A DNA stretch of 64,000 bases. It comes from Pseudomonadota bacterium. Its GTDB lineage: Bacteria; Myxococcota_A; UBA796; GCA-2862545. A model generated the notes under the pieces. It was not told the DNA's origin. It searched no databases and was given only the letters and a program-made list of their open reading frames with translations. The stretch covers positions 1 through 64,000 of the forward strand of contig JAGSGY010000025.1 of NCBI GenBank assembly GCA_023954855.1, written 5' to 3'. The translations under genes and the position numbers were made by a program. Positions within the stretch are counted from its first letter, which is position 1. Each line of letters begins with the position of its first letter. Shown here one piece after another: positions 1-64,000 of this stretch.

Positions 1-602
1 ACCTTCGGCGTCTCGAGCACGGTCCGGCCATCGTGACGGACAGAGAAGCCCACCTCGGGATGTGCCATCGCCTCGCGTGTCACTGCGTCCAAGCAATGGG
101 AGACCTCTGTGCCTGGCGTGCGCAGAAACCGGCGCCTCACGGGCACGTTGAAGAACAGGTTTCGGACTCGAATCTCAGTGCCCGGAGCACAGCCGGCATC
201 GCGCACATCGCGGAGCTCGCCGCCCTCGATGCGGATGCGAGTGCCGACTTCCTCGTCATGCGGGCGGGTGAGCATCTCGAAGCGTGAGATCGAGGCAATC
301 GACGGCACGGCCTCACCGCGAAACCCGAGCGAGCCCACCGTGGCCAGGTCATCGGCCGTACGGATCTTCGACGTTGCATGCCGCTCGAGCGACATCATCG
401 CGTCGTCTCGGCTCATGCCCACGCCATCGTCGAGCACTGAGATCAGCGTGCGACCGCCGGACTTGAGCTCGATATCGATTGCAGTGGCACCCGCATCGAG
501 CGCGTTCTCGACCAGTTCCTTGACCACCGATGCGGGCCGCTCCACCACCTCGCCAGCCGCGATCTGGTTGATCAAACCCTCATCTAGCAGCCGGACGGTC
601 AC
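1..602 (-). CDS. mutL: DNA mismatch repair protein MutL, N-terminal part (cut by window edge)
   Basis: About 200 N-terminal residues are present; the rest lies beyond base 1. MutL couples mismatch recognition by MutS to strand incision through an ATP-driven N-terminal clamp. The GHKL ATPase signature is visible: QIAAGEVVERPASVVKELVE with the catalytic Glu at residue 29 and Asn33, then DDGVGM, and GSLGFRGEAVPSIASIS. Start is GTG at 602, two bases downstream of the der stop codon, so the two genes are very likely co-transcribed. The family is certain from these motifs; the C-terminal endonuclease or dimerisation domain cannot be judged here. Confidence 0.95.
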   Translation of the reverse strand, partial: MTVRLLDEGLINQIAAGEVVERPASVVKELVENALDAGATAIDIELKSGGRTLISVLDDGVGMSRDDAMMSLERHATSKIRTADDLATVGSLGFRGEAVPSIASISRFEMLTRPHDEEVGTRIRIEGGELRDVRDAGCAPGTEIRVRNLFFNVPVRRRFLRTPGTEVSHCLDAVTREAMAHPEVGFSVRHDGRTVLETPK

Positions 603-604
603 GC

Positions 605-2044
605 CTAGCGGCCTTCTTCGGTCTTCCGCCGCTTGCGGAAGTGCAGCCGAACTGGGGTCCCTTCGAGTGCGAAGTGGTCCCGCAGACGCCCCTCGAGGTA
701 GCGCTGGTAGGTCTCGTGGATGCCTTCGGGCGTGTTGCAGAAGAACACGAGGGTCGGCGGACGAACTCGCGCCTGGGCGGCGTAGTAGATCTTCACTGGG
801 TGGTGGTGCCGTTGTGGCGGACTGTGCGCCACCAGTGCGCGGTCGAGCCACTTGTTGATGCGACCGGTAGGAATGCGGCGGTTGAAGGCATTGAACACGC
901 CCTTCACCATCGGCAGCACGCGGTGCGTTCCCTTGCCCGTCTTGGCGCTGATGAACAGATGAGGCGCCCAAGCCGCGTGCGGCATCTTGCGCTCGAGTTC
1001 TTCGGCCATCAAGCTGCTGTGCATCTCGTCGTTGTTCTTGGCGAGGTCCCACTTGTTGATCAGCACGATGAGACCGCGTCCGCGGTCACGCACCAGCTGG
1101 GCGAGCTTCGCGTCCTGGTCCGTGGGCCCAATAGTGCCGTCGATGACGAGCAAGCTGATGTGGCAGCGCTCAATCGCTTTGATGGAGCGAAGCGACACGT
1201 AGCGCTCGAGCACATCATCGATGCGCGCCTTGCGACGCACGCCGGCGGTGTCGACGAGCAGGTAGCGCTCTCCGTCCACCTCGAGGGCCGAGTCGACCGG
1301 ATCCATCGTGGTGCCGGGCATGTCGTGCACGAGGTGCCGGTCGTGGCCGAGCAGCGTGTTGACGAGGGTCGACTTTCCAATGTTCGGTCGACCGAGCACC
1401 GCAATGCGGATCTCGTTGGGCGCGGGGGCCCGCTTGTCTTCCTCGACGTCCTCGGCATCCTCGCCGGCTTCGGCCGCCGCTGCAGCGACGTCTTCGAGCG
1501 CCTCGAGATCGATCGGCGCAACGACCTCGACCTCTTCTTCTTCTCCCTCGGGGAGGAGCTCGTTGAGGCGCTCGTGAAGCTCCCACATGCCGCGGCCGTG
1601 GCTGGCCGAGATCGCGAACATCTCGGGGAAGCCGAGCGACCAGAACTCGGTCGCGAGCTCCTCGTGCTTCGGCCCGTCCACCTTGTTCACGACGAGCATG
1701 ACCGGCTTCTTGGAGCGGCGCAGCATGTCGACGACCTCGGAGTCGGCCGGCGTGATGCCTCCGCGCGCGTCCACTACAAGGAGAATGACATCGGCTTCTT
1801 CGACGGCGACGAGTGTCTGCTCGCGCATCGATTGGAGAAGACCTGTCTCGGGCATAGGCTCGAGCCCACCCGTGTCGATCGCGAGAAACGAGCGCCCCAG
1901 AGCCTCGGCGCGCTCATACAAGCGGTCACGGGTGACGCCAGGACGGTCGTGCACCAGGGCCTTCTGGAAGCCCACGATGCGGTTGAACAGGGTCGACTTG
2001 CCGACATTGGGTCGACCGACGATGGCGACGACGGGAAGCGTCAT
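605..2044 (-). CDS. der: Ribosome assembly GTPase Der (EngA)
   Basis: Tandem-GTPase needed for 50S subunit maturation. Two G domains are clear: P-loops GRPNVGKST near the N-terminus and GRPNIGKST near residue 215, each followed by DTAG/DTGG, NKVD/NKWD-type specificity motifs, then the C-terminal KH-like domain ending in a basic tail (FRKRRKTEEGR). The linker between the G domains is long and very acidic (Glu/Asp/Ala-rich, about 40 residues). The start chosen is ATG at 2044, which puts the first P-loop at residue 7-15 as in the family; the open frame runs 37 codons further upstream but that stretch has no Der-like sequence. 479 residues. Confidence 0.96.
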   Translation of the reverse strand: MTLPVVAIVGRPNVGKSTLFNRIVGFQKALVHDRPGVTRDRLYERAEALGRSFLAIDTGGLEPMPETGLLQSMREQTLVAVEEADVILLVVDARGGITPADSEVVDMLRRSKKPVMLVVNKVDGPKHEELATEFWSLGFPEMFAISASHGRGMWELHERLNELLPEGEEEEVEVVAPIDLEALEDVAAAAAEAGEDAEDVEEDKRAPAPNEIRIAVLGRPNIGKSTLVNTLLGHDRHLVHDMPGTTMDPVDSALEVDGERYLLVDTAGVRRKARIDDVLERYVSLRSIKAIERCHISLLVIDGTIGPTDQDAKLAQLVRDRGRGLIVLINKWDLAKNNDEMHSSLMAEELERKMPHAAWAPHLFISAKTGKGTHRVLPMVKGVFNAFNRRIPTGRINKWLDRALVAHSPPQRHHHPVKIYYAAQARVRPPTLVFFCNTPEGIHETYQRYLEGRLRDHFALEGTPVRLHFRKRRKTEEGR

Positions 2045-2234
2045 CAGATTCCTCAGCGCGCTGCTAGAGCGCCGTCTCGTACTCAGACATCCGAGCGGAT
2101 GGCGCAGTACGCGTACGTATAGGTTGCGAGCCGGCGGGCATATCCGCGTGGCCACTCTCGGGCCAACCTATCGCGGCACGCGTCATCGCGGGTCAACCGA
2201 GATATGAGGGCCGCCACCCATCGAGGAGTAGGCC

Positions 2235-3314
2235 GTGGCAACCGTCGTCATCGCCATGAGTGGTGGTGTGGACAGCTCTGTAGCTGCCGCCCTTCTGCTC
2301 GAACAAGGTCATGAAGTCATCGGCGTGCACATGAAGTTGCACGACGCGGGGCCGAACTCTGCGCCCGGCAATTGCTGCGGCCTCGACGACGCCCTCGACG
2401 CTCGCCGCGTCGCCGCCGAACTCGACATCCCCTTCTATGTACTCGACCTCCAGGACGCCTTCCGCAAGGCCGTCATGGACGATCTCGCGGACACCTATCT
2501 GCAGGGGTACACGCCGAGCCCGTGCATTCGGTGCAACGGCGTCCTGAAGTTCCGCGTGTTGATGGGACGTGCCCTCGCCCTCGGGGCCAGCCACCTCGCC
2601 ACCGGCCACTACGCGCGCATCGACGACGAGGGAACCCTCTGCAAGGCGCGTGATCCCGACAAAGATCAGTCGTACTTCCTGTTTCCGATTCGCCCCTCGG
2701 CTCTGGCCAAGACCCTGTTCCCACTCGGCGACATGACCAAAGAACAGGTGCGGGCGAAGGCGTCGGAGCTCGGTCTACTCACCGCCGAGAAGCCCGAGTC
2801 GCAGGAAATCTGCTTCATCCCCGACGACGACCACACCCGCTTCATTCGCGAGCACCGCCCCGACGTAGACGGCTCCGGCGAGATCGTCGATCGCGACGGC
2901 AAGGTGGTCGGCACCCACGACGGCTACTTCCGGTTCACGATCGGCCAGCGCCGAGGCCTCGGGGTCTCGCTGGGACGCCCGGCCTACGTGACCGCGATCG
3001 ATGCCGAGACCTGCCGGGTCGTGGTGGGCTTTACCGATGACCTCATTCATGGCGGACTTCTCGCGGACTCGGGCAACTGGTTCGCTCGCCCCAGTCCCGA
3101 AGACGTCGTGCACGTCCGCCTTCGCCATCGGGGCAAGCTGGTCCCGTGCCAGGTGCGCGCCTCCGAGCCCGGAGAGCCCCTCCAGGTCGACTTCCTCGAG
3201 TCCGCCCGGGCTGTCGCACCCGGTCAGGCGGCGGTCTTCTACGCGGGAGACCGCGTGCTTGGCGGTGCGTGGATTCGCCGCGCCCTGCCCCCCGCCGCAA
3301 AGGTGGCTTCGTGA
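2235..3314 (+). CDS. mnmA: tRNA-specific 2-thiouridylase MnmA
   Basis: Catalyses ATP-dependent 2-thiolation of uridine 34 in tRNA Glu, Gln and Lys in the cytoplasm. The PP-loop SGGVDSS follows the start at once; the catalytic cysteine pair lies in the SPCIRCN motif (about residue 96) and the ESQEICFIPD block, and the C-terminal GQRRGLG beta-barrel motif is present. 359 residues, normal length. Start is GTG at 2235, preceded by GAGGAG. The gene opens a tightly packed plus-strand run (mnmA-rnc-radical SAM-era) and diverges from der across about 190 bases. Its stop overlaps the rnc start. Confidence 0.96.
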   Translation: MATVVIAMSGGVDSSVAAALLLEQGHEVIGVHMKLHDAGPNSAPGNCCGLDDALDARRVAAELDIPFYVLDLQDAFRKAVMDDLADTYLQGYTPSPCIRCNGVLKFRVLMGRALALGASHLATGHYARIDDEGTLCKARDPDKDQSYFLFPIRPSALAKTLFPLGDMTKEQVRAKASELGLLTAEKPESQEICFIPDDDHTRFIREHRPDVDGSGEIVDRDGKVVGTHDGYFRFTIGQRRGLGVSLGRPAYVTAIDAETCRVVVGFTDDLIHGGLLADSGNWFARPSPEDVVHVRLRHRGKLVPCQVRASEPGEPLQVDFLESARAVAPGQAAVFYAGDRVLGGAWIRRALPPAAKVAS

Positions 3315-4012
3315 GCGACGAGCTCCAAGGGCGCCTCGGCTACGTCTTCAAGGACGAAGCACTGCTCGCGCGGGCGCTCACCCACCGGTCCTACGCGCAT
3401 GAAAACCGCAACACCGAAGACATGGAGCGCCTCGAGTTCCTCGGCGACTCCGTGCTCAACGCCGCGACCACGTTCTTGCTCTGGGAGCGCTTCCCCGAGG
3501 CCCGCGAAGGCGACCTCTCCAAGGTGCGCAATCAGCTGGTCAACACGCGCTGCCTCGCCGACATCGGCCGTGAACTCGAGCTCGGCCCGCACCTGCGTCT
3601 CGGCAAGGGTGAGCGACGCTCTGGTGGCCACGACAAGGAGCGCATTCTCGAGGATGCGGTCGAAGCCATCGCCGGCGCGATTCACCTCGACGCCGGCTTT
3701 GCGGAGGTCCAGCAGGCCGCACGCCGCTGGATGGCTCCCCGCATCGAAGCGCTGGCAGACAAGGTGCTCGCTTCGGGTCGCGACGCCGTCCAGAACCCCC
3801 GCAACACCCTGCAAGAGCTGACGCAGGAGCGCTGGGGGGTTCTTCCCGAGTACACCGTGGTTTCCGAAGAAGGCCCAGCCCACGACCTCGAGTTCACCGT
3901 TGAGGTCCGCGTGCTCGAGCAGCTTCACGGAACGGCGACCGGTCCGAGCAAGCGGGATGCCCATCGCGAGGCTGCACGCGCCGCCCTTCGCAGCCTGGAC
4001 GTCGAGGATTGA
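3311..4012 (+). CDS. rnc: Ribonuclease III
   Basis: Double-strand-specific endoribonuclease that processes rRNA precursors and structured mRNAs. The RNase III signature ERLEFLGDSVLN is at residues 38-49 and the second acidic cluster is in ERILEDAVEAIAGA; a C-terminal double-stranded RNA-binding domain starts near residue 160 (NPRNTLQELTQE) and ends with KRDAHREAARAALRSL. 233 residues, the family's usual length. Start is GTG at 3311 inside GTGA, overlapping the mnmA stop by 4 bases, which suggests translational coupling. An rnc next to era is a common bacterial arrangement. Confidence 0.96.
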   Translation: MSDELQGRLGYVFKDEALLARALTHRSYAHENRNTEDMERLEFLGDSVLNAATTFLLWERFPEAREGDLSKVRNQLVNTRCLADIGRELELGPHLRLGKGERRSGGHDKERILEDAVEAIAGAIHLDAGFAEVQQAARRWMAPRIEALADKVLASGRDAVQNPRNTLQELTQERWGVLPEYTVVSEEGPAHDLEFTVEVRVLEQLHGTATGPSKRDAHREAARAALRSLDVED

Positions 4013-4971
4013 GTCGTCCGGTTCCCGTGCCCTTTCAGCTGGGCTGCTGCCCGGACGAGCCCCGCTGTGTCCTGTGCCCGCCGCCTCCCAAGGCCCCAAG
4101 CGCAGAGGTCGTCGAGGCCTTCGTCGTTCGCTATCGGGAGGACCGCGCGGGTGATCGGCCGCTGTTCGCCGCCTTCTTCGGAGGGGCGCCCCCGCCCGAC
4201 ACGCTCATCAAAGCTGCAGGGCTCCCGAGCTCGATCCGCGTCCGCCCGGACCTACTTTCTCGCAAGCAAGCTCAGCATCTCGCGGATCTCGGAGTCTTCC
4301 GAGTCGAACTCGACGCTCTGAGCTTTGACGATCGGTGCCTCAAGCGCGCTGGAAGGCAGTACCGCGGCGCTCTGGTCATCGACATGCTCGAAGGCCTGCG
4401 GTCGATGGGATTCGAGGTCGGCATTGTCCTGGCGCCCGGCCTGCCAGGTTCCACGCATGAGAGCTGCGTACGCGATGCCGAGGTGGCGGCCCCTCTGGTG
4501 GACTTCGCGCGGCTGCACCCGGTGCTCGTCCTCGAGGGAAGCCGCATTCGGGATCTGCACATGTCGCAAATCTACCGGCCCCTCGAGCTCGAAGAGGCGG
4601 TGGGAACCTGTCGGGCCATGATGGATGCGCTCGAAGCCGCGGACGTCGAAGTCATTCGCGTTGGCGTTCAGCCCGTCCCTGACGGCATTGGACGCGCCGT
4701 GGCTGGACCACGGCACTCGTCGCTTCGCCAGCTTGTGGAATCCGAGCGCACCCTCTCACGCCTCCAAGATCTTCTGGCCGGCAGCGCGCCAGGCTCGAGC
4801 GTCGCAGTGCGGTGTGCGCCCGAAGACGAGACGCGGGCCAGAGGCCCACTCAACCGCAACATTCGCACGCTGCGTGCCGACCACGCGCTTGCCGAGCTAA
4901 AGATCATTGTGGACTCGACCCTCGAGCGCGGCGCCTATCGCCTCGAGCCTCTCCACTCGGAGCTACTGTGA
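4009..4971 (+). CDS. Elp3-like radical SAM domain protein of the rnc-era neighbourhood
   Basis: 320 residues. The N-terminus VPVPFQLGCCPDEPRCVLC carries a cysteine cluster (Cys13, Cys14, Cys20, Cys23) that can be read as C-x5-C-x2-C or C-x6-C-x2-C. This is wider than the classical CX3CX2C but narrower than that of true Elp3. The following FFGGAPPPDTL and VELDALSFDDRCL segments match the Elp3/MiaB-like radical SAM barrel. Similar proteins sit beside rnc in other bacteria, and their substrate is not firmly known. Start is TTG at 4009 overlapping the rnc stop; its own stop overlaps the era start, so it is inside a coupled operon. Cluster binding is inferred. Confidence 0.7.
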   Translation: MSRPVPVPFQLGCCPDEPRCVLCPPPPKAPSAEVVEAFVVRYREDRAGDRPLFAAFFGGAPPPDTLIKAAGLPSSIRVRPDLLSRKQAQHLADLGVFRVELDALSFDDRCLKRAGRQYRGALVIDMLEGLRSMGFEVGIVLAPGLPGSTHESCVRDAEVAAPLVDFARLHPVLVLEGSRIRDLHMSQIYRPLELEEAVGTCRAMMDALEAADVEVIRVGVQPVPDGIGRAVAGPRHSSLRQLVESERTLSRLQDLLAGSAPGSSVAVRCAPEDETRARGPLNRNIRTLRADHALAELKIIVDSTLERGAYRLEPLHSELL

Positions 4972-5894
4972 CCGAAGGTTTCCGCTGTGGATACGTCGCC
5001 CTGATTGGCCGGCCAAACGCCGGCAAGTCCACCCTACTCAACGGCATTCTCGGGTCCAAGCTGGCCATTACCAGTGCCAAACCGCAGACGACCCGCAACC
5101 GCATCGCAGGTATCCATACCGACGAGCGCATGCAGGTCATCCTCGTCGACACCCCTGGCATTCACGATGCTTGGACCGAGCTGAACAAGGTCATGGTGAA
5201 CGCCGCCATGTCCGCGCTCGATGAGGTCGACATCGTCCTGTGGGTCGGCGACATGACGGTCCTCGCCGAGCGGGTCCAGCGCGAAGAAGACGTGCTCGAC
5301 ACCCTCGAGCAACACATCGTCGAGCAGCTGCAGGGCAAGAAAGTCATCTTCGTCGCCAACAAGATGGACGTGGTGAAGAAGCCGATGGTGCTTCCGGTCA
5401 TCGCCGCCATCCAGAAGAGCGTCGATCTGCTCGCTGCTGTGCCGATCTCGGCCCTCACGTCGGACGGCGTCGACAGCCTGCTGAACATCATCGCGACCGA
5501 GCTGCCCGTCCACCCGCCGATGTTCCCCGAAGACGAGTGGGCACAGGTCTCCGAGCGCTTTCTCGTCGCTGAGATCATCCGCGAGAAGTTGTTCCATCTC
5601 ACCGAGCAGGAGATCCCGTACAGCTGCTTTGTCGAGATCGAACGCTTTGACGAAGAAGAGCGCTACACGCAGGGCATCACCCGCATCTACGCCAAGATCA
5701 TCGTCGAGCGCGGCAGCCAAAAGGGCATCGTCATTGGCAAGGGTGGCGAGATGCTGCGTCGCATCGGAACCCTCGCACGGCGCGAGCTCCAGAAGACACT
5801 CGACTGCCGCGTGTACCTCGAGCTCTTCGTGAAGGTCGAGCGTGACTGGACGAAGACGCGCAAGGGCCTGCGGCGGGTCGGCTTCGAGGCCTAG
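4968..5894 (+). CDS. era: GTPase Era
   Basis: Small-subunit assembly GTPase that binds the 3' end of 16S rRNA. The G1 motif GRPNAGKST, the DTPGIH G3 motif and NKMD G4 motif are present, and the C-terminal KH domain contains GSQKGIVIGKGGEMLRRIG. 308 residues, normal. The frame stays open upstream to 4812, but GTG at 4968 puts the P-loop at residue 14 and overlaps the preceding stop (GTGA), so it is chosen. It converges on the minus-strand gene that ends at 5898, with three bases between stops. Confidence 0.96.
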   Translation: MTEGFRCGYVALIGRPNAGKSTLLNGILGSKLAITSAKPQTTRNRIAGIHTDERMQVILVDTPGIHDAWTELNKVMVNAAMSALDEVDIVLWVGDMTVLAERVQREEDVLDTLEQHIVEQLQGKKVIFVANKMDVVKKPMVLPVIAAIQKSVDLLAAVPISALTSDGVDSLLNIIATELPVHPPMFPEDEWAQVSERFLVAEIIREKLFHLTEQEIPYSCFVEIERFDEEERYTQGITRIYAKIIVERGSQKGIVIGKGGEMLRRIGTLARRELQKTLDCRVYLELFVKVERDWTKTRKGLRRVGFEA

Positions 5895-5897
5895 GCC

Positions 5898-6464
5898 CTA
5901 CTTCTTCGCGTAGATCAGCTCGGCCGGTTCGTCGGGACTGACCACGATCTCGTCACGCCCGTAGCGATAGGTCCCCGCGGGCAGCAGGCCCTCGAAGACA
6001 CCGTCTTCGACTTCGGCGATGGCGAACTGCACGGCCTTGTTTGCGTCCGGCATGAAGTGGGTCTCAGACGACTCGAGAGTGGCGGGACGCTTCCGCTCAT
6101 CGATGATCTTCACCGCGCCGTACTTGGTGTCGAGCCGGTACATCCACTCGATCACCGCCCGACTCTCGCCCGCTGCGTGGGCGCGCTTGAGCCTTGCGAG
6201 GGTCTCGGCTGCGTTGCCCATGCCCGAGGCAGAGGTGGCGCCGAGCACGTGGTCTTCGTGGCTCAAGTCGAGGCCAAGCTCCACCATGCGGACGTAGCTA
6301 CGCTCAACACCCGTCCACGCATCGCGCTTGGCGAGCTGATGCATCTCCCAGCCCATCTGCCGGTACGTCGCCACGGCACGCGTTGGATCGCTGAGGGCGT
6401 CTACACCCTCGTCGGCGACGGCGGGGGCGGTGAGCAGAGCAAGGATGAGCGGGGCAAGAGTCAT
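5898..6464 (-). CDS. Secreted hypothetical protein
   Basis: 188 residues with a clean signal peptide (MTLAPLILALLTAPAVADEG, predicted cleavage after VADE or nearby). The mature part is about 170 residues, alpha-helical in the first half (MGWEMHQLAKRDAWTGVERSYVRMVELG) and beta-rich at the end, where LLPAGTYRYGRDEIVV resembles the edge strands of carboxypeptidase-like or prealbumin-like folds. No family is recognised. It is probably periplasmic. The start at 6464 is supported by the signal peptide directly after the Met. Confidence 0.6.
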   Translation of the reverse strand: MTLAPLILALLTAPAVADEGVDALSDPTRAVATYRQMGWEMHQLAKRDAWTGVERSYVRMVELGLDLSHEDHVLGATSASGMGNAAETLARLKRAHAAGESRAVIEWMYRLDTKYGAVKIIDERKRPATLESSETHFMPDANKAVQFAIAEVEDGVFEGLLPAGTYRYGRDEIVVSPDEPAELIYAKK

Positions 6465-6503
6465 GGACGCGTCCGGGTAGGTGGCGTTCGCAATGCCCCG
6501 TAC

Positions 6504-7634
6504 TTAGCCCGCCCAGGGCGGCATGTGCACTTCGAGGTCCGCGAGCACGGCGGCTTTTGCATCGGTGAACTCGTCATCGGTGAGAGCCCCCCGTTGGTGT
6601 AGACCCTCGAGGCGCTCCAATGCGTCCACGGCCAGTGCAGTCGGAGCCACTCGGGCCAACCAGCTCTCGAGTCGCGACGCGAGAGGACCCGACGAGGCCG
6701 ACTGTGGTTCGGCGGGCGACGCGGAAGCCACGGGGGGCGCCACGGCGTCCCACAGCGCTTGATCTTCGAGGGACTCATCGACGGGCATGGCGGAACCGCC
6801 TCCGATGTAGGTGTTCGACGGATCGCCAGTAAAGCTCGGCGTGGGACGGGGCACAGCGGCGAGCAGAGCCTCGCTGGGAGGCGTGTTGTGCTCCAAGATG
6901 CCTTCGGCCACCGGATCGAGAAGCGCCCCAGCGTGGGAGTACGCCTCGTGCGGGTGGCTCGTAGAGGGCAGGACCGGCATGGCAAACGTAGACGCCCTGC
7001 CCTTGCCGGTCGGATCGACCACGCCTTCCGACCGGGCGATGGCCCAATCATAGACCCGAGCCCACTGGTCCACCTCAATCGCTTCCGACAAGGGCACGAT
7101 GATGCGAAAGCGAGGATGGCCCGCGGTGTGCGACCAGGTCGTGTGCACCACATGGAACCACGGCTCCCAGACCAAGCGGACCACATCGAGCGGCGTGCCG
7201 TCATCATGGTCCATCACCAAGCAGGAGACGTGGGTGACGTCCTCTTGCTGACGACGTCCGCCTTCGCGGAACAAGGCGGGTGACCAGAGCCGAAGGTCGC
7301 GCTTCACGCTCTTCCGGATGTCCTTTTGGAGGTCGGCATAGGCCGTAGCCATCGCCTCGCGAGGGTCTTCCCCCACCCCGAGGGCGCGGTCGCGAGCGAT
7401 GCCGAGCTTCTTCGCATACCGACCGCTGTGGGCCTGTCCTGCGACGAGGCGGTCGTATGCCAGCTGAGCCCTCTCGAGTTCACGGTCCACTCGGCGTTGG
7501 ACCTCAGGCTTGAGCTCAAAGCGCACCAACGCGGCGATGAGTTCCTCGAGCGACACCACCTCACGGGCAGGGTCGACGTCGAACACGCGCTTGAACGTCG
7601 CGAGCGGGATCCGGAGCTTGGAGAGGTCATCCAC
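6504..7634 (-). CDS. Primase-polymerase (AEP/PrimPol-like) core with C-terminal SHOCT-like segment
   Basis: 376 residues. The middle contains a block typical of replication-type archaeo-eukaryotic primases: an acidic DHDDG strand (LVMDHDDGTPLDVV), then HTTWSHTAGHPRFRIIVPLS with W..V following, and later a VDPTGKGRASTFAMPVLPS segment. The last 50 residues contain LERLEGLHQRGALTDDEF, which matches the SHOCT short oligomerisation motif. No helicase domain follows, and no phage or plasmid genes surround it. GTG at 7634 is chosen because it has an upstream AGGA; the frame extends to 7703. Catalysis is inferred from motif likeness only; the protein could be inactive. Confidence 0.5.
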   Translation of the reverse strand: MDDLSKLRIPLATFKRVFDVDPAREVVSLEELIAALVRFELKPEVQRRVDRELERAQLAYDRLVAGQAHSGRYAKKLGIARDRALGVGEDPREAMATAYADLQKDIRKSVKRDLRLWSPALFREGGRRQQEDVTHVSCLVMDHDDGTPLDVVRLVWEPWFHVVHTTWSHTAGHPRFRIIVPLSEAIEVDQWARVYDWAIARSEGVVDPTGKGRASTFAMPVLPSTSHPHEAYSHAGALLDPVAEGILEHNTPPSEALLAAVPRPTPSFTGDPSNTYIGGGSAMPVDESLEDQALWDAVAPPVASASPAEPQSASSGPLASRLESWLARVAPTALAVDALERLEGLHQRGALTDDEFTDAKAAVLADLEVHMPPWAG

Positions 7635-7717
7635 GGGATGGGATCCTACCGTGAGATTCCCCGCACGACACAAGCAACTGCGATAGACGGCGTGTCCATT
7701 CAAACCGCGGAGGCTCC

Positions 7718-8209
7718 GTGTCGGACATCATCGCGGACGGCAAGGTCGTCCAAATCAACTACACGCTCACCAACGACGCCGGCGAGACGCTGGACAGCTC
7801 GGAGGGCCGCGGACCGCTCGCCTACCTCCACGGAAGCGGCAACATCGTTCCCGGACTCGAGGCTGGGCTGGCTGGGGCCAAGGCCGGTGACAAGCTGACC
7901 GTCGATGTCGCCCCGGATCAGGGCTACGGCGCGCACACCGGCGAAGAGCCGCAGGCCGTCCGTCGCAGCGAGTTCCCGAAGGACATGGAGCTGCACGAGG
8001 GCATGCCGATCCGCGCCGAAGACGGCCAGGGCAACACCGTTGTGCTTTGGGTGGTCAAGGCCGAGGGCGCCTGGGTCCACGTGGACATCAACCACCCCCT
8101 CGCCGGCCAGACGCTGCACTTCGCCGTCGAAGTCGTCGACATGCGCGATGCCACCGACGTCGAGGTCCAGCACGGACATGTGCACGGTCCCGGCGGCCAC
8201 CACCACTAG
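7718..8209 (+). CDS. slyD: FKBP-type peptidyl-prolyl isomerase, SlyD family
   Basis: Prolyl isomerase and chaperone, cytoplasmic. It starts with the FKBP strand VVQINYTLTNDAGETLDSS, then PLAYLHGSGNIVPGLEAGLAGAKAGDK and the APDQGYGAH motif; the inserted-flap region and VDINHPLAGQTLHF follow. The C-terminus is a short His-rich tail (HGHVHGPGGHHH), the metal-binding feature of SlyD. 163 residues, close to the family's length without a long tail. GTG start at 7718 with CGGAGG about 7 bases upstream. It diverges from the primase-like gene with a short intergenic region. Confidence 0.93.
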   Translation: MSDIIADGKVVQINYTLTNDAGETLDSSEGRGPLAYLHGSGNIVPGLEAGLAGAKAGDKLTVDVAPDQGYGAHTGEEPQAVRRSEFPKDMELHEGMPIRAEDGQGNTVVLWVVKAEGAWVHVDINHPLAGQTLHFAVEVVDMRDATDVEVQHGHVHGPGGHHH

Positions 8210-8222
8210 ATCGCGCGCGGGT

Positions 8223-8240
8223 CCCGCCCACTGTGGCGGG
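8223..8240 (+). terminator. Weak stem-loop after slyD
   Basis: CCCGCC pairs with GGCGGG over a 6-base loop, 14 bases past the slyD stop. There is no T run afterwards, so intrinsic termination is uncertain. Confidence 0.3.
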
Positions 8241-8331
8241 GCCTGAGTGTGAGACGGCTGCATGCCAGCCCACGACATCACCGCTTCGGGTACACTGCGC
8301 GACCACCCTACCTCCCTCTGGAGGAGCGAAG

Positions 8332-8676
8332 ATGTCTGAAGATACGCCCAGCCTGGACGCCCTGCCGATCGCCGACCGCATGCACCTGCTGCGGTTCGTC
8401 TGCTCGTTTGCTTGGGCGGACCTCGAGATCGCCGACACCGAGCGCAGCTTTGTGGCCGATCTCATGCAGCGCCTGAACCTGCCCGACGATGAGCGCACCC
8501 AGGCGCTCGAGTGGCTCTCAGTGCCTCCGCACCCCGAAGAGATCGACCCGACGCAGGTGCCGCGCGAGCATCGCCAGCTGTTCCTGAAGGTCGTGCTCGA
8601 GATGGTGCAGGCCGACGGTCGCATCGACGCCGACGAGATTGAGTCCTACGCGCTGTTCGAGCAGCTCCTCCGCTAG
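8332..8676 (+). CDS. TerB-like small helical protein
   Basis: 114 residues, acidic and all-helical. The pattern RFVCSFAWADLEIADTERSFVADLMQRL...LKVVLEMVQADGRIDADEIESYALFEQLL shows two acidic helix-loop-helix elements (DLEIADTE and DGRIDADE) spaced as in the TerB/tellurite-resistance-like fold. Such proteins are cytosolic and often metal-binding; function unknown. ATG at 8332 has GGAGGAG 6 bases upstream. A TACACT box at 8291-8296 could be a -10 element. No tellurite genes are nearby. Confidence 0.65.
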   Translation: MSEDTPSLDALPIADRMHLLRFVCSFAWADLEIADTERSFVADLMQRLNLPDDERTQALEWLSVPPHPEEIDPTQVPREHRQLFLKVVLEMVQADGRIDADEIESYALFEQLLR

Positions 8677-8730
8677 AGCTCGCCTCGCACAAAAGCGACC
8701 CGCAGGTCGGAAATCCAGGGTTCGGCACGG

Positions 8731-8751
8731 GCGGATCCCCGGGTTATCCGC
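8731..8751. repeat. Perfect inverted repeat upstream of the methyltransferase
   Basis: GCGGAT (8731-8736) and ATCCGC (8746-8751) flank a 9-base spacer, 64 bases before the methyltransferase start. It could be an operator or an RNA hairpin. There is no T run. Confidence 0.35.
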
Positions 8752-8814
8752 GGGTTCCCACCTCCCAACGGGGTCGCCGAACGTCGGCTCCTCGTTGCCC
8801 CCGCGGAGCCAAAG

Positions 8815-9669
8815 ATGACCTCCAATCAGGCCCAGATCGACGAAAGCTACAGCGTCTCCAACGAGTTCTTCACGCTGTGGCTCGACAAGAACCTGCACTA
8901 CACCAGCGCTGTCTACGACTGGACGAACCCGTACGACACGCTCGAGGCCGCACAGGAGCGCAAGGTTCAGCGCCTGTACGAGTTCGCAGAGCTCGACAAG
9001 CACAGCGTCGCCCTCGACATTGGCTGTGGCTGGGGCTCCGCCGCTGACGTGATCAGCCGCATGGGCATCAAGGAAGTGCACGGCATCACGCTGTCCACCG
9101 AGCAGCTCAAGTTCTGCCACGAGCGCGGCATCGAGAACTCGAAGTTCATGCTTCAGGACTACGCGCTGTACGAGCCGGACTTCAAGTACGACGGCCTCGT
9201 CTCGATCGAGATGATCGACCACCTCTGCTCGCCTGCCCAGGCGCGTGAGGGCCTCGCCGTTGACATCTACCGTCAGTACTTCAACAAGCTCGCCAGCTGG
9301 GTCAAGCCCGGCGACTGCTTCGGCTTCCAGGCCATCCTGCGCAACCGCATCCCGCGTGGCCGCAAGGACCTCGAGGACCTGGCGTTCACCGCCGACGTCA
9401 TCTTCCCCGGCGGCCTGAACCCCCGCATCGAAGAGCTCGTGCAGGCCATCTCTCCCAAGTGGGAAATCGAAGAGATGCACATGATGCGCAAGGACTACAT
9501 GCGCACCACCGCCGAGTGGTACCGCCGCTTCCTTGAGCACGAGGACGTCATCCGCGAGAAGTGGGGCGACCGCGTCTTCGAAGACTACGACCGCTACCTG
9601 GGCCTGTGCCCCAAGGCCTTCGACAAGCACTGGAGCGGCGACGTCCAGTTCAAGCTCCGCCGCATCTAG
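8815..9669 (+). CDS. SAM-dependent methyltransferase, cyclopropane-fatty-acid-synthase-like
   Basis: 284 residues. The N-terminus (YSVSNEFFTLWLDKNLHYTSAVYD) matches the CFA/mycolic-acid cyclopropane synthase family, followed by the SAM-binding motif ALDIGCGWGS near residue 66 and GITLSTEQ and SIEMIDHL. It is shorter than full CFA synthases, which carry an extra N-terminal domain, so it is nearer to the single-domain methyltransferases of the group that act on lipids or small molecules. The substrate cannot be told. ATG at 8815; a strong terminator follows. Confidence 0.75.
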   Translation: MTSNQAQIDESYSVSNEFFTLWLDKNLHYTSAVYDWTNPYDTLEAAQERKVQRLYEFAELDKHSVALDIGCGWGSAADVISRMGIKEVHGITLSTEQLKFCHERGIENSKFMLQDYALYEPDFKYDGLVSIEMIDHLCSPAQAREGLAVDIYRQYFNKLASWVKPGDCFGFQAILRNRIPRGRKDLEDLAFTADVIFPGGLNPRIEELVQAISPKWEIEEMHMMRKDYMRTTAEWYRRFLEHEDVIREKWGDRVFEDYDRYLGLCPKAFDKHWSGDVQFKLRRI

Positions 9670-9688
9670 TTCGACGGCTCGCTAGACA

Positions 9689-9725
9689 GGGCGCCTTCCC
9701 GGCTGGGATGGCGCCCTTCTTGTCT
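9689..9725 (+). terminator. Rho-independent terminator
   Basis: GGGCGCC (9689-9695) pairs with GGCGCCC (9710-9716) over a 14-base loop, followed by TTCTTGTCT. It lies between the methyltransferase and a convergent lipoprotein gene. Confidence 0.8.
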
Positions 9726-10330
9726 CAGGGGCAGTGGTAGTCGAGGGTGAACGCGCCCTCGCCACCATCGACGCTCTCGACGATGACCTCGTAGCTGAAG
9801 TCCGGAAACAGCGTCGCCGTCTGAATGCGCTCGTCAAAGTCACCGGTGGCATCCGAGCAGTCGACCTGCTGTCCCTCGGAAGGACACGGTGAGGCAACGC
9901 GCACCACCTTCATGGTGAGGTCGCAGTCGCTCGTGAGCGTGAGCACGGGCTCGACACCTGCAGGTGCGGTGACCCAGTAGCGACGCTCGGGGCCCGAGTA
10001 GTCCGCCGTCAGCGGGTCGCTGCCAATACAGCTCCACGAACCGGAGGAATAGCCGGCATCGAGAACCGTCGTGCCGCCCGTCGTGGTGTGCGTGACGGTG
10101 TCTCCACACTGGAGCTCGGCGGTGAGGCAGGCCGCCGGGCCGGAGCCTGGGGCGGGAGTGGTCGGCGTGTCGCCACACTCCACGTCGGACGTGCTGTTGC
10201 TATCGACACTGCTGTCCGAGCCCGAGTTCGAGTCGGACGAACCATCGGTGTCGTCGCCGCCAGACTCGTCGTTCTTGCAGCCGGCGAGAGTGAGCAGAAG
10301 GGCCGCGGCCCCAAATGAGAACAGGCGCAT
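9725..10330 (-). CDS. Secreted lipoprotein, hypothetical
   Basis: 201 residues. MRLFSFGAAALLLTLAGC is a lipoprotein signal with lipobox LAGC; the mature protein begins CKNDESGGDDTDGSSDSNSG, a long Asp/Ser/Gly-rich linker typical of outer-membrane or surface lipoproteins in myxobacteria. The remainder has four to six cysteines and a beta-rich fold ending FSYEVIVESVDGGEGAFTLDYHC, which resembles the pre-peptidase C-terminal-type beta sandwich. No family is recognised with confidence. Start 10330 is preferred over 10339 because AGGAG then lies 9 bases upstream. Confidence 0.65.
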   Translation of the reverse strand: MRLFSFGAAALLLTLAGCKNDESGGDDTDGSSDSNSGSDSSVDSNSTSDVECGDTPTTPAPGSGPAACLTAELQCGDTVTHTTTGGTTVLDAGYSSGSWSCIGSDPLTADYSGPERRYWVTAPAGVEPVLTLTSDCDLTMKVVRVASPCPSEGQQVDCSDATGDFDERIQTATLFPDFSYEVIVESVDGGEGAFTLDYHCP

Positions 10331-10383
10331 GGGATGCATCTCCTAGGCCGTGCATTGTGACATGCGTTCGGCAATTCGCGGAT

Positions 10384-10734
10384 CTAGAACGGCTTTGCGA
10401 CCGCAAGCCACGATGCGATCAGGCCGAGTACGGGCAGGGCGAAGAAGACGGGAACCGCGAACTGTGGCGCGCGCTTCGGCACCACCACGAGCGCTCCGAT
10501 CACGAGCCAGATGACGAGCTTGGCCCAGATCCAGCCAGGAAGACCCGAGATACCGAGCTTCGCAAGAGCACCAAAGCCGGAGACCAGCGCGATGAGCAGG
10601 GCGATGCCGTGGCTCATGCCACCGAGTTTACGGGCACGCTCGTTGTCGGCACCCGAGAGCAAGCCCCCGCCGATTGCAGCGAAGACCCAGAGAACGGCCG
10701 CGATGTGTAGAACCTTGTAGAACGTGAAGCTCAT
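10384..10734 (-). CDS. Small four-helix membrane protein
   Basis: 116 residues with about four hydrophobic segments: FYKVLHIAAVLWVFAAIGGG, GIALLIALVSGFGALAKLG, WIWAKLVIWLVIGALVVV and FAVPVFFALPVLGLIASWL. The helix pattern with an early KVLHI motif is reminiscent of CopD/SirB2-like small membrane proteins, but no diagnostic residue is seen. Start ATG 10734 is chosen for the GGAGGGGAC ribosome-binding site directly upstream; the frame extends to 10821. It is divergent from the next, larger membrane protein gene. Confidence 0.6.
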   Translation of the reverse strand: MSFTFYKVLHIAAVLWVFAAIGGGLLSGADNERARKLGGMSHGIALLIALVSGFGALAKLGISGLPGWIWAKLVIWLVIGALVVVPKRAPQFAVPVFFALPVLGLIASWLAVAKPF

Positions 10735-10835
10735 GTCCCCTCCAGGGACCGCTGGATAACGCACCGGGTGATGGCAAGCGTAGAGCTGGATACGGGCACC
10801 GCCCACGCCCCGTCCCGACACCCCCGAGACTCACG

Positions 10836-12341
10836 ATGAGCGCCCCCTCTGCCGGAACCCCAAAGGCGCCCCTGTTCTGGCCGGCCCCCCCCGATCAGCG
10901 CGTCGAGCACTGGCACGTCTCACCCGGCATCGACACCCTGGCGTACAGCTTCTCGTGGGTCTGGCTGCTGATCCCGTTTCTGATCTTCGGGCCCGAGCAT
11001 CCGCAGGACTACCTCTGGTACTGGATTGTCGGCAATAGCTTCGGCTTTGCGCACAGACACCTGACCATGCCCTACGTCTACTTCGACGCCCAGGTGTTCA
11101 AGACCCAAGCCGCACGGTTCTTGGTGGTGCCCTCGTTCCTCTTCGCCGGCTTCTTGGCGAGCGGGCTGTACCGAAGCTGGCGCATCCCCGCCGGTTTCTT
11201 CGACCGCACCGATGGCCTAGCCCTCGCAGCCGGTGCATTTCTGCTGGTGCAGTGGTGGCGCTCCGACAAGCTCGGCATGCCATTGTCCAAGCCCCTGCTC
11301 GGCATGCTCACCATCGCGCCGCTCGCGCTCGTAGCGGGGCTTCTCGCCTGGCCCGTCGGACCCGAACACTCCACAGTCTCGATCGCCATGATCGCCGGCT
11401 GGTTCGGCCTGAGCGCATGGCTCGCTCGTGAGTCACGCGGCTCTGGAACCACCTTCGTGAGCTACGCGGCACCCATCGCGATTGCGCTGCTGCTTGCGGC
11501 CGCGGTGGCGAGCAGTAGCCAGGCACCGGTGCCTCTGGGCCCGTCGGCGAAGATGCGGGTGCCGATTCTGGTCGGTGGCATTGCAGCGTTCGCAGGCGCA
11601 TGGAACATCTGGCACGTCTACATGGAGAAGTACGGGATTCTGCGGATGTACGCGGCGAAGTCCGGTGTCAGCGAAGATGTGCGCGTGCCCGGCTGGGTCG
11701 ACCGCCTGCTCGTGTTCGGCTGGCTCCCGGCCTACCTGTTTTTCTTACCGATTGCCGCGACCCCCATCCTGAAGAGACACGCCCCGAGCGTGCTCGTCTG
11801 GCTTCAGCCCATCCTCGATCAACTCCAGACGGCAGCGACCATCGGGCTGCCAGTGAGCCTGCTTCTTGGCCTCGCGAGCGTCGGCGCCTACTTTTGGTAC
11901 GAGTACCGAGCATCGGGGCTGGCCAACTACGCACGGCTCGGCATGGGCGTGGGAACCGTTCTGCTCGCGCTGACCTTCTTCTTCTTTGACCCCTTCGAGG
12001 CCTATGTCGCCTTTGGGTTCAGCCACGCCGTCGAGTACATCGTCTTCGTGTGGGCCTTTCAGCGTCGACGGTACCGCGCTCCCCTCGCCCACAAGCCACT
12101 GCTCGGCCGAATGCTCAAGCACCCGTTCGTGTACTACGGCGTGTTCTTCGCCATCGTCTGCTCCAGCTACGCGGTGCTCGAGTACGGCTCGGGTCGGCTC
12201 TACGAGGGCAGCCTGAAGGCGTTTGGAACGCCAGTGCGCAGCTGGATCTTCTACTGGACGATCTGGCAGAGCATGGCCCACTTCTATTTCGACAGCTTCC
12301 TCTGGAAGATGCGTCTGTCAGAGGTCCGCGCCTCGCTCTGA
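10836..12341 (+). CDS. Polytopic membrane protein with conserved-looking histidines, unknown function
   Basis: 501 residues with roughly ten to twelve hydrophobic segments. His residues sit at membrane borders in repeated contexts: VEHWHVSPGID, FGFAHRHLTMPYVYFD, GAWNIWHVYMEKYG, FGFSHAVEYIVFVW and SMAHFYFDSFLWKMR. This arrangement could hold metal, as in membrane di-iron enzymes, but it does not match the desaturase, AlkB or carotene-cleavage signatures that I know. No family is named. ATG 10836. The 3' end overlaps the convergent DUF2330 gene by 24 bases. Confidence 0.55.
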   Translation: MSAPSAGTPKAPLFWPAPPDQRVEHWHVSPGIDTLAYSFSWVWLLIPFLIFGPEHPQDYLWYWIVGNSFGFAHRHLTMPYVYFDAQVFKTQAARFLVVPSFLFAGFLASGLYRSWRIPAGFFDRTDGLALAAGAFLLVQWWRSDKLGMPLSKPLLGMLTIAPLALVAGLLAWPVGPEHSTVSIAMIAGWFGLSAWLARESRGSGTTFVSYAAPIAIALLLAAAVASSSQAPVPLGPSAKMRVPILVGGIAAFAGAWNIWHVYMEKYGILRMYAAKSGVSEDVRVPGWVDRLLVFGWLPAYLFFLPIAATPILKRHAPSVLVWLQPILDQLQTAATIGLPVSLLLGLASVGAYFWYEYRASGLANYARLGMGVGTVLLALTFFFFDPFEAYVAFGFSHAVEYIVFVWAFQRRRYRAPLAHKPLLGRMLKHPFVYYGVFFAIVCSSYAVLEYGSGRLYEGSLKAFGTPVRSWIFYWTIWQSMAHFYFDSFLWKMRLSEVRASL

Positions 12342-13706
12342 GCCCTGTTGCCGCCGCCGTCGAAGCAGACTGAGCGGAAGCAGCAGAAACGCGTAGTGGG
12401 CAGATGACGATGAGCTCGAGCACCCGCAGCCCGGACGTGAGAATCGCTTGGCGTCGAGAGCCGCCTGCTCGCGGTAGTCGAAGAGCACTTCGCCTTGGCC
12501 CTCCGCGCCGAGATCCTCGATAAGCAAGGCAGCGGGCGTGTGCAGCTCCTCGGTCAGCTCGAAGAAGTAAGTTTCGTGGGCGGACGCCCATGGCTGCGAG
12601 GGCAGACGGATCTTCCGTCCGTCGTCGAGGATGAGGTTTCGCTCAGCACGCCGGCCTTCGTAGAAGCCACACTTGCGCTCATCTGTGGCGCTATGGATGT
12701 TGGAGACAAACTGCTCCACGTCGGCGTTGAGGACGAACACGGGGTCCACCGTCATCTCCTCGGGATCCAAGGTCGTCGAGAGCCGAGTGAGATGGCCGAA
12801 CTGCCTCTGAAGAATGTCCAGCTGCTCTGATGAGCCAGGCACCGATCCCGACCGGTCCGAGAACGTCGTCGCGAAGGCATGGCCGCCGGCCTCGTCGACT
12901 CCGTCGGAGAGCACGTCGAAGTAGTTCGATCCAGGCGCGCCGTTGTCGGAGTCGAGCGTGGAGTACCAGTCGTAAGCAGCCTCGTTCGCCTCGATGTGGA
13001 GGTAGTTGTCGGGCACGGCCCGGCTGTTGCCGAACACGTAGACGTCGACCGGCATGTCGGGCAGGGCTGCGACGGCGGTGAGTTGAATCGGAATGCTTGC
13101 AGTGGTGGCCGGGTAGGTCATGCCGAGCGGACTGATCTGCCCTACATCCGCATCGGAAGCCAACTTGAGGGCCACGAAGAACTGGTTCGCCGCGACGTAG
13201 GGCGCGAGCTTTGGCGATAGGTCACTCGGCAGATCGTAGCCGTTCGTCTGCAGCCAGTCGATCAGGACATCGCTGTTCAACGCCTGGAGGGTCACCGTGT
13301 CGTACGGGCCCACGCGTACCTCGTCTACGACGGTGACGCCGTCTGGGTCCTGCTGCGCACTGAATGGCGAGAGGCTTGTGCGGAACGCGACCTCGCACAC
13401 CCCTCGCTGGGTGCGTCGCACCTGAAACTGGGGATTTGTGGCTGAACGCAGCTCGGCGAAGAGCAGTGCGTCGGACTCGAAGAGCGACGGCTCGCTGGGT
13501 ACCGGGACGATCCAGGCGAACTCTTCGGCGGGTCCCTCGTAGGCGATGGAGACGTGTGCCGTGACCGTGTCTTCATCGATGGCAAACACGATCTCCTCAC
13601 CCGCTTGGAAGACCGGCTGGGACGCGTCACAGAAGAAGCCTCCGCAGGCGAGAGCATCCACGGGCAAGAGCGCAGACACGAACATGGCAACGGGCAAAAG
13701 ACGCAT
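12318..13706 (-). CDS. DUF2330 family secreted protein with MYXO-CTERM-like tail
   Basis: 462 residues. A signal peptide (MRLLPVAMFVSALLPVDALA) is followed directly by CGGFFCDASQPVFQAGEEIVFAID, the hallmark start of DUF2330 proteins, and by EEFAWIVPVPSEP. The C-terminus is FSRPGCGCSSSSSS, then a hydrophobic run (YAFLLLPLSLL) and RRRRQQGS, matching the Cys-Ser linker, membrane segment and Arg cluster of MYXO-CTERM surface anchoring. It is probably exported and retained at the cell surface; its biochemical role is unknown. ATG at 13706 with GGAGG 5 bases upstream. Confidence 0.8.
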   Translation of the reverse strand: MRLLPVAMFVSALLPVDALACGGFFCDASQPVFQAGEEIVFAIDEDTVTAHVSIAYEGPAEEFAWIVPVPSEPSLFESDALLFAELRSATNPQFQVRRTQRGVCEVAFRTSLSPFSAQQDPDGVTVVDEVRVGPYDTVTLQALNSDVLIDWLQTNGYDLPSDLSPKLAPYVAANQFFVALKLASDADVGQISPLGMTYPATTASIPIQLTAVAALPDMPVDVYVFGNSRAVPDNYLHIEANEAAYDWYSTLDSDNGAPGSNYFDVLSDGVDEAGGHAFATTFSDRSGSVPGSSEQLDILQRQFGHLTRLSTTLDPEEMTVDPVFVLNADVEQFVSNIHSATDERKCGFYEGRRAERNLILDDGRKIRLPSQPWASAHETYFFELTEELHTPAALLIEDLGAEGQGEVLFDYREQAALDAKRFSRPGCGCSSSSSSAHYAFLLLPLSLLRRRRQQGSERGADL

Positions 13707-13744
13707 GGGTCCTCCTCCCGCAGCCTAGGACAGTTTGGTTCTGA

Positions 13745-14355
13745 CTGCGCAAAGCCATCCACCACGGTGGCGACCTGTCCGAGCTGAGCACCCACGCGCC
13801 CGTCCTGCAGCGCCACGTGGCCTACACCGACCTCTGGGGCGAAGCGCCGTCACTCGAGGCACTGCAGGCTGACATCGACGCGTCGGTGGCGACCACCGCT
13901 GTCACCCGCAGCTTCGCCGAGATCGCACCTGGGTGGCCCGTCGCCCCGCCGATCCGCGACGCCAAGAGAGCCCGAGACCCGAAGTGCCAGTGCTGCTCCT
14001 CCATGGAGGCTTCGACCCGACGATGCCCATGGAGCGGGTGGAGCAAATGGCCGATGGCTGGCCTGACGCGCAGTTCGTGGCCGTGCCCTGGTCTCACCAC
14101 GTGACCTTCAACGAGGGCTCTTGCCCGAAGACCCTGACGGCCGACTTCCTCCGCAACCCAGGAGCTCCGATGGACGACAGCTGCATCGCTGAGATGGAGC
14201 CGTTCGAGTGGTCCGTCAGCACCGAGCTCGAGGACACGATCTTCCTAGGCGACCTCTGGGGAGTGCGGCGCTGTTCCACAGCGCCGGCGCGCCTGGCTTG
14301 GCCAGCCCTCGCGTTGCTGGCCTTGTTCGTTCGCCGGTGCGCTAGTCGGGGCTGA
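13745..14355 (+). pseudogene. Decayed TAP-like alpha/beta hydrolase, 5'-truncated and frameshifted
   Basis: Two adjoining frames together spell the C-terminal third of a tripeptidyl-aminopeptidase-like hydrolase. The first frame (from 13745, after a stop, no start codon with a site) gives RKAIHHGGDLSELSTHAPVL and continues to PGWPVAPP; near 13960-13985 it must switch frame to give VPVLLLHGGFDPTMPMERVE with the acid Asp, and later VAVPWSHHVTFNEGSC with the catalytic His region. The nucleophile Ser domain, normally about 300 residues upstream, is absent, because the DUF2330 gene's 5' end occupies that place. It ends in a hydrophobic stretch plus RRCASR, like a surface-anchor tail. The tail overlaps the kinase gene. 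Confidence 0.7.
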
Positions 14356-15592
14356 TCGTCGCAAGGCCCCGACGTTCGTAGCGGCGAAGGCGTGCATCTG
14401 CCTCGCGAAAGCGCTCCGCAAGCGTGGTGACGAACGAGCCAATCCACGAGTTGAGGCCGAGACCCTTCTCGAGGACTTCTCGGTTCACGACCAGAAGGCG
14501 CACGTCATCGAGAGCGCGCACACCCGCGGTTCTTGGAGCCCCCGTGAGCACCGCAATCTCTCCGAAGACCTCTCCGGCGCCCATCACGCGGACGGTACGG
14601 CTGCCCGCTCCGGTCTCGATGAACACCTCGGCCCGTCCCCGCTGGATGATGTAGGCCGCATCGCCCTCGACGCCCTGGTTGTAGATCACCGCGCCTGCGC
14701 TCACGTCGCGAATCGGCAAGAACCAACCACCGCGAAGGAAGCTCTCGAGATCGCGCTGAAAAGCCTCGACCGAGGGATAGCGATCCTCGATCTTGTGGGC
14801 CATGCCTCGCTCGACAATCTCGACGAGACGCGGGGAGATCGGCTGGTCGCCGACCGCCCCATCCAAACGAGGCCGGTCGCCTGTGGCGGCCTTGTAGACC
14901 GTGTCCCGCAAGGTCTTCTCGAGGTACGGCGGCCGGCCGACCAAGGCGTGCCAGAGCGTCGCAGCAATCAGGAACACATCGGTCTGCGGCCCACAACGGG
15001 CGTGCTTGGAGCGGGCCATCTCTGGGGCCATATAGGCTGGCGTGCCAAGCATTTGGTTCTTGCGAATGCCGCGGAGTGGGTCGACAGAGAGATCGAGCGA
15101 CGACGACTCGCCGACCAAGCGCGCCAAGCCCCAGTCCATCAGGTACACCTGGCCAAAGCGGCCCACCATGATGTTGCCCGGCTTCACGTCGAGGTGAATG
15201 ACGCCCCGGCTGTGCGCATAGGCCATCGCATCACACACACGAAGAATGGTGCGAAGGGAGTCTTCGATCACCGCGGGCTCGAGGAGCACGTCGCGCTTCT
15301 CGCGAATGATGTCGCCGAGGGTAACGCCATGCACCTCGCGCATGGCGAGGTACGGCCGACCGTCATGCGCACCGAGCTGATGCACGGGGACGATGTTCGG
15401 GTGTTCGAGCTGCCCTGTGATCTGGGCTTCAGCCACGAAGCGCCGCACGCGCTCTGCGTCTTCCTCTTTGCCCTCGGCAAGGAGCTTCACGGCAGCACGA
15501 CGACGCAGTCGGGGGTCGAAGCCCGCCTTGACCACACCCATGCCGCCACGCGCGATCTCACCTTCGTCGACGTATGGCCCGATTCGCTTCAC
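14342..15592 (-). CDS. Ser/Thr protein kinase with C-terminal cyclic-nucleotide-binding domain
   Basis: 416 residues. The kinase domain is complete: Gly loop ARGGMGVVKAG, VAIK-type Lys36 in AAVKLL, catalytic loop HLDVKPGN with Asp and Asn, DWG in place of DFG, and GTPAYMAPE. From about residue 295 a cNMP-binding fold follows (AGAVIYNQGVEGDAAYIIQRG, then GEVFGEIAVLTGAPRTAGV with the phosphate-binding Arg). Ligand binding would put kinase output under second-messenger control, although cGMP or cAMP preference is not visible. No transmembrane segment, so probably cytosolic. GTG at 15592, with GGAG upstream. Confidence 0.88.
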   Translation of the reverse strand: MKRIGPYVDEGEIARGGMGVVKAGFDPRLRRRAAVKLLAEGKEEDAERVRRFVAEAQITGQLEHPNIVPVHQLGAHDGRPYLAMREVHGVTLGDIIREKRDVLLEPAVIEDSLRTILRVCDAMAYAHSRGVIHLDVKPGNIMVGRFGQVYLMDWGLARLVGESSSLDLSVDPLRGIRKNQMLGTPAYMAPEMARSKHARCGPQTDVFLIAATLWHALVGRPPYLEKTLRDTVYKAATGDRPRLDGAVGDQPISPRLVEIVERGMAHKIEDRYPSVEAFQRDLESFLRGGWFLPIRDVSAGAVIYNQGVEGDAAYIIQRGRAEVFIETGAGSRTVRVMGAGEVFGEIAVLTGAPRTAGVRALDDVRLLVVNREVLEKGLGLNSWIGSFVTTLAERFREADARLRRYERRGLATISPD

Positions 15593-15626
15593 GCAACTCC
15601 CTAAAGGATGGACTAACCGAACACGT

Positions 15627-16229
15627 CTATGTCCGGATAGCTCGCAGGAAGAAGCTCACAAATGCGTCGAGAAGGACTGCTAGATCCGCACCGTCGTTCG
15701 ACACCCAGGCGAGAGCCATCCCGAACATATTCATCAGGAAGAAGTCCACGGTGATGTCCGCGGGCAGGAGATTGATAATCTCGCCCCGCTCCATGGCTCT
15801 CTCGATGTGCGGGATCAGCGCGTAGCGCACGGGATGCGCTTCGCGAGCGTCGGTGATGCGCCCCGTGGAGGCCGAGCGCATCGAGACCATGCCTACTCCG
15901 GCGAGCAGCTCGGGCTCGTCGGCCCAGGTACCGGCAATATGCACCGCAACACTGCGCAAGACCTGCTCAAAGTCCGCAGCCTCGTCGAGCGCGTTGAGTT
16001 CTTCGACGAGCTGGCCCTCGGAGCGCTGAAGCAGCTCGAGGAGCACATCGTCCTTCGTGGCGAAGTGAAAGTAGAACGTACCGCGACTCACACCCGCGTC
16101 GGAGCTGATGTCCTCGATGCGTGCGGCTTCGACGCCGTCGCGGCGGAAGACATCGAGCGCTGACAGGTAGACCTTCTCTCGGGTCGCTGCTCGCTGGATG
16201 TCGCGCGAGTTGGAGCGCTTCTGCACCAT
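15627..16229 (-). CDS. TetR family transcriptional regulator
   Basis: 200 residues. The N-terminal helix-turn-helix is typical of TetR: ALDVFRRDGVEAARIEDISSDAGVSRGTFYFHFATKDDVLLEL (residues 24-66). The C-terminal ligand-binding part is helical and unassigned. ATG 16229 is preceded by AGGAGA. It stands alone between the kinase and a secreted protein on the same strand, so its target is not indicated by neighbours. No clear palindrome was found in its short upstream region. Confidence 0.88.
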   Translation of the reverse strand: MVQKRSNSRDIQRAATREKVYLSALDVFRRDGVEAARIEDISSDAGVSRGTFYFHFATKDDVLLELLQRSEGQLVEELNALDEAADFEQVLRSVAVHIAGTWADEPELLAGVGMVSMRSASTGRITDAREAHPVRYALIPHIERAMERGEIINLLPADITVDFFLMNMFGMALAWVSNDGADLAVLLDAFVSFFLRAIRT

Positions 16230-16255
16230 TCGTCTCTCCTGCGCGGCTGCATTGC

Positions 16256-17971
16256 CTACCAGCTACCCGTCCATGGCATCGAGGTCCGTGCCAGTCCCCT
16301 GTCATCGACGTGCACAAGGACTAGCCGGTCCTCCATAGGGATCGCCAGCACCGCCCGTCCCCCGAAATCGTAGGCGAAGGGGTCTGTGTCCGGGAGGCGC
16401 CCGTGGTCAAACGCAAAATAGCGCCGCTGCCCCGAAGGATACGGGTCGACGACAATGGTAGTGGGACGACCATTTGCAACCGCGCGAACCAGAATCTCCA
16501 GTCGAGGATCTCGGTCCAAATCGAGCTGCCAAGCCTCTTCCACGGCGAGGTTGAGCCCCGCCTCTGCCAGCGGCACGAGGTAGTCGGCCGCCGCACTGGC
16601 CGAGATTCGCTCCAGAGCCAGCGGAAGGGTGCCGGCCGGATGGGAGCGCGGCAGACGCCGGAGCTGCGCTGGAAGCGCCTTCGCCCCGCTCACGCCGACG
16701 CGTGGATTTCCCGAAGACAGCTGGGTGGCCCATTGAACCAACGGTTCAAGGACCCGAATCGTTCCCTCCGCGAGCGGCCAGTCCGTGTCGCCACCGAGCA
16801 CGCGACGCTCTGTTCCCTGCCCCTCGACGGTCCAGCCGTCGGGCAGCGCCTCTCGCCCGAGTGAAGGCGTAAGCGGCAGGGCGTCCGCAGGCGGAGCCAC
16901 TTCCGTAAGCCAAGGCAGTCCCCCGGCGACGGGGTGCGCCATGTAGACCGGCCCCACTCGCTGGCCCACCACCTGGCCATTGCCTACGATCATGGGCTCC
17001 GTGGCTTGTCCGGGAATCCACAGCGCGGCTCCAGCACGCTCTCGCGACTCTCCCCACGCCATGCGTCCTGGCTTGTTGGCCAACTCGAGTTGGTGGCCTG
17101 GAGCCAGCGACAGCGAACGCACAAGTTCATCTTCGATCAGCAGGAAGACTGGGGTGCCATCCGCGCAGACCGGATCGAGCGGCGCCTCGATGCGCGATGC
17201 AGCGTCGCCAACGCGAACCTCCACCGCGGGTGCGACCGCATCGGCCCACACCGGGCAGAGTGGATACGGTGGCCCTTCCTCGCGCCTAAAGCGCCGCGGG
17301 TCCAGCCCTGCGCGACCGAGGACTTCTTCCCCGACTTCAAGCCAGGAGATGCCGCTGTCGTCAGCGCGCACCCCAATCCACTCGGCTGTCGGCTGCCGAC
17401 CTGAGGGGTCCTCAACGCCATCGACCCAGTTCACTTGGACATCTTCGGAAGACACATCGACCGTGAGCAAGTGCTCGAGCTCACCCTCAAAGAGCTCGCG
17501 AACCCGAGGATTGTTGCGATAGCGCCGCGCTACCCGCCGCATGTCGTCGGCGTCATCCATTTTGCGGAGCGCAGCGTAGGCCGCGAGATCCTCAGCTCGA
17601 CCGCCGGTCTCGGTACTGGAGTAGTCCGTCGCGACTTGCAGCAACTCGTCTTCACTCGCTTCCCGACCGAGCGAGAGCAAGACTGCACGCGCCTCCCGTT
17701 CGAGGGCCTCTCCCTCACCCCGCGTGCCACCCCACCGCGATCTGAAGTCTCGCCACGACTCGGGCGTGTCTTGCTCTTCCGCCGTGGGCCAGAACGCACG
17801 TGCGCATTGATCGCGCAAGGCGCCTTCTGCGCCAGGCTCGTCGGCCTGCCACTTCTCGCAGCGTTGACGTGCACGTTCCCCCTGACCACCGTCGAGCAGG
17901 TCAGAGACGATTTGGGCTCGGTCCGCAGCGTGGGCGATACCGAACAATGCGAGCAGCAAAATCCCTTGCAC
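16256..17971 (-). CDS. Secreted hypothetical protein
   Basis: 571 residues with a short signal peptide (MQGILLLALFGIAHAADRA). An N-terminal helical part of about 170 residues, with TPR-like spacing and cysteines, is followed by a beta-rich region. The C-terminal part has repeated strand motifs (LDLDRDPRLEILVRAV, TTIVVDPYPSGQRRYFAF, RAVLAIPMEDRLVLVHV) suggesting an integrin-like or VCBS-type propeller blade in which DLDRDPRLE is a calcium-loop-like element. No family is assigned. GTG at 17971 lacks a good ribosome-binding site, so the start is uncertain. Confidence 0.55.
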   Translation of the reverse strand: MQGILLLALFGIAHAADRAQIVSDLLDGGQGERARQRCEKWQADEPGAEGALRDQCARAFWPTAEEQDTPESWRDFRSRWGGTRGEGEALEREARAVLLSLGREASEDELLQVATDYSSTETGGRAEDLAAYAALRKMDDADDMRRVARRYRNNPRVRELFEGELEHLLTVDVSSEDVQVNWVDGVEDPSGRQPTAEWIGVRADDSGISWLEVGEEVLGRAGLDPRRFRREEGPPYPLCPVWADAVAPAVEVRVGDAASRIEAPLDPVCADGTPVFLLIEDELVRSLSLAPGHQLELANKPGRMAWGESRERAGAALWIPGQATEPMIVGNGQVVGQRVGPVYMAHPVAGGLPWLTEVAPPADALPLTPSLGREALPDGWTVEGQGTERRVLGGDTDWPLAEGTIRVLEPLVQWATQLSSGNPRVGVSGAKALPAQLRRLPRSHPAGTLPLALERISASAAADYLVPLAEAGLNLAVEEAWQLDLDRDPRLEILVRAVANGRPTTIVVDPYPSGQRRYFAFDHGRLPDTDPFAYDFGGRAVLAIPMEDRLVLVHVDDRGLARTSMPWTGSW

Positions 17972-18031
17972 GGCTCACAGTACCATCGAGACCTTTGCCT
18001 GCGGTAGGATCGGCCCACGCACGGAGGCCCG

Positions 18032-18211
18032 ATGATGTACCGCTGGTTTGAGCTGCTCGGCTACATCACTCCCATCATTGGCTACTTCACGGAGCTTGGC
18101 GGAGCGATTGCCGCTCCGATTGCAGCCGTGATCTGCGTAGCCCTTCTGCGGCGCCCTCTGTTTGACCTTGCCCATGCCATCGCGACCCGCGAGATTCCTG
18201 AGGACGAGTAG
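18032..18211 (+). CDS. Small membrane protein, 59 residues, coupled to the pseudokinase gene
   Basis: The frame MMYRWFELLGYITPII to REIPEDE encodes one or two hydrophobic segments: GYITPIIGYF and a longer GGAIAAPIAAVICVALL, then RRPLF. ATG at 18032 (or 18035) has GGAGG 6-9 bases upstream, and the TAG stop overlaps the GTG start of the next gene by one base. This tight coupling, plus the hydrophobic pattern, supports a real gene. It may place or partner the soluble pseudokinase protein at the membrane; this is inference from position only. Confidence 0.65.
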   Translation: MMYRWFELLGYITPIIGYFTELGGAIAAPIAAVICVALLRRPLFDLAHAIATREIPEDE

Positions 18212-20154
18212 TGAGACTACCGACCGCCAGCGGAACCCCTCTTGACGAAATCCTAGGTACACCCTCCAGCGAATGTGTGGACGCGGTGATCGAGCTCGCC
18301 GGCATCCTCGGCACGTTGCACGCCCACGGCGTCTCGCTCGGTGGTGTCGCAGCCCGCCAGGTGGTGCGACAGGCAAATGGCCGTATCGCCATGGCCAGCT
18401 GGGAAGGACTCACGCCAGACTCCATCGAGGACGACGACTGGGGCTTTGCGTCTCCCGAAACGGCGCAAGGCCTCGGTTCCGACGCGCGCTCGGATGTGTA
18501 CAGCCTTGGGGCGATGCTCAAGAAGGCTGCCCCACCGTCTGCGGACGCCTTCAGCGACCCCTTCGTTGCGATCGTTCATCGTGCAACGGCCAAAGAGCCG
18601 TCTCACCGGTTCAAAGACGCCATCGAGTTCCAGTATGCCGTCCGCGAAGCCATGGTCGACCAGCACGAAGACGGAGAGGCTGCCGACGTGACGCTCACCC
18701 CTGCGGTGGACAAAGCCGCGCGGCTGAAGCATCTCCGACGGCGTGCGCAGCTCGCGCTGTCCAGCGGCGAGCACGAGATGGTCATTCAGCTTCAGCACGA
18801 GGCCGAGACCGTCTGGTCAGAGCTCACGGGGCTTGCCGAGGCCGCCCTCGCTGCCCATCCGCATCACGCCAAGGCCCACGCAATCCTGGCCGACGCTGCC
18901 TTTCGCAAGGCGCGCACCGCCGAAGTCAAGTTGGACCCAGAGGCGCTGGAGGCCGCAGTCGAGGCCCTGGCCAAACACGACAACGGCAAGTACGCCGAGT
19001 ACCTGCGCGGCGAGGCGGTGACCTCGCTGTCGACCGAGCCCCCAGGCGCGAGTGTCACCTTTTTCCAGATGCTCCCGCACGGCGCCGGCTTGCTGCCTTC
19101 ACGCAAGGGCTTGCCACAACGCACGCCGATTGACCGCGCCCGGCTACCCGCAGGATCCTGGGAAGCGCGCATCGAGCGGCCCGGGTTCATGCCGGTCGTA
19201 TACCCGTTCTATGTGGCGCGAATGCGGGAGTGGGATCCCACGCCACCGGGTCATGCCCAACCCGAAGCCATTCGCCTTCCCATCGCGGGTTCTCTCGGCC
19301 CCAACGACGTCTACGTCCCCGCGGGCTGGACCAAGGTCGGCGGAGATGAACGGGCCCCCGGTTCGGCTACCCAGCGCAACGCCTGGGTCGACAGCTTCGT
19401 GATCCAGCGACACCCGGTCACCCAAGCCGAGTTTCTGACCTTCGTGAACGACCTGGTGCAGCAGCGTCGCTTCGAGGACCTGGAGCGCGCGCAGCCTTAC
19501 CTTCGCGATGACCGCGGCAAGAAGGTCCCGCTGTACACGACCGGCTTCGCCAACAGTCTCGACCTGCCAAGCCGGGCCCATGGCGTCGCCTTTACGCCGT
19601 CCCAGCCCGTGGTGGGTATCAACCGAGCGGGGGCAGAGGCCTACGCACTCTGGTACTCCGTCCGGACCGGTCATCGCTGGCGGCTCCCCACCGAGGTGCA
19701 ATGGGAGAAGGCGGCGCGCGGAGTAGACGGCCGGTTCTTCCCCTGGGGAGCGCACTTCGACAGCGTGCGCTGCGCCACGTCCGCTTCGAAGCGGGTTCGC
19801 ATCCCCGATGTGCACGATCTCTCCCGTGACAGAAGCCCCTATGGAGTGGAGGGCATGGCCGGCGCAGTCCGCGAGTGGACCTGCAGCGCCTGGGTCGCCG
19901 GCGGGCCCGAGCTCTCCCCGGACGGCTATCCAGCGCCAGGCACAGCGGCGCATGCCCACGCTCCGGACCTCGTCTCGAAGGGCTCCAGTTGGATGGAAGA
20001 GCCGGTGTTCGCCCACTGCGCGGCGCGGGTACGCATGCCTGCACACGAACGGCTGCCAGACCTCGGATTCCGGTTGGTCCGTGAGCTCGACGCAAAGCCC
20101 ACCTCGAGTGTGCCCCACGTAGGAAGAAGGTCGGCCCCTCCCCGAGAGGAGTGA
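18211..20154 (+). CDS. Pseudokinase-PEGA-SUMF (formylglycine-generating-enzyme-like) fusion protein
   Basis: 647 residues. Residues 1-150 keep only the C-lobe look of a Ser/Thr kinase: LHAHGVSLGGVAARQVV stands where HRDLKPxN should be, DDWGFASPETAQG where DFG...APE should be, and SDVYSLGAML is intact. The Gly loop and VAIK Lys are missing, so it cannot be an active kinase. A PEGA-like strand block follows (SLSTEPPGASVTFF), then from about residue 360 a SUMF domain (VPAGWTKVGGDE, RHPVTQAEFLTFVNDL, WRLPTEVQWEKAARG, GFRLVREL). The catalytic cysteines of true formylglycine-generating enzymes appear absent; one Cys (FAHCAARVR) aligns with a non-catalytic position. Probable binding or scaffold protein. 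Confidence 0.72.
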   Translation: MRLPTASGTPLDEILGTPSSECVDAVIELAGILGTLHAHGVSLGGVAARQVVRQANGRIAMASWEGLTPDSIEDDDWGFASPETAQGLGSDARSDVYSLGAMLKKAAPPSADAFSDPFVAIVHRATAKEPSHRFKDAIEFQYAVREAMVDQHEDGEAADVTLTPAVDKAARLKHLRRRAQLALSSGEHEMVIQLQHEAETVWSELTGLAEAALAAHPHHAKAHAILADAAFRKARTAEVKLDPEALEAAVEALAKHDNGKYAEYLRGEAVTSLSTEPPGASVTFFQMLPHGAGLLPSRKGLPQRTPIDRARLPAGSWEARIERPGFMPVVYPFYVARMREWDPTPPGHAQPEAIRLPIAGSLGPNDVYVPAGWTKVGGDERAPGSATQRNAWVDSFVIQRHPVTQAEFLTFVNDLVQQRRFEDLERAQPYLRDDRGKKVPLYTTGFANSLDLPSRAHGVAFTPSQPVVGINRAGAEAYALWYSVRTGHRWRLPTEVQWEKAARGVDGRFFPWGAHFDSVRCATSASKRVRIPDVHDLSRDRSPYGVEGMAGAVREWTCSAWVAGGPELSPDGYPAPGTAAHAHAPDLVSKGSSWMEEPVFAHCAARVRMPAHERLPDLGFRLVRELDAKPTSSVPHVGRRSAPPREE

Positions 20155-20183
20155 TAGGGGCGCCTTGCACCCAGGGAGCCAGA

Positions 20184-20816
20184 ATGGACATCGTCTCCAG
20201 CGAGATCGAGGACTACTGCCGCGCGCACACCACCGACCTGCACCCGGTGTACGACGAGCTGGCCAAAGTGACCTACGCGGAGACGGAGTGCCCGCAGATG
20301 CAGGTGGGCAAGCTCGAGGGACGGTTCCTCAAGCTCCTGGCCCAGCTCACCGGAGCGCAACGCGCAATCGAGGTCGGCACATTCACCGGCTTCTCGGCCC
20401 TCTCCATGGCCGAGGGGATGACCGAAGATGGGCAGCTGATCACGCTAGACATCAATGAGGAGAGCGGCCGGATCGCTCAGGCGCATTTCGACATGGCGCC
20501 CTGGGGCTCTCGCATCGAGCGGCGCATCGGCCCAGCCATCGAGACGCTGGCCGCCCTCTCTGGTCCCTTCGATCTGGCCTTCGTGGATGCCGACAAGTCA
20601 GGCTACATCGCCTACTGGGACGCCATTGTTCCGATGTTGCGTCCGGGAGGCGTGATCGTCGTGGACAACACCCTGTGGAGCGGCCGCGTACTCGCCCCAG
20701 AGTCCGACTCCGACCGAGCCATCGTCGCCTTCAATGCCCACGCAGCCAAGGATCCCCGCGTCGAGCACGTGCTCCTCACGGTACGAGACGGCATGATGGT
20801 GGCGCGAGTTCGCTGA
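20184..20816 (+). CDS. O-methyltransferase, family 3 (caffeoyl-CoA-type)
   Basis: 210 residues. The SAM motif AIEVGTFTGFSALSMAEG is near residue 62; metal-dependent O-methyltransferase features follow: FDLAFVDADKSGYIAYWD and PGGVIVVDNTLWSGRV, with the two Asp metal ligands and the Asn. These enzymes methylate catechol-type hydroxyls in the cytoplasm using Mg or Mn; the substrate is unknown here. The frame stays open from a GTG at 20151 that overlaps the previous stop, but ATG 20184 has GGGAG upstream and fits the family start. Confidence 0.85.
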   Translation: MDIVSSEIEDYCRAHTTDLHPVYDELAKVTYAETECPQMQVGKLEGRFLKLLAQLTGAQRAIEVGTFTGFSALSMAEGMTEDGQLITLDINEESGRIAQAHFDMAPWGSRIERRIGPAIETLAALSGPFDLAFVDADKSGYIAYWDAIVPMLRPGGVIVVDNTLWSGRVLAPESDSDRAIVAFNAHAAKDPRVEHVLLTVRDGMMVARVR

Positions 20817-21908
20817 CTATCGGCAGCTTCGCAGCGCCTCACGCCACTCGTCGTCCGCAGGGTCCAAGCGCGCGGCATCCGCGTAGAGCTGGCAAGCATC
20901 TGCCGTGCGGCCGTTGGCGCGCAGTGCATCAGCGAGATCACCAAGAGCCTCGTCGTCGCTACCGATCTGGGCACGCATCGCGCCCACATTCATCATGTGG
21001 CCGGGGCAGGCCACCAGCCCTTGAATCCACTCGGAGTCACTCGGGTCGATGGATGCAGCGCGCTGGTACTGGGTGCACGCCTCTGCTTCGCGGCCGAGGG
21101 TACGCAGCGCATCGGCGTAGTCCCCGATGATCTCATCGTCGCGTGGTGATGCCGCGATCTGGCGCTCATAGGCTTCGACCGCGGCCTCGGCGGCTGAGCG
21201 GTACTCACCGGGAAAGCGGCGAGCGCACTCGTCGAGGGCCCCGGTCCACTCGGAGTCGTTCGGATCGGCCTCGAAGGCTTTCTGGTAGAGCGCACACGCC
21301 TGCGGCCAGCTGCCTGCGGCCTTCATTGCGTCCGCCATGTCGCCTAGCGCCTCATCATCCGCATCGCCCGCGCTCACCATCCAGTCGCCCATGAAGCGAT
21401 CGATGCGCGGGTCAGGGCCGAGCGCCATCAGCTTCGACGGCCACTCAGAGTCCGAGGGGTCGAGCTCGAGAGCGCGCAGGTAGTAGGTGATGGCGCGCTC
21501 GTTCTGACCCATCGTCGCCAAGACACCGGCAGCAGTGCCCCATGCCTCGTCATTGCTGGGGTCGAGCAGAACCGCACGCTCGACGTCGGTGACGTCGCCA
21601 CTCGACGCCCAGTCCGGAGGATTTCGCACCTTCGGGTGGTTCGGCTGAATCGCGCGGGCGTGTGAGAAGGCCCTGGTCGCATCTTCCATCCGACCCGCTC
21701 CCGCGTAGGCCTCTGCGAGGTCGACCCAGACGCCGGCTTTGCGTGGCGCGTCGAGGGCTGCACGCTCCGCGGGCCCCAGGTCGACCGTCGCTATGGGCGC
21801 CCCTGCCGCGCTGTAGACCGGCCCCTGGCCACGATGCAGATGGATCTCGAGCGCAGAGGCAAACAGCAACGCGCCGACAGCAAGAGCAGTGATGGGCCAG
21901 CGTGACAG
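20817..21908 (-). CDS. Membrane-anchored TPR protein, probable CTG start
   Basis: 363 residues. Several TPR-like 34-residue units alternate with a characteristic DDEALGDLADALRANGRTAD/ACQLYADAARLDPADDEW pattern. No ATG, GTG or TTG gives a full N-terminus: the TTG at 21869 would cut the hydrophobic segment. A CTG at 21908 is 5 bases after GGGAGGT and yields an N-terminal signal or anchor, ITALAVGALLFASALEI, after a short basic start. The protein is therefore probably inner-membrane or periplasmic. It converges with the methyltransferase (adjacent stops) and diverges from the glycosyltransferase. Confidence 0.65.
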   Translation of the reverse strand: MSRWPITALAVGALLFASALEIHLHRGQGPVYSAAGAPIATVDLGPAERAALDAPRKAGVWVDLAEAYAGAGRMEDATRAFSHARAIQPNHPKVRNPPDWASSGDVTDVERAVLLDPSNDEAWGTAAGVLATMGQNERAITYYLRALELDPSDSEWPSKLMALGPDPRIDRFMGDWMVSAGDADDEALGDMADAMKAAGSWPQACALYQKAFEADPNDSEWTGALDECARRFPGEYRSAAEAAVEAYERQIAASPRDDEIIGDYADALRTLGREAEACTQYQRAASIDPSDSEWIQGLVACPGHMMNVGAMRAQIGSDDEALGDLADALRANGRTADACQLYADAARLDPADDEWREALRSCR

Positions 21909-22037
21909 ATCGACCTCCCAGAACGGCAGTGTACTGTGACGCCGCCCGAATCATGTGGTTCCCGGGCCGAACGCACGCAATCGGTTTTCCTTACACGCAG
22001 AACGGTTATGCGTGACCACCTGGCACACGGAGACGGT

Positions 22038-23135
22038 ATGGGGGAGCAGGTGGCCGAGCGTGACGGCGTCACAGTCGTGGTGCCGACATTCAATGAGCGC
22101 GACAACATCCCGGTGCTCCTAGATCGGCTTGAGGCCGCACTTGACGCGGCTGGACGCCCGTTCGAGATGCTCGTCGTCGACGACAACTCTCCGGACGGCA
22201 CCGCGGCATTTGCCAACGAGCTTGGAGCCACTCGTCGCATCCGAGCGATTTGCAGAACCGAAGAACGCGGGCTCGCCACGGCGGTGATCCGGGGCCTTCA
22301 AGATGCCAAGTACGACCTCTGCGTCTGCATTGACGCCGACCTGTCCCACCCCCCTGAGAAGGTGCCGGAGCTGGTCGACACTGTCGAAGGGGGCGCGCGC
22401 TTCGCGATTGGTTCACGCTACGTCGATGGCGGCGAGACCGTGGACTGGGGCTTTCTGCGCTGGGTCAACTCCATTGGCGCGACCCTCATGGCTCGCCCGC
22501 TGACCAAGGTCGGCGACCCGATGAGCGGCTTCTTCTGCTGCCGTCGATCACAGGTCCCCTTCGAGACGCTTAATCCTGTTGGGTACAAGATCGCCCTCGA
22601 GATCCTGATCAAGATGGGCGTGGCCGAACCGGCAGAGGTTCCGATCACGTTTACCGATCGTCTGCATGGCGAGAGCAAGCTCACCCTGTCGGAGCAGCTC
22701 CGCTACGTGCAGCACCTCGAACGCCTGTACCGGTGGCGCTGGCCCGTGGCGACGCAGTTCATCGAGTTCTGCATCGTCGGCGGACTCGGCATGTTTGTGG
22801 ACTTCGCGGTGCTGTCGGTCTTCGTCGAGCTTCTCGGCGTGTGGTTCGGCTGGGCCCGCATCCCCGCATTCGTCGCCGCACTGACGTTCAACTTCTTCCT
22901 GAACGACCGGGTCACCTTCGCGACCGATGGGCCGCGCGAGATCGGAATGCTGAGCCGCTACGCGCGATTCGCCCTGACCTGCAGTGTCGGCGGCTTCATC
23001 AACTGGGCAGTCAGCACGGGCGCCTACGTGAGTAGCCCGTGGATGGAGCAGCACTACCTCGTGGCCGCATTCATCGGCATCATCGCCGGAACCGCGGTCA
23101 ACTTCACGGGCTCGCGAAACTTCGCCTTCAAGTAG
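22038..23135 (+). CDS. Dolichol-phosphate-mannose-synthase-like GT2 fused to GtrA domain
   Basis: 365 residues. The N-terminal half is a GT2 polyprenyl-phosphate glycosyltransferase: VVVPTFNERDNIPVLLDRL, VDDNSPDGT, the DXD motif in CIDADLSHPPEKVPE, and GSRYVDGG. The C-terminal 120 residues carry four hydrophobic segments of the GtrA flippase-like family (FIEFCIVGGLGMFVDFAV, LTFNFFLNDRVTF, IIAGTAVNFTGSRNFAF). Such fusions charge undecaprenyl phosphate with a sugar and help move it across the membrane for surface-polymer decoration. ATG 22038 is chosen; 22008 is possible. Confidence 0.88.
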   Translation: MGEQVAERDGVTVVVPTFNERDNIPVLLDRLEAALDAAGRPFEMLVVDDNSPDGTAAFANELGATRRIRAICRTEERGLATAVIRGLQDAKYDLCVCIDADLSHPPEKVPELVDTVEGGARFAIGSRYVDGGETVDWGFLRWVNSIGATLMARPLTKVGDPMSGFFCCRRSQVPFETLNPVGYKIALEILIKMGVAEPAEVPITFTDRLHGESKLTLSEQLRYVQHLERLYRWRWPVATQFIEFCIVGGLGMFVDFAVLSVFVELLGVWFGWARIPAFVAALTFNFFLNDRVTFATDGPREIGMLSRYARFALTCSVGGFINWAVSTGAYVSSPWMEQHYLVAAFIGIIAGTAVNFTGSRNFAFK

Positions 23136-23189
23136 CCGGACCGCGTCGTCTGCCGTCGTCAACACGGCCGTCGAACCGCCGGGCACACA

Positions 23190-23225
23190 AACTAGACTGA
23201 CATGTCAGTCTAGTTGAGATAGTGG
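23190..23225 (+). promoter_or_regulatory. Palindromic TetR-type operator with overlapping promoter, arm A
   Basis: A perfect 26-base palindrome (23190-23215), half-site ACTAGACTGACA followed by its reverse complement, with AC...GT outer bases. The CTGACA at 23197-23202 in its centre is a good -35, and TAGTGG at 23220-23225, 17 bases on, is the -10. The start codon of the HAD gene is at 23245. The same 24 bases recur at 30599. Binding of a repressor would block the -35 and spacer. Confidence 0.85.
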
Positions 23226-23244
23226 CCCCCAATCTGGAGGCCCT

Positions 23245-23907
23245 ATGGCAGAGCTCGGCTCGGCCGCGTTCGTTCGCGTTGAAGGTGTTCTGCTGGGTCG
23301 ACCGACCCTCGCGACCGCCGCATGGCTGGCCGCAAATGCTCAGCGCGTACGCGAACGCTTCGCCCGTCTGGGGGCCACCGCCCTCGCTCTTCCTTTTGCC
23401 CTCGGCGCCGACAAGGGTGCCGCGAATCGCCTCGGCTGGGCGGCGCTACGGGGTGTGTCCGAGGATCGGATCGCCGTGCTTGGTGAAGAGTACGCCGAGC
23501 AGTACCTTCTCGAGAACCTCCGCGAGACGGGACTCGAGCTGGTGAGCCAAGCCCGGCGTCGCCACGACCGCCTGGTGCTCGTCTCGGACAACATTGGACC
23601 CGTCGTTCAGCGAGTCGCCGACCAGATCTCAGCCGACGAGTTGCTCTGCAACCAGCTCGAGTTCAACGCGAGCGGCGCCACGGGCCGCCTTCGGGAGCCA
23701 CGAGTGAGCAGCCACCTCTCAGGACAAGGCCTGCGAAGTTACGCCGCGACCCATGGCATCGACCTCGCGCGGAGCGCCGCATACGGCTCGTCAGCCGCGG
23801 ACAGCCTGTTGCTGTCGGCGGTGGGCCTACCGTGCGCGGCCCACCCCGACCGCGCACTCCGCCGCGTCGCCCGTGACTATGACTGGCCGATCGTGGAGGC
23901 CCGATGA
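23245..23907 (+). CDS. HAD-superfamily (subfamily IB-like) protein with lost catalytic residues
   Basis: 220 residues. The overall layout is that of CicA/SerB-type HAD phosphatases, but motif I reads FVRVEGVLLG where FxDxDGTLL is expected: the nucleophile Asp is Arg11, the acid-base Asp is Glu13 and Thr is Val15. Motif II Ser is kept (LVSDNIGP). Motif III lacks a clear Lys, and motif IV is YGSSAAD, with the first Asp replaced by Ser and the second retained. It is the first gene of arm A, 29 bases behind its operator, and overlaps the reductase start by 4 bases. Probably not a phosphatase; perhaps a lipid-binding or regulatory partner. Confidence 0.7.
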   Translation: MAELGSAAFVRVEGVLLGRPTLATAAWLAANAQRVRERFARLGATALALPFALGADKGAANRLGWAALRGVSEDRIAVLGEEYAEQYLLENLRETGLELVSQARRRHDRLVLVSDNIGPVVQRVADQISADELLCNQLEFNASGATGRLREPRVSSHLSGQGLRSYAATHGIDLARSAAYGSSAADSLLLSAVGLPCAAHPDRALRRVARDYDWPIVEAR

Positions 23908-25481
23908 CCATTCGCGAGACCCTTCGCGGAAAGCACATTCTGCTGACTGGGGCCACCGGCTTTGTGGCCAAGGTCTGGCTCGCGCAGCTGCTGTACCATG
24001 TGCCCGAGATCGGCCGCATCACGCTGCTGATCCGCGACCGGAAGACGGCCACCGCCACCGAACGCATCGAGCACGAGCTCAGCTGCAACCCGGCGTTCCG
24101 GCCTCTCCGCGAGCGTCATGGACCCGACTGGGGTCGCTTCGTCGCCGAGCGTGTTCAGGTCATGAGTGCCGATCTCTGCGCACCCCGTTGCGGCCTTCGC
24201 GACGACCAGGTTGCGGCGCTGTCTGGAACGGTGGACCTCACGCTCCACTGTGCAGGCCTCACCGACTTCATGCCCGATCCCCTGGCCGCCATCGCTGCCA
24301 ACGTGACCGGTGCGACCCACATCGCGGACCTCGTCGCCAGCTTCGACAATCGCCGCTTGGTGCACATCTCGACGTGCTTCGTGGTGGGCCGACGCGACGG
24401 TGTGATCACCGAGTCACTCGAAGCCGACACCAACCCCCGCGGCGAGGCCTTCGATGCCAAGGCTGCCCTCGCCGACTTGGTCGCGGCCTGTGAGGAGCCC
24501 GGTGCGAAGTCGCGCATGCGCGCACGGATCGATATCGGCCGCGAACACGCCGAAGCTGCCGGCTTCGCCAACACCTACACCTTCACGAAGAGCCTCGCCG
24601 AGCGCTTGCTCCAGCGCAGAGCCGACATCGAGCTCGCCATCGTGCGACCCTCGGTGGTCGAGTGCGCGCGGCGATTCCCCTTCCCTGGCTGGAACGAGGG
24701 CATCAACACCGCGGGACCCGTGTCTTGGCTCATCGCCAGCTCATTCCGCCGGCTGCCCAGTGTCGACGAGCATCCCTTCGATGTGGTGCCCGTGGACCTG
24801 ATCGGGCGAGGTCTGACCCTCATCTCCGCAGCGATGCTCAACGGCCAGGCTTCGGGCGTCTACCAGCTCTCTTCGAGTGGCTTGAACCCCATGTCGTTCG
24901 GCCGATGCATCGAGCTGAATGGACTCGCTGTCCGCAAGGCCACCCGCGACGGAAGTGGCAACCCGTGGCTTCGTTACCTCGACCCCGTCGCAAGTCCTGT
25001 TGATGAAGGGGCCTTCTTCACGGTAGGGCGCGCGCGAAGTGCCGCCGACTGGCTGAAGAAGCGGGTTCGTTCTAGTCGGCCCGAAGAGCGCCTGAGCGAG
25101 GGCCTACAGGAAGCCATCAGCCCCACCCTCGACTCGCTGCGGAGCCGCGCGTCCACCAAGCTCGGCGAGGCCTCCCGTCAGCTCCGACGCATCGACGCGA
25201 TGCTCGAGCTGTTTCAGCCGTTCACCCACGACCACGACTGGGTATTCGTTGCCGACCGGGTCGCCGAACTGTCCGCGCAGCTCGCGCCGACCGAGGCCTC
25301 CAACTTCGCCTTTGACATCGGCACGCTCGACTGGCGCCACTACTGGATTGACGTCGAGTACCCAGGCCTGGCGAAGTGGTGCTTCCCGCTAATTTCCGGG
25401 GGGACCGTCCCCGAAGACACCCCCCACGAGCCGTTGGTGGTGCTGACCACCGAGTCTGCACAGCTCTCGAGGACTGCCTGA
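23904..25481 (+). CDS. Fatty acyl-CoA/ACP reductase (male-sterility/NAD_binding_4 family)
   Basis: 525 residues. The N-terminal Rossmann domain has LLTGATGFVAKVWLAQLL, with the extended spacing of alcohol-forming fatty acyl reductases; the active-site Tyr-Lys is YTFTKSLAERLL near residue 227, and VRPSVVECARRFPFPGWNEG follows. The C-terminal 150 residues are unlike the core. The family reduces acyl-CoA or acyl-ACP to aldehyde or alcohol with NADPH. It could be a paralogue of the next gene, but is longer. Starts ATG 23904, overlapping the HAD gene by 4 bases. Confidence 0.8.
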   Translation: MTIRETLRGKHILLTGATGFVAKVWLAQLLYHVPEIGRITLLIRDRKTATATERIEHELSCNPAFRPLRERHGPDWGRFVAERVQVMSADLCAPRCGLRDDQVAALSGTVDLTLHCAGLTDFMPDPLAAIAANVTGATHIADLVASFDNRRLVHISTCFVVGRRDGVITESLEADTNPRGEAFDAKAALADLVAACEEPGAKSRMRARIDIGREHAEAAGFANTYTFTKSLAERLLQRRADIELAIVRPSVVECARRFPFPGWNEGINTAGPVSWLIASSFRRLPSVDEHPFDVVPVDLIGRGLTLISAAMLNGQASGVYQLSSSGLNPMSFGRCIELNGLAVRKATRDGSGNPWLRYLDPVASPVDEGAFFTVGRARSAADWLKKRVRSSRPEERLSEGLQEAISPTLDSLRSRASTKLGEASRQLRRIDAMLELFQPFTHDHDWVFVADRVAELSAQLAPTEASNFAFDIGTLDWRHYWIDVEYPGLAKWCFPLISGGTVPEDTPHEPLVVLTTESAQLSRTA

Positions 25482-26611
25482 TGGCCACCTTTATGACCGG
25501 CGCCACCGGGTACCTCGGTGGCTACACCCTTCTCGAGCTACTCGAGCACAGCGATGAGCGCGTATTCCTGCTGATCCGAGGACGGGACCGCACCCATCAG
25601 GTGACCAAGCTGTGGAACTGCCTGCAGCTGCACATCGACTTGCCGCGCTTTCGCGAGGTCCTCGACCGCGTCGTCTTGGTGCGCGGAGACCTTCACGCGC
25701 CCAGCCTGGGCCTCTCGGACGAAGACCAGAAGCAGGTCCTCGATGAGTGCGACTCGATCTTGCACGGTGCAGCATCCCTCAATCGGATGTCCTCACGCGT
25801 CTGCGTAAACTCCAACGTGCGCGGCACCATGGGCACCCTCGAGCTGGCCCGAGCCATGCACGAAAACAAGGGTCTTCGGCGCTACTCCTTCGTCTCCACC
25901 GCAGCGGTGATCGGCGACCGCCGCGATGAGCACCTCTTCGAGGACGATGCGCTCGACTTCGACGTAAACGCGCTCGACCCCTACGCCCGCACCAAGCGAA
26001 TCTGCGAAGAGCTGGTCCAGCGGATGCTTCCGCCAGAGACGTCCAGGGTGATCTTCCGCCCCGTCACGGTCATGGGTGACAGCAGGCATCCACGCACCAC
26101 GAGCTTCGACATGCCCTCGGCCTTCGTCTGGCTTGCACAGCTCCCGCTCGTCCCGCTCAAGCCCGACACCAAGATCGACATCGTCAACGCAGACTGGGTC
26201 GGCAAAGTCACCGCCGCGGTCCATCTAGAGGCCGAGCCCAAGCACGTGATCTACTTCCTCTCGGCCGGGGAGGCGTCGCCGACTTGCGCTGAGATCGGCC
26301 AGGCGCTCGAGGCGTGGGGACATCGTCCGATGCGCTTTGCCCCTGCCCTCGAGCAGGGATTCTTTCGCGCGAGTCGGGCCGGGACGAGGCTTCCACGCAG
26401 CAATCCCCTGCAAGGCGCAAGCGTCCTGATCAAGGTGTTCTGGCCTTACATCGTAAGCAACGTCACCCACGACAACACGCGCGCCGTGGCCGTCTCGGGC
26501 CCACCGACGCCGTTTCAGGACTACTGCGCCCCCTACTTCCACTGGGTGCAGGAGAGCCGACTTCGCTACCCCTACGTGCCGCTTCCCGACGACTTCGAGG
26601 TGCAGTCATGA
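25481..26611 (+). CDS. Extended-SDR reductase, thioester-reductase-like
   Basis: 376 residues. FMTGATGYLGGYTLLELL is the nucleotide-binding turn; LIRGRDRTHQVTKLW and VRGDLHAPSLGLSDEDQ follow the pattern of the reductase domains that end nonribosomal or polyketide chains. The catalytic pair is YARTKRICEELV near residue 168. Together with the preceding reductase it suggests two reductive steps, or one on aldehyde and one on a keto or lactone group. Start ATG 25481 shares bases with the previous stop (TGATG). The frame extends upstream to 25376, but that would run deep into the previous gene. Confidence 0.75.
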   Translation: MATFMTGATGYLGGYTLLELLEHSDERVFLLIRGRDRTHQVTKLWNCLQLHIDLPRFREVLDRVVLVRGDLHAPSLGLSDEDQKQVLDECDSILHGAASLNRMSSRVCVNSNVRGTMGTLELARAMHENKGLRRYSFVSTAAVIGDRRDEHLFEDDALDFDVNALDPYARTKRICEELVQRMLPPETSRVIFRPVTVMGDSRHPRTTSFDMPSAFVWLAQLPLVPLKPDTKIDIVNADWVGKVTAAVHLEAEPKHVIYFLSAGEASPTCAEIGQALEAWGHRPMRFAPALEQGFFRASRAGTRLPRSNPLQGASVLIKVFWPYIVSNVTHDNTRAVAVSGPPTPFQDYCAPYFHWVQESRLRYPYVPLPDDFEVQS

Positions 26612-28113
26612 GTGGCTGGGCCGAGTTTGGCACCTGGGCAAAGAAGCGCGTTCGCAAAGGCCTCGACGCAGCCGACGCCGACCGCGCGCTCATCGCATCG
26701 ATGGCCGCTGGCATCGAGTTCGCCGCCACCCGGTCTGCGCTAGACCGCGGTGCCGTTTGGAAGCCGGGAACCCCTCTCAAGCTGCTGCTCGCCGGATACA
26801 GCGGCACGCGAAACACGGGTGCAGATGTCCGCGTCGAGGAGATGATCAAGCAGCTTCGCCACCTCTTCGGCGACGACTGGCTTGAGCTCTCCCTGCTCAC
26901 CGTCGACCCCGAACGCTCCCGCGGCTACTTCCGCACCGTCCGCCAGCTCACGCTGCCGAAGATCTTCCCGAAGTTCCTGGTGCAGACGGTGCACGAGCAC
27001 CACGGCGTGCTGGCTTGCGAAGGGTCGATGTTCAAGTCGAAGTTCGCCAACGCGCTGTCGACGATGATGACTGGAGCCCTTGGCCTCGCCAACGCCGAGG
27101 GGAAGATCTCGGTGGCCTATGGGGGCGAGGCGGGCAGCATGGACACGCCCCTCGCCAAGCTCGTCCGCGACTACGCCTCCGAGTCGCTCATGCTCGTCCG
27201 GAACCAAAACAGCCGTGAGGTCCTCGGCGCCCTCGGCATCGACGCGTTTATCGGCACCGACACGGCCTGGACTTACGACCCCGGCCCCGTTCCACTCGCG
27301 GACGAACTACTCGCCGACGCCGGCTACACACCCGGTCAGAAGCTGGTGATCTGCTGCCCGATCAACGCATTCTGGTGGCCGGTAAAGCCCGATGTCGCCA
27401 AGGGCGTGTCCCGCTGGCTCACGGGCGCGCACCGCGACACCCACTACGCCTCGGTCTACTTTCACAAGGGCGGCAGCGAGGTCGACGCGAAGCAGGCCGC
27501 CTACATCGAGAACTTCGCGCGCGCGATCAAGCGCTATGCCCAGCAGAACGACGCCTTCGTCGCCATCGTGGGTATGGAGGCGGTCGATCGGATCGCCGGT
27601 GAGGCGCTAGCCGAGCTCCTCGGAGGCGCACCGGTCTGGGTCTCGGACGACCACGTGCACACCACACTCGTGGGACTGCTTCGCCGAGCCGACCGAGTGG
27701 TCACGAGCCGCTACCACGCCGCCGTCACCTGCATGCCCGCGAACACACCGTCCATCGGCATCACCATGGACGAGCGCATTCCAAACCTGATGGCCGACCG
27801 AGGCCACCCCGAGCTCGCCCTGCGCGTCGACGACCCGACGCTCGACGAGGCGCTGTTCGACGCGCTGAACTGGGTCGATGCACACGAAGAGTCGGTCCGA
27901 GACGGCATCCTCGATAGTGTCGTACGCAACCTCGAGCGCATGGGCCAGATGGGGCAGCAGCTCGTCGACCGGGTGCGCGCCCACCATCCGGAGTTTCCGT
28001 TCCGAGCGGGTCTAGGCACGGGTACAAATGCTTGGGACCACCTTCCGCCGCTCCACCCGGCGTTAGCCGATGCCGTCGCACGGCACCGTGAGCGGAACGA
28101 GGACGCCGCATGA
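26608..28113 (+). CDS. Polysaccharide pyruvyl transferase family protein
   Basis: 501 residues. The family-typical GYSGTRNTGADVRVEEMIKQLRHLF turn occurs at about residue 64, with DTAWTYDPG, VTSRYHAAV and TPSIGITMDERIP in the C-terminal lobe, as in enzymes that transfer pyruvate from PEP to sugar hydroxyls, or related nucleotide-binding folds. Here it sits in a lipid operon rather than in a polysaccharide cluster, so the acceptor may be a lipid head-group sugar or polyol. ATG at 26608 overlaps the previous stop by 4 bases (ATGA). Confidence 0.75.
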   Translation: MSGWAEFGTWAKKRVRKGLDAADADRALIASMAAGIEFAATRSALDRGAVWKPGTPLKLLLAGYSGTRNTGADVRVEEMIKQLRHLFGDDWLELSLLTVDPERSRGYFRTVRQLTLPKIFPKFLVQTVHEHHGVLACEGSMFKSKFANALSTMMTGALGLANAEGKISVAYGGEAGSMDTPLAKLVRDYASESLMLVRNQNSREVLGALGIDAFIGTDTAWTYDPGPVPLADELLADAGYTPGQKLVICCPINAFWWPVKPDVAKGVSRWLTGAHRDTHYASVYFHKGGSEVDAKQAAYIENFARAIKRYAQQNDAFVAIVGMEAVDRIAGEALAELLGGAPVWVSDDHVHTTLVGLLRRADRVVTSRYHAAVTCMPANTPSIGITMDERIPNLMADRGHPELALRVDDPTLDEALFDALNWVDAHEESVRDGILDSVVRNLERMGQMGQQLVDRVRAHHPEFPFRAGLGTGTNAWDHLPPLHPALADAVARHRERNEDAA

Positions 28114-29531
28114 GCCTCGCTTGGCTCGCTCTGGCCGCGTTCGCGGAGCCCCACGTGGCGGTACCCGACTGTGTACTGACCGAAGCGGGTTGCGAGACAC
28201 GCACGGCCTTGAGCCATGTACGCGTGTGGGATGCGACCGAGGGCCTACGCGAGGTCGAAGCCGTCGTCTTGGACGGCGAGACGATTGTGTCGGTGGGCGA
28301 CCTGCCTGCCGACCTCGGCGCCGAGTACATTCAAGACATGGCGGGTGCCACGGTCATCCCGGGCCTCATGGACCTGCACGTCCACCTGTCGCTGATTCCG
28401 TCGGGTGCCTTTCGGGACGACGACCGCGAGGCGTTCGGCAAGCATCACCTCGCCGCCTACGTGGCCTGCGGTGTCACCACCGTCCTCGACACCGGCATCC
28501 CTATCGATGAGGCGCACCGCTTTCGGCGCCTGGAGGGCTCGGGTCCAAGCCCGGACCTGCACTTTCTCGGACCGCTCGTCTCCCCGCCGGACGGCTACGT
28601 CAGCGTGGTGCTACCCGAGTTTCCGGCCGCGGCCACCGCAGAGGATGTCGCAGAGCAGTTCGCGGCCTTCGACGCCATCAAGCCCTTCGGAGTAAAGGCC
28701 ACCGTCGAGGAAGGCATGCTTCTTCCCGTGTGGCCGCTCTACTCCGAAGAGGTCGCAACAGCGGTCTTCGCCGAGGCCGAGGCCAGGGATATCGGCGTCT
28801 ACGCCCACGCCATGTCCCGCAAGGAGTACCAGCACGCCTTGGACCTTGGCGTGGCCGGCTTTGTGCACCCCACCCAGAAGCCCACTGACAAGCTCATTCG
28901 GCAGCTCGTACAGCAAGAGCTCTGGGTGATCAGCACCCTCGCGGTGTTCGACGCACTGCTCGTCGAGTTCGAGCCCGAGCGCCTCGAGCGTCCATTGGTG
29001 CAGGCCGTGGTGCCCCAGGTCGAGCTCGAGGCCGCAGCAGACCCGATCATCTGGGAGAAGTACAAGGACGGCGTGGTGGCCGCGATGCTCCCTGGTCGTG
29101 AGGGCATGGTCGCAAAGCTCGTCCGAAACATGCTCGACAAGCCCGCTATGGTCCACGGACGCCTGAACAAGATGCAGCGCAGCATCGGAAAGCAGTTCGA
29201 GGCAGGCGTGCCGATTGTCCTCGGCTCCGACTCCGGAAACTGGCCGATCTTTCCGAGCGAGTTTCACGGACCCACGACGCTCAGCGAACTGGAGCTACTC
29301 GTCGACTCCGGCCTCTCACCCACCGACGCCCTGACAGCCGCCACCTACACCCCAGCTCGCATGCTGGGAATCGAGAACGAGGTTGGGACCATCGCGCCGG
29401 GAATGCGTGCAGACCTCGTCGTGCTTCGGGACGACGTCACCGAGGACATCTCGGCCGTTTGGGAGCCCATCTGGGTCGTGCGACGCGGCGAGGGCGACAC
29501 GCCAGAAGGCTGGATGGGGAGGGCCCGATGA
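28110..29531 (+). CDS. Metal-dependent amidohydrolase, imidazolonepropionase-like
   Basis: 473 residues. GLMDLHVHLS gives the HxH metal pair, FGVKATVEEG the probable bridging Lys, YAHAMSRKEY and GFVHPTQ the later His ligands, and LGSDSGNWP the catalytic Asp. A composite beta-sandwich domain surrounds the barrel (YIQDMAGATVIPG, GTIAPGMRADLVVL). An N-terminal MSLAWLALAAFAEPH segment could be a short signal peptide, with Cys at VPDC, but it is weak. The hydrolysed bond is unknown: amide, lactone or cyclic urea are typical. Overlaps neighbours by 4 bases at both ends. Confidence 0.78.
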   Translation: MSLAWLALAAFAEPHVAVPDCVLTEAGCETRTALSHVRVWDATEGLREVEAVVLDGETIVSVGDLPADLGAEYIQDMAGATVIPGLMDLHVHLSLIPSGAFRDDDREAFGKHHLAAYVACGVTTVLDTGIPIDEAHRFRRLEGSGPSPDLHFLGPLVSPPDGYVSVVLPEFPAAATAEDVAEQFAAFDAIKPFGVKATVEEGMLLPVWPLYSEEVATAVFAEAEARDIGVYAHAMSRKEYQHALDLGVAGFVHPTQKPTDKLIRQLVQQELWVISTLAVFDALLVEFEPERLERPLVQAVVPQVELEAAADPIIWEKYKDGVVAAMLPGREGMVAKLVRNMLDKPAMVHGRLNKMQRSIGKQFEAGVPIVLGSDSGNWPIFPSEFHGPTTLSELELLVDSGLSPTDALTAATYTPARMLGIENEVGTIAPGMRADLVVLRDDVTEDISAVWEPIWVVRRGEGDTPEGWMGRAR

Positions 29532-30598
29532 AGCTCGCAGATCTACCCACGCCGTGTGCCGTCATGGACCTCGATGTGGTCGAGCGGAACATCGATCGCA
29601 TGTCGACCCGAGCCGAAGAGCTCGGTGTACGGCTGCGTCCTCACGTGAAGACCCACAAGATTCCCTTCATCGGGCGCATGCAGACGCCTGGCTCGTTCAA
29701 GGGCATCACGGTCTCGACCCTCGCCGAGGCAAGGACCTTCGCCGAGGCTGGATTCACCGACATCACCTGGGCCCTTCCCCTTCCGTTGCATCGCCTACGC
29801 GAAGTCGTCGATCTCGGCGCGCACATCGATCTGGGTGTGTTGGTCGACAACGCGGACACGGCAGCCCGCCTCGCCGAGAGTGGCGAGCGCTTGCGGGTGT
29901 GGATGAAGCTCGACTGCGGCAACCACCGCGCCGGAGTCGACCCGACCGACCCCGCGAGCATCGACCTGGCACGCGTGCTCTACGACGCCAAGAACCTCGA
30001 CTTCCAGGGCACCATTGCCCACGCGGGCCACAGCTACTCCACACGCGGGGACCCGGAGCGCCTACAGCGCATCGCCGAAGAAGAGCGCGACCTCTGCGTC
30101 GACTTCGCGAACCGCTGTGAGAGCAGGGGCGTCGCGTTTCCGCACGTCAGCATTGGATCTACCCCCACCTGCGCGGTGATCGACCAACTCGAGGGCGTCA
30201 CCGAGATTCGCCCTGGCAACTACGTGTTCTTCGATCTGTTCCAGCAAGGCCTCGGGGTCTGCGGCCTAGATGACATCGCGCTCACGGTAATCAGCTCGGT
30301 CCTCGGTCAACACCAAGGTCGCATGGTCCTCGACGCTGGGGCACTCGCCCTGTCCAAGGACCCGGGCCACGAGGACGGCAGTTTCGGCCGCGTGCGCTCG
30401 GTGGAGGGTCAGGACCTACCGATTGAGCTCAAACAACTCTCGCAGGAACACGGCCTCGCCCAGGGGCATCTGCCCGGCTTGGACCGGGTGCGCATCCTGC
30501 CCAACCACTCTTGCCTTGTGGCCGCTATGCACCCGCGAATCTACGGAGTTCGCGGGGATGAAGTGGTCGGATCATGGATTCCAGCTCGTGGCTGGTGA
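29528..30598 (+). CDS. PLP enzyme of the D-threonine aldolase / D-serine dehydratase (DSD1) family
   Basis: 356 residues. LADLPTPCAVMDLDVVERNI opens the alanine-racemase-type barrel; RPHVKTHKIP contains the PLP lysine; the metal-site His-Cys pair is in ILPNHSCLVAAM near residue 325, as in the zinc- or metal-dependent DSD1/D-TA group. Reactions in the family are D-threonine aldol cleavage and D-serine or 3-hydroxyaspartate elimination. In this operon it might make or break a beta-hydroxy-amino-acid head group. Starts ATG 29528; its stop lies directly before the second operator. Confidence 0.82.
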   Translation: MKLADLPTPCAVMDLDVVERNIDRMSTRAEELGVRLRPHVKTHKIPFIGRMQTPGSFKGITVSTLAEARTFAEAGFTDITWALPLPLHRLREVVDLGAHIDLGVLVDNADTAARLAESGERLRVWMKLDCGNHRAGVDPTDPASIDLARVLYDAKNLDFQGTIAHAGHSYSTRGDPERLQRIAEEERDLCVDFANRCESRGVAFPHVSIGSTPTCAVIDQLEGVTEIRPGNYVFFDLFQQGLGVCGLDDIALTVISSVLGQHQGRMVLDAGALALSKDPGHEDGSFGRVRSVEGQDLPIELKQLSQEHGLAQGHLPGLDRVRILPNHSCLVAAMHPRIYGVRGDEVVGSWIPARGW

Positions 30599-30633
30599 AC
30601 TAGACTGACATGTCAGTCTAGTCGGGTTAGTTC
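30599..30633 (+). promoter_or_regulatory. Palindromic TetR-type operator with overlapping promoter, arm B
   Basis: A perfect 24-base palindrome (30599-30622), identical to the one at 23191-23214. CTGACA at 30605-30610 is the -35 and TAGTTC at 30628-30633 is the -10, 17 bases apart as in arm A. It begins one base after the stop of the PLP gene and precedes the hydratase start at 30650 by 27 bases. Confidence 0.85.
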
Positions 30634-30649
30634 GCCCGACGGAGGTACC

Positions 30650-31540
30650 TTGGAGCTCGCAGGCGAAGCGCTGTCCTGGCGCCATCACGGCCCCGCTCTC
30701 GAAGTCTCACTGCACCGCGGTCCGACGAACGAGATTGGAACCGCCATGCTGCGCGAGCTCGAGGCACTGGTCCGCTACGTCGACTCCGGGGCGGGTGGCG
30801 CACGGGCCTTGATCCTGCACTCGACCTTGGCGAGCGGCTTCTGCGCGGGTGCTGACCTTCGCGAGCTCCACGAGGGCATCGCCGAGCGGTCGGAGCGCCG
30901 CCGCAGCCAGGTCGGTCGCATCAGTCGTCGGCTCCCCTCACCCTTGCGCGCACTGACCGAGCGGGGCGCGAAGCGTGTCGGGAAGGCCTTGGTCAAGCGC
31001 GAGATCGGGCAGTTCATCGATCGTGTGCACTCGACCTTCAACGCCCTCGATGAGGCACCGCTCGTCACCATCGCCGCCGTGCATGGGCCCGTGTTCGGTG
31101 GCGGCTTTGAGCTCGCTCTGACCGCCGACCTGATCATCGCCGAGAAGAGCGCGCGCTTCTGCTTTCCTGAGCTGCGACTCGGCATCATCCCGGGATTCGG
31201 AGGCATCCCCCGCCTCGAGCGCGAGCTTGGCAACGCCCTCACCCGGGATCTCCTGCTGACCGGAAGAAGCCTGGGCGCCCGACGCGCAGCTGAGCTCGGC
31301 CTGGTCGCGCAGGTCGTTCCCCGCGACGGGGGGCTGAAGTCAGCGAGACGGGTCGCCGAACAAGCGGCCCGCTTCGACGCCGACACCGTGGGCCGCGCCA
31401 AGCGTTTCCTCAAGAAGACGCCGCGCGCCAGGATTGCCGCCGAGAAGAAGCTGTTCCTCGAAATGGTCGTCGAAGACCGCGTCGCCGACGCGCTCGGCGA
31501 CTTCGTCTCCCGCACGGATGTGAGGCCGTACCTGCCATGA
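30650..31540 (+). CDS. Enoyl-CoA hydratase/isomerase family protein
   Basis: 296 residues. The crotonase fold is clear: LHSTLASGFCAGADLRELHEG with the oxyanion-hole CAGAD, then AAVHGPVFGGGFELALTADLIIAEKSARFCFPELRLGIIPGFGGIPRLER. Glu in FGGGFELALT is the usual hydratase acid position, and PELRLG provides the second. A 45-residue basic stretch (about residues 80-125, RRRSQVGRISRRLP to RGAKRVGKALVK) is an unusual insertion. Starts TTG at 30650, 4 bases after GGAGG, and is translationally coupled to the ACP gene. Confidence 0.82.
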   Translation: MELAGEALSWRHHGPALEVSLHRGPTNEIGTAMLRELEALVRYVDSGAGGARALILHSTLASGFCAGADLRELHEGIAERSERRRSQVGRISRRLPSPLRALTERGAKRVGKALVKREIGQFIDRVHSTFNALDEAPLVTIAAVHGPVFGGGFELALTADLIIAEKSARFCFPELRLGIIPGFGGIPRLERELGNALTRDLLLTGRSLGARRAAELGLVAQVVPRDGGLKSARRVAEQAARFDADTVGRAKRFLKKTPRARIAAEKKLFLEMVVEDRVADALGDFVSRTDVRPYLP

Positions 31541-31770
31541 ACGAAGTCCTGACCCGCTTGCAGACCCTCGCCGCGAAACGCTTCGGCGACAAGGCCCTGA
31601 CGCTCGACGCCAACGCCGACTTCTTCGAGGCCCTCGGCATCGACAGCCTGCAGGCCCTCGACCTGCTCACCGACCTCGAAGAGGCCTTCGACATCGAAGT
31701 TCCCGACTACGAGCTCGCGGATGTGACCACGTTCGGCGGTCTCGCCGAAGTGCTCGAGGCGCGCCTGTGA
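31537..31770 (+). CDS. Dedicated acyl carrier protein
   Basis: 77 residues, acidic, with the phosphopantetheine site GIDSLQALDLLTDLEEAFDI (Ser at about residue 37). It lacks the usual FabD-type neighbours, but overlaps the hydratase stop and the acyl-activating ligase start by 4 bases each, so the three are probably co-translated. It is likely to receive the acyl chain activated by that ligase rather than serve general fatty-acid synthesis. Phosphopantetheinylation would need a transferase encoded outside the window. Confidence 0.92.
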   Translation: MNEVLTRLQTLAAKRFGDKALTLDANADFFEALGIDSLQALDLLTDLEEAFDIEVPDYELADVTTFGGLAEVLEARL

Positions 31771-33464
31771 TCGACGTTCGCAGCTATGACGGACTCGGCG
31801 AGCTGTTGCACGATGCCCTGATCATGCACAAGTCGAACACCGCCTTCGTGGAGCTGTCTCGCAAGCGGGAAGCGTCGCGGTGGAGCTACCTCGACGCCCG
31901 CCATGCCGCGCAGAGCCTCACCGGATGGCTCGCGCAGCAAGACATTGGGCCCGGTGACCGCGTCGCCATCATCATGAGCAACCAGCCGCGGTGGCTACTC
32001 GCGGCCATCGCCGTGTTTGCCCGAGGCGCCATTCTCGTTCCGCTCGACTACAAGCTCCAGCCCTACGAGCACGACGCTCTCCTCGCGCACAGCGGGGCAA
32101 AGTTGGTGGTGGCCGAGTTCCCGTTCTGGCGCAAGATCAGCGCAGACACGCCAGCGCTCGTCTCTGAGGCCCCGAGAAAGACTGTGCTTCCAGACCACGC
32201 CGTCCGCTACGCATCGGCACTGGAGTACGAACCCTACGCGCAAGCTCCCATCCCGCGCGCAAAGGACGACGTCGCCACCATCGTCTACAGCTCGGGCACC
32301 GGTGGAGCCCCCAAGGGGTGCATGCTGACCCACGGCGCCTACACGGCCCAGCTCGGCGCACTGCTCGATCAGTACCCGATGGAGCCCGACGAGGCCTTCT
32401 TCTCGATCCTGCCCACGAACCACGCCATCGACTTCCTCAGCGGCTTCGTCGGTCCCCTCGCCTGCGGCGCACGCATCGTGCATCAGCGCGCCCTGCGGCC
32501 CGAGTTCCTTCTGTGGAGCATGAAGCGTGAGCAGATCACCCACATGGCCATCGTGCCGCTCATTCTCGAGGCCTTCGAGCGGTCGTTGCGCGAGAAGCTC
32601 GACGCGCTGCCCACCTGGAAGCGACGGGCCGTGGACGCACTCGCGTCGGTGAACTCGGCACTCACTGAGACCAAGCCTCGCAACGAGGTGTCCCGGCGCT
32701 TGCTCGCTCCGATTCACGCAGGTTTCGGGGGGCGGCTGAAGATGCTGTTCTGCGGCGGCGCATTCGTAGACCGCGACCGGGCCGAGTTCTTCTACCGGCT
32801 GGGACTCCCCGTGGTCATTGGCTACGGCCTCACCGAAGCCTGCACCGTGGTCACGCTCCAGGACCTGGCCCCCTTCCGCGCCGACGGCGTCGGCCGAACC
32901 GTCGCAGGGACAACCGTGCGCATCGTCGACGCAGGCGAAGACGGCATCGGCGAAGTGCAGGTCACAGGGCCCACCTTGATGGCTGGCTACCTCGATGATC
33001 CCGAGCAGACGGCCGCGGCCTTCGATGGCGAGTGGCTCCGCACCGGCGACCTCGGCTGGCTCGATGCCTCTGGACACCTGCACTTGGTGGGTCGACGCAA
33101 GAACATGATTGTCACCGGAGGCGGTAAGAACGTCTACCCCGAGGACATCGAGGCGGCCTTCGCGCTGGTTCCTTGCGACGAGATGGTCATCTTCGCGGCC
33201 AACTACCTGTGGGATGTGCGCGAGATGGTGGGCGAGCAGCTCGTCGCTGTGGTCCGCTCAGAAGACCAGGACTGGCGCTCCTCGATCGCACGCGCAAACC
33301 GCAAGCTCCCCGAACACAAGCGCATCGACGCCGTCCTCGTCTGGGGCGAAGAGTTTCCGCGCACCGCATCCATGAAGGTGAAGCGCCCGGTGCTCGCCGA
33401 GCAGATCCGCGCCGCCGTGGGTCGCGACGCCCTCGAAGCCCTCACCGCGAAGGAGGTCGCATGA
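31767..33464 (+). CDS. Acyl-activating AMP-forming ligase (acyl-CoA/acyl-ACP synthetase)
   Basis: 565 residues. ANL-superfamily motifs: P-loop VYSSGTGGAPKGCM near residue 175, GYGLTEACTV, WLRTGDLGWLD, and VGRRKNMIVTGGGKNVYPEDIE; the C-terminal SMKVKRPVL holds the adenylation Lys. There is no carrier domain of its own, but an ACP lies just upstream. The pocket-lining residues do not allow me to say chain length. It probably activates a free fatty acid for transfer to the ACP of the operon. Confidence 0.9.
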   Translation: MIDVRSYDGLGELLHDALIMHKSNTAFVELSRKREASRWSYLDARHAAQSLTGWLAQQDIGPGDRVAIIMSNQPRWLLAAIAVFARGAILVPLDYKLQPYEHDALLAHSGAKLVVAEFPFWRKISADTPALVSEAPRKTVLPDHAVRYASALEYEPYAQAPIPRAKDDVATIVYSSGTGGAPKGCMLTHGAYTAQLGALLDQYPMEPDEAFFSILPTNHAIDFLSGFVGPLACGARIVHQRALRPEFLLWSMKREQITHMAIVPLILEAFERSLREKLDALPTWKRRAVDALASVNSALTETKPRNEVSRRLLAPIHAGFGGRLKMLFCGGAFVDRDRAEFFYRLGLPVVIGYGLTEACTVVTLQDLAPFRADGVGRTVAGTTVRIVDAGEDGIGEVQVTGPTLMAGYLDDPEQTAAAFDGEWLRTGDLGWLDASGHLHLVGRRKNMIVTGGGKNVYPEDIEAAFALVPCDEMVIFAANYLWDVREMVGEQLVAVVRSEDQDWRSSIARANRKLPEHKRIDAVLVWGEEFPRTASMKVKRPVLAEQIRAAVGRDALEALTAKEVA

Positions 33465-34336
33465 ACGCGACGCTCATCCTGAACCCCGCCGCAGGTGGAG
33501 GACGCGCCGGTGCCCGTGCGGAACAGGCCGCTAAGAAGCTCACCGCGCTGGGCTTCGACATCACGCTTGCCGAGACTCAAGCCCCAGGGCACGCCACCAC
33601 GCTCGCCGAGCAGGCCACCACCGACGTCGTCATCGCCGCGGGTGGCGATGGCACGACCTTCGAGGTCATCAACGGACTCGCGAAGCAGTCCTCACCCCCG
33701 AAGCTCGGCATCCTTCCGCTCGGCACGGGCAACTCCTTCCTCCGAGACTTCGGCATCGCCGACATCGAGGATGCGTACGCCGCACTCGCCAGACAGAGCA
33801 CCCGCCCCGTTGACCTGGTGAAGGTCGAGCACGCCGGCGGCACACTGCACTACATCAACCTGCTCTCTGTCGGCTTCACCGCCGAAGCGGGAGCGGTGAC
33901 CAACGAGCGCTACAAGCCGTTCGGCGCGCTTGGCTACATCTTCGCCACGCTCCAGTGCCTGGTGACGCTGTCGGCACCGGCATTCCCGTTTCGGCTTGAC
34001 GGCGGCGAGGCCGACACGCGTCCCTGCACGCTCCTGTCGTTCTCGAATAGCCAATTCACCGGCGGAACGATGCACATGGCGCCGTCAGCCGACCCTACGG
34101 ACGGCTGGCTGGACCTCGTGCGCATTGGGCCTATGGGCAGGCGACGCTTTCTCGGCGCATTCCCGCTGATCTTCAAGGGCACCCACGTGGAGATGCCGGA
34201 GATTCAAGAACACCGCGCCCGCTCGGTGCAGTTCGACCTCACCGAGCCCGTCGCCTGCATGATCGACGGTGAGGTGCTGTCGCTGACGCTGACGCGCCTC
34301 GATGTGGTGCCTGGCGCGTTGGAGTTGATCGCATGA
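33461..34336 (+). CDS. Lipid kinase, diacylglycerol/sphingosine kinase family (DAGK catalytic)
   Basis: 291 residues. LILNPAAGGGRAG and VIAAGGDGTTFEVINGLA are the conserved DAGK nucleotide-binding segments; GILPLGTGNSFLRDFGI and the C-terminal DGEVL-type motif (CMIDGEVLSLTL) complete the fold. The family phosphorylates a lipid hydroxyl (diacylglycerol, sphingoid base or similar). It would act after a lipid backbone is built and before head-group attachment. ATG 33461 overlaps the ligase stop by 4 bases. Confidence 0.9.
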   Translation: MNATLILNPAAGGGRAGARAEQAAKKLTALGFDITLAETQAPGHATTLAEQATTDVVIAAGGDGTTFEVINGLAKQSSPPKLGILPLGTGNSFLRDFGIADIEDAYAALARQSTRPVDLVKVEHAGGTLHYINLLSVGFTAEAGAVTNERYKPFGALGYIFATLQCLVTLSAPAFPFRLDGGEADTRPCTLLSFSNSQFTGGTMHMAPSADPTDGWLDLVRIGPMGRRRFLGAFPLIFKGTHVEMPEIQEHRARSVQFDLTEPVACMIDGEVLSLTLTRLDVVPGALELIA

Positions 34337-35085
34337 AGCAACCTTCCACCGGTGTCGTCGATCACGTCGTCTCGGCAGGTCTCTGGGGAGTGGGCGTTGC
34401 CTGGATGACCCCGATGATGTTCGCGATGACCACGCTCGGGGCAGCCTTTGGTGCCGATCGCATCGACCGGTTCTCGCGGGTCTACACGCGTGGACAAATC
34501 GCCCTGACCGGCGCGAAGTACACGACCGTCGTCCACCCCGACATCGACCCGGCCAAGCCCTACTTGTTCGCGCAGAACCACGTGAACATGTTCGATCACG
34601 TCGTGCTGTACGACGCGACCCCACACTTCAAGCAAGGCGTGGAGCTCGAGGAGCACTTCAAGATTCCGGTCTATGGCTGGTTCATGCGGTCCCGGGGCAC
34701 CATTCCTGTTCGGCGGGGTCGAGACGGGCAGACGCCCGAGATCCTCGCCAACTTCCGCGCCGAGATGGCCAAAGGGCACAGCATCCTGGCGTTCCCCGAG
34801 GGCACCCGCACACTCGATGGACGCGTGGGCTCGTTCCGACGCGGAATCTTCTACATCGCGCACGAGCTCGGGCTTCCCATCGTGCCCGTCGCCGTGACCG
34901 GCATGTACGAGAAGAAGCGGAAAGGAAGCGTGGTGCTGCGCCCAGGAGGCGAAGTGACCGTGCACTGCGAGAAGCCCATCGAGACCGCCGGCCTCTCCGC
35001 TGACGACGTGCCCGCACTCGCCGAGCAAGTACAGAAAGTCGTCGCCGATCGCGTCGATGCCTACTGGGAGGCCAAGTATGGCTGA
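34333..35085 (+). CDS. 1-acylglycerol-3-phosphate-type O-acyltransferase (PlsC family)
   Basis: 250 residues. The catalytic NHxxxxD motif appears as NHVNMFDHVVL near residue 82, with FPEGTRTLDGRVGSFRRG carrying the acyl-binding and phosphate motif and VPVAVTGMY following. There is a hydrophobic N-terminal segment (MTPMMFAMTTLGAAFG), so it is membrane-bound. It would esterify the second acyl chain using acyl-ACP or acyl-CoA. It overlaps the lipid-kinase stop by 4 bases and the TetR start by 8. Confidence 0.9.
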   Translation: MKQPSTGVVDHVVSAGLWGVGVAWMTPMMFAMTTLGAAFGADRIDRFSRVYTRGQIALTGAKYTTVVHPDIDPAKPYLFAQNHVNMFDHVVLYDATPHFKQGVELEEHFKIPVYGWFMRSRGTIPVRRGRDGQTPEILANFRAEMAKGHSILAFPEGTRTLDGRVGSFRRGIFYIAHELGLPIVPVAVTGMYEKKRKGSVVLRPGGEVTVHCEKPIETAGLSADDVPALAEQVQKVVADRVDAYWEAKYG

Positions 35086-35692
35086 CACCGCACGAGCCGA
35101 ACGCGCGCGCGAAGCCCGAGAACTGCGCCGTGCCCAAATCCTCGCCGTGGCCCTGCAAGTCTTCTCGGAGAAGGGCTACCACGCGGCGTCAATCAGCGAT
35201 GTCGTCAAGGCGGCTGGGGTCGCTCGCGGCACCTTCTACCAGTACTTCGACAGCAAGCACGCCATCTTCCACGAGCTTCTCGACCAGCTCATCGCCGGAC
35301 TGAGCGCGAGCATCGTCGGCGTCGACTTGAGCGAGGGCGCCGCCCCCGTGCGGCAACAGCTCATCGGGACGGTCACGCGCATCGTGGACGCCGTCGACAC
35401 CAATCGCCCCTTCGTGCGAATCGTCCTGCGCGTGGCCGTCGGCCTCGATGCCGAGGTGGACGCCAAGCTGGAAGAGTTCTACGGCAACATCCGCTCGGTG
35501 ATCGCCCTGTCGCTGCGCCGTGGCCAGATGATGGGCCTGATTCGCGAGTGCGACCCCGAGCTCGCCGCAGTCTGCGTTCTCGGAAGCTTTCGCGCCGTCA
35601 TCGAGCAGTACCTGGGCTCGGACGATGAGGTCGACACGCACCGTCTCGCCCTCGGCATTCTCGAGTTCTCCCTCAAGGGCTTGCTGGCCTGA
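35078..35692 (+). CDS. TetR family regulator of the lipid cluster (first of two)
   Basis: 204 residues. HTH: ALQVFSEKGYHAASISDVVKAAGVARGTFYQYFDSKHAIFHELL. The C-terminal ligand domain is helical with hydrophobic, acyl-pocket-like character, but no specific ligand can be read. ATG 35078 overlaps the acyltransferase stop by 8 bases, so its expression rises and falls with arm B, as expected for autoregulation. It is one of two candidates for binding the duplicate 24-bp palindromes. Confidence 0.88.
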   Translation: MADTARAERAREARELRRAQILAVALQVFSEKGYHAASISDVVKAAGVARGTFYQYFDSKHAIFHELLDQLIAGLSASIVGVDLSEGAAPVRQQLIGTVTRIVDAVDTNRPFVRIVLRVAVGLDAEVDAKLEEFYGNIRSVIALSLRRGQMMGLIRECDPELAAVCVLGSFRAVIEQYLGSDDEVDTHRLALGILEFSLKGLLA

Positions 35693-35729
35693 GGCCCGCT
35701 CTCGCACTACCCGCCATCCAGGAGGCATT

Positions 35730-36299
35730 GTGCCCAGAGGACGAACTCCAAAGGCAAGTCGAGAGCGCTGGGCAGGTGCCGCTCTGCGCGCCCTCGCCGA
35801 AGGCGGCGTGAGCGCAGTGAGCGTGGAGCCGCTGGCTCGCAAGCTCGGCGTGACCAAGGGCAGCTTCTACTGGCACTTCACCAACCGTGAGGAGCTCGTC
35901 GAGGCCGGCCTGGCGCTGTGGGAGCAACACGGCACCGACCGCGTCCTCGCAGAGGCCCAGCTCATCGCTGACCCTCTAGACCGCGTGAAGTCTCTCTTCG
36001 AGACCGCCTTTGCCGTTCGCGGCGCGGGAAGCCTTATCGTCCATCTGGCGGCGGATGCCAAGCACCCCCTCGTCGCTCCGATCCTCGAGCGCATCACCGT
36101 GCGCCGCGTGAAGTTCATTGCCGAACAGTTCGAGTCTCTCGGACTGAGCCCGGACGACGCTCATCGACGCGCCGTGCTGTGCTACTCGCTGTACATCGGG
36201 ACGTTCACACTGCATGCCTCGGCCAGCGCCGCCGTTCCGAGCGATGCCGAACGGGCTCGATACATCGAACACCTCGTGCAAACGCTCGTGCCCGGCTGA
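35730..36299 (+). CDS. TetR family regulator of the lipid cluster (second of two)
   Basis: 189 residues. HTH: ALRALAEGGVSAVSVEPLARKLGVTKGSFYWHFTNREELVEAGL. It has no resemblance to the first TetR beyond the fold (KLGVTKGSFYWHF versus AAGVARGTFYQYF). GTG 35730 has GGAGG 4 bases upstream; the 37-base gap to the first TetR has no promoter-like palindrome. Two different TetR proteins on one pathway suggests two signals, or one regulator of the cluster plus one of a remote target. Confidence 0.85.
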   Translation: MPRGRTPKASRERWAGAALRALAEGGVSAVSVEPLARKLGVTKGSFYWHFTNREELVEAGLALWEQHGTDRVLAEAQLIADPLDRVKSLFETAFAVRGAGSLIVHLAADAKHPLVAPILERITVRRVKFIAEQFESLGLSPDDAHRRAVLCYSLYIGTFTLHASASAAVPSDAERARYIEHLVQTLVPG

Positions 36300-36342
36300 A
36301 GCATCGCGCTGTGTGAGTTACCTGGCCGGTCCGGGAGCATCC

Positions 36343-37581
36343 ATGCAGCCTAGCGACGTGATCTACGACTGGAACACCCAGGGCCACGCCATCTCCCCGC
36401 CGATGCGGCGCGCGGAAGTCCACGATGAGACCCTGCGCGACGGCATTCAGTCGCCCTCGGTCTACGATCCGAACATCGACGAGAAGATGCGCATCTTGCG
36501 CTTGCTCGACAAGGTCGGCGTCGACTCCACCAATGTCGGGCTACCCGGCGCCGGACGTCGTGCTGTCGAGGACAGCAAGCGTCTCGTCGAGATGATCCGC
36601 GATGAAGGCCTCGGAATTCGTCCTGGCTGCGCCGCGCGTACCCATCCCAACGACATTCGTCCGATCATCGAGATCGCCGAGCAGACCGGCGTGCCCATCG
36701 AGATCATGGCCTTCCTCGGCTCCTCACCGATTCGCATGTACGCCGAGAAATGGGACGAGGACCGGCTCGAGAAGCTCACCCGCGACGCTGTGCGCATGGG
36801 CGTTGAAGCCGGTATGCCGGTCTCCTTCGTCACCGAAGACACCGTCCGCTCCAAGCCCCAGACCCTCAAGCGCCTCTTCGAAGCGGCTGTGGAAGAAGGC
36901 GCGACGCGACTGGTGTTGTGCGACACCGTCGGCCACAGCACGACCAACGGCGTGTTCAACCTCGTTCACTTCACCCACAACCTGCTGATCGGCATGGGCG
37001 TGCGTGACCAGGTCAAGCTCGATTGGCACGGGCACAACGACCGTGGACACGGCCTCACGAACGCGCTCTACGCCATCGAGGCCGGAATCGACCGCGTGCA
37101 TGGTTGTGTTCTCGGAATCGGCGAGCGAGTCGGCAACACCCCTATCGACCTGTTGCTCGTGAACCTGAAGCTCCTAGGCGCCGAGGAGCGCGAGCTCACC
37201 GACCTCACCGAGCTCGTGAACGAAGTCGCCAAGGCCTGTCGCTGGGACATCCCGGTGAACTACCCAGTGTTCGGCCGCGACGCCTTCCGCACCGGCACTG
37301 GCGTGCACGCAGCTGCGGTCATCAAGGCCGAAGCCAACGGCGACGACTGGCTCGCAGACGCGGTGTACAGCGGCGTTCCCGCCAGCTGGGTCGGGCGCTA
37401 CCAAGAGATCGAAATCGGGCACCAGTCCGGACTGTCGAACATCAAGTACTGGCTCCGCAAGCGCAACATCGCCGATGACGATGCGCGCATCGCCAACGCC
37501 ATCTTCGACTACGCGAAGACGAAGAGCGAGCTGCTCACCGACGAGGAAGTGCTCTCCATCGTCGCGAAGGCGTCGAGCTAG
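36343..37581 (+). CDS. DRE-TIM metallolyase, isopropylmalate/homocitrate-synthase-like
   Basis: 412 residues. The family opening is VHDETLRDGIQSPSVYDP (D-x-TLRDG-x-Q) and the metal His pair is in DWHGHNDRGHGLTNALYAIEAG; the GIGERVGNTPI motif is present. The C-terminal regulatory domain of LeuA is absent; only a short tail follows. Acceptor keto acid unknown, since leucine, citramalate and homocitrate synthases share these motifs. It has its own ATG 36343 with CGGGAG upstream, after the second TetR gene. Confidence 0.75.
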   Translation: MQPSDVIYDWNTQGHAISPPMRRAEVHDETLRDGIQSPSVYDPNIDEKMRILRLLDKVGVDSTNVGLPGAGRRAVEDSKRLVEMIRDEGLGIRPGCAARTHPNDIRPIIEIAEQTGVPIEIMAFLGSSPIRMYAEKWDEDRLEKLTRDAVRMGVEAGMPVSFVTEDTVRSKPQTLKRLFEAAVEEGATRLVLCDTVGHSTTNGVFNLVHFTHNLLIGMGVRDQVKLDWHGHNDRGHGLTNALYAIEAGIDRVHGCVLGIGERVGNTPIDLLLVNLKLLGAEERELTDLTELVNEVAKACRWDIPVNYPVFGRDAFRTGTGVHAAAVIKAEANGDDWLADAVYSGVPASWVGRYQEIEIGHQSGLSNIKYWLRKRNIADDDARIANAIFDYAKTKSELLTDEEVLSIVAKASS

Positions 37582-37937
37582 TCGCCCGCCGGGTCCTTGC
37601 CCTCACCCTTGTGCAGGGCATCGAGAAAGGCCTCGCGGGTCGCCTTCTGGTCCACCTCCTGCTGGTGGCCCACTTCTTCGAGCAGCCAGGCCTGGCGCGC
37701 GTTGTTGTTCTGAACCACGCGGAAGAAGAACAGCAGAGCGAGCAGCCAGGTCACGGCTGGAAGGCCTTCGAAGCCCGGAAGTCCAAGCACGATCAAGCCC
37801 GTTCCTACACCCAGGTTCGCGAGCTGAAGGGTCCAGAAGACGAGTGGGTTTCCCCGTAGGCCATGCGCCCGCATGACCATGTGGTTGATGGCCATGACGG
37901 CGATCACGCCGAGGAGAGCGGTGTCCTTCAGGTCCAA
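37578..37937 (-). CDS. Small membrane protein
   Basis: 119 residues with three hydrophobic segments (LLGVIAVMAINHMVM, VFWTLQLANLGVGTGLIVLGL, VTWLLALLFFFRVV) and a charged C-terminal helix with Glu/Lys/Gln (EEVGHQQEVDQKATREAFLDALHKGEGKDPAGD). Start is TTG at 37937, within the end of panC (10-base overlap), with GGAG 6 bases upstream. No family is recognised. It may be co-transcribed with panC-panB. Its stop lies against the convergent DRE-TIM gene stop. Confidence 0.55.
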   Translation of the reverse strand: MDLKDTALLGVIAVMAINHMVMRAHGLRGNPLVFWTLQLANLGVGTGLIVLGLPGFEGLPAVTWLLALLFFFRVVQNNNARQAWLLEEVGHQQEVDQKATREAFLDALHKGEGKDPAGD

Positions 37938-38773
37938 GAGAGCTCCGGGCCAATGGCCACGTTGTCGATCAAGCGCGTGTTGCCCACCTTCGCAGCAACC
38001 AACGCCCGAGCGGGACGGTCGACGTGCTCTATCGCGGTGAGCGTCTCAGCATCGACCAGCTCCAGATAGTCGAGCACATCGACGTCGAGACTGGCCTGAC
38101 CAATGGCGAGTAGAACCCGCGCTCGCTTCTCGCCTGCAGCTTCGGCCTCTCGCATCGCGAACAGGGCCCTGTGAAGCGTCAGGCCCTTGGCTCGGTCAGC
38201 CGTCGAGAGGTACTTGTTCCGGCTCGACAAGGCCAAACCATCCGCGTCACGGACAAGCGGCCCCGGCACGATCTGAACGGGTATCGCGAGGTCGCGGACC
38301 ATTCGCCGGATCACCATCAGCTGCTGAAAGTCCTTCTCGCCAAAGCAAGCCTCGTCACAACGGACGAGGTTGAGGAGCCGAGCCACGACCGTGGTCACGC
38401 CGTCGAGGTGCCCCGGCCGCGAGGCGCCGCAGAGTCCATCGGTGAGCCTGTCCACGGTCACGGCCGTGCTGAAGCCATCTGGATAGAGCTCCGGCGGCAT
38501 GAACAGAGCATCGACGCCAGCATCGCGACACTTCTTCGAGTCGCCCTCGGGGTCGCGAGGATACCGGTCGAGGTCTTCGTTCGGCCCAAACTGGAGGGGG
38601 TTCACGTAGATCGAGACCACGAGCCGGTCGACCCGTGGCCGCAGCCGCTCCATCAGCGAGACGTGACCCGTGTGCAGAAAGCCCATCGTCGGCACGAAGC
38701 CGATGCGATGCCCTTTCAGGCCCTCAGCCTTGGCCCAGGCCGCCATCTCCTCGGAGGAGTTGAGCAGGTCCAT
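37928..38773 (-). CDS. panC: Pantothenate synthetase PanC
   Basis: ATP-dependent condensation of pantoate and beta-alanine in coenzyme A biosynthesis. Visible signature: GFVPTMGFLHTGHVSLM (ATP-binding HIGH-type motif), VNPLQFGPNEDLDRYPRDPE, FGEKDFQQLMVIRRMV and LALSSRNKYLS with the KMSKS-like segment. 281 residues, normal. ATG 38773 overlaps the panB stop (TGATG), so the two are coupled. Pantothenate supply links this pair to phosphopantetheine for the ACP of the lipid cluster only in a general sense. Confidence 0.96.
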   Translation of the reverse strand: MDLLNSSEEMAAWAKAEGLKGHRIGFVPTMGFLHTGHVSLMERLRPRVDRLVVSIYVNPLQFGPNEDLDRYPRDPEGDSKKCRDAGVDALFMPPELYPDGFSTAVTVDRLTDGLCGASRPGHLDGVTTVVARLLNLVRCDEACFGEKDFQQLMVIRRMVRDLAIPVQIVPGPLVRDADGLALSSRNKYLSTADRAKGLTLHRALFAMREAEAAGEKRARVLLAIGQASLDVDVLDYLELVDAETLTAIEHVDRPARALVAAKVGNTRLIDNVAIGPELSWT

Positions 38774-39606
38774 CAGTAGAGCTTGGCCACTTTTCGCGGC
38801 GTCTTGCGATTGAAGCTGTGGGCCGCATCGGGGAACGCGGAGCTGCGCACTTCGTCGCCGTAGGCCTTCACCGCATCGACAATGGTCTGCTCGAGGCTTG
38901 CGTAGTGCTTGACGAACTTGGGCTTGAAGCTGGTGTTCATGCCGAGCAGGTCAGTCGAGACGAGCACCTGGCCATCGCAGTGTACGCCCGCGCCAATACC
39001 GATGGTGGGGATGTCGAGGCGGTCGGTGATCTCCTGCGCGACATCGGTCGGCAGGCCTTCGAGCACGATGCAGAAGGCACCGGCCTCCTGGACGGCAAGT
39101 GCATCACGGACGACGCGCTCGGCCGCTTCGTCGCTTCGTCCCTGCACCTTGAATCCCCCCATCGCATGGACGGACTGCGGGGTGAGGCCGACGTGCCCGA
39201 CAACCGGAATTCCCGCGTCGACGATGAGCGAGATCGCGGATGCCGTGCGCTCGCCACCCTCGAGCTTCACCGACTGGGCGCCCGATTCCTGCATCGCGCG
39301 GCCGGCATTCTGAAGCGCCTGCTCGGGTGAGATCTGGTAAGTCATGAACGGCATATCGAAGACGAGGTGCGCCTTCTCGAGTCCACGGCTCACACACTTG
39401 GTGTGGTAGATGCACTCGTCGAGGGTGACCGGGAGCGTATCGCTGCGTCCCTGCACCACCATTCCGAGTGAGTCGCCCACCAGCACCATATCGACGCCTG
39501 CCATGTCGACGAGTCGAGCCATGGTGTAGTCGTAGGCGGTGACCATCACAATCTTGTCGTTGCCGGCCTTCAGCTTTCGAAGGTCCAGTACGCTCTTGCG
39601 GCCCAT
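38773..39606 (-). CDS. panB: 3-methyl-2-oxobutanoate hydroxymethyltransferase PanB
   Basis: Transfers a methylene group from 5,10-methylene-tetrahydrofolate to ketoisovalerate, the first committed step of pantothenate synthesis. Motifs: MVTAYDYTMARLVDMAGVDMVLVGDSLGMVVQG, HVGLTPQSVHAMGGFKVQG and GIGAGVHCDGQVLV with DLLG. 277 residues. ATG 39606 has AAGGAAAG upstream and is preferred; the frame continues to 39702. Co-transcribed with panC and probably with the deoxynucleoside kinase 13 bases upstream. Confidence 0.95.
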   Translation of the reverse strand: MGRKSVLDLRKLKAGNDKIVMVTAYDYTMARLVDMAGVDMVLVGDSLGMVVQGRSDTLPVTLDECIYHTKCVSRGLEKAHLVFDMPFMTYQISPEQALQNAGRAMQESGAQSVKLEGGERTASAISLIVDAGIPVVGHVGLTPQSVHAMGGFKVQGRSDEAAERVVRDALAVQEAGAFCIVLEGLPTDVAQEITDRLDIPTIGIGAGVHCDGQVLVSTDLLGMNTSFKPKFVKHYASLEQTIVDAVKAYGDEVRSSAFPDAAHSFNRKTPRKVAKLY

Positions 39607-39619
39607 GCTGTCTTTCCTT

Positions 39620-40303
39620 TCAGCCTCCGGCGCCGAACAACTCGGTCTGACCCTGTCGGTCCAAAGTGGATCCAGTGGGTCCCGGGGGCAAGTCACCTGC
39701 AAGAGCGCGCTCGATCTTCTCGAGAATCGCCTTCTTGCCGGCGGGATCTTCTGCGTAGTCTAGATCCTGGTTGTTGATGCGCAGTAGCGGGCAATCGCTC
39801 CACTCTGCCAGTAGAACCTCGTAACGCGCCCGGAGGTCGTCAAGGTACTCGGGCTCGATTCGATACTCGCCGGGCATGGCCCGTTTCTCGATGCGCTGCA
39901 TGAGTACGTCGGTTGGGGCTTCGAGGTAGATGAGTAGATCGGGCTTGGGTGCCATGCCCCCGAGCACGTCCGCAAACCGGTCATAGAGCCCGAGCTCACG
40001 CTCATCGAGAGTCTTCTCGGCGAAGAGCCTGTCCTTGCGAAACACGTAGTCGGCGATCACCGTGCCGCTGAACAGGTCTTCCTGACGCACCTGGTCCTGC
40101 TGATGCCAGCGCGTGACCAGGTAGAACATCTGCACCGGGAAGGCGAAGCGGTCGGGGTCCTCGTAGTAGGGCTCGAGGAATGGATTGTGGTCCGAGGGCT
40201 CTAGAATCAGGCGCCCGCCCCAGTGATCCCGCAACAGGCGGCAGAGCGTCGTCTTTCCGACTCCAATGAGTCCTTCGACCGCGATGTAGCGACGCACTCG
40301 CAC
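39620..40303 (-). CDS. Deoxynucleoside kinase
   Basis: 227 residues. P-loop VEGLIGVGKTTL, the DRY-like catalytic block (ADYVFRKDRLFAEKTLD) and PDLLIYLEAPTDVLMQRIEKR with the lid Arg residues identify the deoxyguanosine/deoxyadenosine kinase-type dNK family of the salvage pathway; base preference is not readable. The C-terminal GDLPPGPTGSTLDRQGQTELFGAGG tail is unusually long and flexible. GTG at 40303. It precedes panB by 13 bases. Confidence 0.88.
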   Translation of the reverse strand: MRVRRYIAVEGLIGVGKTTLCRLLRDHWGGRLILEPSDHNPFLEPYYEDPDRFAFPVQMFYLVTRWHQQDQVRQEDLFSGTVIADYVFRKDRLFAEKTLDERELGLYDRFADVLGGMAPKPDLLIYLEAPTDVLMQRIEKRAMPGEYRIEPEYLDDLRARYEVLLAEWSDCPLLRINNQDLDYAEDPAGKKAILEKIERALAGDLPPGPTGSTLDRQGQTELFGAGG

Positions 40304-40377
40304 TCCCGAATAGGCCTGCGAAGATCGCTCCCCGCGCGGTCCATGTCAAGGCTCTCGGCCAGGGCTGGCCAGGGAAC

Positions 40378-41193
40378 CTACCTACCCCAGAGGGTCTCGA
40401 GTGTGTCGCGGTCGATCCTGTTGCGCTCGTAGCGCTTTCTGGCCTGCGGCAACCACTCGCGAATGTTCGCCTGCCGACGGTCGTGTGCGGGGTGCGTCGA
40501 CATGAACTCGGGAGGCTGGGCTCCCGCTTGCTCGGCCATGCGCTCCCACACCTTGATGCCCTCAGCAGGCGGGTAGCCCGCATTCGCCATGTACATCGTG
40601 CCAATGACGTCGGCCTCGGTCTCGTGCGCTCGCGAGAACGGCAACATGACGCCGTACTGGGCGCCAAGCCCGAGGGCCCCCATCACGATGCCGCGCTGTT
40701 GGTCGTTCATCTTCTTATTGCCGGACAGGATGAGGTTGATGCCAGCGAGGCCGCCCATGACCGCGAGGTTCTGGCTCAACCGCTCCGAGCCGTGGCGCGC
40801 CGTCGCGTGTCCTACTTCGTGACCCATGACGAACGCCATACCCGCCTCGTTCTTGAGAACAGGCAGAATACCTGTGTAGAAGCCGATGTAGCCTCCAGGC
40901 AGGCACCAGGCGTTCAGCGCCGGGTCCTCGATCATCGCGAACTGCCAGTCGAAGTCGGGCTTGTTCGCCACCCTCGAGATTTCGCGGCCCACCCGGGTGA
41001 GTACCGCCGACTCCGAGCCCTTCTTCTTGACCGTGACACCTTGAAGCATGCCGCTGTAGGACTGCTTGCCGAGGCCATTCATCAGCTTGTCTGGGATGAC
41101 GTTCAGCTGCTTGCGGCCGGTATACGGGACCTTCACGCACGCTGCGGCGATGAGGGCTGCGGACGCAAGGGCGGCCAAGGTGCGGATATGCAT
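40378..41193 (-). CDS. M48-family zinc metalloprotease, lipoprotein (LoiP-like)
   Basis: 271 residues. Signal peptide and lipobox: MHIRTLAALASAALIAAAC, so the protein is lipid-anchored in the periplasm. Active site HEVGHATARHG with third ligand Glu in RAHETEADVIG; STHPAHDRRQANIREW is typical of the family's C-terminus. M48 proteases such as BepA and LoiP handle envelope-protein quality control. The start 41193 is chosen for the signal peptide and the GGAGAGAG upstream; the frame is open to 41304. Confidence 0.9.
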   Translation of the reverse strand: MHIRTLAALASAALIAAACVKVPYTGRKQLNVIPDKLMNGLGKQSYSGMLQGVTVKKKGSESAVLTRVGREISRVANKPDFDWQFAMIEDPALNAWCLPGGYIGFYTGILPVLKNEAGMAFVMGHEVGHATARHGSERLSQNLAVMGGLAGINLILSGNKKMNDQQRGIVMGALGLGAQYGVMLPFSRAHETEADVIGTMYMANAGYPPAEGIKVWERMAEQAGAQPPEFMSTHPAHDRRQANIREWLPQARKRYERNRIDRDTLETLWGR

Positions 41194-41260
41194 GCTCTCT
41201 CCAGGACTGCCCACGCCTATCGCGTCAGGCGCCCCCAGCCCCCGCCGTGACGGACCGGCG

Positions 41261-41291
41261 ACAGAAAGGGCTCCCCAAGAATGAGGAGCCC
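41261..41291 (-). terminator. Rho-independent terminator of ssb
   Basis: On the minus strand GGGCTCC (41285-41291) pairs with GGAGCCC (41268-41274) over a 10-base loop, followed by TTTCTGT, just after the ssb stop. Confidence 0.8.
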
Positions 41292-41300
41292 TCCGTGCGC

Positions 41301-41699
41301 TCATGCATGGGCTTGAACGGCCTCGGGGTGGGCTGTCGCCGGCTGGACGCCAGGGAAGGCCCCGACGCGGCGAGGGCTCATGAACTCGACCTGGTCCGCC
41401 TTCACGATGGCCGCCACGCGTGCGTTGCCACTCGCGTCAGTCCACTTGTCGTAGGTGAGCGTGCCGATCACGCCCGCGACCTCGCCTTTGTGAAGACGCT
41501 CGACCACCTGCTCGGCGAGGCGGTCGAAGCACTTGACCCGGTGCCAGTCGGTGGCCTCATGCCACTCCCCGTCCTTCTTGAACGCACGGTTGGTGGCCAG
41601 ACTGATCGTCGCCACCTTCTTGCCGGTCTTTGCGCCTACGCGCAGCTCAGGGTCGCGGCCCAGACGGCCGATGATGGTCACTCGATTGATTCCTCGCAT
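41301..41699 (-). CDS. ssb: Single-stranded DNA-binding protein
   Basis: 132 residues, OB-fold. Opening MRGINRVTIIGRLGRDPELR, then VATISLATNRAFKKDGEWHEATDWHRVKCFDRLAE, match bacterial SSB. The acidic C-terminal tail for partner binding (ending in DDDIPF in many bacteria) is missing: the protein stops at TAHPEAVQAHA. It may therefore be a secondary SSB rather than the replicative one, or a lineage with a changed tail. ATG 41699 has AAGGAG 7 bases upstream. Confidence 0.9.
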   Translation of the reverse strand: MRGINRVTIIGRLGRDPELRVGAKTGKKVATISLATNRAFKKDGEWHEATDWHRVKCFDRLAEQVVERLHKGEVAGVIGTLTYDKWTDASGNARVAAIVKADQVEFMSPRRVGAFPGVQPATAHPEAVQAHA

Positions 41700-41842
41700 G
41701 GCGAAGCTCCTTGTTTGGGTTCGCCTTCCCATTTGCGAGAGCCGTGCCAAACGACACCCACCTCGCGGAGCCGCTGCACGGGTGCATTCGCAGCCTGCAC
41801 ACTGGGGATCGGGCGGGATACACCGACGGACATCGGCGAAGA

Positions 41843-42316
41843 TCAGCCGTCGTTCGCCGTTCTCTGCCGCTCCACCCAGGCCCAAAGAAGCAGGGTTGCG
41901 GCGAGCAGGGGCAGCGCCACCCCAACCGTCGCCTCCGAGCCGATCCAGCCAAGTTCGAAGCGACCCGGGGATACCGGCCAGAACAGCCGGTACCCGACGC
42001 CATCGTGGTCCTGGAGGATGTCGAGGAGGTAGTGCAGAGCGCCTCCCGCCAAGAGCCAGACAAACGCAGCGCGTCGGTCGGCGAAGGCCTGAGCCACAAG
42101 GCCACACCAAAGCGCGGTGCCCACAGGCATGTGGCCGACGTCACAGAAAGCGTAGAACAGATCCGGCACGCCGCCGACATAGTCCAGTGCCGCAGCGGGT
42201 ACTCGTGAACTGGCGTCAGGGAGGACCGTCCCGGCCGCTACGAGAACAGCTCGACCGCGACCCAAACCCATTGCGACAAGCAAGCCCGTGCAGACGTGCG
42301 TGACCAAGTCAGCCAC
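41843..42316 (-). CDS. YdjM-like membrane metal-dependent hydrolase (DUF457-type)
   Basis: 157 residues, four membrane segments. MADLVTHVCTGLLVAMGLG begins with the His-containing start of the YdjM/LexA-binding family; VLPDASSRVPA, FCDVGHMPVGTALWCGLV and ALHYLLDILQDHDGV carry the conserved Asp and His residues at about 33, 60 and 95-103. The family is annotated as membrane-bound and presumed metal-dependent; substrate not established. It overlaps the next upstream gene by 8 bases. Confidence 0.75.
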   Translation of the reverse strand: MADLVTHVCTGLLVAMGLGRGRAVLVAAGTVLPDASSRVPAAALDYVGGVPDLFYAFCDVGHMPVGTALWCGLVAQAFADRRAAFVWLLAGGALHYLLDILQDHDGVGYRLFWPVSPGRFELGWIGSEATVGVALPLLAATLLLWAWVERQRTANDG

Positions 42317-42728
42317 GGATCACCCATCGTCCGGGTCGGCCGCGAATACCCACCGGCAAGAGAACGCCGACCAGCAGTAGGCCAAGCACTCCGAGGCCCT
42401 TCTTCCCCCCGCGGCCCGGGTGTTGAGTCGCCCACTCCGCGGCGATCTGGCCATCTCGCCAGGTGCCACCGACCGTCCAATCCTCGCCAACCTGCCAGGG
42501 TTCGGTGCCGAGGACGACGTACCTCTCGGGCGTCTTCTCAAGAATCGCGCGTTCGGGCTCAATCGAGACCACCGTCGCGAGCGTGAGCGTGACGGACGCC
42601 CCGTTGCGTAGCCTCGGGTCACCGAGCTCGGGAGGCCCGGTCCACCCATAGACGCCCGCCGCAAACCAAACGCCCCCGGAAAGACCGAGGGCGGCAGTGA
42701 GAGCCACCATCGCGGCTCCCCGATTCAC
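42309..42728 (-). CDS. Two-helix membrane protein, hypothetical
   Basis: 139 residues with an N-terminal hydrophobic segment (MVALTAALGLSGGVWFAAGVYG) and a second one near the C-terminus (GVLGLLLVGVLLPVGI), separated by an 80-residue beta-rich loop (TLTLATVVSIEPERAILEKTPERYVVLGTEPWQVGEDW). Small GRPGRW tail. No family known. It overlaps both the upstream SPFH gene (4 bases) and the downstream YdjM gene, so it belongs to the same operon. Confidence 0.55.
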   Translation of the reverse strand: MNRGAAMVALTAALGLSGGVWFAAGVYGWTGPPELGDPRLRNGASVTLTLATVVSIEPERAILEKTPERYVVLGTEPWQVGEDWTVGGTWRDGQIAAEWATQHPGRGGKKGLGVLGLLLVGVLLPVGIRGRPGRWVIRG

Positions 42729-43741
42729 TGACCGATGCTCTTGGCGCCGTACACCTGAAGCAGCTCGTTCACGTTGGTCTGCCGAAGGTCCATGCCCGTG
42801 CCGGCGGGAATGAAGATGATCTTCTTTCCCTTCAGCGCCTCGGCAATCTTCAGCTTCACCATTGCGCGGCCACCCGAGCCCGACATCGCGCGGGCCCGCT
42901 CTGTGAGACCCTCGGCGCGAGCCTGCTTCTCGGAGAGAATCGCCTCGGCCTGCTGCTGGCGCTCGAAGTACAGAGCGTCGGCGTCGAGCTGACGCTTCGA
43001 GGCCTCGCCGCGGGCCTCCTCGATCTTCTGCCCAACACCGCCCTTCGCGCGCTCGAGGTCACGAGCCATCTCTTCGACCGCAGCGCGGGTCTCGGAGGTG
43101 AGCCTCGAAGCCTCTTGCTCGGCGACCTTCTTGTCGCGGATGGTCTGCTCGTAGGTGGTGTTGAAGCGGTGCTCGCCAAGGAGCACATTCTCGACGAGGA
43201 CGCCCTCGCTGTTGAGCACAGCGTTCAGTCGCAGCATGGCAGCTTCGCCCATCTCAAAGCGACGCTCGGCGCGGTAGTACTCTTCGGACGTCAGCTGGTT
43301 CAGCACATCGCGAACGACGGTGCGAGACACCGGCCTGACGAGCTTCTCTTCGACCTCGCGCGTGCTCGAGCCGACAAAGCGGAGCAGGTACGGGGCCTGC
43401 TGCGGCTCGATGGTCCAAGCAATCGTGACATTGACCGAGATGTCGTTGCCGTCGACGGTCTTGAAGCGGAGTGAGTCGTCGCCGGTGCGACTTCCCTCAC
43501 CGCTCTCACGAAGCATCTCGAGGTTCTGGAGGCCAACGTCGAAGACGTGCCAGTCCGAGAGCGGACGGAAGAAGAAGTAGGTGCCGCCCTGCGGGTAGAT
43601 GTCGTCGACGACACCTCGGGCCGCCAGCGGCGACCACTTGTTCGTGCGAACACCCACTTCGGTGGACTCGGTGGAAGCCGTGCATCCGGTACCGAGGGTT
43701 GCGATGAAGATCAGCGTAACGACTGCGAGTAGACGTCTCAT
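42725..43741 (-). CDS. SPFH/band-7 lipoprotein (second of a pair)
   Basis: 338 residues. Signal with lipobox: MRRLLAVVTLIFIATLGTGC. The SPFH domain follows (VGVRTNKWSPLAARGVVDDIYPQGGTYFFFRPL, then TVDGNDISVNVTIAWTIEP), and a long coiled-coil of charged helices (about 180-290: TIRDKKVAEQEASRLTSETR to ILSEKQARAEGLTERARAM). Lipid anchoring is unusual for this family, where a transmembrane helix is the rule. The pair could form a heteromeric ring like HflK/HflC. Start ATG 43741 overlaps the previous stop (TAATG). Confidence 0.82.
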   Translation of the reverse strand: MRRLLAVVTLIFIATLGTGCTASTESTEVGVRTNKWSPLAARGVVDDIYPQGGTYFFFRPLSDWHVFDVGLQNLEMLRESGEGSRTGDDSLRFKTVDGNDISVNVTIAWTIEPQQAPYLLRFVGSSTREVEEKLVRPVSRTVVRDVLNQLTSEEYYRAERRFEMGEAAMLRLNAVLNSEGVLVENVLLGEHRFNTTYEQTIRDKKVAEQEASRLTSETRAAVEEMARDLERAKGGVGQKIEEARGEASKRQLDADALYFERQQQAEAILSEKQARAEGLTERARAMSGSGGRAMVKLKIAEALKGKKIIFIPAGTGMDLRQTNVNELLQVYGAKSIGQ

Positions 43742-44784
43742 TACCAACCCTCCATCAGAGCATCGAGGTCGAGCGGATTCATCGCTGCCGCTCCCGTGGT
43801 GGATACGATGATGACCTCGGTTCCATCGAGGGCCTGGGCCATCTCAATGCCGACGATGTTCGACGCACCCGACACTTGGAGTGCGTTGTTCTCGAGACGC
43901 GTACCTTCCGCTTCAGCGAGGGCGACAAGCAAGTCCCCTTCTGCGATGCGCTGGCGATAGTAGAGGTCCGCGCTAGCCGCGATCTTTCGCACGTCCGAGC
44001 TACCGCGCTGGGTCTCGACGCCGACCTTGGCCTGGCCCTCAGCCATGACGCGCTGACGCTCGGCCTCGCGCTCTGCGGCCACCGCCTCGGCCTTGTTCTT
44101 GAAGACCGTCTGGTCCTGGATCTTGCGCTGCTCGATCGCCTCTTGGTAGCGCTGATCGTAGGTGTAGTCGCGAACGAGCACAGCCCAGACCTGAATGCCC
44201 CACTCGGAGAGGTCTTCCTGAAGGAGCTGCCGGGCGTCCTCGGCCTGCTGCATGCGAACCGTGTCGCTGTAGAAGTCCTCGGCGTTGAGCTCTCCGAGCG
44301 TCTGGCGGAGAATCTTGTCGGATCGACGAAGCACGACCTTGGTCTCATAGACGCGCCCGGTACCGACCTTGGTGAGCAGTGTGTAGGGATCGATGACTCG
44401 GTAGAGCACGGTCACGTCGACGGTGACTTGGTAGCCCTCAGAGGTCTGAATGCGAATCGGCGGTGCGGTGAGACCGTCGCCGCTTGCGACCAAGCTCGAG
44501 CCCTGACCGTTGTTGAGGTCGAGCACCTGCATGTCGCGCGGGAACGTGTGCAAGCGCTCGTAGCCGGGAATCACGAGGTGCATTCCGGGACCGGAGATCT
44601 CCTTCTGGATGCCCTTGCTGGGCCCAAGGTAGACCTGCCGAACCGCGAACTCATCGGGCTCGACGTACTTGGTGAACGAGAACCAGAGCACGGCGCTGCC
44701 GATCAGCACCACACCGGCGAGCGCTGCCCCGAGGGGCCCCCTCAGCGGATTGTTCTTGAGGGGTGGGGCGAGCTTTACGTTCAC
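43741..44784 (-). CDS. SPFH/band-7 membrane protein (first of a pair)
   Basis: 347 residues with one N-terminal membrane segment (LGAALAGVVLIGSAVLWFSFTKY) and the SPFH domain (EPDEFAVRQVYLGPSKGIQKEISGPGMHLVIPGYERLHTFPRD, then IRIQTSEGYQVTVDVTVLYRV), followed by a charged coiled-coil with KNKAEAVAAEREAERQRVMAEG. Very similar in plan to the next gene, from which it differs by membrane helix versus lipid anchor. Such proteins make membrane microdomains or protease-inhibiting cages. The start overlaps the preceding membrane gene by 4 bases. Confidence 0.82.
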   Translation of the reverse strand: MNVKLAPPLKNNPLRGPLGAALAGVVLIGSAVLWFSFTKYVEPDEFAVRQVYLGPSKGIQKEISGPGMHLVIPGYERLHTFPRDMQVLDLNNGQGSSLVASGDGLTAPPIRIQTSEGYQVTVDVTVLYRVIDPYTLLTKVGTGRVYETKVVLRRSDKILRQTLGELNAEDFYSDTVRMQQAEDARQLLQEDLSEWGIQVWAVLVRDYTYDQRYQEAIEQRKIQDQTVFKNKAEAVAAEREAERQRVMAEGQAKVGVETQRGSSDVRKIAASADLYYRQRIAEGDLLVALAEAEGTRLENNALQVSGASNIVGIEMAQALDGTEVIIVSTTGAAAMNPLDLDALMEGW

Positions 44785-45365
44785 TGGGCCTCCGATTGGC
44801 GAGGGCGCGATCGTTGGGGGTCGACGTCAGCGGGAAGGGCGTAGGCAGTGGCCTGCTCTTGAACAGCGCCGAGGTCGTCGAGGACCTCTTGCAGCTGAGT
44901 CGCGTAGCGCCGACGGTACAGGGTGCGGAGGATGTCCGGCCACACGGGCAGCGACAAATCGATGAGGAACAGCGGCCAGGCCCATGGCAGGTAGATCAGC
45001 CGAAGAAAGACGACGAAGCCGAGTAGCGCGGCGACGACGAGCGCGGCGCGTCCGGCAGGCTCGGCGAAGGGTCCAAGGCCGAAGCCTTGGTTTTCGCGGC
45101 GATTCATGTCGATCGCGAGGCGGCGATAGCGAGGCAGAAAGGTCTGATGGATCTCAGAGCGGAGAAACTCGCCGTGTTCTTGTACGGCATCGACCACCCC
45201 GAGGTCCTCCATCTCAGCCACCGCAGCCGTAAGGTGAGCCTCCGCGATGCGGCTGAACTCCGCCTCTGCACCTTGAGGATCGTCGGCGTAACTACGCCGT
45301 GTACCTTCGAGGCGGGCGATCAAGCCGTTGGCAACGTTGGGAAGCCGATAGTCGCTGGGAACCAT
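44781..45365 (-). CDS. Membrane protein preceding the SPFH pair
   Basis: 194 residues. An N-terminal helical soluble part (RLEGTRRSYADDPQGAEAEFSRIAEAHL) is followed by one or two hydrophobic segments (ALVVAALLGFVVFLRLIYLPWAWPLFLIDLSLPVWP) and a charged C-terminus. Unknown family. The stop overlaps the SPFH start by 4 bases, so all five genes (45365 down to 41843) look like one membrane operon. GTG or ATG start at 45365 is open to revision. Confidence 0.55.
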   Translation of the reverse strand: MVPSDYRLPNVANGLIARLEGTRRSYADDPQGAEAEFSRIAEAHLTAAVAEMEDLGVVDAVQEHGEFLRSEIHQTFLPRYRRLAIDMNRRENQGFGLGPFAEPAGRAALVVAALLGFVVFLRLIYLPWAWPLFLIDLSLPVWPDILRTLYRRRYATQLQEVLDDLGAVQEQATAYALPADVDPQRSRPRQSEAQ

Positions 45366-45408
45366 GTCCGGGGAACCTAAGCGCGGTGGACGTCATCGCC
45401 AAGGGGGC

Positions 45409-45437
45409 TTGACGCACTCATCGGAGCCGCATAAGAC
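45409..45437 (+). promoter_or_regulatory. Promoter of tRNA-Val
   Basis: TTGACG (45409-45414) and TAAGAC (45432-45437) are separated by 17 bases, followed by a GC-rich discriminator (GCGGGGCG), typical of growth-rate-controlled stable-RNA promoters. The tRNA begins 21 bases after the -10. Confidence 0.7.
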
Positions 45438-45458
45438 GCGGGGCGTTGAGAGATCAAC

Positions 45459-45533
45459 GGGCGATTAACTCAGTGGGAGAGTGCCACCTTCACACGGTGG
45501 AAGTCACTGGTTCAAGTCCAGTATCGCCCACCA
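45459..45533 (+). tRNA. tRNA-Val (anticodon CAC)
   Basis: A 75-base cloverleaf. Acceptor GGGCGAT pairs with ATCGCCC, T-arm ACTGG-TTCAAGT-CCAGT, and anticodon stem CCACC/GGTGG with loop TTCACAC giving anticodon CAC, which reads GUG valine codons. The 3' CCA is encoded. A strong terminator follows. Confidence 0.95.
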
Positions 45534-45541
45534 TCTGCATC

Positions 45542-45578
45542 AAGACCGCCGCGGACTTCGCTCCTCGGCGGTCTTTTT
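45542..45578 (+). terminator. Rho-independent terminator after tRNA-Val
   Basis: AAGACCGCCG pairs with CGGCGGTCTT, with a 14-base loop and a run of five Ts. It closes the tRNA transcript. Confidence 0.9.
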
Positions 45579-45624
45579 GCGTCTGGGTGCCGTAAACCCG
45601 CAGACTCGCAGTAGGCTCCGGCCT

Positions 45625-47043
45625 GTGACCTCCCCTCACCCCAGCGAGCTCCGCGACGCCGACCGACACGATGCCCTCGACGGGGACGCGTTTGTCGCCA
45701 GGCAGCGGCGTGCACGCGAGCGCGCCGCACAGCTGGCGAGCTTCTACCGGCGCTACCCTTCACGCACGGGCCCGCTGCACGAAGTGGCGGCCGCAAGCAT
45801 CGCCCTCGCTCGATTCGCAGGCCGCTCCGAGGCCTACCACGCCATCGGGGAAGGCTTGATGCCCACAAACGCGGCGGGCGAGCCACGCACCCCCTCGTGG
45901 GCCGCGTACATCGCATCCCACGTCGAGCAGCATCCCGACGACGTCCGCGAGGAGTGGTGGCTGGTCGCGCACCTCGAAGACATGGAGGCGGTCCGCGCCG
46001 CCGGCTGGGTCGATGTGTTCGCAGACGAACGGGAGCAACACACCCACGACCCCGTCTGGGCTCTGCTTGAGGACCACATCGCCGTCACCCTCGGCACCCG
46101 CGTTCACGACCGAGAGGCACTGTCCGGGCAGCTCGCCGTCGAGACCGCCATCGCCACCAGCCTGAACGGCGTGGTGACGCGGCAGGCACGGACCGCGGTT
46201 CGCCTACTTCGGACCTACGCAGCGGCTTCAGCCAGAGCCCTGTTGTTCGGCGGGCCCGTCGTCGAAGGCGGCCGGCCTTCGGATCGCGCACTGGTGCTCC
46301 AGCTCGTGCGAAGCACCCTACGCCTTGGCCTGGTCGGGCGGACCTGGAGGCTTGGAGTGCGACGGCGAGCGCGAGGTGCAGAGCGCCAAGGCCAAGCCTG
46401 GTCACTGATTCCGCACCTGCGCGAAGTGCTCGGCGAGGAGACCGCGAAGCTCCACCCCACCGTCGTTCGTCTATTCGAGCGCATGGACACCTTCGAGATG
46501 AGCGCCCGTGTGCATCTCGAGTCCAAGCTCGGATTGCCCGTTCTCGCCCGCTTCGCCACCGTCCTGCTCGGCCAAGGCATGTACGAGAGCCACCTCGAGG
46601 ATGTTCCCGCGCGGTTTCGCCTGTTCAAGCGCGACGACGGCTCGATCCACTTCGTTCGCGAGTTTTGGTGCGAAGACGCGGTCCGGGTCTTCGACAGCGA
46701 CTTCGTCGTGAGAAAGGTCGATGGCCACGCCGAGCTCGTCGAGGTCTTTCAGGACCTTCGGGTGGGCGCCCGCATGAGAACGGAGGTGCTCGCGGACGGC
46801 GGCCTGTCGATGACGGTCATCGGCCTGTGGGTGCGCGGGCTGTACCGCCGTCCCGGTCCTTTTGTCGTCTGCTTCACCACGCGTCCGACGGACGATGGCC
46901 AGCTCCACGTGCTGGGCGAGATGCGGCTTCAGCCTGCGAACGCCATACAGCGGTTCTGGTACACCCGAGTATTGAGGCTACCGGACCGCCCCGGCTTTAT
47001 CGAATACACCGCGGTTCCCACCAAGCCCTCGGAGGCCTCATGA
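45625..47043 (+). CDS. Unrecognised 472-residue protein coupled to a thioesterase
   Basis: 472 residues, no signal peptide or membrane helix. The first half is helical and Arg/Ala-rich (residues 1-290), containing HLEDMEAVRAAGWVDVFADERE and LLRTYAAASARALLFGGP. The second half has beta-rich segments: LGQGMYESHLEDVPARFRLFKRDDGSIHFVREFWCEDAVRVFDSDFVVRK. I do not recognise the family. GTG 45625 follows the tRNA terminator by 46 bases. Its stop is overlapped by the thioesterase start (ATGA), which suggests a shared, possibly lipid-related, role. Confidence 0.6.
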   Translation: MTSPHPSELRDADRHDALDGDAFVARQRRARERAAQLASFYRRYPSRTGPLHEVAAASIALARFAGRSEAYHAIGEGLMPTNAAGEPRTPSWAAYIASHVEQHPDDVREEWWLVAHLEDMEAVRAAGWVDVFADEREQHTHDPVWALLEDHIAVTLGTRVHDREALSGQLAVETAIATSLNGVVTRQARTAVRLLRTYAAASARALLFGGPVVEGGRPSDRALVLQLVRSTLRLGLVGRTWRLGVRRRARGAERQGQAWSLIPHLREVLGEETAKLHPTVVRLFERMDTFEMSARVHLESKLGLPVLARFATVLLGQGMYESHLEDVPARFRLFKRDDGSIHFVREFWCEDAVRVFDSDFVVRKVDGHAELVEVFQDLRVGARMRTEVLADGGLSMTVIGLWVRGLYRRPGPFVVCFTTRPTDDGQLHVLGEMRLQPANAIQRFWYTRVLRLPDRPGFIEYTAVPTKPSEAS

Positions 47044-47426
47044 ACGCGAACACCCATCTAGGCATCAACCCCCAGCTCTGCGGCACGCCTCTGGAGCTCA
47101 CCGACGGCGGGGCGACCGTCGCGCTGGCGACGACGACTGCCATGGGTGCCGACGCCCGTGGCCTTGTGCACGGCGGCTTTGTCTTCGGCCTCGCCGACTA
47201 CGCAGCCATGCTCGCCGTCAACGATCCCAACGTGGTGCTGGGCTCCGCAGACACCCGGTTTCTCGCGCCGGTGCGCGTCGATGAGGAGGTCGTTGCCACC
47301 GCCTCGGTCGTCGAGGTCAAGGGCAAGAAACGCATCATCGAAGTGACGGCCAACGTCGGCGAACGCAAGGTGTTCACCGGGACGCTGACCGCCTTCGTTC
47401 TCGAGCAGCATGTCTTCGACAGCTGA
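47040..47426 (+). CDS. PaaI-type hotdog thioesterase
   Basis: 128 residues. The hotdog fold is marked by MGADARGLVHGGFVFGLADYAAMLAVND and by TRFLAPVRVDEEVVATASVVEVKGKKRIIEVTA. Catalytic Asp or Glu near residue 60 is expected in this group, but its exact position is not certain. It hydrolyses acyl-CoA or acyl-ACP thioesters. The ATG overlaps the stop of the preceding unknown gene by 4 bases. Confidence 0.85.
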   Translation: MNANTHLGINPQLCGTPLELTDGGATVALATTTAMGADARGLVHGGFVFGLADYAAMLAVNDPNVVLGSADTRFLAPVRVDEEVVATASVVEVKGKKRIIEVTANVGERKVFTGTLTAFVLEQHVFDS

Positions 47427-47442
47427 ACCAGAAGTTTCAGAC

Positions 47443-47955
47443 TTACTCGAAGCTGATCGAGTTCATCTTGACGGGCTCGCTGGTCTGGCCACCGCGTGAA
47501 CCGACAGCCTCGATGCTCTTGATCACGTCCATGCCGTCCGTGATGCGTGCGAAGACAGGGTGCTTGGACGGCGTGGAGCGGTCCCACCAGTCGAGGAAGG
47601 CGTTGTGCGACGTGTTGATGAAGAACTGGGCGCCGCCGCTGTTGGGCTGGCCGGTGTTCGCCATCGACAGCGTGCCGGGCTCGTTCGAGAACTTGGCGCT
47701 CTCGAGGAGCTCGTCCTGGATGCGGCCACGGGGGCTCGAGCCGGTGCCAGCGCGCGGGTGACCGTAGGTCTTCGCGAACTCACAGCCGAACTGGCACATG
47801 AAGCCGGGAATCACGCGGTGGAAGTGAATGCCGTTGTAGAAGCCATCATTGACGAGGTCGATGAAGTTCTGCGCGGTGATCGGCATCTCGGCGAGGAAGA
47901 TCTCGGCCTTGAAGGTGCCCTTGTTCGTATCGAAGACGGCAACGGGGTTCGCCAT
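47443..47955 (-). CDS. Peptidyl-prolyl cis-trans isomerase, cyclophilin type
   Basis: 170 residues, cytoplasmic (no signal). Core motifs [32 protein letters not shown], and [21 protein letters not shown] match the PpiB group. Cyclophilin active-site residues Arg, Phe, Gln and Phe are all in place, except that the Trp region for cyclosporin is not checked. ATG 47955 with an upstream AGGAG. It converges on the thioesterase with a 16-base gap. Confidence 0.93.
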
Positions 47956-48020
47956 GGTTCGCTCCTGGAAATGGACCTCTGCTTTACCGCGTTCGCGGGC
48001 ATGCGCACGTCCAGATCGAC

Positions 48021-49115
48021 TCAGTGCTCGCCAAACGACTCCATGGCCTGGTCCATCCGGAACTTCGTGCGAGGACTCGGCTCCGCATCTGCCGCGGAGA
48101 TCGCGTAGGTTCCAAGCGCGTGGATGCCGTCATCATCCTCGACCATCGAGCGGCCGACCATCGCGTTGATGTCACCACCGAGCTGCCCTTCGATACTCTC
48201 GAGTGCCGGCTTCCAGGCATCGGGATCGGGGTTCGCACCTTCATCGACGACGACGATGCACGGGTACTCCTCGCAGTCCATCGAGACGATCGTCCCAATG
48301 CCCTCGAACGCCATCGCGAAGGCCGCCTCGAGATTGTCGGGCTGAAGCCCTTCGGGAACGTCCTCGGGCCACGGGACGGGGTCCCCTTCGTGGGTCGCAA
48401 GTTGGCCGCGCAGGAAGGCCGCCTCCATTTGTGCCTGCTCGAGTCCGACCGAGAGTTCCTCGACCGACGAACGGCACTCGTCCAGGGTGGCCACTGAGAC
48501 CACAGGAAGCGCCGAGCCCCCTGCGGGCTTCGGTACGGGTGCTGCGCCCTTGGCTTGTGGCGCAGACCAGGTCTCACCCGCGGCCACTTCGGCTTTTCCG
48601 GCGGGCCCCGAGAGCCGGGCCGTGCCCTCGTACACCGAGACGGTCAGCAAGGCGCCAGCGGCGGCGCCGATCAGAGCGGGCTTCATGTGTTCCTCCGGGG
48701 TGCCAGGCACCAGTTCAAAGCGTGCGCGCCCGTCCACCGTGGCGGTGGAGTCTCCCACCACCACCAGGGCGTGTCCCTCGATGAGGTGACTTCCCGGACC
48801 GAGCTCGATGCGGGCCGGTGACGGGGTCAGTGCCACCAGCAGGGCCGCTGCAGCGGCGAGAGTACCGGCGGCGCCAAGCCACCAACCGCGGCGAGAGCGT
48901 TCCGCGGCGGGTGCGTCGTCCGCGAGTACCGCGTCGACAAGATCTGCCGGCAGCTCCGGCAACGTCAAGCCATCCAGATCAGAGGCCACGGCTTGCGCCT
49001 CGACCCACGCCGCCGCGACCGTGTCGTCCTCCCGAATCCGCGCCCGCAGAGCCTCGGCCTGTTCGGGATCAAGGTCGTTACTGAGCAGCCTGGACAGCTG
49101 TTCTTCGAGAGTCAT
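48021..49115 (-). CDS. FecR-like anti-sigma factor partner of the ECF sigma
   Basis: 364 residues. The N-terminal 75 residues are helical and acidic ([28 protein letters not shown]), the anti-sigma domain; a membrane helix follows ([20 protein letters not shown]), then a FecR-type beta region ([59 protein letters not shown]), and a C-terminal unknown part. [15 protein letters not shown] looks like a second hydrophobic stretch inside the FecR region. The start overlaps the sigma gene stop by 4 bases. Confidence 0.75.
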
Positions 49116-49681
49116 GCGCGCTCCGAGAGCTTCGAGGCCAGCAAGGTTGCGAGGTGTGCGCGTCCGCGATGGAGGCGGGACTTGATGGTTCCGATGGCAA
49201 CGCCCTCGGCTTCGGCGAGCTGGCCAAGGCTCAACTCCCCCAGGTGGTGGCCGACCACGACCCGCCGCTGTTCGTCGGAAAGGCGAGTGAGTGCATCATC
49301 CAGAGCGTGTGAGCGCTGGCGCCTGGCCAACGCGTCCTCCGCAGAGGCCAGTGGTGCCGGAATCTCCTCATAGGGAAGCACCACCCCCCTCACCTTGCCG
49401 CGGCGGTGCCGGTCGACAAGGTGGCGGTGCGCGATGGTGCGAATCCAGGTCCCGACAGAGGCCGTGCCCCCGACGTCGAAGCGGTCCAGCGACTTGAACA
49501 CCCGCGCCCAGACCTCCTGAAACGCATCGTCCGGATCGTCGGCAAGCCGCCGGCAGAGCGCGAGTACGCGGGGCCCCTCGCGAAGCACGAGAGCACGCCG
49601 GGCACGGCGATCACCGGCAACGGCGCCGTCGATCAGGGGGTCAGCAGATGGCAGGGGCTTGGTCCTCACAGCTCTACTCAC
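49112..49681 (-). CDS. ECF sigma-70 family RNA polymerase sigma factor
   Basis: 189 residues. Region 2: LADDPDDAFQEVWARVFKSLDRFD; region 4: LSDEQRRVVVGHHLGELSLGQLAEAEGVAIGTIKSRLHRGRAHL. It is co-transcribed with its FecR-like anti-sigma partner, so signals from the periplasm probably release it. GTG 49681 is chosen, though GTG 49669 is also possible. No target promoter can be assigned from this window. Confidence 0.9.
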   Translation of the reverse strand: MSRAVRTKPLPSADPLIDGAVAGDRRARRALVLREGPRVLALCRRLADDPDDAFQEVWARVFKSLDRFDVGGTASVGTWIRTIAHRHLVDRHRRGKVRGVVLPYEEIPAPLASAEDALARRQRSHALDDALTRLSDEQRRVVVGHHLGELSLGQLAEAEGVAIGTIKSRLHRGRAHLATLLASKLSERA

Positions 49682-49711
49682 GCACCAAAGGCTCCGTGGT
49701 TCCGAAAAAGT

Positions 49712-50260
49712 TCAAGGACTCGTCGGGATGCCCGAGCTCACCATCTCCATCACCCAGATGCCATCCGCCAGCTCAGAGACCATGAGCACAGGCGGCCCCG
49801 GCAGCGAGGGGGCAAAGAAGAAGTAGCTGGTCTCGCCATCGCCCTCGACCGTGTAGCGCGTCGCCGAGAAGGTCCCCGCGGGCACAGTCACCGAATGACC
49901 AGGCTCGACGGCCGTCGCATCGAGCGGAAAGGATGCATGGGCTTGAAGCTCGGCCCAGGTCGCCTCCCCGATCTCTGCAGGGGTCTCAGCACCCCCCTCA
50001 GGCCAAGCGCGTCCCTCGATCGAAGCGCCTGTCTCGTTCACCGCCGCAAACGTGATGCGCTGCCAGCTCGCTGTGGACTCATCCCGAATGCGGAAGACCA
50101 CCTCTCGCCCTTCAGGTGAGGCGGCGCGAATCTGATCTGGAGTGAACGGGAACGGGACCAACTCCGGCTGGGCCGGCACGTCGTCTACGGGCTGGGTGGA
50201 GACGGTGGGCTTGCTCGCCCCGCACGCGACACCGACGACAGCAAACCACACGACGCGCAT
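49712..50260 (-). CDS. Secreted lipoprotein, hypothetical
   Basis: 182 residues. MRVVWFAVVGVACGASKP is a lipoprotein signal (cleavage before Cys13). The mature part is beta-rich: REVVFRIRDESTASWQRITFAAV, EPGHSVTVPAGTFSATRYTVEGDGETSYFFFAPSLPGPPVLMVS. The pattern resembles DUF3108-like or LolA-like envelope proteins, but I cannot assign a family. ATG 50260 is chosen for the signal; the frame continues upstream to 50383, overlapping alkB's end, without supporting evidence. Confidence 0.6.
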   Translation of the reverse strand: MRVVWFAVVGVACGASKPTVSTQPVDDVPAQPELVPFPFTPDQIRAASPEGREVVFRIRDESTASWQRITFAAVNETGASIEGRAWPEGGAETPAEIGEATWAELQAHASFPLDATAVEPGHSVTVPAGTFSATRYTVEGDGETSYFFFAPSLPGPPVLMVSELADGIWVMEMVSSGIPTSP

Positions 50261-50279
50261 AAAGCCCCCGAGGGGCAGT

Positions 50280-51341
50280 CTACTTTGCCGCGGGAGCCTC
50301 TTGCGGCCGATACGGCCCGAGCTTTCGCGCCCGCAGCTCAGCATCCATTCGCGCAATGACCGGCTTGTCGTAGATGAGCGCACTCATCACCATTCCCCAG
50401 TAGCCAAACGGCATCTTCGGGCTCTCGTCGAAGTGGCGGAGCGACTGATACGGACGCGAGGCATGCGCGTGGTGGTCCGCGTGACGCGAAAGCCCGACGA
50501 GCGTGTAGTAGGTGAACCAGCCCTCCGAGTCCCAGCTATCCAAGGTTCGTACCCGCTTCTCAGCGCGCTGAAGCCCCCAGTGCTCGACGTAGTTCACGCA
50601 CTCGAGAAGAAGTACCGCCCACGCCGCTTGCAGCATCAGCGCAAGCCCCACCCATGGACCGAGCGCGAGCGTCACCAAGCCGAGCACGCCCCACTCAACG
50701 ACCAGGCCGCGAAACACCCGCGAACGCAGCATGCGGCGGTCGAGCAAGCCCATGTTCACGTCCCCCACCCGCTTGGCCTCGAGTCGCCAGGCGCTCTTGA
50801 ACTGCGCAGGTACGGTTCGCAGGATAAAGGCCCATAGACGCTCATTGTGGCGCGCAGTCGCCGGGTCGGCTTCGGTGCCGATGCGCACGTGATGACCGCG
50901 GATATGCTCGGTGTAGAAGTGTTCGTAGAGCACCGTCGACAGCAGGAACCGACCCAGCATGCGCATGCGCTTGTTCCGGCGATGGATGAGCTCGTGGGCC
51001 ACCACGATGGCCGAGTACGCCGAGGAAGAACCCACCAGGAAGGCGGCTGCTAGGAAATCCAGAGGCGTCACCCCGGCCGCAATCATCCGCGTGAACACCA
51101 CCAAGTTGAGCACCTGAATCGCGACGTGACCGTACAGCGCCGCGTCGAAGACCCAGTCCGGAACATTCTCGTGCGGAGGCCTGCGCTCGGGCGACGCCAC
51201 ACGATCGAGGGCGACGGCCACGAAGATCACCGCCACGGAGATCAGCGGCGTCCAGCCGATGTGCGGCCCGGTCGCGACAAAGAGCAGGGTGTAGAGCGGC
51301 AGCCCGAAAGACAGGCCGTGAAGGAGAAATCGCAGTGGCAT
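50280..51341 (-). CDS. AlkB-type membrane alkane/fatty-acid hydroxylase
   Basis: 353 residues with about six hydrophobic segments. All four diiron His motifs of AlkB are present: HELIHR, EHIRGHH, NYVEHWG and LSRHADHH. The usual fused rubredoxin domain is absent. Substrate may be alkane, fatty acid or other terminal methyl group, and electrons would come from a separate rubredoxin. Start ATG 51341 is supported by GAGG 5 bases upstream; the longer frame would translate operator repeats. It is controlled by twin palindromes directly upstream. Confidence 0.88.
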   Translation of the reverse strand: MPLRFLLHGLSFGLPLYTLLFVATGPHIGWTPLISVAVIFVAVALDRVASPERRPPHENVPDWVFDAALYGHVAIQVLNLVVFTRMIAAGVTPLDFLAAAFLVGSSSAYSAIVVAHELIHRRNKRMRMLGRFLLSTVLYEHFYTEHIRGHHVRIGTEADPATARHNERLWAFILRTVPAQFKSAWRLEAKRVGDVNMGLLDRRMLRSRVFRGLVVEWGVLGLVTLALGPWVGLALMLQAAWAVLLLECVNYVEHWGLQRAEKRVRTLDSWDSEGWFTYYTLVGLSRHADHHAHASRPYQSLRHFDESPKMPFGYWGMVMSALIYDKPVIARMDAELRARKLGPYRPQEAPAAK

Positions 51342-51351
51342 GCAGACCTCG

Positions 51352-51412
51352 CATACGGATTCGTATGTGAAGTGTAGCCTGAGCCCTCGCACTTGGCATA
51401 CGCTTTCGTATG
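51352..51412 (-). promoter_or_regulatory. Twin 16-base palindromic operators at the alkB promoter
   Basis: CATACG-N4-CGTATG occurs at 51352-51367 (GATT spacer) and at 51397-51412 (CTTT spacer), in direct repeat 45 bases apart. Reading the minus strand, a TACACT -10 element lies between them, so one operator covers the -35 region and the other covers the transcription start. Confidence 0.75.
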
Positions 51413-51472
51413 TGAATTGGGTCCGCCCGCCCAGATGAGTCCACACGACTGGGTTTTCGCGAAGCGCGCCCG

Positions 51473-52810
51473 CTAGTTCTGACGCGCTTCTCGGGTGCGC
51501 CGCTGAATCGCCTCGGCGTCGAAACCGCCGTCGTCGTCCGAGATCCAGGCGTAGTCGACCTGCTCGCCATCCACGTGGGCGAACTTCGGACGCCAGCCAG
51601 GCGTGCGCGTCCACAGGAACAGCCCGCCCCACATGGTCGCGGCCTCAGCGGCAATGAAGCCCAGGGCGCCGGCGAGAACGGCTTGGGCCACGCCACCGTA
51701 CTGGTTTGAGAGCAGCAGCGCCTGGAAGGCCTCGCGGGCGCCCTCGCCTGCAATGGTCGGCGAGAGCACGGTCGCCAACACCTGAATCGACGATCCGAAG
51801 ACGACCGGCCAGAACTCGAGGGCCACCACGCCGATGGCGAGCCCAGTGAAGTAGTAGACGACGAAGGTCGTGAAGTGGGTCACGAACTTGGCGGCGAGCG
51901 TGGCCATGAGCAAGCCGACCTTGCCGTGGTAGGCGCCGACTGCCCTTGTGAAGTCGTCGGCCAGGCCGAGCACCTTGTTGCTGATCTTCGCGAGTGGGCC
52001 GACCATCAGCAGGTTCAGGATGCGCTTGACCACCCCCATGATGGCGACCAGGAGGACCGGCCAGACCAGGCCGATGACGACCACCGTCGATACGCCACCG
52101 GCGACGAGCAAGATGCCCGCGGCGAGCATGGGGGCCGCATCAGGTGCACCGAGCTTGGCGGTGACCTCGACAATCACCGAGTAGCCAAAGGGCATGGTCA
52201 GCACCATGCCGAGGAACAGCCCCGTGATGCCGATGAACTTCTCGAGGGTCTTCGCCGTAATGACCCGGGTCCACTCGCCTGAGTAGCGACCCGCTTCGTA
52301 CAGCGTGTAGCCGTCGAGGCCGATGGTAGACGGCATGAACGTGCCGATGAACCGGCCGATCAGAAAGGCCGTGAAGATCTTCGACCAGAACGGGAAGCGA
52401 ACCCCCTGGCCCACCAGAAGCAGGTGCCAGGCAAAGGCCGAGGTGATGACGCCGACGAACTTCACGGCCATGGCCACAAGCGCGAAGAACACAAAGGTCT
52501 GTGGGTCGACCTCGGTGATGTACTGCCCGATAGCCTCGTAGAGCGGCAGCTCGGTCTTGACGCCCTCTGGGGTCTCAAAGGCAATCGGATGCCGGAGCAA
52601 GGCCATGATGCCGACGAAGGTAAACGCCACCTTCGCGACCATGTCCGCCCGATTGCGCGCGACCTTCTCAAAGCCGCGGCGGGCCATGAAGTAGAGCACC
52701 GCGGCCGTAGGGAGTAGCGCGATACCGAGCACGCCAATGTGCCCAGTCCACGCCTTGAAACCGAGGGCAGCGAAGACGAGAGCAGATGCAAGTGCGAGTA
52801 GCCAGGACAC
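51473..52810 (-). CDS. Polytopic membrane protein, LPG-synthase transmembrane region / flippase-like
   Basis: 445 residues with eight to ten hydrophobic segments. The glycine- and proline-containing motif FIGTFMPSTIGLDGYTLYEAGRY and the conserved LSPTIAGEGAREAFQALLLSNQYGG block match the AglD/lysyl-phosphatidylglycerol-synthase membrane family (PF03706-like), often annotated as lipid flippase. No soluble synthase domain is attached. GTG 52810 with GGAGG upstream. Its role is to move a lipid-linked molecule or to serve as a partner; unconfirmed. Confidence 0.72.
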   Translation of the reverse strand: MSWLLALASALVFAALGFKAWTGHIGVLGIALLPTAAVLYFMARRGFEKVARNRADMVAKVAFTFVGIMALLRHPIAFETPEGVKTELPLYEAIGQYITEVDPQTFVFFALVAMAVKFVGVITSAFAWHLLLVGQGVRFPFWSKIFTAFLIGRFIGTFMPSTIGLDGYTLYEAGRYSGEWTRVITAKTLEKFIGITGLFLGMVLTMPFGYSVIVEVTAKLGAPDAAPMLAAGILLVAGGVSTVVVIGLVWPVLLVAIMGVVKRILNLLMVGPLAKISNKVLGLADDFTRAVGAYHGKVGLLMATLAAKFVTHFTTFVVYYFTGLAIGVVALEFWPVVFGSSIQVLATVLSPTIAGEGAREAFQALLLSNQYGGVAQAVLAGALGFIAAEAATMWGGLFLWTRTPGWRPKFAHVDGEQVDYAWISDDDGGFDAEAIQRRTREARQN

Positions 52811-52851
52811 CGGGCCTCCATAGGAACGACCGCAGGTAACCTATGGAAACA

Positions 52852-53973
52852 CTAGGGCCGAGCGACCAGCGTCTCGATCAGCACATCCGAGAGGTTCAAC
52901 GCCTCGTCTCCGAAGCTGCCCATGTAGCGGGTGACCTCGTCGAAGAGCGCCTTGAACTCGCCACGGTCCCCGCCGGCCACGGCCTGCTCGACGGCCTCGG
53001 CGGACTCGCGGAAGATGCGGCGGACCTCGGGTCCCTGGGGGTTGCTCATCTCGATGGAGGCGTACAGGTCGGCGTCTTGAGCGAACAGACGGCCCACCAC
53101 CGCGAGCTCGAGCCGGTAGATCGGAGAGGTGAAAGCGAGCGTGTCGCGAATCGAGACGCCACTGCGCCGCAGCGCCTCGCCCATCGCGAGCGTTCGGTAG
53201 TGCACGAGCACCTGGACGATGGCCATCATGCGGTCGTGGACTTCAGGGGCCGCATGAACCAACTCTGCGCCCATGCGGCCGAGCTCGGTGAGGAGGGCAT
53301 CGACCTTGGCTCCCGGCCGAACCGCGCACGCGACGATCTTCTGGCGTCTGAGGGTGGTGACCGTCGGGCCGAACATCGGGTGAAGGCCGACAACCTCGCA
53401 GCGCGCGTGCTCAGCGAAGACGGCACAGATCTCCTGCTTGAGCGAGTTCACGTCGCAGAGCAGGCGGTCTTCGGGAATGAGCGGTGCCCAGAGTCGAGCC
53501 GTCTCAGCAGCGCGATGCATCGACACCGAGAGCATGACCACCTCGGCCGTCGCGATGGCCTGCTCGGGCGTTCGTGGGTCATCGAGGTCGTAGCTGTCGA
53601 CCTCGTGGCCGCGTGAAGCGAGGAGCCGTCCTAGCAAGACACCCATCTCACCGGCGCCGCCGACAATAAGGAAGCGCCTGCGCTCCGACTCCGGCGCCAC
53701 AGCCCCGGCCACCACCTGCTGGGCATCGTGGGACGCCTCGACCAAGGCGTGCAGCAGCTTCTCGCCAAGGGCGGGAGGGAGTCCTACGGCTTCGGCGTTC
53801 TTGCGCGCCCGCTCGAGTACAGCACGCTCACGGTCACGGTGAAACAGCGGTGCATCCGTCCCCTTCTTGACCTCGCCGATGGCCTTGACGATGTCCATGC
53901 GCCGGCGCGCGGTCGCCAGGAGCTCGCGGTCAAGCGCATCGAGTTCTTCGCGGAGGGACTCGAGTTCCTTCAC
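52852..53973 (-). CDS. tyrA: Bifunctional chorismate mutase / prephenate dehydrogenase TyrA
   Basis: 373 residues. N-terminal AroQ-type chorismate mutase (ELESLREELDALDRELLATARRRMDIVKAIGEVKK, residues 1-85), then prephenate dehydrogenase: Rossmann GxGxxG variant FLIVGGAGEMGVLLGRLLA, and catalytic DVNSLKQ and GLHPMFGP with the His-Pro. This is the enteric-type fusion that feeds tyrosine. Start at 53973 overlaps the ferritin-like gene stop by 4 bases. Confidence 0.93.
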   Translation of the reverse strand: MKELESLREELDALDRELLATARRRMDIVKAIGEVKKGTDAPLFHRDRERAVLERARKNAEAVGLPPALGEKLLHALVEASHDAQQVVAGAVAPESERRRFLIVGGAGEMGVLLGRLLASRGHEVDSYDLDDPRTPEQAIATAEVVMLSVSMHRAAETARLWAPLIPEDRLLCDVNSLKQEICAVFAEHARCEVVGLHPMFGPTVTTLRRQKIVACAVRPGAKVDALLTELGRMGAELVHAAPEVHDRMMAIVQVLVHYRTLAMGEALRRSGVSIRDTLAFTSPIYRLELAVVGRLFAQDADLYASIEMSNPQGPEVRRIFRESAEAVEQAVAGGDRGEFKALFDEVTRYMGSFGDEALNLSDVLIETLVARP

Positions 53974-54641
53974 AGGGCCTCCCAGACAATGCCGCGTCGC
54001 GCGAACCAGGGCGTAATCGTCGACTCTAACGTGTCGTGAAAGACGTCCTTGTAGACGGCTGCCGGGATCAGGCCCATGCTGCGCTCCGTCGCCGTCACCT
54101 CAGGTGCAGCAGGAGGCTCGCCGTAGGCCCGTCGGTAGCCTTGAATGAAGCGTGGAAGTCGAGCGGCGGCGCGGTCGCGAACCCCGTGCTCGTCGATGGC
54201 CAGCAGCACATCGAGCATGTCCCACCCAAACTGACGATGAACCGTCTCGTCGCGCAGCACCCGGGTGATCATCGGCTCCACCGCCGGGTGCGAGCAGCCC
54301 TCGCGCATTGCGGCGAAGAGCGGCACGGCGAAGGTCTCGCCCAGGCAAAAGCTCTGCACGATGGCGTCGACCAGTCCCGCGAGCACGCCGTCCTCGTCGG
54401 TCGAAGGCTGGAGCTGCGCCACGTCGAGCATCGGTGGCTCGTCGGGGCCGCCCAGCGCCACGAGGCAGGCATGCGACAGCTCCGCATGGTCGAGCTCATC
54501 GGCGACGATGCGCTGCCCCTTGTCGAGCAGCTCACGGGGGATACCGACGGCGATCGAGCGGTGAAGGACGCCAGCCGTGATGGCGGCAGAGCGGTACTCG
54601 GCACGAACCCGATTCTGCCACTCCGCGAAGACCCGCTTCAC
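53970..54641 (-). CDS. Ferritin-like (diiron-type) protein
   Basis: 223 residues, all helical. Two ExxH-type pairs are visible in VADELDHAELSHACL (about residue 48) and LRDETVHRQFGWDML (about 133), with GETFAVPLF between them, as in ferritin-like or PABA-oxygenase-like folds. No oxygenase or ferritin signature can be named. It overlaps both tyrA and the following lipoprotein gene, so its role may be coupled to theirs. Metal binding is inferred from the motif. Confidence 0.65.
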   Translation of the reverse strand: MKRVFAEWQNRVRAEYRSAAITAGVLHRSIAVGIPRELLDKGQRIVADELDHAELSHACLVALGGPDEPPMLDVAQLQPSTDEDGVLAGLVDAIVQSFCLGETFAVPLFAAMREGCSHPAVEPMITRVLRDETVHRQFGWDMLDVLLAIDEHGVRDRAAARLPRFIQGYRRAYGEPPAAPEVTATERSMGLIPAAVYKDVFHDTLESTITPWFARRGIVWEAL

Positions 54642-55099
54642 AGGCCTTCGGGCTTCGGACTGATGGGCTTGCCCACGGGCGCTTCACCCTTGGCATGGGC
54701 CTCGAGAAGCTCGGACGCCCGCGGCTCGGGGCACTGAATGGCCGTGCCACAGTCCGCACCCTCCTCGCACACCTGCACCCGATCGCCGATGACCTCGCCG
54801 GGACGCGGCGGCATCATCGCGCCACGCCAGCCCTTGTAGCAGTCCCCATCCGGAGTCACGAGCAAGAACGGACTCGGTGGATTGGTCGCGCCTTCAGGGT
54901 GACCTGAGGCCACTTCATCCCATGCGGGCAGGTTGCTGTCTGGCGGCGGTGGCGGCGGCGGATTCGCCGTCGGAATCGCCTCGACCTCTTCGACGGGAGC
55001 CGTCACCGGAGGTTCGGCGGGCTCCCCTCCCTTCTTGCAGCCTGCAATCGAGAGAGCCGCACCGGCAATCAGTACGCGGACGACGGGACGCTTGCTCAT
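54638..55099 (-). CDS. Secreted lipoprotein with Pro-rich linker
   Basis: 153 residues. Signal MSKRPVVRVLIAGAALSIAGC is followed by a linker with a run of seven prolines (ANPPPPPPPDSNLPAWDE) and a small Cys-containing domain (TPDGDCYKG, VCEEGADCGTAIQCPEP; four cysteines). Its binding partner is unknown. ATG 55099 is chosen because of the lipobox; the frame extends upstream to 55273. It overlaps the ferritin-like gene by 4 bases. Confidence 0.65.
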   Translation of the reverse strand: MSKRPVVRVLIAGAALSIAGCKKGGEPAEPPVTAPVEEVEAIPTANPPPPPPPDSNLPAWDEVASGHPEGATNPPSPFLLVTPDGDCYKGWRGAMMPPRPGEVIGDRVQVCEEGADCGTAIQCPEPRASELLEAHAKGEAPVGKPISPKPEGL

Positions 55100-55106
55100 C
55101 AGACTC

Positions 55107-56348
55107 CTAGCGGTTGGACCAGTGCAACGCGAGACGCGCCAGCACCTGCTTGGGGAACCCCTCATCCGAGAGCTTTCGGCCATCCCAGCGCTTGACGCTA
55201 CCACCACTCTCGAACCACACCGCGTCTGCGGCGACGGCGAATAGGGTGCCCTCGCAGTCCCTCGGCGCGGCACCGGTCACTGCCTCGCAGATGGAGGCGA
55301 CGTTGCTCGAGCGTGCGGGAACCTGCCCCGTGCTGCCGTCCATGCAGGTTCCGGCGACACTAGGGTAGCGGTGAAGCGCGAGGACTTCGCCATACGGCTG
55401 ACCCCAGCCCACCGCGAGCACTTTGGCGTTGGGTCGGTCGAGGTCGGGAAAGCCCCAGATCGAGTACTTGCGCCCGTTCGGAAGCTGAAGCACCGCCTGC
55501 TGCCCCGCCTGGTGAAGCACCTGCACGAACGGCGCGATGCTCTCGAGGTGAGCGGGCAGGTCGTAGCGCTTGTGGCGAGTCACAAAACCGCCCTGATTCG
55601 CAATCCACCGCTGCCAAGGACCTTGTTCGCTGACGGCGCGAACCTCGGGGGCCGGCTGGGCCGCGGAGAGCTCGATGCCCTGCGTGGCCTGTGGCTCATC
55701 GCGGTGCTCGACGAATGCCTCGCGGTCGTCGTCATCTGCGGCACCGCCGAAGGTCTCTTCGTCGTGGATCGGGTAGTGGTCCTCATCGAAGTCGTGAGAC
55801 AGGTCGACGTCGACGGAGGGAGGACTCGGCAGCGGGTCCGCGCCCTCTTTCGCAAGCTGGTGGCAGATGTGCGAGAGCTCCGGCAACACGAGCTTGGTCA
55901 TCGCGAGCTTGCAAGCGTTTGCGGAGCCCGGGAGCGCGAAGACCACGAGCGGTCCAGCCACACCCGCGATGGCGCGCGAGAGCATGGCGGCGGCGCCGAT
56001 CTCTTCGTAGGAGAGCATGCGGAACAGCTCCCCGAAGCCAGGAAGCTCCCGGGTCAGCAGTGGCCCGACGGCCTCGACGGTGACATCGCGCCGCGACACG
56101 CCCGTGCCCCCGGTGATCAGCAGCGCTCGCGTGCGCCCATCCGAGGCATAGGCGCGGACTGCGGATTCGATGGCCCCGATGTCGTCGTCGACGATCTCGA
56201 CGGAGAGCACGGCATGCCCGGCCTCACCCAGTGCGGAGGCCAGGAACTTGCCGCTTGTGTCTGTCGCTTCCGTTCGCGTGCTGCTGACCACGAGGACGCG
56301 TGCGGTGACCGGAGCCTTGCCTTCTTCTCGATGCTCATGAGCACCCAT
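55107..56348 (-). CDS. MoaB/Mog-type molybdopterin-binding domain fused to an unknown C-terminal domain
   Basis: 413 residues. The first 170 are a clear MoaB: ARVLVVSSTRTEATDTSG, LLITGGTGVSRRDVTVEAVGPLL, FGELFRMLSYEEIGAAAMLSRAIAG, FALPGSANACKLAM. The remaining 240 are not molybdopterin-type; after an acidic linker they have WGFPDLDRPNAKVLAVGWGQPYG and ICEAVTGAAPRDCEGTLFAVAADAVWFES, with two Cys. This domain is unrecognised. ATG 56348 is supported by GGGAGG and 6 bases spacing. It sits just before mobA and moeA. Confidence 0.8.
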   Translation of the reverse strand: MGAHEHREEGKAPVTARVLVVSSTRTEATDTSGKFLASALGEAGHAVLSVEIVDDDIGAIESAVRAYASDGRTRALLITGGTGVSRRDVTVEAVGPLLTRELPGFGELFRMLSYEEIGAAAMLSRAIAGVAGPLVVFALPGSANACKLAMTKLVLPELSHICHQLAKEGADPLPSPPSVDVDLSHDFDEDHYPIHDEETFGGAADDDDREAFVEHRDEPQATQGIELSAAQPAPEVRAVSEQGPWQRWIANQGGFVTRHKRYDLPAHLESIAPFVQVLHQAGQQAVLQLPNGRKYSIWGFPDLDRPNAKVLAVGWGQPYGEVLALHRYPSVAGTCMDGSTGQVPARSSNVASICEAVTGAAPRDCEGTLFAVAADAVWFESGGSVKRWDGRKLSDEGFPKQVLARLALHWSNR

Positions 56349-56420
56349 GAATTCCCTCCCGGTGCGGCAGGATCTGATCGGGGAGCGTCGCGTGCAAGCG
56401 ACATCGTCGAGGCGCCGCAA

Positions 56421-57050
56421 CTACGGCAGCAAGCACCCATGCGCGGCAAGGCGAGAGCGCTCTCCTTCCGCGGCGCGTTCTGCTGCCTCTCCAGCTAGGC
56501 CGAGCGTGGAGACCAGCGTATCGAGCGGGTGTTCGACGCCGAGCTCCGACCACCGATTGGCATTCGCCAGTGCCCCGTGCACGTCCACACGAGGGCGCTG
56601 CTTGGCCCAGCGTCGAAACGAACCGCCCTCGGTCACGACGTCAAACAGGTCTGCGCGATCTTCGGGCGTGAGGTGCGCGAGGATTCCAGGTCCCTCCTCA
56701 CCCCAAGCAACAGCCCGTGGATGGCCGATGACTTTGCGACAAGCGCTACGGTCGAGCTCGAATAGGTCGCAGGCCGCGACGAGGACAGTGTCTCCATGGG
56801 ACGCATCGAGTGCGGTCACAAAGCCGGAGAGCACGTGTCGCGGCAGCGTGGTGTCCTCACGGATCACCGTCGACTGCCAAGGCAACCCATCGGGCGGCCC
56901 CCGACGAATCAGGAACACGCGTTCACAGCCCGCATCGCGCAGCACATCGGCGACGACCTCGGCCATCGGGCGCCCGCGCAGGGGTAGGCGCGCCTTGTCC
57001 ACGCCCATGCGGCTCGAGCGGCCACCGGCGAGGACGAAGCCCTCTACCAC
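56421..57050 (-). CDS. mobA: Molybdenum cofactor guanylyltransferase MobA
   Basis: 209 residues. FVLAGGRSSRMGVDKARLPLRGRPMAEVV is the GTP-binding loop of the MobA family; VAACDLFELDRSACRKVIG and the C-terminal NRWSELGVEHPLDTL segment fit. It adds GMP to the molybdopterin to make the MGD form. It is shorter than MoaB-related proteins and overlaps moeA by 7 bases. Start GTG or ATG at 57050. Confidence 0.85.
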   Translation of the reverse strand: MVEGFVLAGGRSSRMGVDKARLPLRGRPMAEVVADVLRDAGCERVFLIRRGPPDGLPWQSTVIREDTTLPRHVLSGFVTALDASHGDTVLVAACDLFELDRSACRKVIGHPRAVAWGEEGPGILAHLTPEDRADLFDVVTEGGSFRRWAKQRPRVDVHGALANANRWSELGVEHPLDTLVSTLGLAGEAAERAAEGERSRLAAHGCLLP

Positions 57051-58294
57051 CCGAAGTTCGGGGTCTCGCCATCGAGAAAGCCGCTGTCGAGCAGCTGAAC
57101 TCGAACAGCCTCCCCTTCGCTCGCCCCTGAGCTTTCAGGGCCGAACAGCACCAAGCCACTGGCCAGCGCCATCGAGGAGAGTGCCCCGGAAGACTGGGTT
57201 CCGGTGCGGCGAACCACCCAGCCAGACGCTCCGGCTTCGATGGTGACCCGCTGGAGCTTTGCTCGGCCCGGCTTGACGCGAAAGTCCTCGCCCGCCGTGG
57301 CCGTGACCACAGGCAGGTAGGGTGCGGGCTCGCCGAGCGCGGTCTTGATCCAGGGACGCACGAACTGGAGGAAGTTGACCATGCAGCTGACGGGATTTCC
57401 GGGCAGCCCAAACAGCGGCACGGTGCGTCCCTTGCCCTTCACGCGGCCAAAGGCGAGTGGCTTTCCGGGCTTCATCGCGACCTTCCAGAAGGCCAGATCG
57501 TTGCCGGCAATCTCCTCGAAGACCTCCTTCACGAGGTCGTAGGTTCCGACGGACACGCCACCCGTAGTCACGACGAGATGCCCCTGCTTGACGGCGTAGC
57601 CGAGCCTGGTGCGCAGCGCGTCCAGGTCGTCGGCGGCCGAGCCGAGGTCGAGGGGGGTGCCCCCTGCCTGGTGGACGAGCCCAGCCAGAGCCGCATTGTT
57701 CGACGAGTAGATCTGACCCTCGCCGAGAGGCAGCCCAGGCGCGACGACCTCGTCACCGGTGGACAAGATCGCGACCACGGGTCGCCGTGCCACGAGCAAG
57801 CTCGGTAGACCCAGCGAAGCGACGAGCCCCACCTGCCCTGGCGAGAGCCGGACTCCGGGCGAGAGCACCGTGCTGCCCTTGGCGATGTCTTCGCCGGCGC
57901 GGCGAATGTGCTGTCCCTGCCGGACAGGTCCGGTCAGTGTCACCTCGCCCTCTTGGGAGCCGTCGGAGTGCTCGACCATCACTACGGAGTCAGCCCCAGG
58001 AGGCACCGGTGCACCCGTCATGATGGCGGAGGCCGTGCCGGGTTCGACGGCCATCGTCGCCATCGACCCCGCGGAGATCACCTCGTTGAAGCGAAGCGTG
58101 GCCTGTTCGCCGACATCAGCGGCCCGTACCGCGTACCCATCCATCGCAGAGTTGTCCCACGGTGGCACGTTTCGCGGAGCCTGAATCGACTCGGCGAGCA
58201 CGCGGCCATAGGCCTGGGCCAGAGGCACTTGCTCCGCGCCGGTGCGCGGCACATCGCTGAGGATTCGCTCGAGGGCTTCTTCGATCGACAGCAC
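57044..58294 (-). CDS. moeA: Molybdopterin molybdenumtransferase MoeA
   Basis: 416 residues. NVPPWDNSAMDGYAVRAAD is the diagnostic start; GAPVPPGADSVVMVEHS, ILSTGDEV, TGGVSVGTYDLVKEV and FGLPGNPVSCMVNF are the domain III motifs. It inserts molybdate into adenylylated molybdopterin and is expected to work with the neighbouring MoaB and MobA. ATG 58294. Confidence 0.95.
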   Translation of the reverse strand: MLSIEEALERILSDVPRTGAEQVPLAQAYGRVLAESIQAPRNVPPWDNSAMDGYAVRAADVGEQATLRFNEVISAGSMATMAVEPGTASAIMTGAPVPPGADSVVMVEHSDGSQEGEVTLTGPVRQGQHIRRAGEDIAKGSTVLSPGVRLSPGQVGLVASLGLPSLLVARRPVVAILSTGDEVVAPGLPLGEGQIYSSNNAALAGLVHQAGGTPLDLGSAADDLDALRTRLGYAVKQGHLVVTTGGVSVGTYDLVKEVFEEIAGNDLAFWKVAMKPGKPLAFGRVKGKGRTVPLFGLPGNPVSCMVNFLQFVRPWIKTALGEPAPYLPVVTATAGEDFRVKPGRAKLQRVTIEAGASGWVVRRTGTQSSGALSSMALASGLVLFGPESSGASEGEAVRVQLLDSGFLDGETPNFGW

Positions 58295-58327
58295 GTCGCC
58301 TCCGTACCCCTAGTGAGGACGAAAGCG

Positions 58328-58344
58328 ACGTCCTCGGGGGACGT
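58328..58344 (-). terminator. Stem-loop before moeA
   Basis: ACGTCC (58328-58333) and GGACGT (58339-58344) pair with a 5-base loop, past the stop of the LysM gene. On the minus strand only CGCTTTCGTC follows, so termination is weak or doubtful. Confidence 0.35.
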
Positions 58345-58368
58345 GGACTTTACCGCGAGGAGCCCATC

Positions 58369-60195
58369 TCAGCGCAGGCGAAGTACCTGGCCGGGATGGA
58401 TCACCGTTCCGGAGAGCGTGTTCCACGCCTGCAGATCTTGGACCGAGCAACTGTTTCGGCCGGCGATGCCACCGAGACTATCGCCAGGCTTTACGGTGTA
58501 CGTCTTCCAGATCTGCTCCGGAGTCTTCACGGTCAGGGCCTGGCCCACGCGAATGTGACTCGGGTTGCTGATGCTGTTCCAGGACTGAATCTCGCGCACG
58601 CTCACGCGGTACTGCTCAGCAATCTTGGACAAGCTCTCGCCCGAGGCCACCGTGTGGGTGACCGTCGTGCGCGGCACCTGCGTTGGGCGAAGCGTCAGCT
58701 GCTGACCGATCTGAATCGACGAGCCGCTGATGCTGTTCCAGCGCTGGATGTCGGAGATCTTGACGCCGTAGCGCGCCGCGATCTTCGAGAGCGAGTCGCC
58801 GCTCTTCACCGTGTAGGTGGCCACCGGACGCGAATCCTCGGAGCTTGAGCCCGTCGGTGCGACAGGACCGCCTGCCCCATCCGAGACGGGAATGACGAGG
58901 TTGAGCCCCACATAGATGTGGTCGACGTTCTTGAGTCGATTCGTGCTCGACACGACGTCGACGGGAACGCTGTAGCTCGCAGCGATCTTCGAGAGCGTCT
59001 CACCACGCTTGACGGTGTGGCGGACCACCTGGACCTGCTCGTCTTGCGGGATGTCCGCGAGCTTGGCCATGAAGCTCTTCTTCGATCCCACGGGAATACG
59101 AAGCGCGTAGCCCTCTGGAGGTGTCGCAAAGCGCCGCAGTCCCGGGTTGAGGTAGCGGAGCCGCTCCTCGTCGGTCCCTGCAGCCTCGGCGAGTGCCGTC
59201 ACAGACACAGAGCCCTCGACCTCGGCGACCGAGTAGGCCAGACGCGGCTTGGTCGGGAGCTCGAAGCCGTACAGCTCCGGGTTCTTGCCCACGATGGCCG
59301 CCGCCATGATCTTGGGCACGTAGTTCTCGGTCTCGGTGTGCAGGACGTCGGCTTCGACGACAGCCCAGAACGTCGTGGCCCCCGTCTTCTGCATGGCCCG
59401 GCGCACGCGCCCTGGACCGCCATTGTAGGCCGCCCACGCGAGTTCCCAGTCACCCTTGAACATCTTGTGCAGGTCGGTCAGGTACTCGACTGCAGCTACC
59501 GTCGCCTTGGCGGGGTCGCGGCGGTCATCGACCCACCAGTCGACGCGCATGTCGTAGAGACGGCCCGTCGACGGAATGAACTGCCACAGTCCAGCGGCAC
59601 CCGCATGACTGTAGGCATGGGCGTTGTAGCCCGACTCGATCATGGCGACGTAGCGCAGATCGAGCGGGAGATTGTTCGCCTCGAGCTCCGCCAGGATCAT
59701 CGGCTCGTAAGTCGATGACCGCGACAGATAGCGGGCGAAGTGCTTTCGACCGCTCCCGGTGAAGTAGCGAATCCACTTCTGGACAGCCGCGTTCTTCTTG
59801 ATCGGGATGTCGAAGTCGCTCGGGTCGATCTGGTCGAGATGCAACGGGTCCGAAGACACCGCTGCGACCGGGTCGCGGTAGAGCGAGGTGGGGACCGGGG
59901 AGGCATTGCTGCCTTCCTCGAAGGAGTCCTCAGCCTCAAGCTCCTCTGCGAGCTCGTCGAGAGCCTGCAGAGCTGCAGCTGGTGGAACCTCGCCGCCCAT
60001 GCGGTCGATCCATTGCCAGACACCGTCGTCGCCCTTGCCCTCAACGGCTTCTTCGTCAGGCGAAGGTCCGTCCACGGCAGCGCGCACTTCTTCGGCCACT
60101 TCGGCAGAAGCTGTGGTGTCGTCTGTGATGTTGCCGGCCGAAGCGACCGGTACGGCGATGAGCCACGCGAGTGCGAGGCCCCAGTGCGTAAGCAT
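58369..60195 (-). CDS. Lytic transglycosylase with LysM repeats (MltD-like)
   Basis: 608 residues. Signal MLTHWGLALAWLIAVPVASA, an acidic linker, then the SLT domain: MIESGYNAHAYSHAGAAGLWQFIPSTGRLYDMRVDWWVDDRRDP with catalytic Glu in MIESG and AAYNGGPGRV. Four LysM repeats follow, each with YTVKSGDSLSKIAARYGV-type starts and peptidoglycan-binding features, at about residues 410, 475, 520 and 570. The protein would cleave and remodel murein. The start 60195 follows from the signal peptide; the frame goes on to 60276. Confidence 0.9.
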   Translation of the reverse strand: MLTHWGLALAWLIAVPVASAGNITDDTTASAEVAEEVRAAVDGPSPDEEAVEGKGDDGVWQWIDRMGGEVPPAAALQALDELAEELEAEDSFEEGSNASPVPTSLYRDPVAAVSSDPLHLDQIDPSDFDIPIKKNAAVQKWIRYFTGSGRKHFARYLSRSSTYEPMILAELEANNLPLDLRYVAMIESGYNAHAYSHAGAAGLWQFIPSTGRLYDMRVDWWVDDRRDPAKATVAAVEYLTDLHKMFKGDWELAWAAYNGGPGRVRRAMQKTGATTFWAVVEADVLHTETENYVPKIMAAAIVGKNPELYGFELPTKPRLAYSVAEVEGSVSVTALAEAAGTDEERLRYLNPGLRRFATPPEGYALRIPVGSKKSFMAKLADIPQDEQVQVVRHTVKRGETLSKIAASYSVPVDVVSSTNRLKNVDHIYVGLNLVIPVSDGAGGPVAPTGSSSEDSRPVATYTVKSGDSLSKIAARYGVKISDIQRWNSISGSSIQIGQQLTLRPTQVPRTTVTHTVASGESLSKIAEQYRVSVREIQSWNSISNPSHIRVGQALTVKTPEQIWKTYTVKPGDSLGGIAGRNSCSVQDLQAWNTLSGTVIHPGQVLRLR

Positions 60196-60269
60196 TCTGG
60201 GTCTCCACTCCCCCCGCCGCAATTCTACTGCAAATCGCCGATCACGCAAGGGCGCGATACTTCGCCGGC

Positions 60270-61472
60270 GTGTCATCCATCGTCCTCGCCACAGAAGATG
60301 AGCGCCTGCTGCGCGCCGTTGCAGCTCCGCTCACATCGGCCGGTTTCTCGGTCTTGACCTGCGTTACCGCCGGTGACGCCCTAGCTCTGCTCGCCCAGCG
60401 CGACACGCGTTTGGTGCTGGTAGACGGGCGATTGAACGATCTCGACGCCCCACTTTTCGCCAAGGTGGCGAAGGCCGTGCCGCACGAGCCTGCAGTGCGA
60501 TCGCTTCACAAGAAGGTGCGTCCTCTTCGCGCAGCTGAGCTCGGGGATCCGCTCCTGAGGCTTGCCCGCCGGCACGCCACCCCCGTGTTGAGCGCTGAAG
60601 AGCGCGAGCTCGTCGGACTGCTGGGCCTTGGCGCAGAGGCGCTCACAACTCTGCGGCAGCTCGGCCACAATCCCCTGCCCCTGCGTATCGAAGGTGAACC
60701 CGGCACGGGCAAGGAACAGGTGGCCCGCTTCGTCCACCGGCTCTCCACTCCGGAGTCGCCCTTTGTCGTTCTGCGGGCCGGCGAAGAGCCCGAGCTGTCC
60801 ACCGAGCATCCCGGCACGATCTACCTGGAGGGCCTGCACCGCCACACCGACATCGTGGCCCTTCTGCAGCTCAGTCTGGCGCGTGGATGGCGCGTCATCG
60901 GCTCGAGTCGGCGCCGGCACGAGCCCGACCGCGAGGGCATGGCCTGGACCCACATTCGCCTGCGTCCCCTTCGCGAGCGGCCGAAGGATCTTCGCCCCCT
61001 CACCCGCTTGTACCTACGGCGATACCGAAAGCGCCTGGGTCTTCCCTCACGACGCATCCACAAGGGACTCTGGGTCGCTCTCGAGGCCCACACCTGGCCC
61101 GTGAACCTGCGCGAGCTCGAGAGCTTCGTGGTCCAGGCCGCGACGAGTGCTCGGGGAACCGCGCTCTCTCCAGCCACCCTCCCACGCCGGGTCATGGAAC
61201 GCCTCACACCGGAGGGGCGCCAGACCGAGGAGGGACGCGCGTTCGAGCGAGTCGTCGAGGACCGGCTCCGGCCAGTGGTGTTGCGCTTCGAGTCTGGTGA
61301 CGGCCCGACGCTGCACCGCATGGTGGTCGATGCCACCGAACGAGCGCTGTTCAGGCTGGTGCTTGCCCGCACTGGCGGAAACCAGAAGGCTGCTGCCGAG
61401 CTTCTCGGCCTCGCTCGCAACACCCTTCGAACCCGCATGGACCGGCTCGACCCGTTCGAGGAGCAGGGATGA
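60270..61472 (+). CDS. NtrC-like response regulator with degenerate AAA+ domain
   Basis: 400 residues. Receiver-like N-terminus IVLATEDERLLRAVAAPL with phospho-acceptor Asp in LVLVDGRLND; AAA+ core with Walker A GEPGTGKEQ; Walker B is GTIYLEGLH, lacking the Asp-Glu pair of the family (usually GTLFLDEI). The sigma-54 contact loop GAFTGA is missing. The Fis-type HTH at the C-terminus is intact: GGNQKAAAELLGLARNTLRTRM. It probably binds DNA without remodelling sigma-54, and may act as a repressor or sigma-70 regulator. Start GTG 60270 is divergent from the transglycosylase. It overlaps thiE by 4 bases. Confidence 0.75.
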   Translation: MSSIVLATEDERLLRAVAAPLTSAGFSVLTCVTAGDALALLAQRDTRLVLVDGRLNDLDAPLFAKVAKAVPHEPAVRSLHKKVRPLRAAELGDPLLRLARRHATPVLSAEERELVGLLGLGAEALTTLRQLGHNPLPLRIEGEPGTGKEQVARFVHRLSTPESPFVVLRAGEEPELSTEHPGTIYLEGLHRHTDIVALLQLSLARGWRVIGSSRRRHEPDREGMAWTHIRLRPLRERPKDLRPLTRLYLRRYRKRLGLPSRRIHKGLWVALEAHTWPVNLRELESFVVQAATSARGTALSPATLPRRVMERLTPEGRQTEEGRAFERVVEDRLRPVVLRFESGDGPTLHRMVVDATERALFRLVLARTGGNQKAAAELLGLARNTLRTRMDRLDPFEEQG

Positions 61473-62098
61473 CCCCGCGCGAGAGCACAAAGAGCCGCAT
61501 CGTCGGCTTGTACGGAATCGCCGACGCCGGTGCCGCCGAGGACCCGGTTCGCCTGGGTGCGGAACTGCTCGCCGGGGGCTGTCGCCTGGTGCAGCTCCGT
61601 GCGAAGAGCTGGGACGATGCGTCGGTCCTTCGCGCAGGAAGAGAGCTTCGCAGGCGCTGTACTGAAGTGGGCGCGACCTTCATTCTCAACGACCGGCCAG
61701 ACCTCGCTGTGGCTGTGAATGCCGACGGCGTCCACATCGGACAGACCGACGGCTCGCTCGAAGATGCGCGAAGCCTCCTGGGCCCAGACCGCATCCTCGG
61801 CCGGTCCACCCACGGCCTTCACCAGCTAGAGCAGGCCCTCGTCGGTGCGGACTACGTTGCGTTCGGACCGGTGTTCGATACGCCGAACCTGTCCCGCGAC
61901 AAGCCGATTCGGAGCCTAGAGCAGCTCGCCCAGATCGCCGCCCTCCTCGACGGTCGCGCTCCGCTCGTCGCCATCGGAGGCATCCACGAGCGGCGACTAG
62001 AGCAAGTCATTGGCGCTGGAGCCGACAGTTGGGCCGTCATCGGCGCCATCGCAGGAGCTGAGGACCGAGTGGCCGCCACTTCTGCCCTGCTCGCCTAG
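61469..62098 (+). CDS. thiE: Thiamine-phosphate synthase ThiE
   Basis: 209 residues. TIM-barrel motifs: LYGIADAG, CRLVQLRAKSWDD, FILNDRPDLAVAVNADGVHIGQ and YVAFGPVFDTPNLSRDKPI, and VAIGGIHERRL. It joins the pyrimidine and thiazole halves of thiamine. ATG 61469 overlaps the preceding regulator stop by 4 bases; there is no THI-box riboswitch that I could see upstream of the pair. Confidence 0.94.
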   Translation: MTPRESTKSRIVGLYGIADAGAAEDPVRLGAELLAGGCRLVQLRAKSWDDASVLRAGRELRRRCTEVGATFILNDRPDLAVAVNADGVHIGQTDGSLEDARSLLGPDRILGRSTHGLHQLEQALVGADYVAFGPVFDTPNLSRDKPIRSLEQLAQIAALLDGRAPLVAIGGIHERRLEQVIGAGADSWAVIGAIAGAEDRVAATSALLA

Positions 62099-63927
62099 AA
62101 GTTCTCGTAGCCGTACGCCCACTCGCAGGGGTCAACGGACGTGAACTCTACCTCGGCAAGCACCTCTGAAGGCGTGTCCCAGCGCGAAGCCGTCAAGCCG
62201 CTGGACGACATCGCCCACACATAGTCGTCCATCACGATTGAGCGGCGAATGTCGCCACACCAGTAGTCTTCGGCCTGGAGCGAAGGCTGCATCGCCCCAA
62301 TGCGCGACACGCCGTCCGTGTTCGCCGAGAGGACCTCGAGCACGGAGCCCTGGTTGCCCCAAGCGGGGATGGACAGGGTCTCGGTGGCGCCGAAGTAGTT
62401 GAAGGCGTGGCTCTCGTTCTGCGCCTCGCTGCCCCACGAAGGCAGGCTGATCCGGTCGGCCAGCTGCGGGTCGTCCATGTCGGAGACGTCGAAGAGCGAC
62501 ACGGCGAGTGCGCCATTGGCATCGGCACCGACGCCCAGCAAGTGGTCCGGGCCGATGGGCTGGATGTAGTCCGACCGTCCGGTGACTTCGAGCGCTCCGC
62601 CGGCCACGATCTGGCTTGGGTCAGAGAGGTCGAAGACGAACAGCGGATCGCCGAGCTGCATCTCCCACGTCACGATGTACCCGACCTTTCCGAGGAATCG
62701 CGCCCCGGTGATGCCCTCGCCAGGAGCCAGACCATCGACCGAGTCGAGCTCGACCAGGTGACCACCGCTCTCTTCGAGGGTGTAGATGCCGCTTGACGGG
62801 ACCGTGCCCGAGATGTCGGTCGTCGCGATTCGAAGCACACCGTTCTCTTCGTCGAGTCCGAACCGGTCCTCGAGGACGCCGATCACATTGCCGGTGGAGG
62901 TGTACTCGGGACGGGCCCCTTCGATGTCGAAGCGGTGCACGACCGTCTCGAGGTTTCCGGTACCGAAGGCCCAGTTGTCGCCGCGGTCTGAGTACGCGAC
63001 GTACAGCGACCGCTCCGAGGCGTAGATCGCTTCGGCCAGCCCAACGACGGCTGTTCCGTCAAAAGCGCTGTTCGCGTCCGAGAGATCGAGCTTCATCACG
63101 CTGGTCACGCTCGTGCCGCCGTAGCGTGAGGAGGCGTAGGTGTCCTCGCAGGCACAGGCGGGGCCGTCGACCACCGCCCAGTCCTCGCCGCTTCGGGTGA
63201 AGTCGGCCAGGCGACTCTGCCACCCTTCCACACCCATATAGCGAATGCGCTTGCGAGCCTCGCGCCCCCAGAAGCCAAGCTCGAGGTCATCGTAGGTGAC
63301 GACGTAGAGGTCATCCTCGATGCGCCGTGTCTCCTTGAGGCGACCGCTGGTGTAGGCCTCGCGTACCACCTCGGGCGACGCAGGGTCCGAGATGTCGATC
63401 ATCGTGACGACGGTGGTGGCCCCCTCGCGCCAGCCACTGACATTACCGCCGCGCGGGCTCGGCCCACCCCACTGAATCTCGCTAATCGCGACCAGCCTGT
63501 CGCCGTCCAAGTAGAGGCCAGAGCCGAGGCCATCGATGCGCACGGTGGCGAGTTGGGCCGCCTCTTCGATGGGCCAGGCCTTGGAAATCACGACTTTCGA
63601 ACCACTCACCGCAAAGATGTGCGTGCCGTCCGTCTTCACCAAGTCCGCTTCGTCGACGCCGCTCTCTTGGAGGTTGGTGCCGCTGACGTCGCTGGGCGCT
63701 GCCTGTGGGGCCATCTCGCCAGACGACTCCGTCGCGAAGTCGTTGGCAATCCCACCGCGAATCTCGAAGCTATTGCCGCTGCGGACCTCTTGGTCGGCCA
63801 TCACCGCCATGTACCGGCGCATGTCCTCGCAAGAGTCGAAAGGCTTGAGCTCGGACTTGGGCTCGCCACAGCCCACCAAGGCAGCAGTCAGGGCGAGGGG
63901 CAAGAGCGTGAGCGGCGTGCGGACCAT
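62095..63927 (-). CDS. Secreted beta-propeller lipoprotein (Beta_propel family)
   Basis: 610 residues. Signal and lipobox MVRTPLTLLPLALTAALVGC; then QESGVDEADLVKTDGTHIFAVSGSKVVISKAW, the hallmark start of the beta-propeller family PF09826. Propeller blades repeat the pattern xxVTMIDISDPASPEVV, FVFDLSDPSQIVAGG and VSLFDVSDMDDPQLAD. The end (DDYVWAMSSSGLTASRWDTPSEVL) closes the propeller. Role unknown; extracytoplasmic. ATG 63927 has GGAGG 5 bases upstream. The stop overlaps thiE by 4 bases (tail to tail). Bases 63928-64000 hold only its upstream region. Confidence 0.88.
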   Translation of the reverse strand: MVRTPLTLLPLALTAALVGCGEPKSELKPFDSCEDMRRYMAVMADQEVRSGNSFEIRGGIANDFATESSGEMAPQAAPSDVSGTNLQESGVDEADLVKTDGTHIFAVSGSKVVISKAWPIEEAAQLATVRIDGLGSGLYLDGDRLVAISEIQWGGPSPRGGNVSGWREGATTVVTMIDISDPASPEVVREAYTSGRLKETRRIEDDLYVVTYDDLELGFWGREARKRIRYMGVEGWQSRLADFTRSGEDWAVVDGPACACEDTYASSRYGGTSVTSVMKLDLSDANSAFDGTAVVGLAEAIYASERSLYVAYSDRGDNWAFGTGNLETVVHRFDIEGARPEYTSTGNVIGVLEDRFGLDEENGVLRIATTDISGTVPSSGIYTLEESGGHLVELDSVDGLAPGEGITGARFLGKVGYIVTWEMQLGDPLFVFDLSDPSQIVAGGALEVTGRSDYIQPIGPDHLLGVGADANGALAVSLFDVSDMDDPQLADRISLPSWGSEAQNESHAFNYFGATETLSIPAWGNQGSVLEVLSANTDGVSRIGAMQPSLQAEDYWCGDIRRSIVMDDYVWAMSSSGLTASRWDTPSEVLAEVEFTSVDPCEWAYGYENF

Positions 63928-64000
63928 GGAGCCTCCAGGAACATCTACCGTGCAGCCCTCGTGCCAAGGAGAGCAGGCGCTGTTCACCGTTATCGTAGCG

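Follow-up and report, generated by a model that had tools for sequence, protein, structure and literature searches.

A co-inherited operon of Myxococcota and Acidobacteriota, with a pyruvyl-transferase-like protein at its centre, looks like an undescribed route probably leading to ether-type membrane lipids

The 64-kb stretch of DNA analysed here (64,000 nucleotides; the window) carries an operon that appears to encode a lipid pathway not described before, whose products are probably membrane lipids of the ether type; a protein of the sugar-pyruvylating type (PST) appears to hold an unexpected central place in it. This cluster is a co-inherited lipid-biosynthesis operon and not a local assembly. 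Its core comprises a pseudo-HAD, a fatty acyl reductase (FAR), an SDR thioester reductase, PST, a crotonase, an acyl carrier protein (ACP), an AMP ligase, a lipid kinase and PlsC.

Positions 23190-36299 of the window hold eleven overlapping enzyme or carrier genes, two perfect palindromes of 24-26 bp and two TetR genes (Table 1), all where the preliminary description had placed them. Its claim that nearly every junction overlaps by about 4 bases likewise holds, with eight of the nine within-arm junctions sharing 4 bases and FAR/SDR sharing 1 base. The two separate arms it had proposed are instead one ancestral operon, split in the source genus by a two-gene insertion that bears the second operator. 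The HMGL gene at 36343-37581, whose matches to homocitrate/isopropylmalate synthases lie below cut-off, was dropped as a cluster member, showing no conservation with the operon; distant HMGL homologues occur near some Acidobacteriota clusters. No RNA family was found in the region.

Table 1. Features of the operon region (positions in the window).
Feature	Coordinates	Strand	Remark
Operator 1, perfect 26-bp palindrome AACTAGACTGACATGTCAGTCTAGTT	23190..23215	.	30 bp 5' of HAD start
Pseudo-HAD, HAD-IB fold	23245..23907	+	motif I R11-x-E13 instead of D-x-D; FAR domain partner
Fatty acyl reductase (FAR)	23904..25481	+	NAD_binding_4 + Sterile domain
SDR thioester reductase	25481..26611	+	nearest solved relative: MxaA terminal reductase
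PST, pyruvyl-transferase-like GT-B protein	26608..28113	+	anchor of the conserved cluster
Amidohydrolase, prolidase-like	28110..29531	+	genus-specific insertion, non-core
PLP fold-III enzyme, D-serine-dehydratase-like	29528..30598	+	His-x-Cys motif; genus-specific insertion, non-core
Operator 2, perfect 24-bp palindrome ACTAGACTGACATGTCAGTCTAGT	30599..30622	.	between PLP gene stop (directly abutting) and crotonase
Crotonase (ECH)	30650..31540	+	
Dedicated ACP	31537..31770	+	phosphopantetheine site IDS
AMP-forming acyl ligase (AMPL)	31767..33464	+	
YegS/DgkB-type lipid kinase	33461..34336	+	
PlsC-type acyltransferase	34333..35085	+	
TetR1, FadR/FasR/MftR-like	about 35078..35692	+	candidate palindrome-binding regulator
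TetR2	about 35730..36299	+	seen only in the genus; outside the conserved set

Across Myxococcota (Nannocystis isolates among them) and Acidobacteriota, the order HAD-FAR-SDR-PST-(second AMP ligase)-crotonase-ACP-AMP ligase-lipid kinase-PlsC was collinear in 43 of the 44 loci with enough flank, to which the family counts are also confined. PST was present in all 44, HAD, FAR and SDR in 41 each and the second ligase in 27; in the second half of the operon, the counts were 41 for crotonase, 37 for ACP, 40 for AMPL, 37 for the kinase and 30 for PlsC. No family beyond the core set was common across the compared loci. Distance matrices of seven cluster proteins correlated at 0.67-0.93, and fusions of pseudo-HAD with FAR (Acidobacteriota), of FAR with PST (Pseudobacteriovorax) and of PST with the second AMP ligase tie the parts together. 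The distribution is patchy, with strong carriers making up 35 of 285 Myxococcota genomes. The ACSL-type second AMP ligase joins the core in many species; elsewhere in the source genome, no clear orthologue of it was found (best match 35%). Recurrence of the set and its operator in kept order was the check that the preliminary description had set itself, and the collinear loci, together with a palindrome shared by dozens of relatives, bear out its notion of a dedicated lipid pathway that is regulated as one unit and has its own ACP.

The amidohydrolase and PLP genes, confined to the source genus among the loci read, are genus-specific passengers, and the amino-bearing head group suggested earlier is therefore unsupported. 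Nor is the PLP protein of the D-threonine-aldolase type, as first assigned: it is D-serine-dehydratase-like, with 254 bits to D-serine dehydratase versus 98 to D-threonine aldolase.

With up to three mismatches allowed, operators 1 and 2 were the only occurrences of the palindrome in the entire 6.1 Mb genome (control matches, 0; matches expected by chance in the window, 0). In the source lineage, its consensus reads AGACTGAC(A/G)(T/C)GTCAGTCT. The equivalent of operator 1 is kept before HAD in relatives, and operator 2 is also present in the sister species (L025, L040). The palindrome accompanied 18 of 19 loci with an adjacent TetR versus 2 of 25 without (p = 3e-9, kinship of loci ignored), and where the cluster is split, in genus g11, each piece retains it. 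Acidobacteriota and Nannocystis clusters have neither a TetR1-type TetR nor the operator. Thus, by co-occurrence and by sites that travel with split pieces, TetR1 is a candidate for controlling the operon via this predicted site in the source lineage.

Catalytic residues are intact in all cluster enzymes but the HAD. Invariant at the cluster loci are Tyr225 and Lys229 of FAR, which is of the alcohol-forming type, and Ser141, Tyr170 and Lys174 of the SDR. The crotonase keeps the residues of an enoyl thioester hydratase (catalytic E154 and E174, oxyanion G151) in 62 of 62 loci, the kinase its GGDGT motif in 51 of 51 and PlsC its NHx4D motif in 40 of 40. In every PST-cluster HAD, motif I reads R-x-E(-G) in place of D-x-D, which agrees with the earlier impression of an inactive protein; identity as a catalytic HAD phosphatase was rejected, D-x-D being absent and R-x-E-G invariant. 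A nucleophile invariably lost and a fusion to a reductase make this HAD a clean example of a pseudoenzyme turned partner domain.

PST scored 34.6 bits against PF04230 (curated threshold 25.3) and 61 bits against the CsaB equivalog TIGR03609 (cut-off 213), and could be aligned to the CsaB/Pvg1p family across most of the protein (hhalign 97%). A fold search indicated a GT-B fold, with UDP-GlcNAc 2-epimerases as the best solved-fold matches; Pvg1p was not among the fold matches listed, which excludes nothing, and a sequence search against solved structures gave no match at E up to 1. Given its low score and epimerase fold matches, PST is remote in its family, so a glycosyltransferase-like role is possible. 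Its PEP-site residues R199, R369, H371 and R391 are invariant in 80 of 80 loci. Mapped through family motifs rather than the P. alvei CsaB sequence itself, they correspond to the PEP residues R148, R306, H308 and K328 of CsaB (PMC10435577), the first three identical and K328 replaced by R; K328R CsaB retains activity (PMC10435577). The loop 1 residue R207, essential in CsaB, is not kept, its position falling, within a loosely aligned part, in the hydrophobic stretch CPIxxFxWPV.

Judged from sequence, the product class may well be an ether-linked glycerolipid, to which we give slightly less than an even chance. That such a lipid would be derived from PEP is unlikely in our estimate; this speculative route does offer a role for every gene. 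FAR, with its pseudo-HAD partner, would make a fatty alcohol by reducing an acyl thioester, and PST would join this alcohol to PEP, giving a 2-alkoxyacrylate (enolpyruvyl ether). The AMP ligase would load the carboxylate of this intermediate on the ACP, the crotonase would hydrate C2=C3 to 2-O-alkylglyceroyl-ACP, and the MxaA-like SDR would reduce the thioester to 2-O-alkylglycerol. Phosphorylation by the kinase and acylation by PlsC would then yield a PEP-built ether analogue of phosphatidic acid. Since the C3 unit would be activated, hydrated and reduced after ether formation, the glycerol backbone would be built on the ether. Other routes make the ether on DHAP (AGPS) or by ester reduction (PlsA/Ger); a third way to glycerol ether lipids, in which a CsaB-type enzyme links PEP with a fatty alcohol before the C3 unit is processed on an ACP, is unlikely. 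To our knowledge, CsaB-type enzymes have not been seen to transfer enolpyruvyl groups, nor has any enzyme been seen to place one on a fatty alcohol; characterised CsaB-family members form cyclic ketals on sugars. Counted against the ether and PEP readings are that PlsC and the kinase could use ordinary substrates, that PST is a remote member of the CsaB family and does not keep R207, and that the Acidobacteriota and Nannocystis clusters do without the TetR1-type regulator and operator. The lack of the second ligase in several clusters would be compatible with the route if housekeeping ligases activate the fatty acid.

The operon might instead be a scattered-part equivalent of elb (elbA-E), the Myxococcus xanthus operon that makes alkyl/vinyl ether lipids (Lorenzen et al. 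2014, as relayed in PMC9131029). It would then arrive at the same ether chemistry by an unspecified ether-forming step, and PST would transfer a sugar or head group to the lipid once this is complete. We regard this as fairly unlikely. Such an equivalent would account for the homology of HAD, FAR, AMPL, ACP and PlsC to elb parts, for the sugar-nucleotide enzymes among the fold matches of PST, and for the anti-correlation of the two systems across 285 genomes (1 shared, 8.4 expected; p = 0.001, kinship ignored), with L183, from the same family, lacking PST and having elb. However, the fusions of PST, one to FAR and one to an AMP ligase, point to a step adjoining the acyl/alcohol stage rather than the head group; moreover, ElbC and an active HAD are missing, and one genome (G013) carries both systems.

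A true pyruvate ketal is distinctly unlikely. Here, crotonase, ACP and FAR would provide a 3-hydroxyacyl thioester and from it a long-chain 1,3-diol, which PST would ketalise or which the kinase and PlsC would turn into a glycerol-free phospholipid. Diol ketalisation is known family chemistry (PMC10435577), the hydratase residues of the crotonase are intact and FAR is alcohol-forming, but nothing in the operon, such as an acyl-CoA dehydrogenase, would supply 2-enoyl thioesters, a ketalised diol offers no hydroxyl to kinase and PlsC, and two separate reductases are left unexplained. Very unlikely, too, is a non-membrane secondary metabolite or signal lipid (fatty alcohol, aldehyde or amide), with kinase and PlsC serving to recycle or trap it: that the operon has an ACP, an AMP ligase, a thioester reductase and a TetR to itself, and is patchily distributed, recalls specialised-metabolite loci, yet KS, PKS and NRPS genes are absent, no exporter is conserved, and kinase and PlsC are retained across phyla with intact catalytic residues. 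That each family is common by itself might suggest a chance neighbourhood of housekeeping lipid genes, a reading of negligible probability, already refuted by cross-phylum collinearity, the fusions and the shared unique operator.

How alkyl ether bonds form in aerobic bacteria is unsettled, the elb step included. Producers of ether lipids are predicted from few marker genes, i.e. ElbD, AGPS and Ger (PMC11868695). An operon common to Myxococcota and Acidobacteriota, occurring where elb is mostly absent, is a concrete candidate that marker-gene surveys would miss, and it is present in cultivable isolates of Nannocystis, including N. exedens DSM 71 and N. pusilla DSM 53165. Our literature search found no paper in which a pyruvyl transferase is connected to fatty acyl reductases and lipid operons, and no lipid analyses of cluster carriers. 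If PST truly uses PEP on a fatty alcohol, both the chemistry and this origin of a lipid backbone would be new.

Among known systems, TetR1 resembles the Bacillus FadR, FasR and MftR-type regulators weakly (55-60 bits, far below cut-offs), but has its own operator and is local to the cluster. The best solved relative of the SDR is the terminal thioester reductase of MxaA (myxalamid synthase), which performs a four-electron reduction of a carrier-bound thioester; unlike it, the cluster SDR is a free-standing protein, accompanied by a small dedicated ACP. With the ketal-pyruvyltransferases CsaB and Pvg1p, PST shares its alignment and most PEP-site residues, yet it differs in its score far below the CsaB cut-off, its acceptor loop and its lipid rather than polysaccharide context. 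The tie to myxobacterial ether-lipid clusters drawn earlier holds as far as homologous parts go: elb, from the same phylum, also combines HAD, FAR, AMP ligase, ACP, PlsC and an NAD-binding SDR, and identities to elb-locus FAR, AMPL, PlsC and HAD are roughly 26-38%, those of FAR, AMPL and PlsC roughly 26-37%. In elb, however, ElbD is a single fused FAR-ACS-ACP-AGPAT protein of about 1600 aa (ElbD-type ORFs of about 1550-1660 aa occur in other Myxococcota genomes), in place of four separate genes here. ElbC lies between HAD and FAR, which overlap directly in our cluster; ElbC-type genes (Lar_N) were found only in elb loci, and equating ElbC with PST was rejected, ElbC having a lactate-racemase N-terminal domain. 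D-x-D is intact in all nine ElbB-type HADs, in contrast to R-x-E here, and our cluster adds PST, crotonase, thioester reductase, lipid kinase and often a second ligase. The cluster is thus best read as an elb-related yet distinct ether-lipid pathway.

The preliminary description of this lipid gene cluster was borne out by Pfam annotation, a junction check and a palindrome check with respect to its genes, overlaps, palindromes and both TetR genes, while the PLP protein, assigned there to the D-threonine-aldolase type, proved to be D-serine-dehydratase-like. Within the arms, genes overlap by 4 bases at eight junctions and by 1 base at one. Chance expectation does not account for either palindrome, and the whole 6.1 Mb genome holds no further such site at up to three mismatches.

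Genes, palindromes and neighbouring features of the window
Feature	Pfam domains or remark	Position
Palindrome 1, perfect	AACTAGACTGACATGTCAGTCTAGTT	23190-23215
HAD	HAD	
FAR (fatty acyl reductase)	NAD_binding_4 + Sterile	
SDR (thioester reductase)	NAD_binding_4	
PST (pyruvyl-transferase-like)	PS_pyruv_trans	
Amidohydrolase	Amidohydro_1	
PLP protein	Ala_racemase_N + D-ser_dehydrat	
Palindrome 2, perfect	ACTAGACTGACATGTCAGTCTAGT	30599-30622
ECH (crotonase)	ECH_1	
ACP	PP-binding	
AMPL (AMP-forming acyl ligase)	AMP-binding	
DAGK (lipid kinase)	DAGK_cat + YegS_C	
PlsC (acyltransferase)	Acyltransferase	
TetR1, TetR2	TetR_N in each	
FGE-sulfatase-domain protein, O-methyltransferase, TPR protein, GT2-GtrA glycosyltransferase	upstream; common to sister species (L025), not beyond	18211-23135
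Homocitrate/isopropylmalate-synthase-like HMGL protein	adjoins TetR2; scores under every curated cut-off; 28-30% homologues precede the cluster in some Acidobacteriota (L109, L113-L115, L117)	36343-37581
AT skew 0.14-0.16	window maximum	50001-54000

Conservation searches were anchored on PST, which was present in 16 of 58 relatives, every one from the window's own family and with matching neighbourhoods. A profile search with one genome per species yielded 119 loci, 80 of which were kept; by name, these belong to Myxococcota (Sandaracinaceae, Nannocystis isolates, Polyangia), Acidobacteriota and a small number of other taxa; certain of the names given to MAGs probably reflect mis-binning. The set recurs in fixed order, which the preliminary description had named as the supporting outcome of its check: HAD-FAR-SDR-PST-(AMPL2)-ECH-ACP-AMPL-DAGK-PlsC, with AMPL2 a second AMP ligase, was collinear in 43 of the 44 Myxococcota and Acidobacteriota loci that had sufficient flanking sequence (≥5.5 kb upstream, ≥8.5 kb downstream). 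Clustering of all ORFs gave no further gene family common to the loci, and pairwise distance correlations among seven proteins (33 loci) were 0.67-0.93, as expected for a jointly inherited unit, although common descent alone would contribute too. Together, these observations argue for one ancestral operon. The two-arm layout thus holds for the window and its sister species and is not the original one: among the loci read, the amidohydrolase and PLP genes occur in these two only, dividing the operon and accompanied by a second operator copy. The operon is apparently undescribed, cross-phylum and equipped with a clean operator, a solid observation that exceeds the preliminary account. In one MAG (G020), locus L241 on contig C157 bears an extra ECH-ACP-AMPL copy behind its own operator, in addition to that on C96; either pathway parts are duplicated or the MAG may be mixed.

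The operator, too, recurs with the gene set: a palindrome-like site lies upstream of HAD in 18/19 clusters with TetR1 versus 2/25 without it (Fisher p = 3e-9, which overstates independence, the loci being related), and Nannocystis and Acidobacteriota clusters have neither site nor TetR1. TetR1 is hence the putative binder of the palindrome. One genus (g11) carries the cluster as dispersed pieces, and HAD-FAR-SDR, PST and ECH each have a site of their own, a natural test of the predicted regulon. Weaker palindrome variants precede a BadF/BcrA-type CoA-enzyme activase gene (~1000 aa, PF01869 + DUF2229) in related genomes (L238, L239, L240, L242, L243 and L247, position about 3000). At four of the six loci (L239, L242, L243, L247), a TetR1-like paralogue lies no more than 2 kb away; perhaps these sites represent an ancestral regulon.

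Catalytic residues are invariant in FAR (Tyr225/Lys229, 68 loci), SDR (Ser/Thr/Tyr/Lys, 70), ECH (Glu154/Glu174, 62), the kinase (GGDGT, 51), PlsC (His/Asp, 40) and PST (R199/R369/H371/R391, 80). The exception is HAD, rightly called inactive-looking: all PST-cluster HADs carry R-x-E-G, as compared to D-x-D-G in 9/9 HADs of the type found in elb, the ether-lipid operon of M. xanthus. Its model (mean pLDDT 89.6) retains a phosphoserine-phosphatase fold (best Z 22.0, rmsd 2.8, 215 residues). Since HAD and FAR form one ORF in Acidobacteriota, we take HAD as a likely pseudoenzyme partner of the reductase.

PST is modeled as a GT-B protein (mean pLDDT 86.2) and matches Myxococcota PF04230 proteins with 97% probability in profile comparison. 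In P. alvei CsaB, K328R is active and R207 essential (PMC10435577). Mapped through family motifs rather than directly on that sequence, CsaB R148, R306 and H308 are retained in PST and K328 is replaced by Arg; the R207 position falls instead in a hydrophobic invariant stretch, CPIxxFxWPV. We read this as PST probably using PEP, with an acceptor that may have changed, perhaps to a lipid. Two fusions, each from a single draft genome, FAR-PST in Pseudobacteriovorax (L106) and PST-second ligase (L090), tie PST to the acyl/alcohol stage.

Any route should accommodate two reductases, a carrier protein with adjacent ligase and hydratase, a lipid kinase, PlsC and a PEP-type enzyme that is fused to a fatty reductase. 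We tentatively propose that FAR would convert a fatty acyl group to the alcohol, from which PST and PEP would form a 2-alkoxyacrylate; AMPL would pass this to ACP as a thioester, ECH would yield 2-O-alkylglyceroyl-ACP, the MxaA-type SDR would release 2-O-alkylglycerol, and the kinase and PlsC would phosphorylate and acylate it. This PEP route would employ every required part once, the second ligase being optional. Its weakness lies in PST, a remote family member whose proposed chemistry is, to our knowledge, without precedent. Rival readings keep PST as a head-group enzyme in an elb-like route, or take the product to be a 1,3-diol/ketal lipid or a signal lipid. The product is directly testable in cultured Nannocystis strains.

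ElbD-type fused proteins (about 1550-1660 aa) are common in Myxococcota, in loci ordered HAD, Lar_N protein, FAR-AMP-ACP-PlsC fusion, SDR, the arrangement published for the elb operon (PMC9131029). Across 285 genomes, 35 strong PST carriers and at least 68 ElbD carriers, among the matches listed, shared one genome versus 8.4 expected, i.e. co-carriage is rarer than expected (p = 0.001, kinship ignored). In a survey, the elb-type cluster was absent in Nannocystis and Sandaracinus (PMC12766979); the PST-type operon is present in Nannocystis genomes and Sandaracinaceae MAGs. Within the window's family, one elb carrier has both systems (L186, genome G013) and another elb without PST (L183, G010), a pattern that suggests replacement between the two. 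Between elb and the window, FAR, AMP ligase, PlsC and HAD share roughly 26-38% identity, but the window's operon lacks three defining elb features, namely the fused ElbD, ElbC (the Lar_N protein) and a HAD with D-x-D, and we therefore file it as a distinct relative of elb rather than as elb itself.
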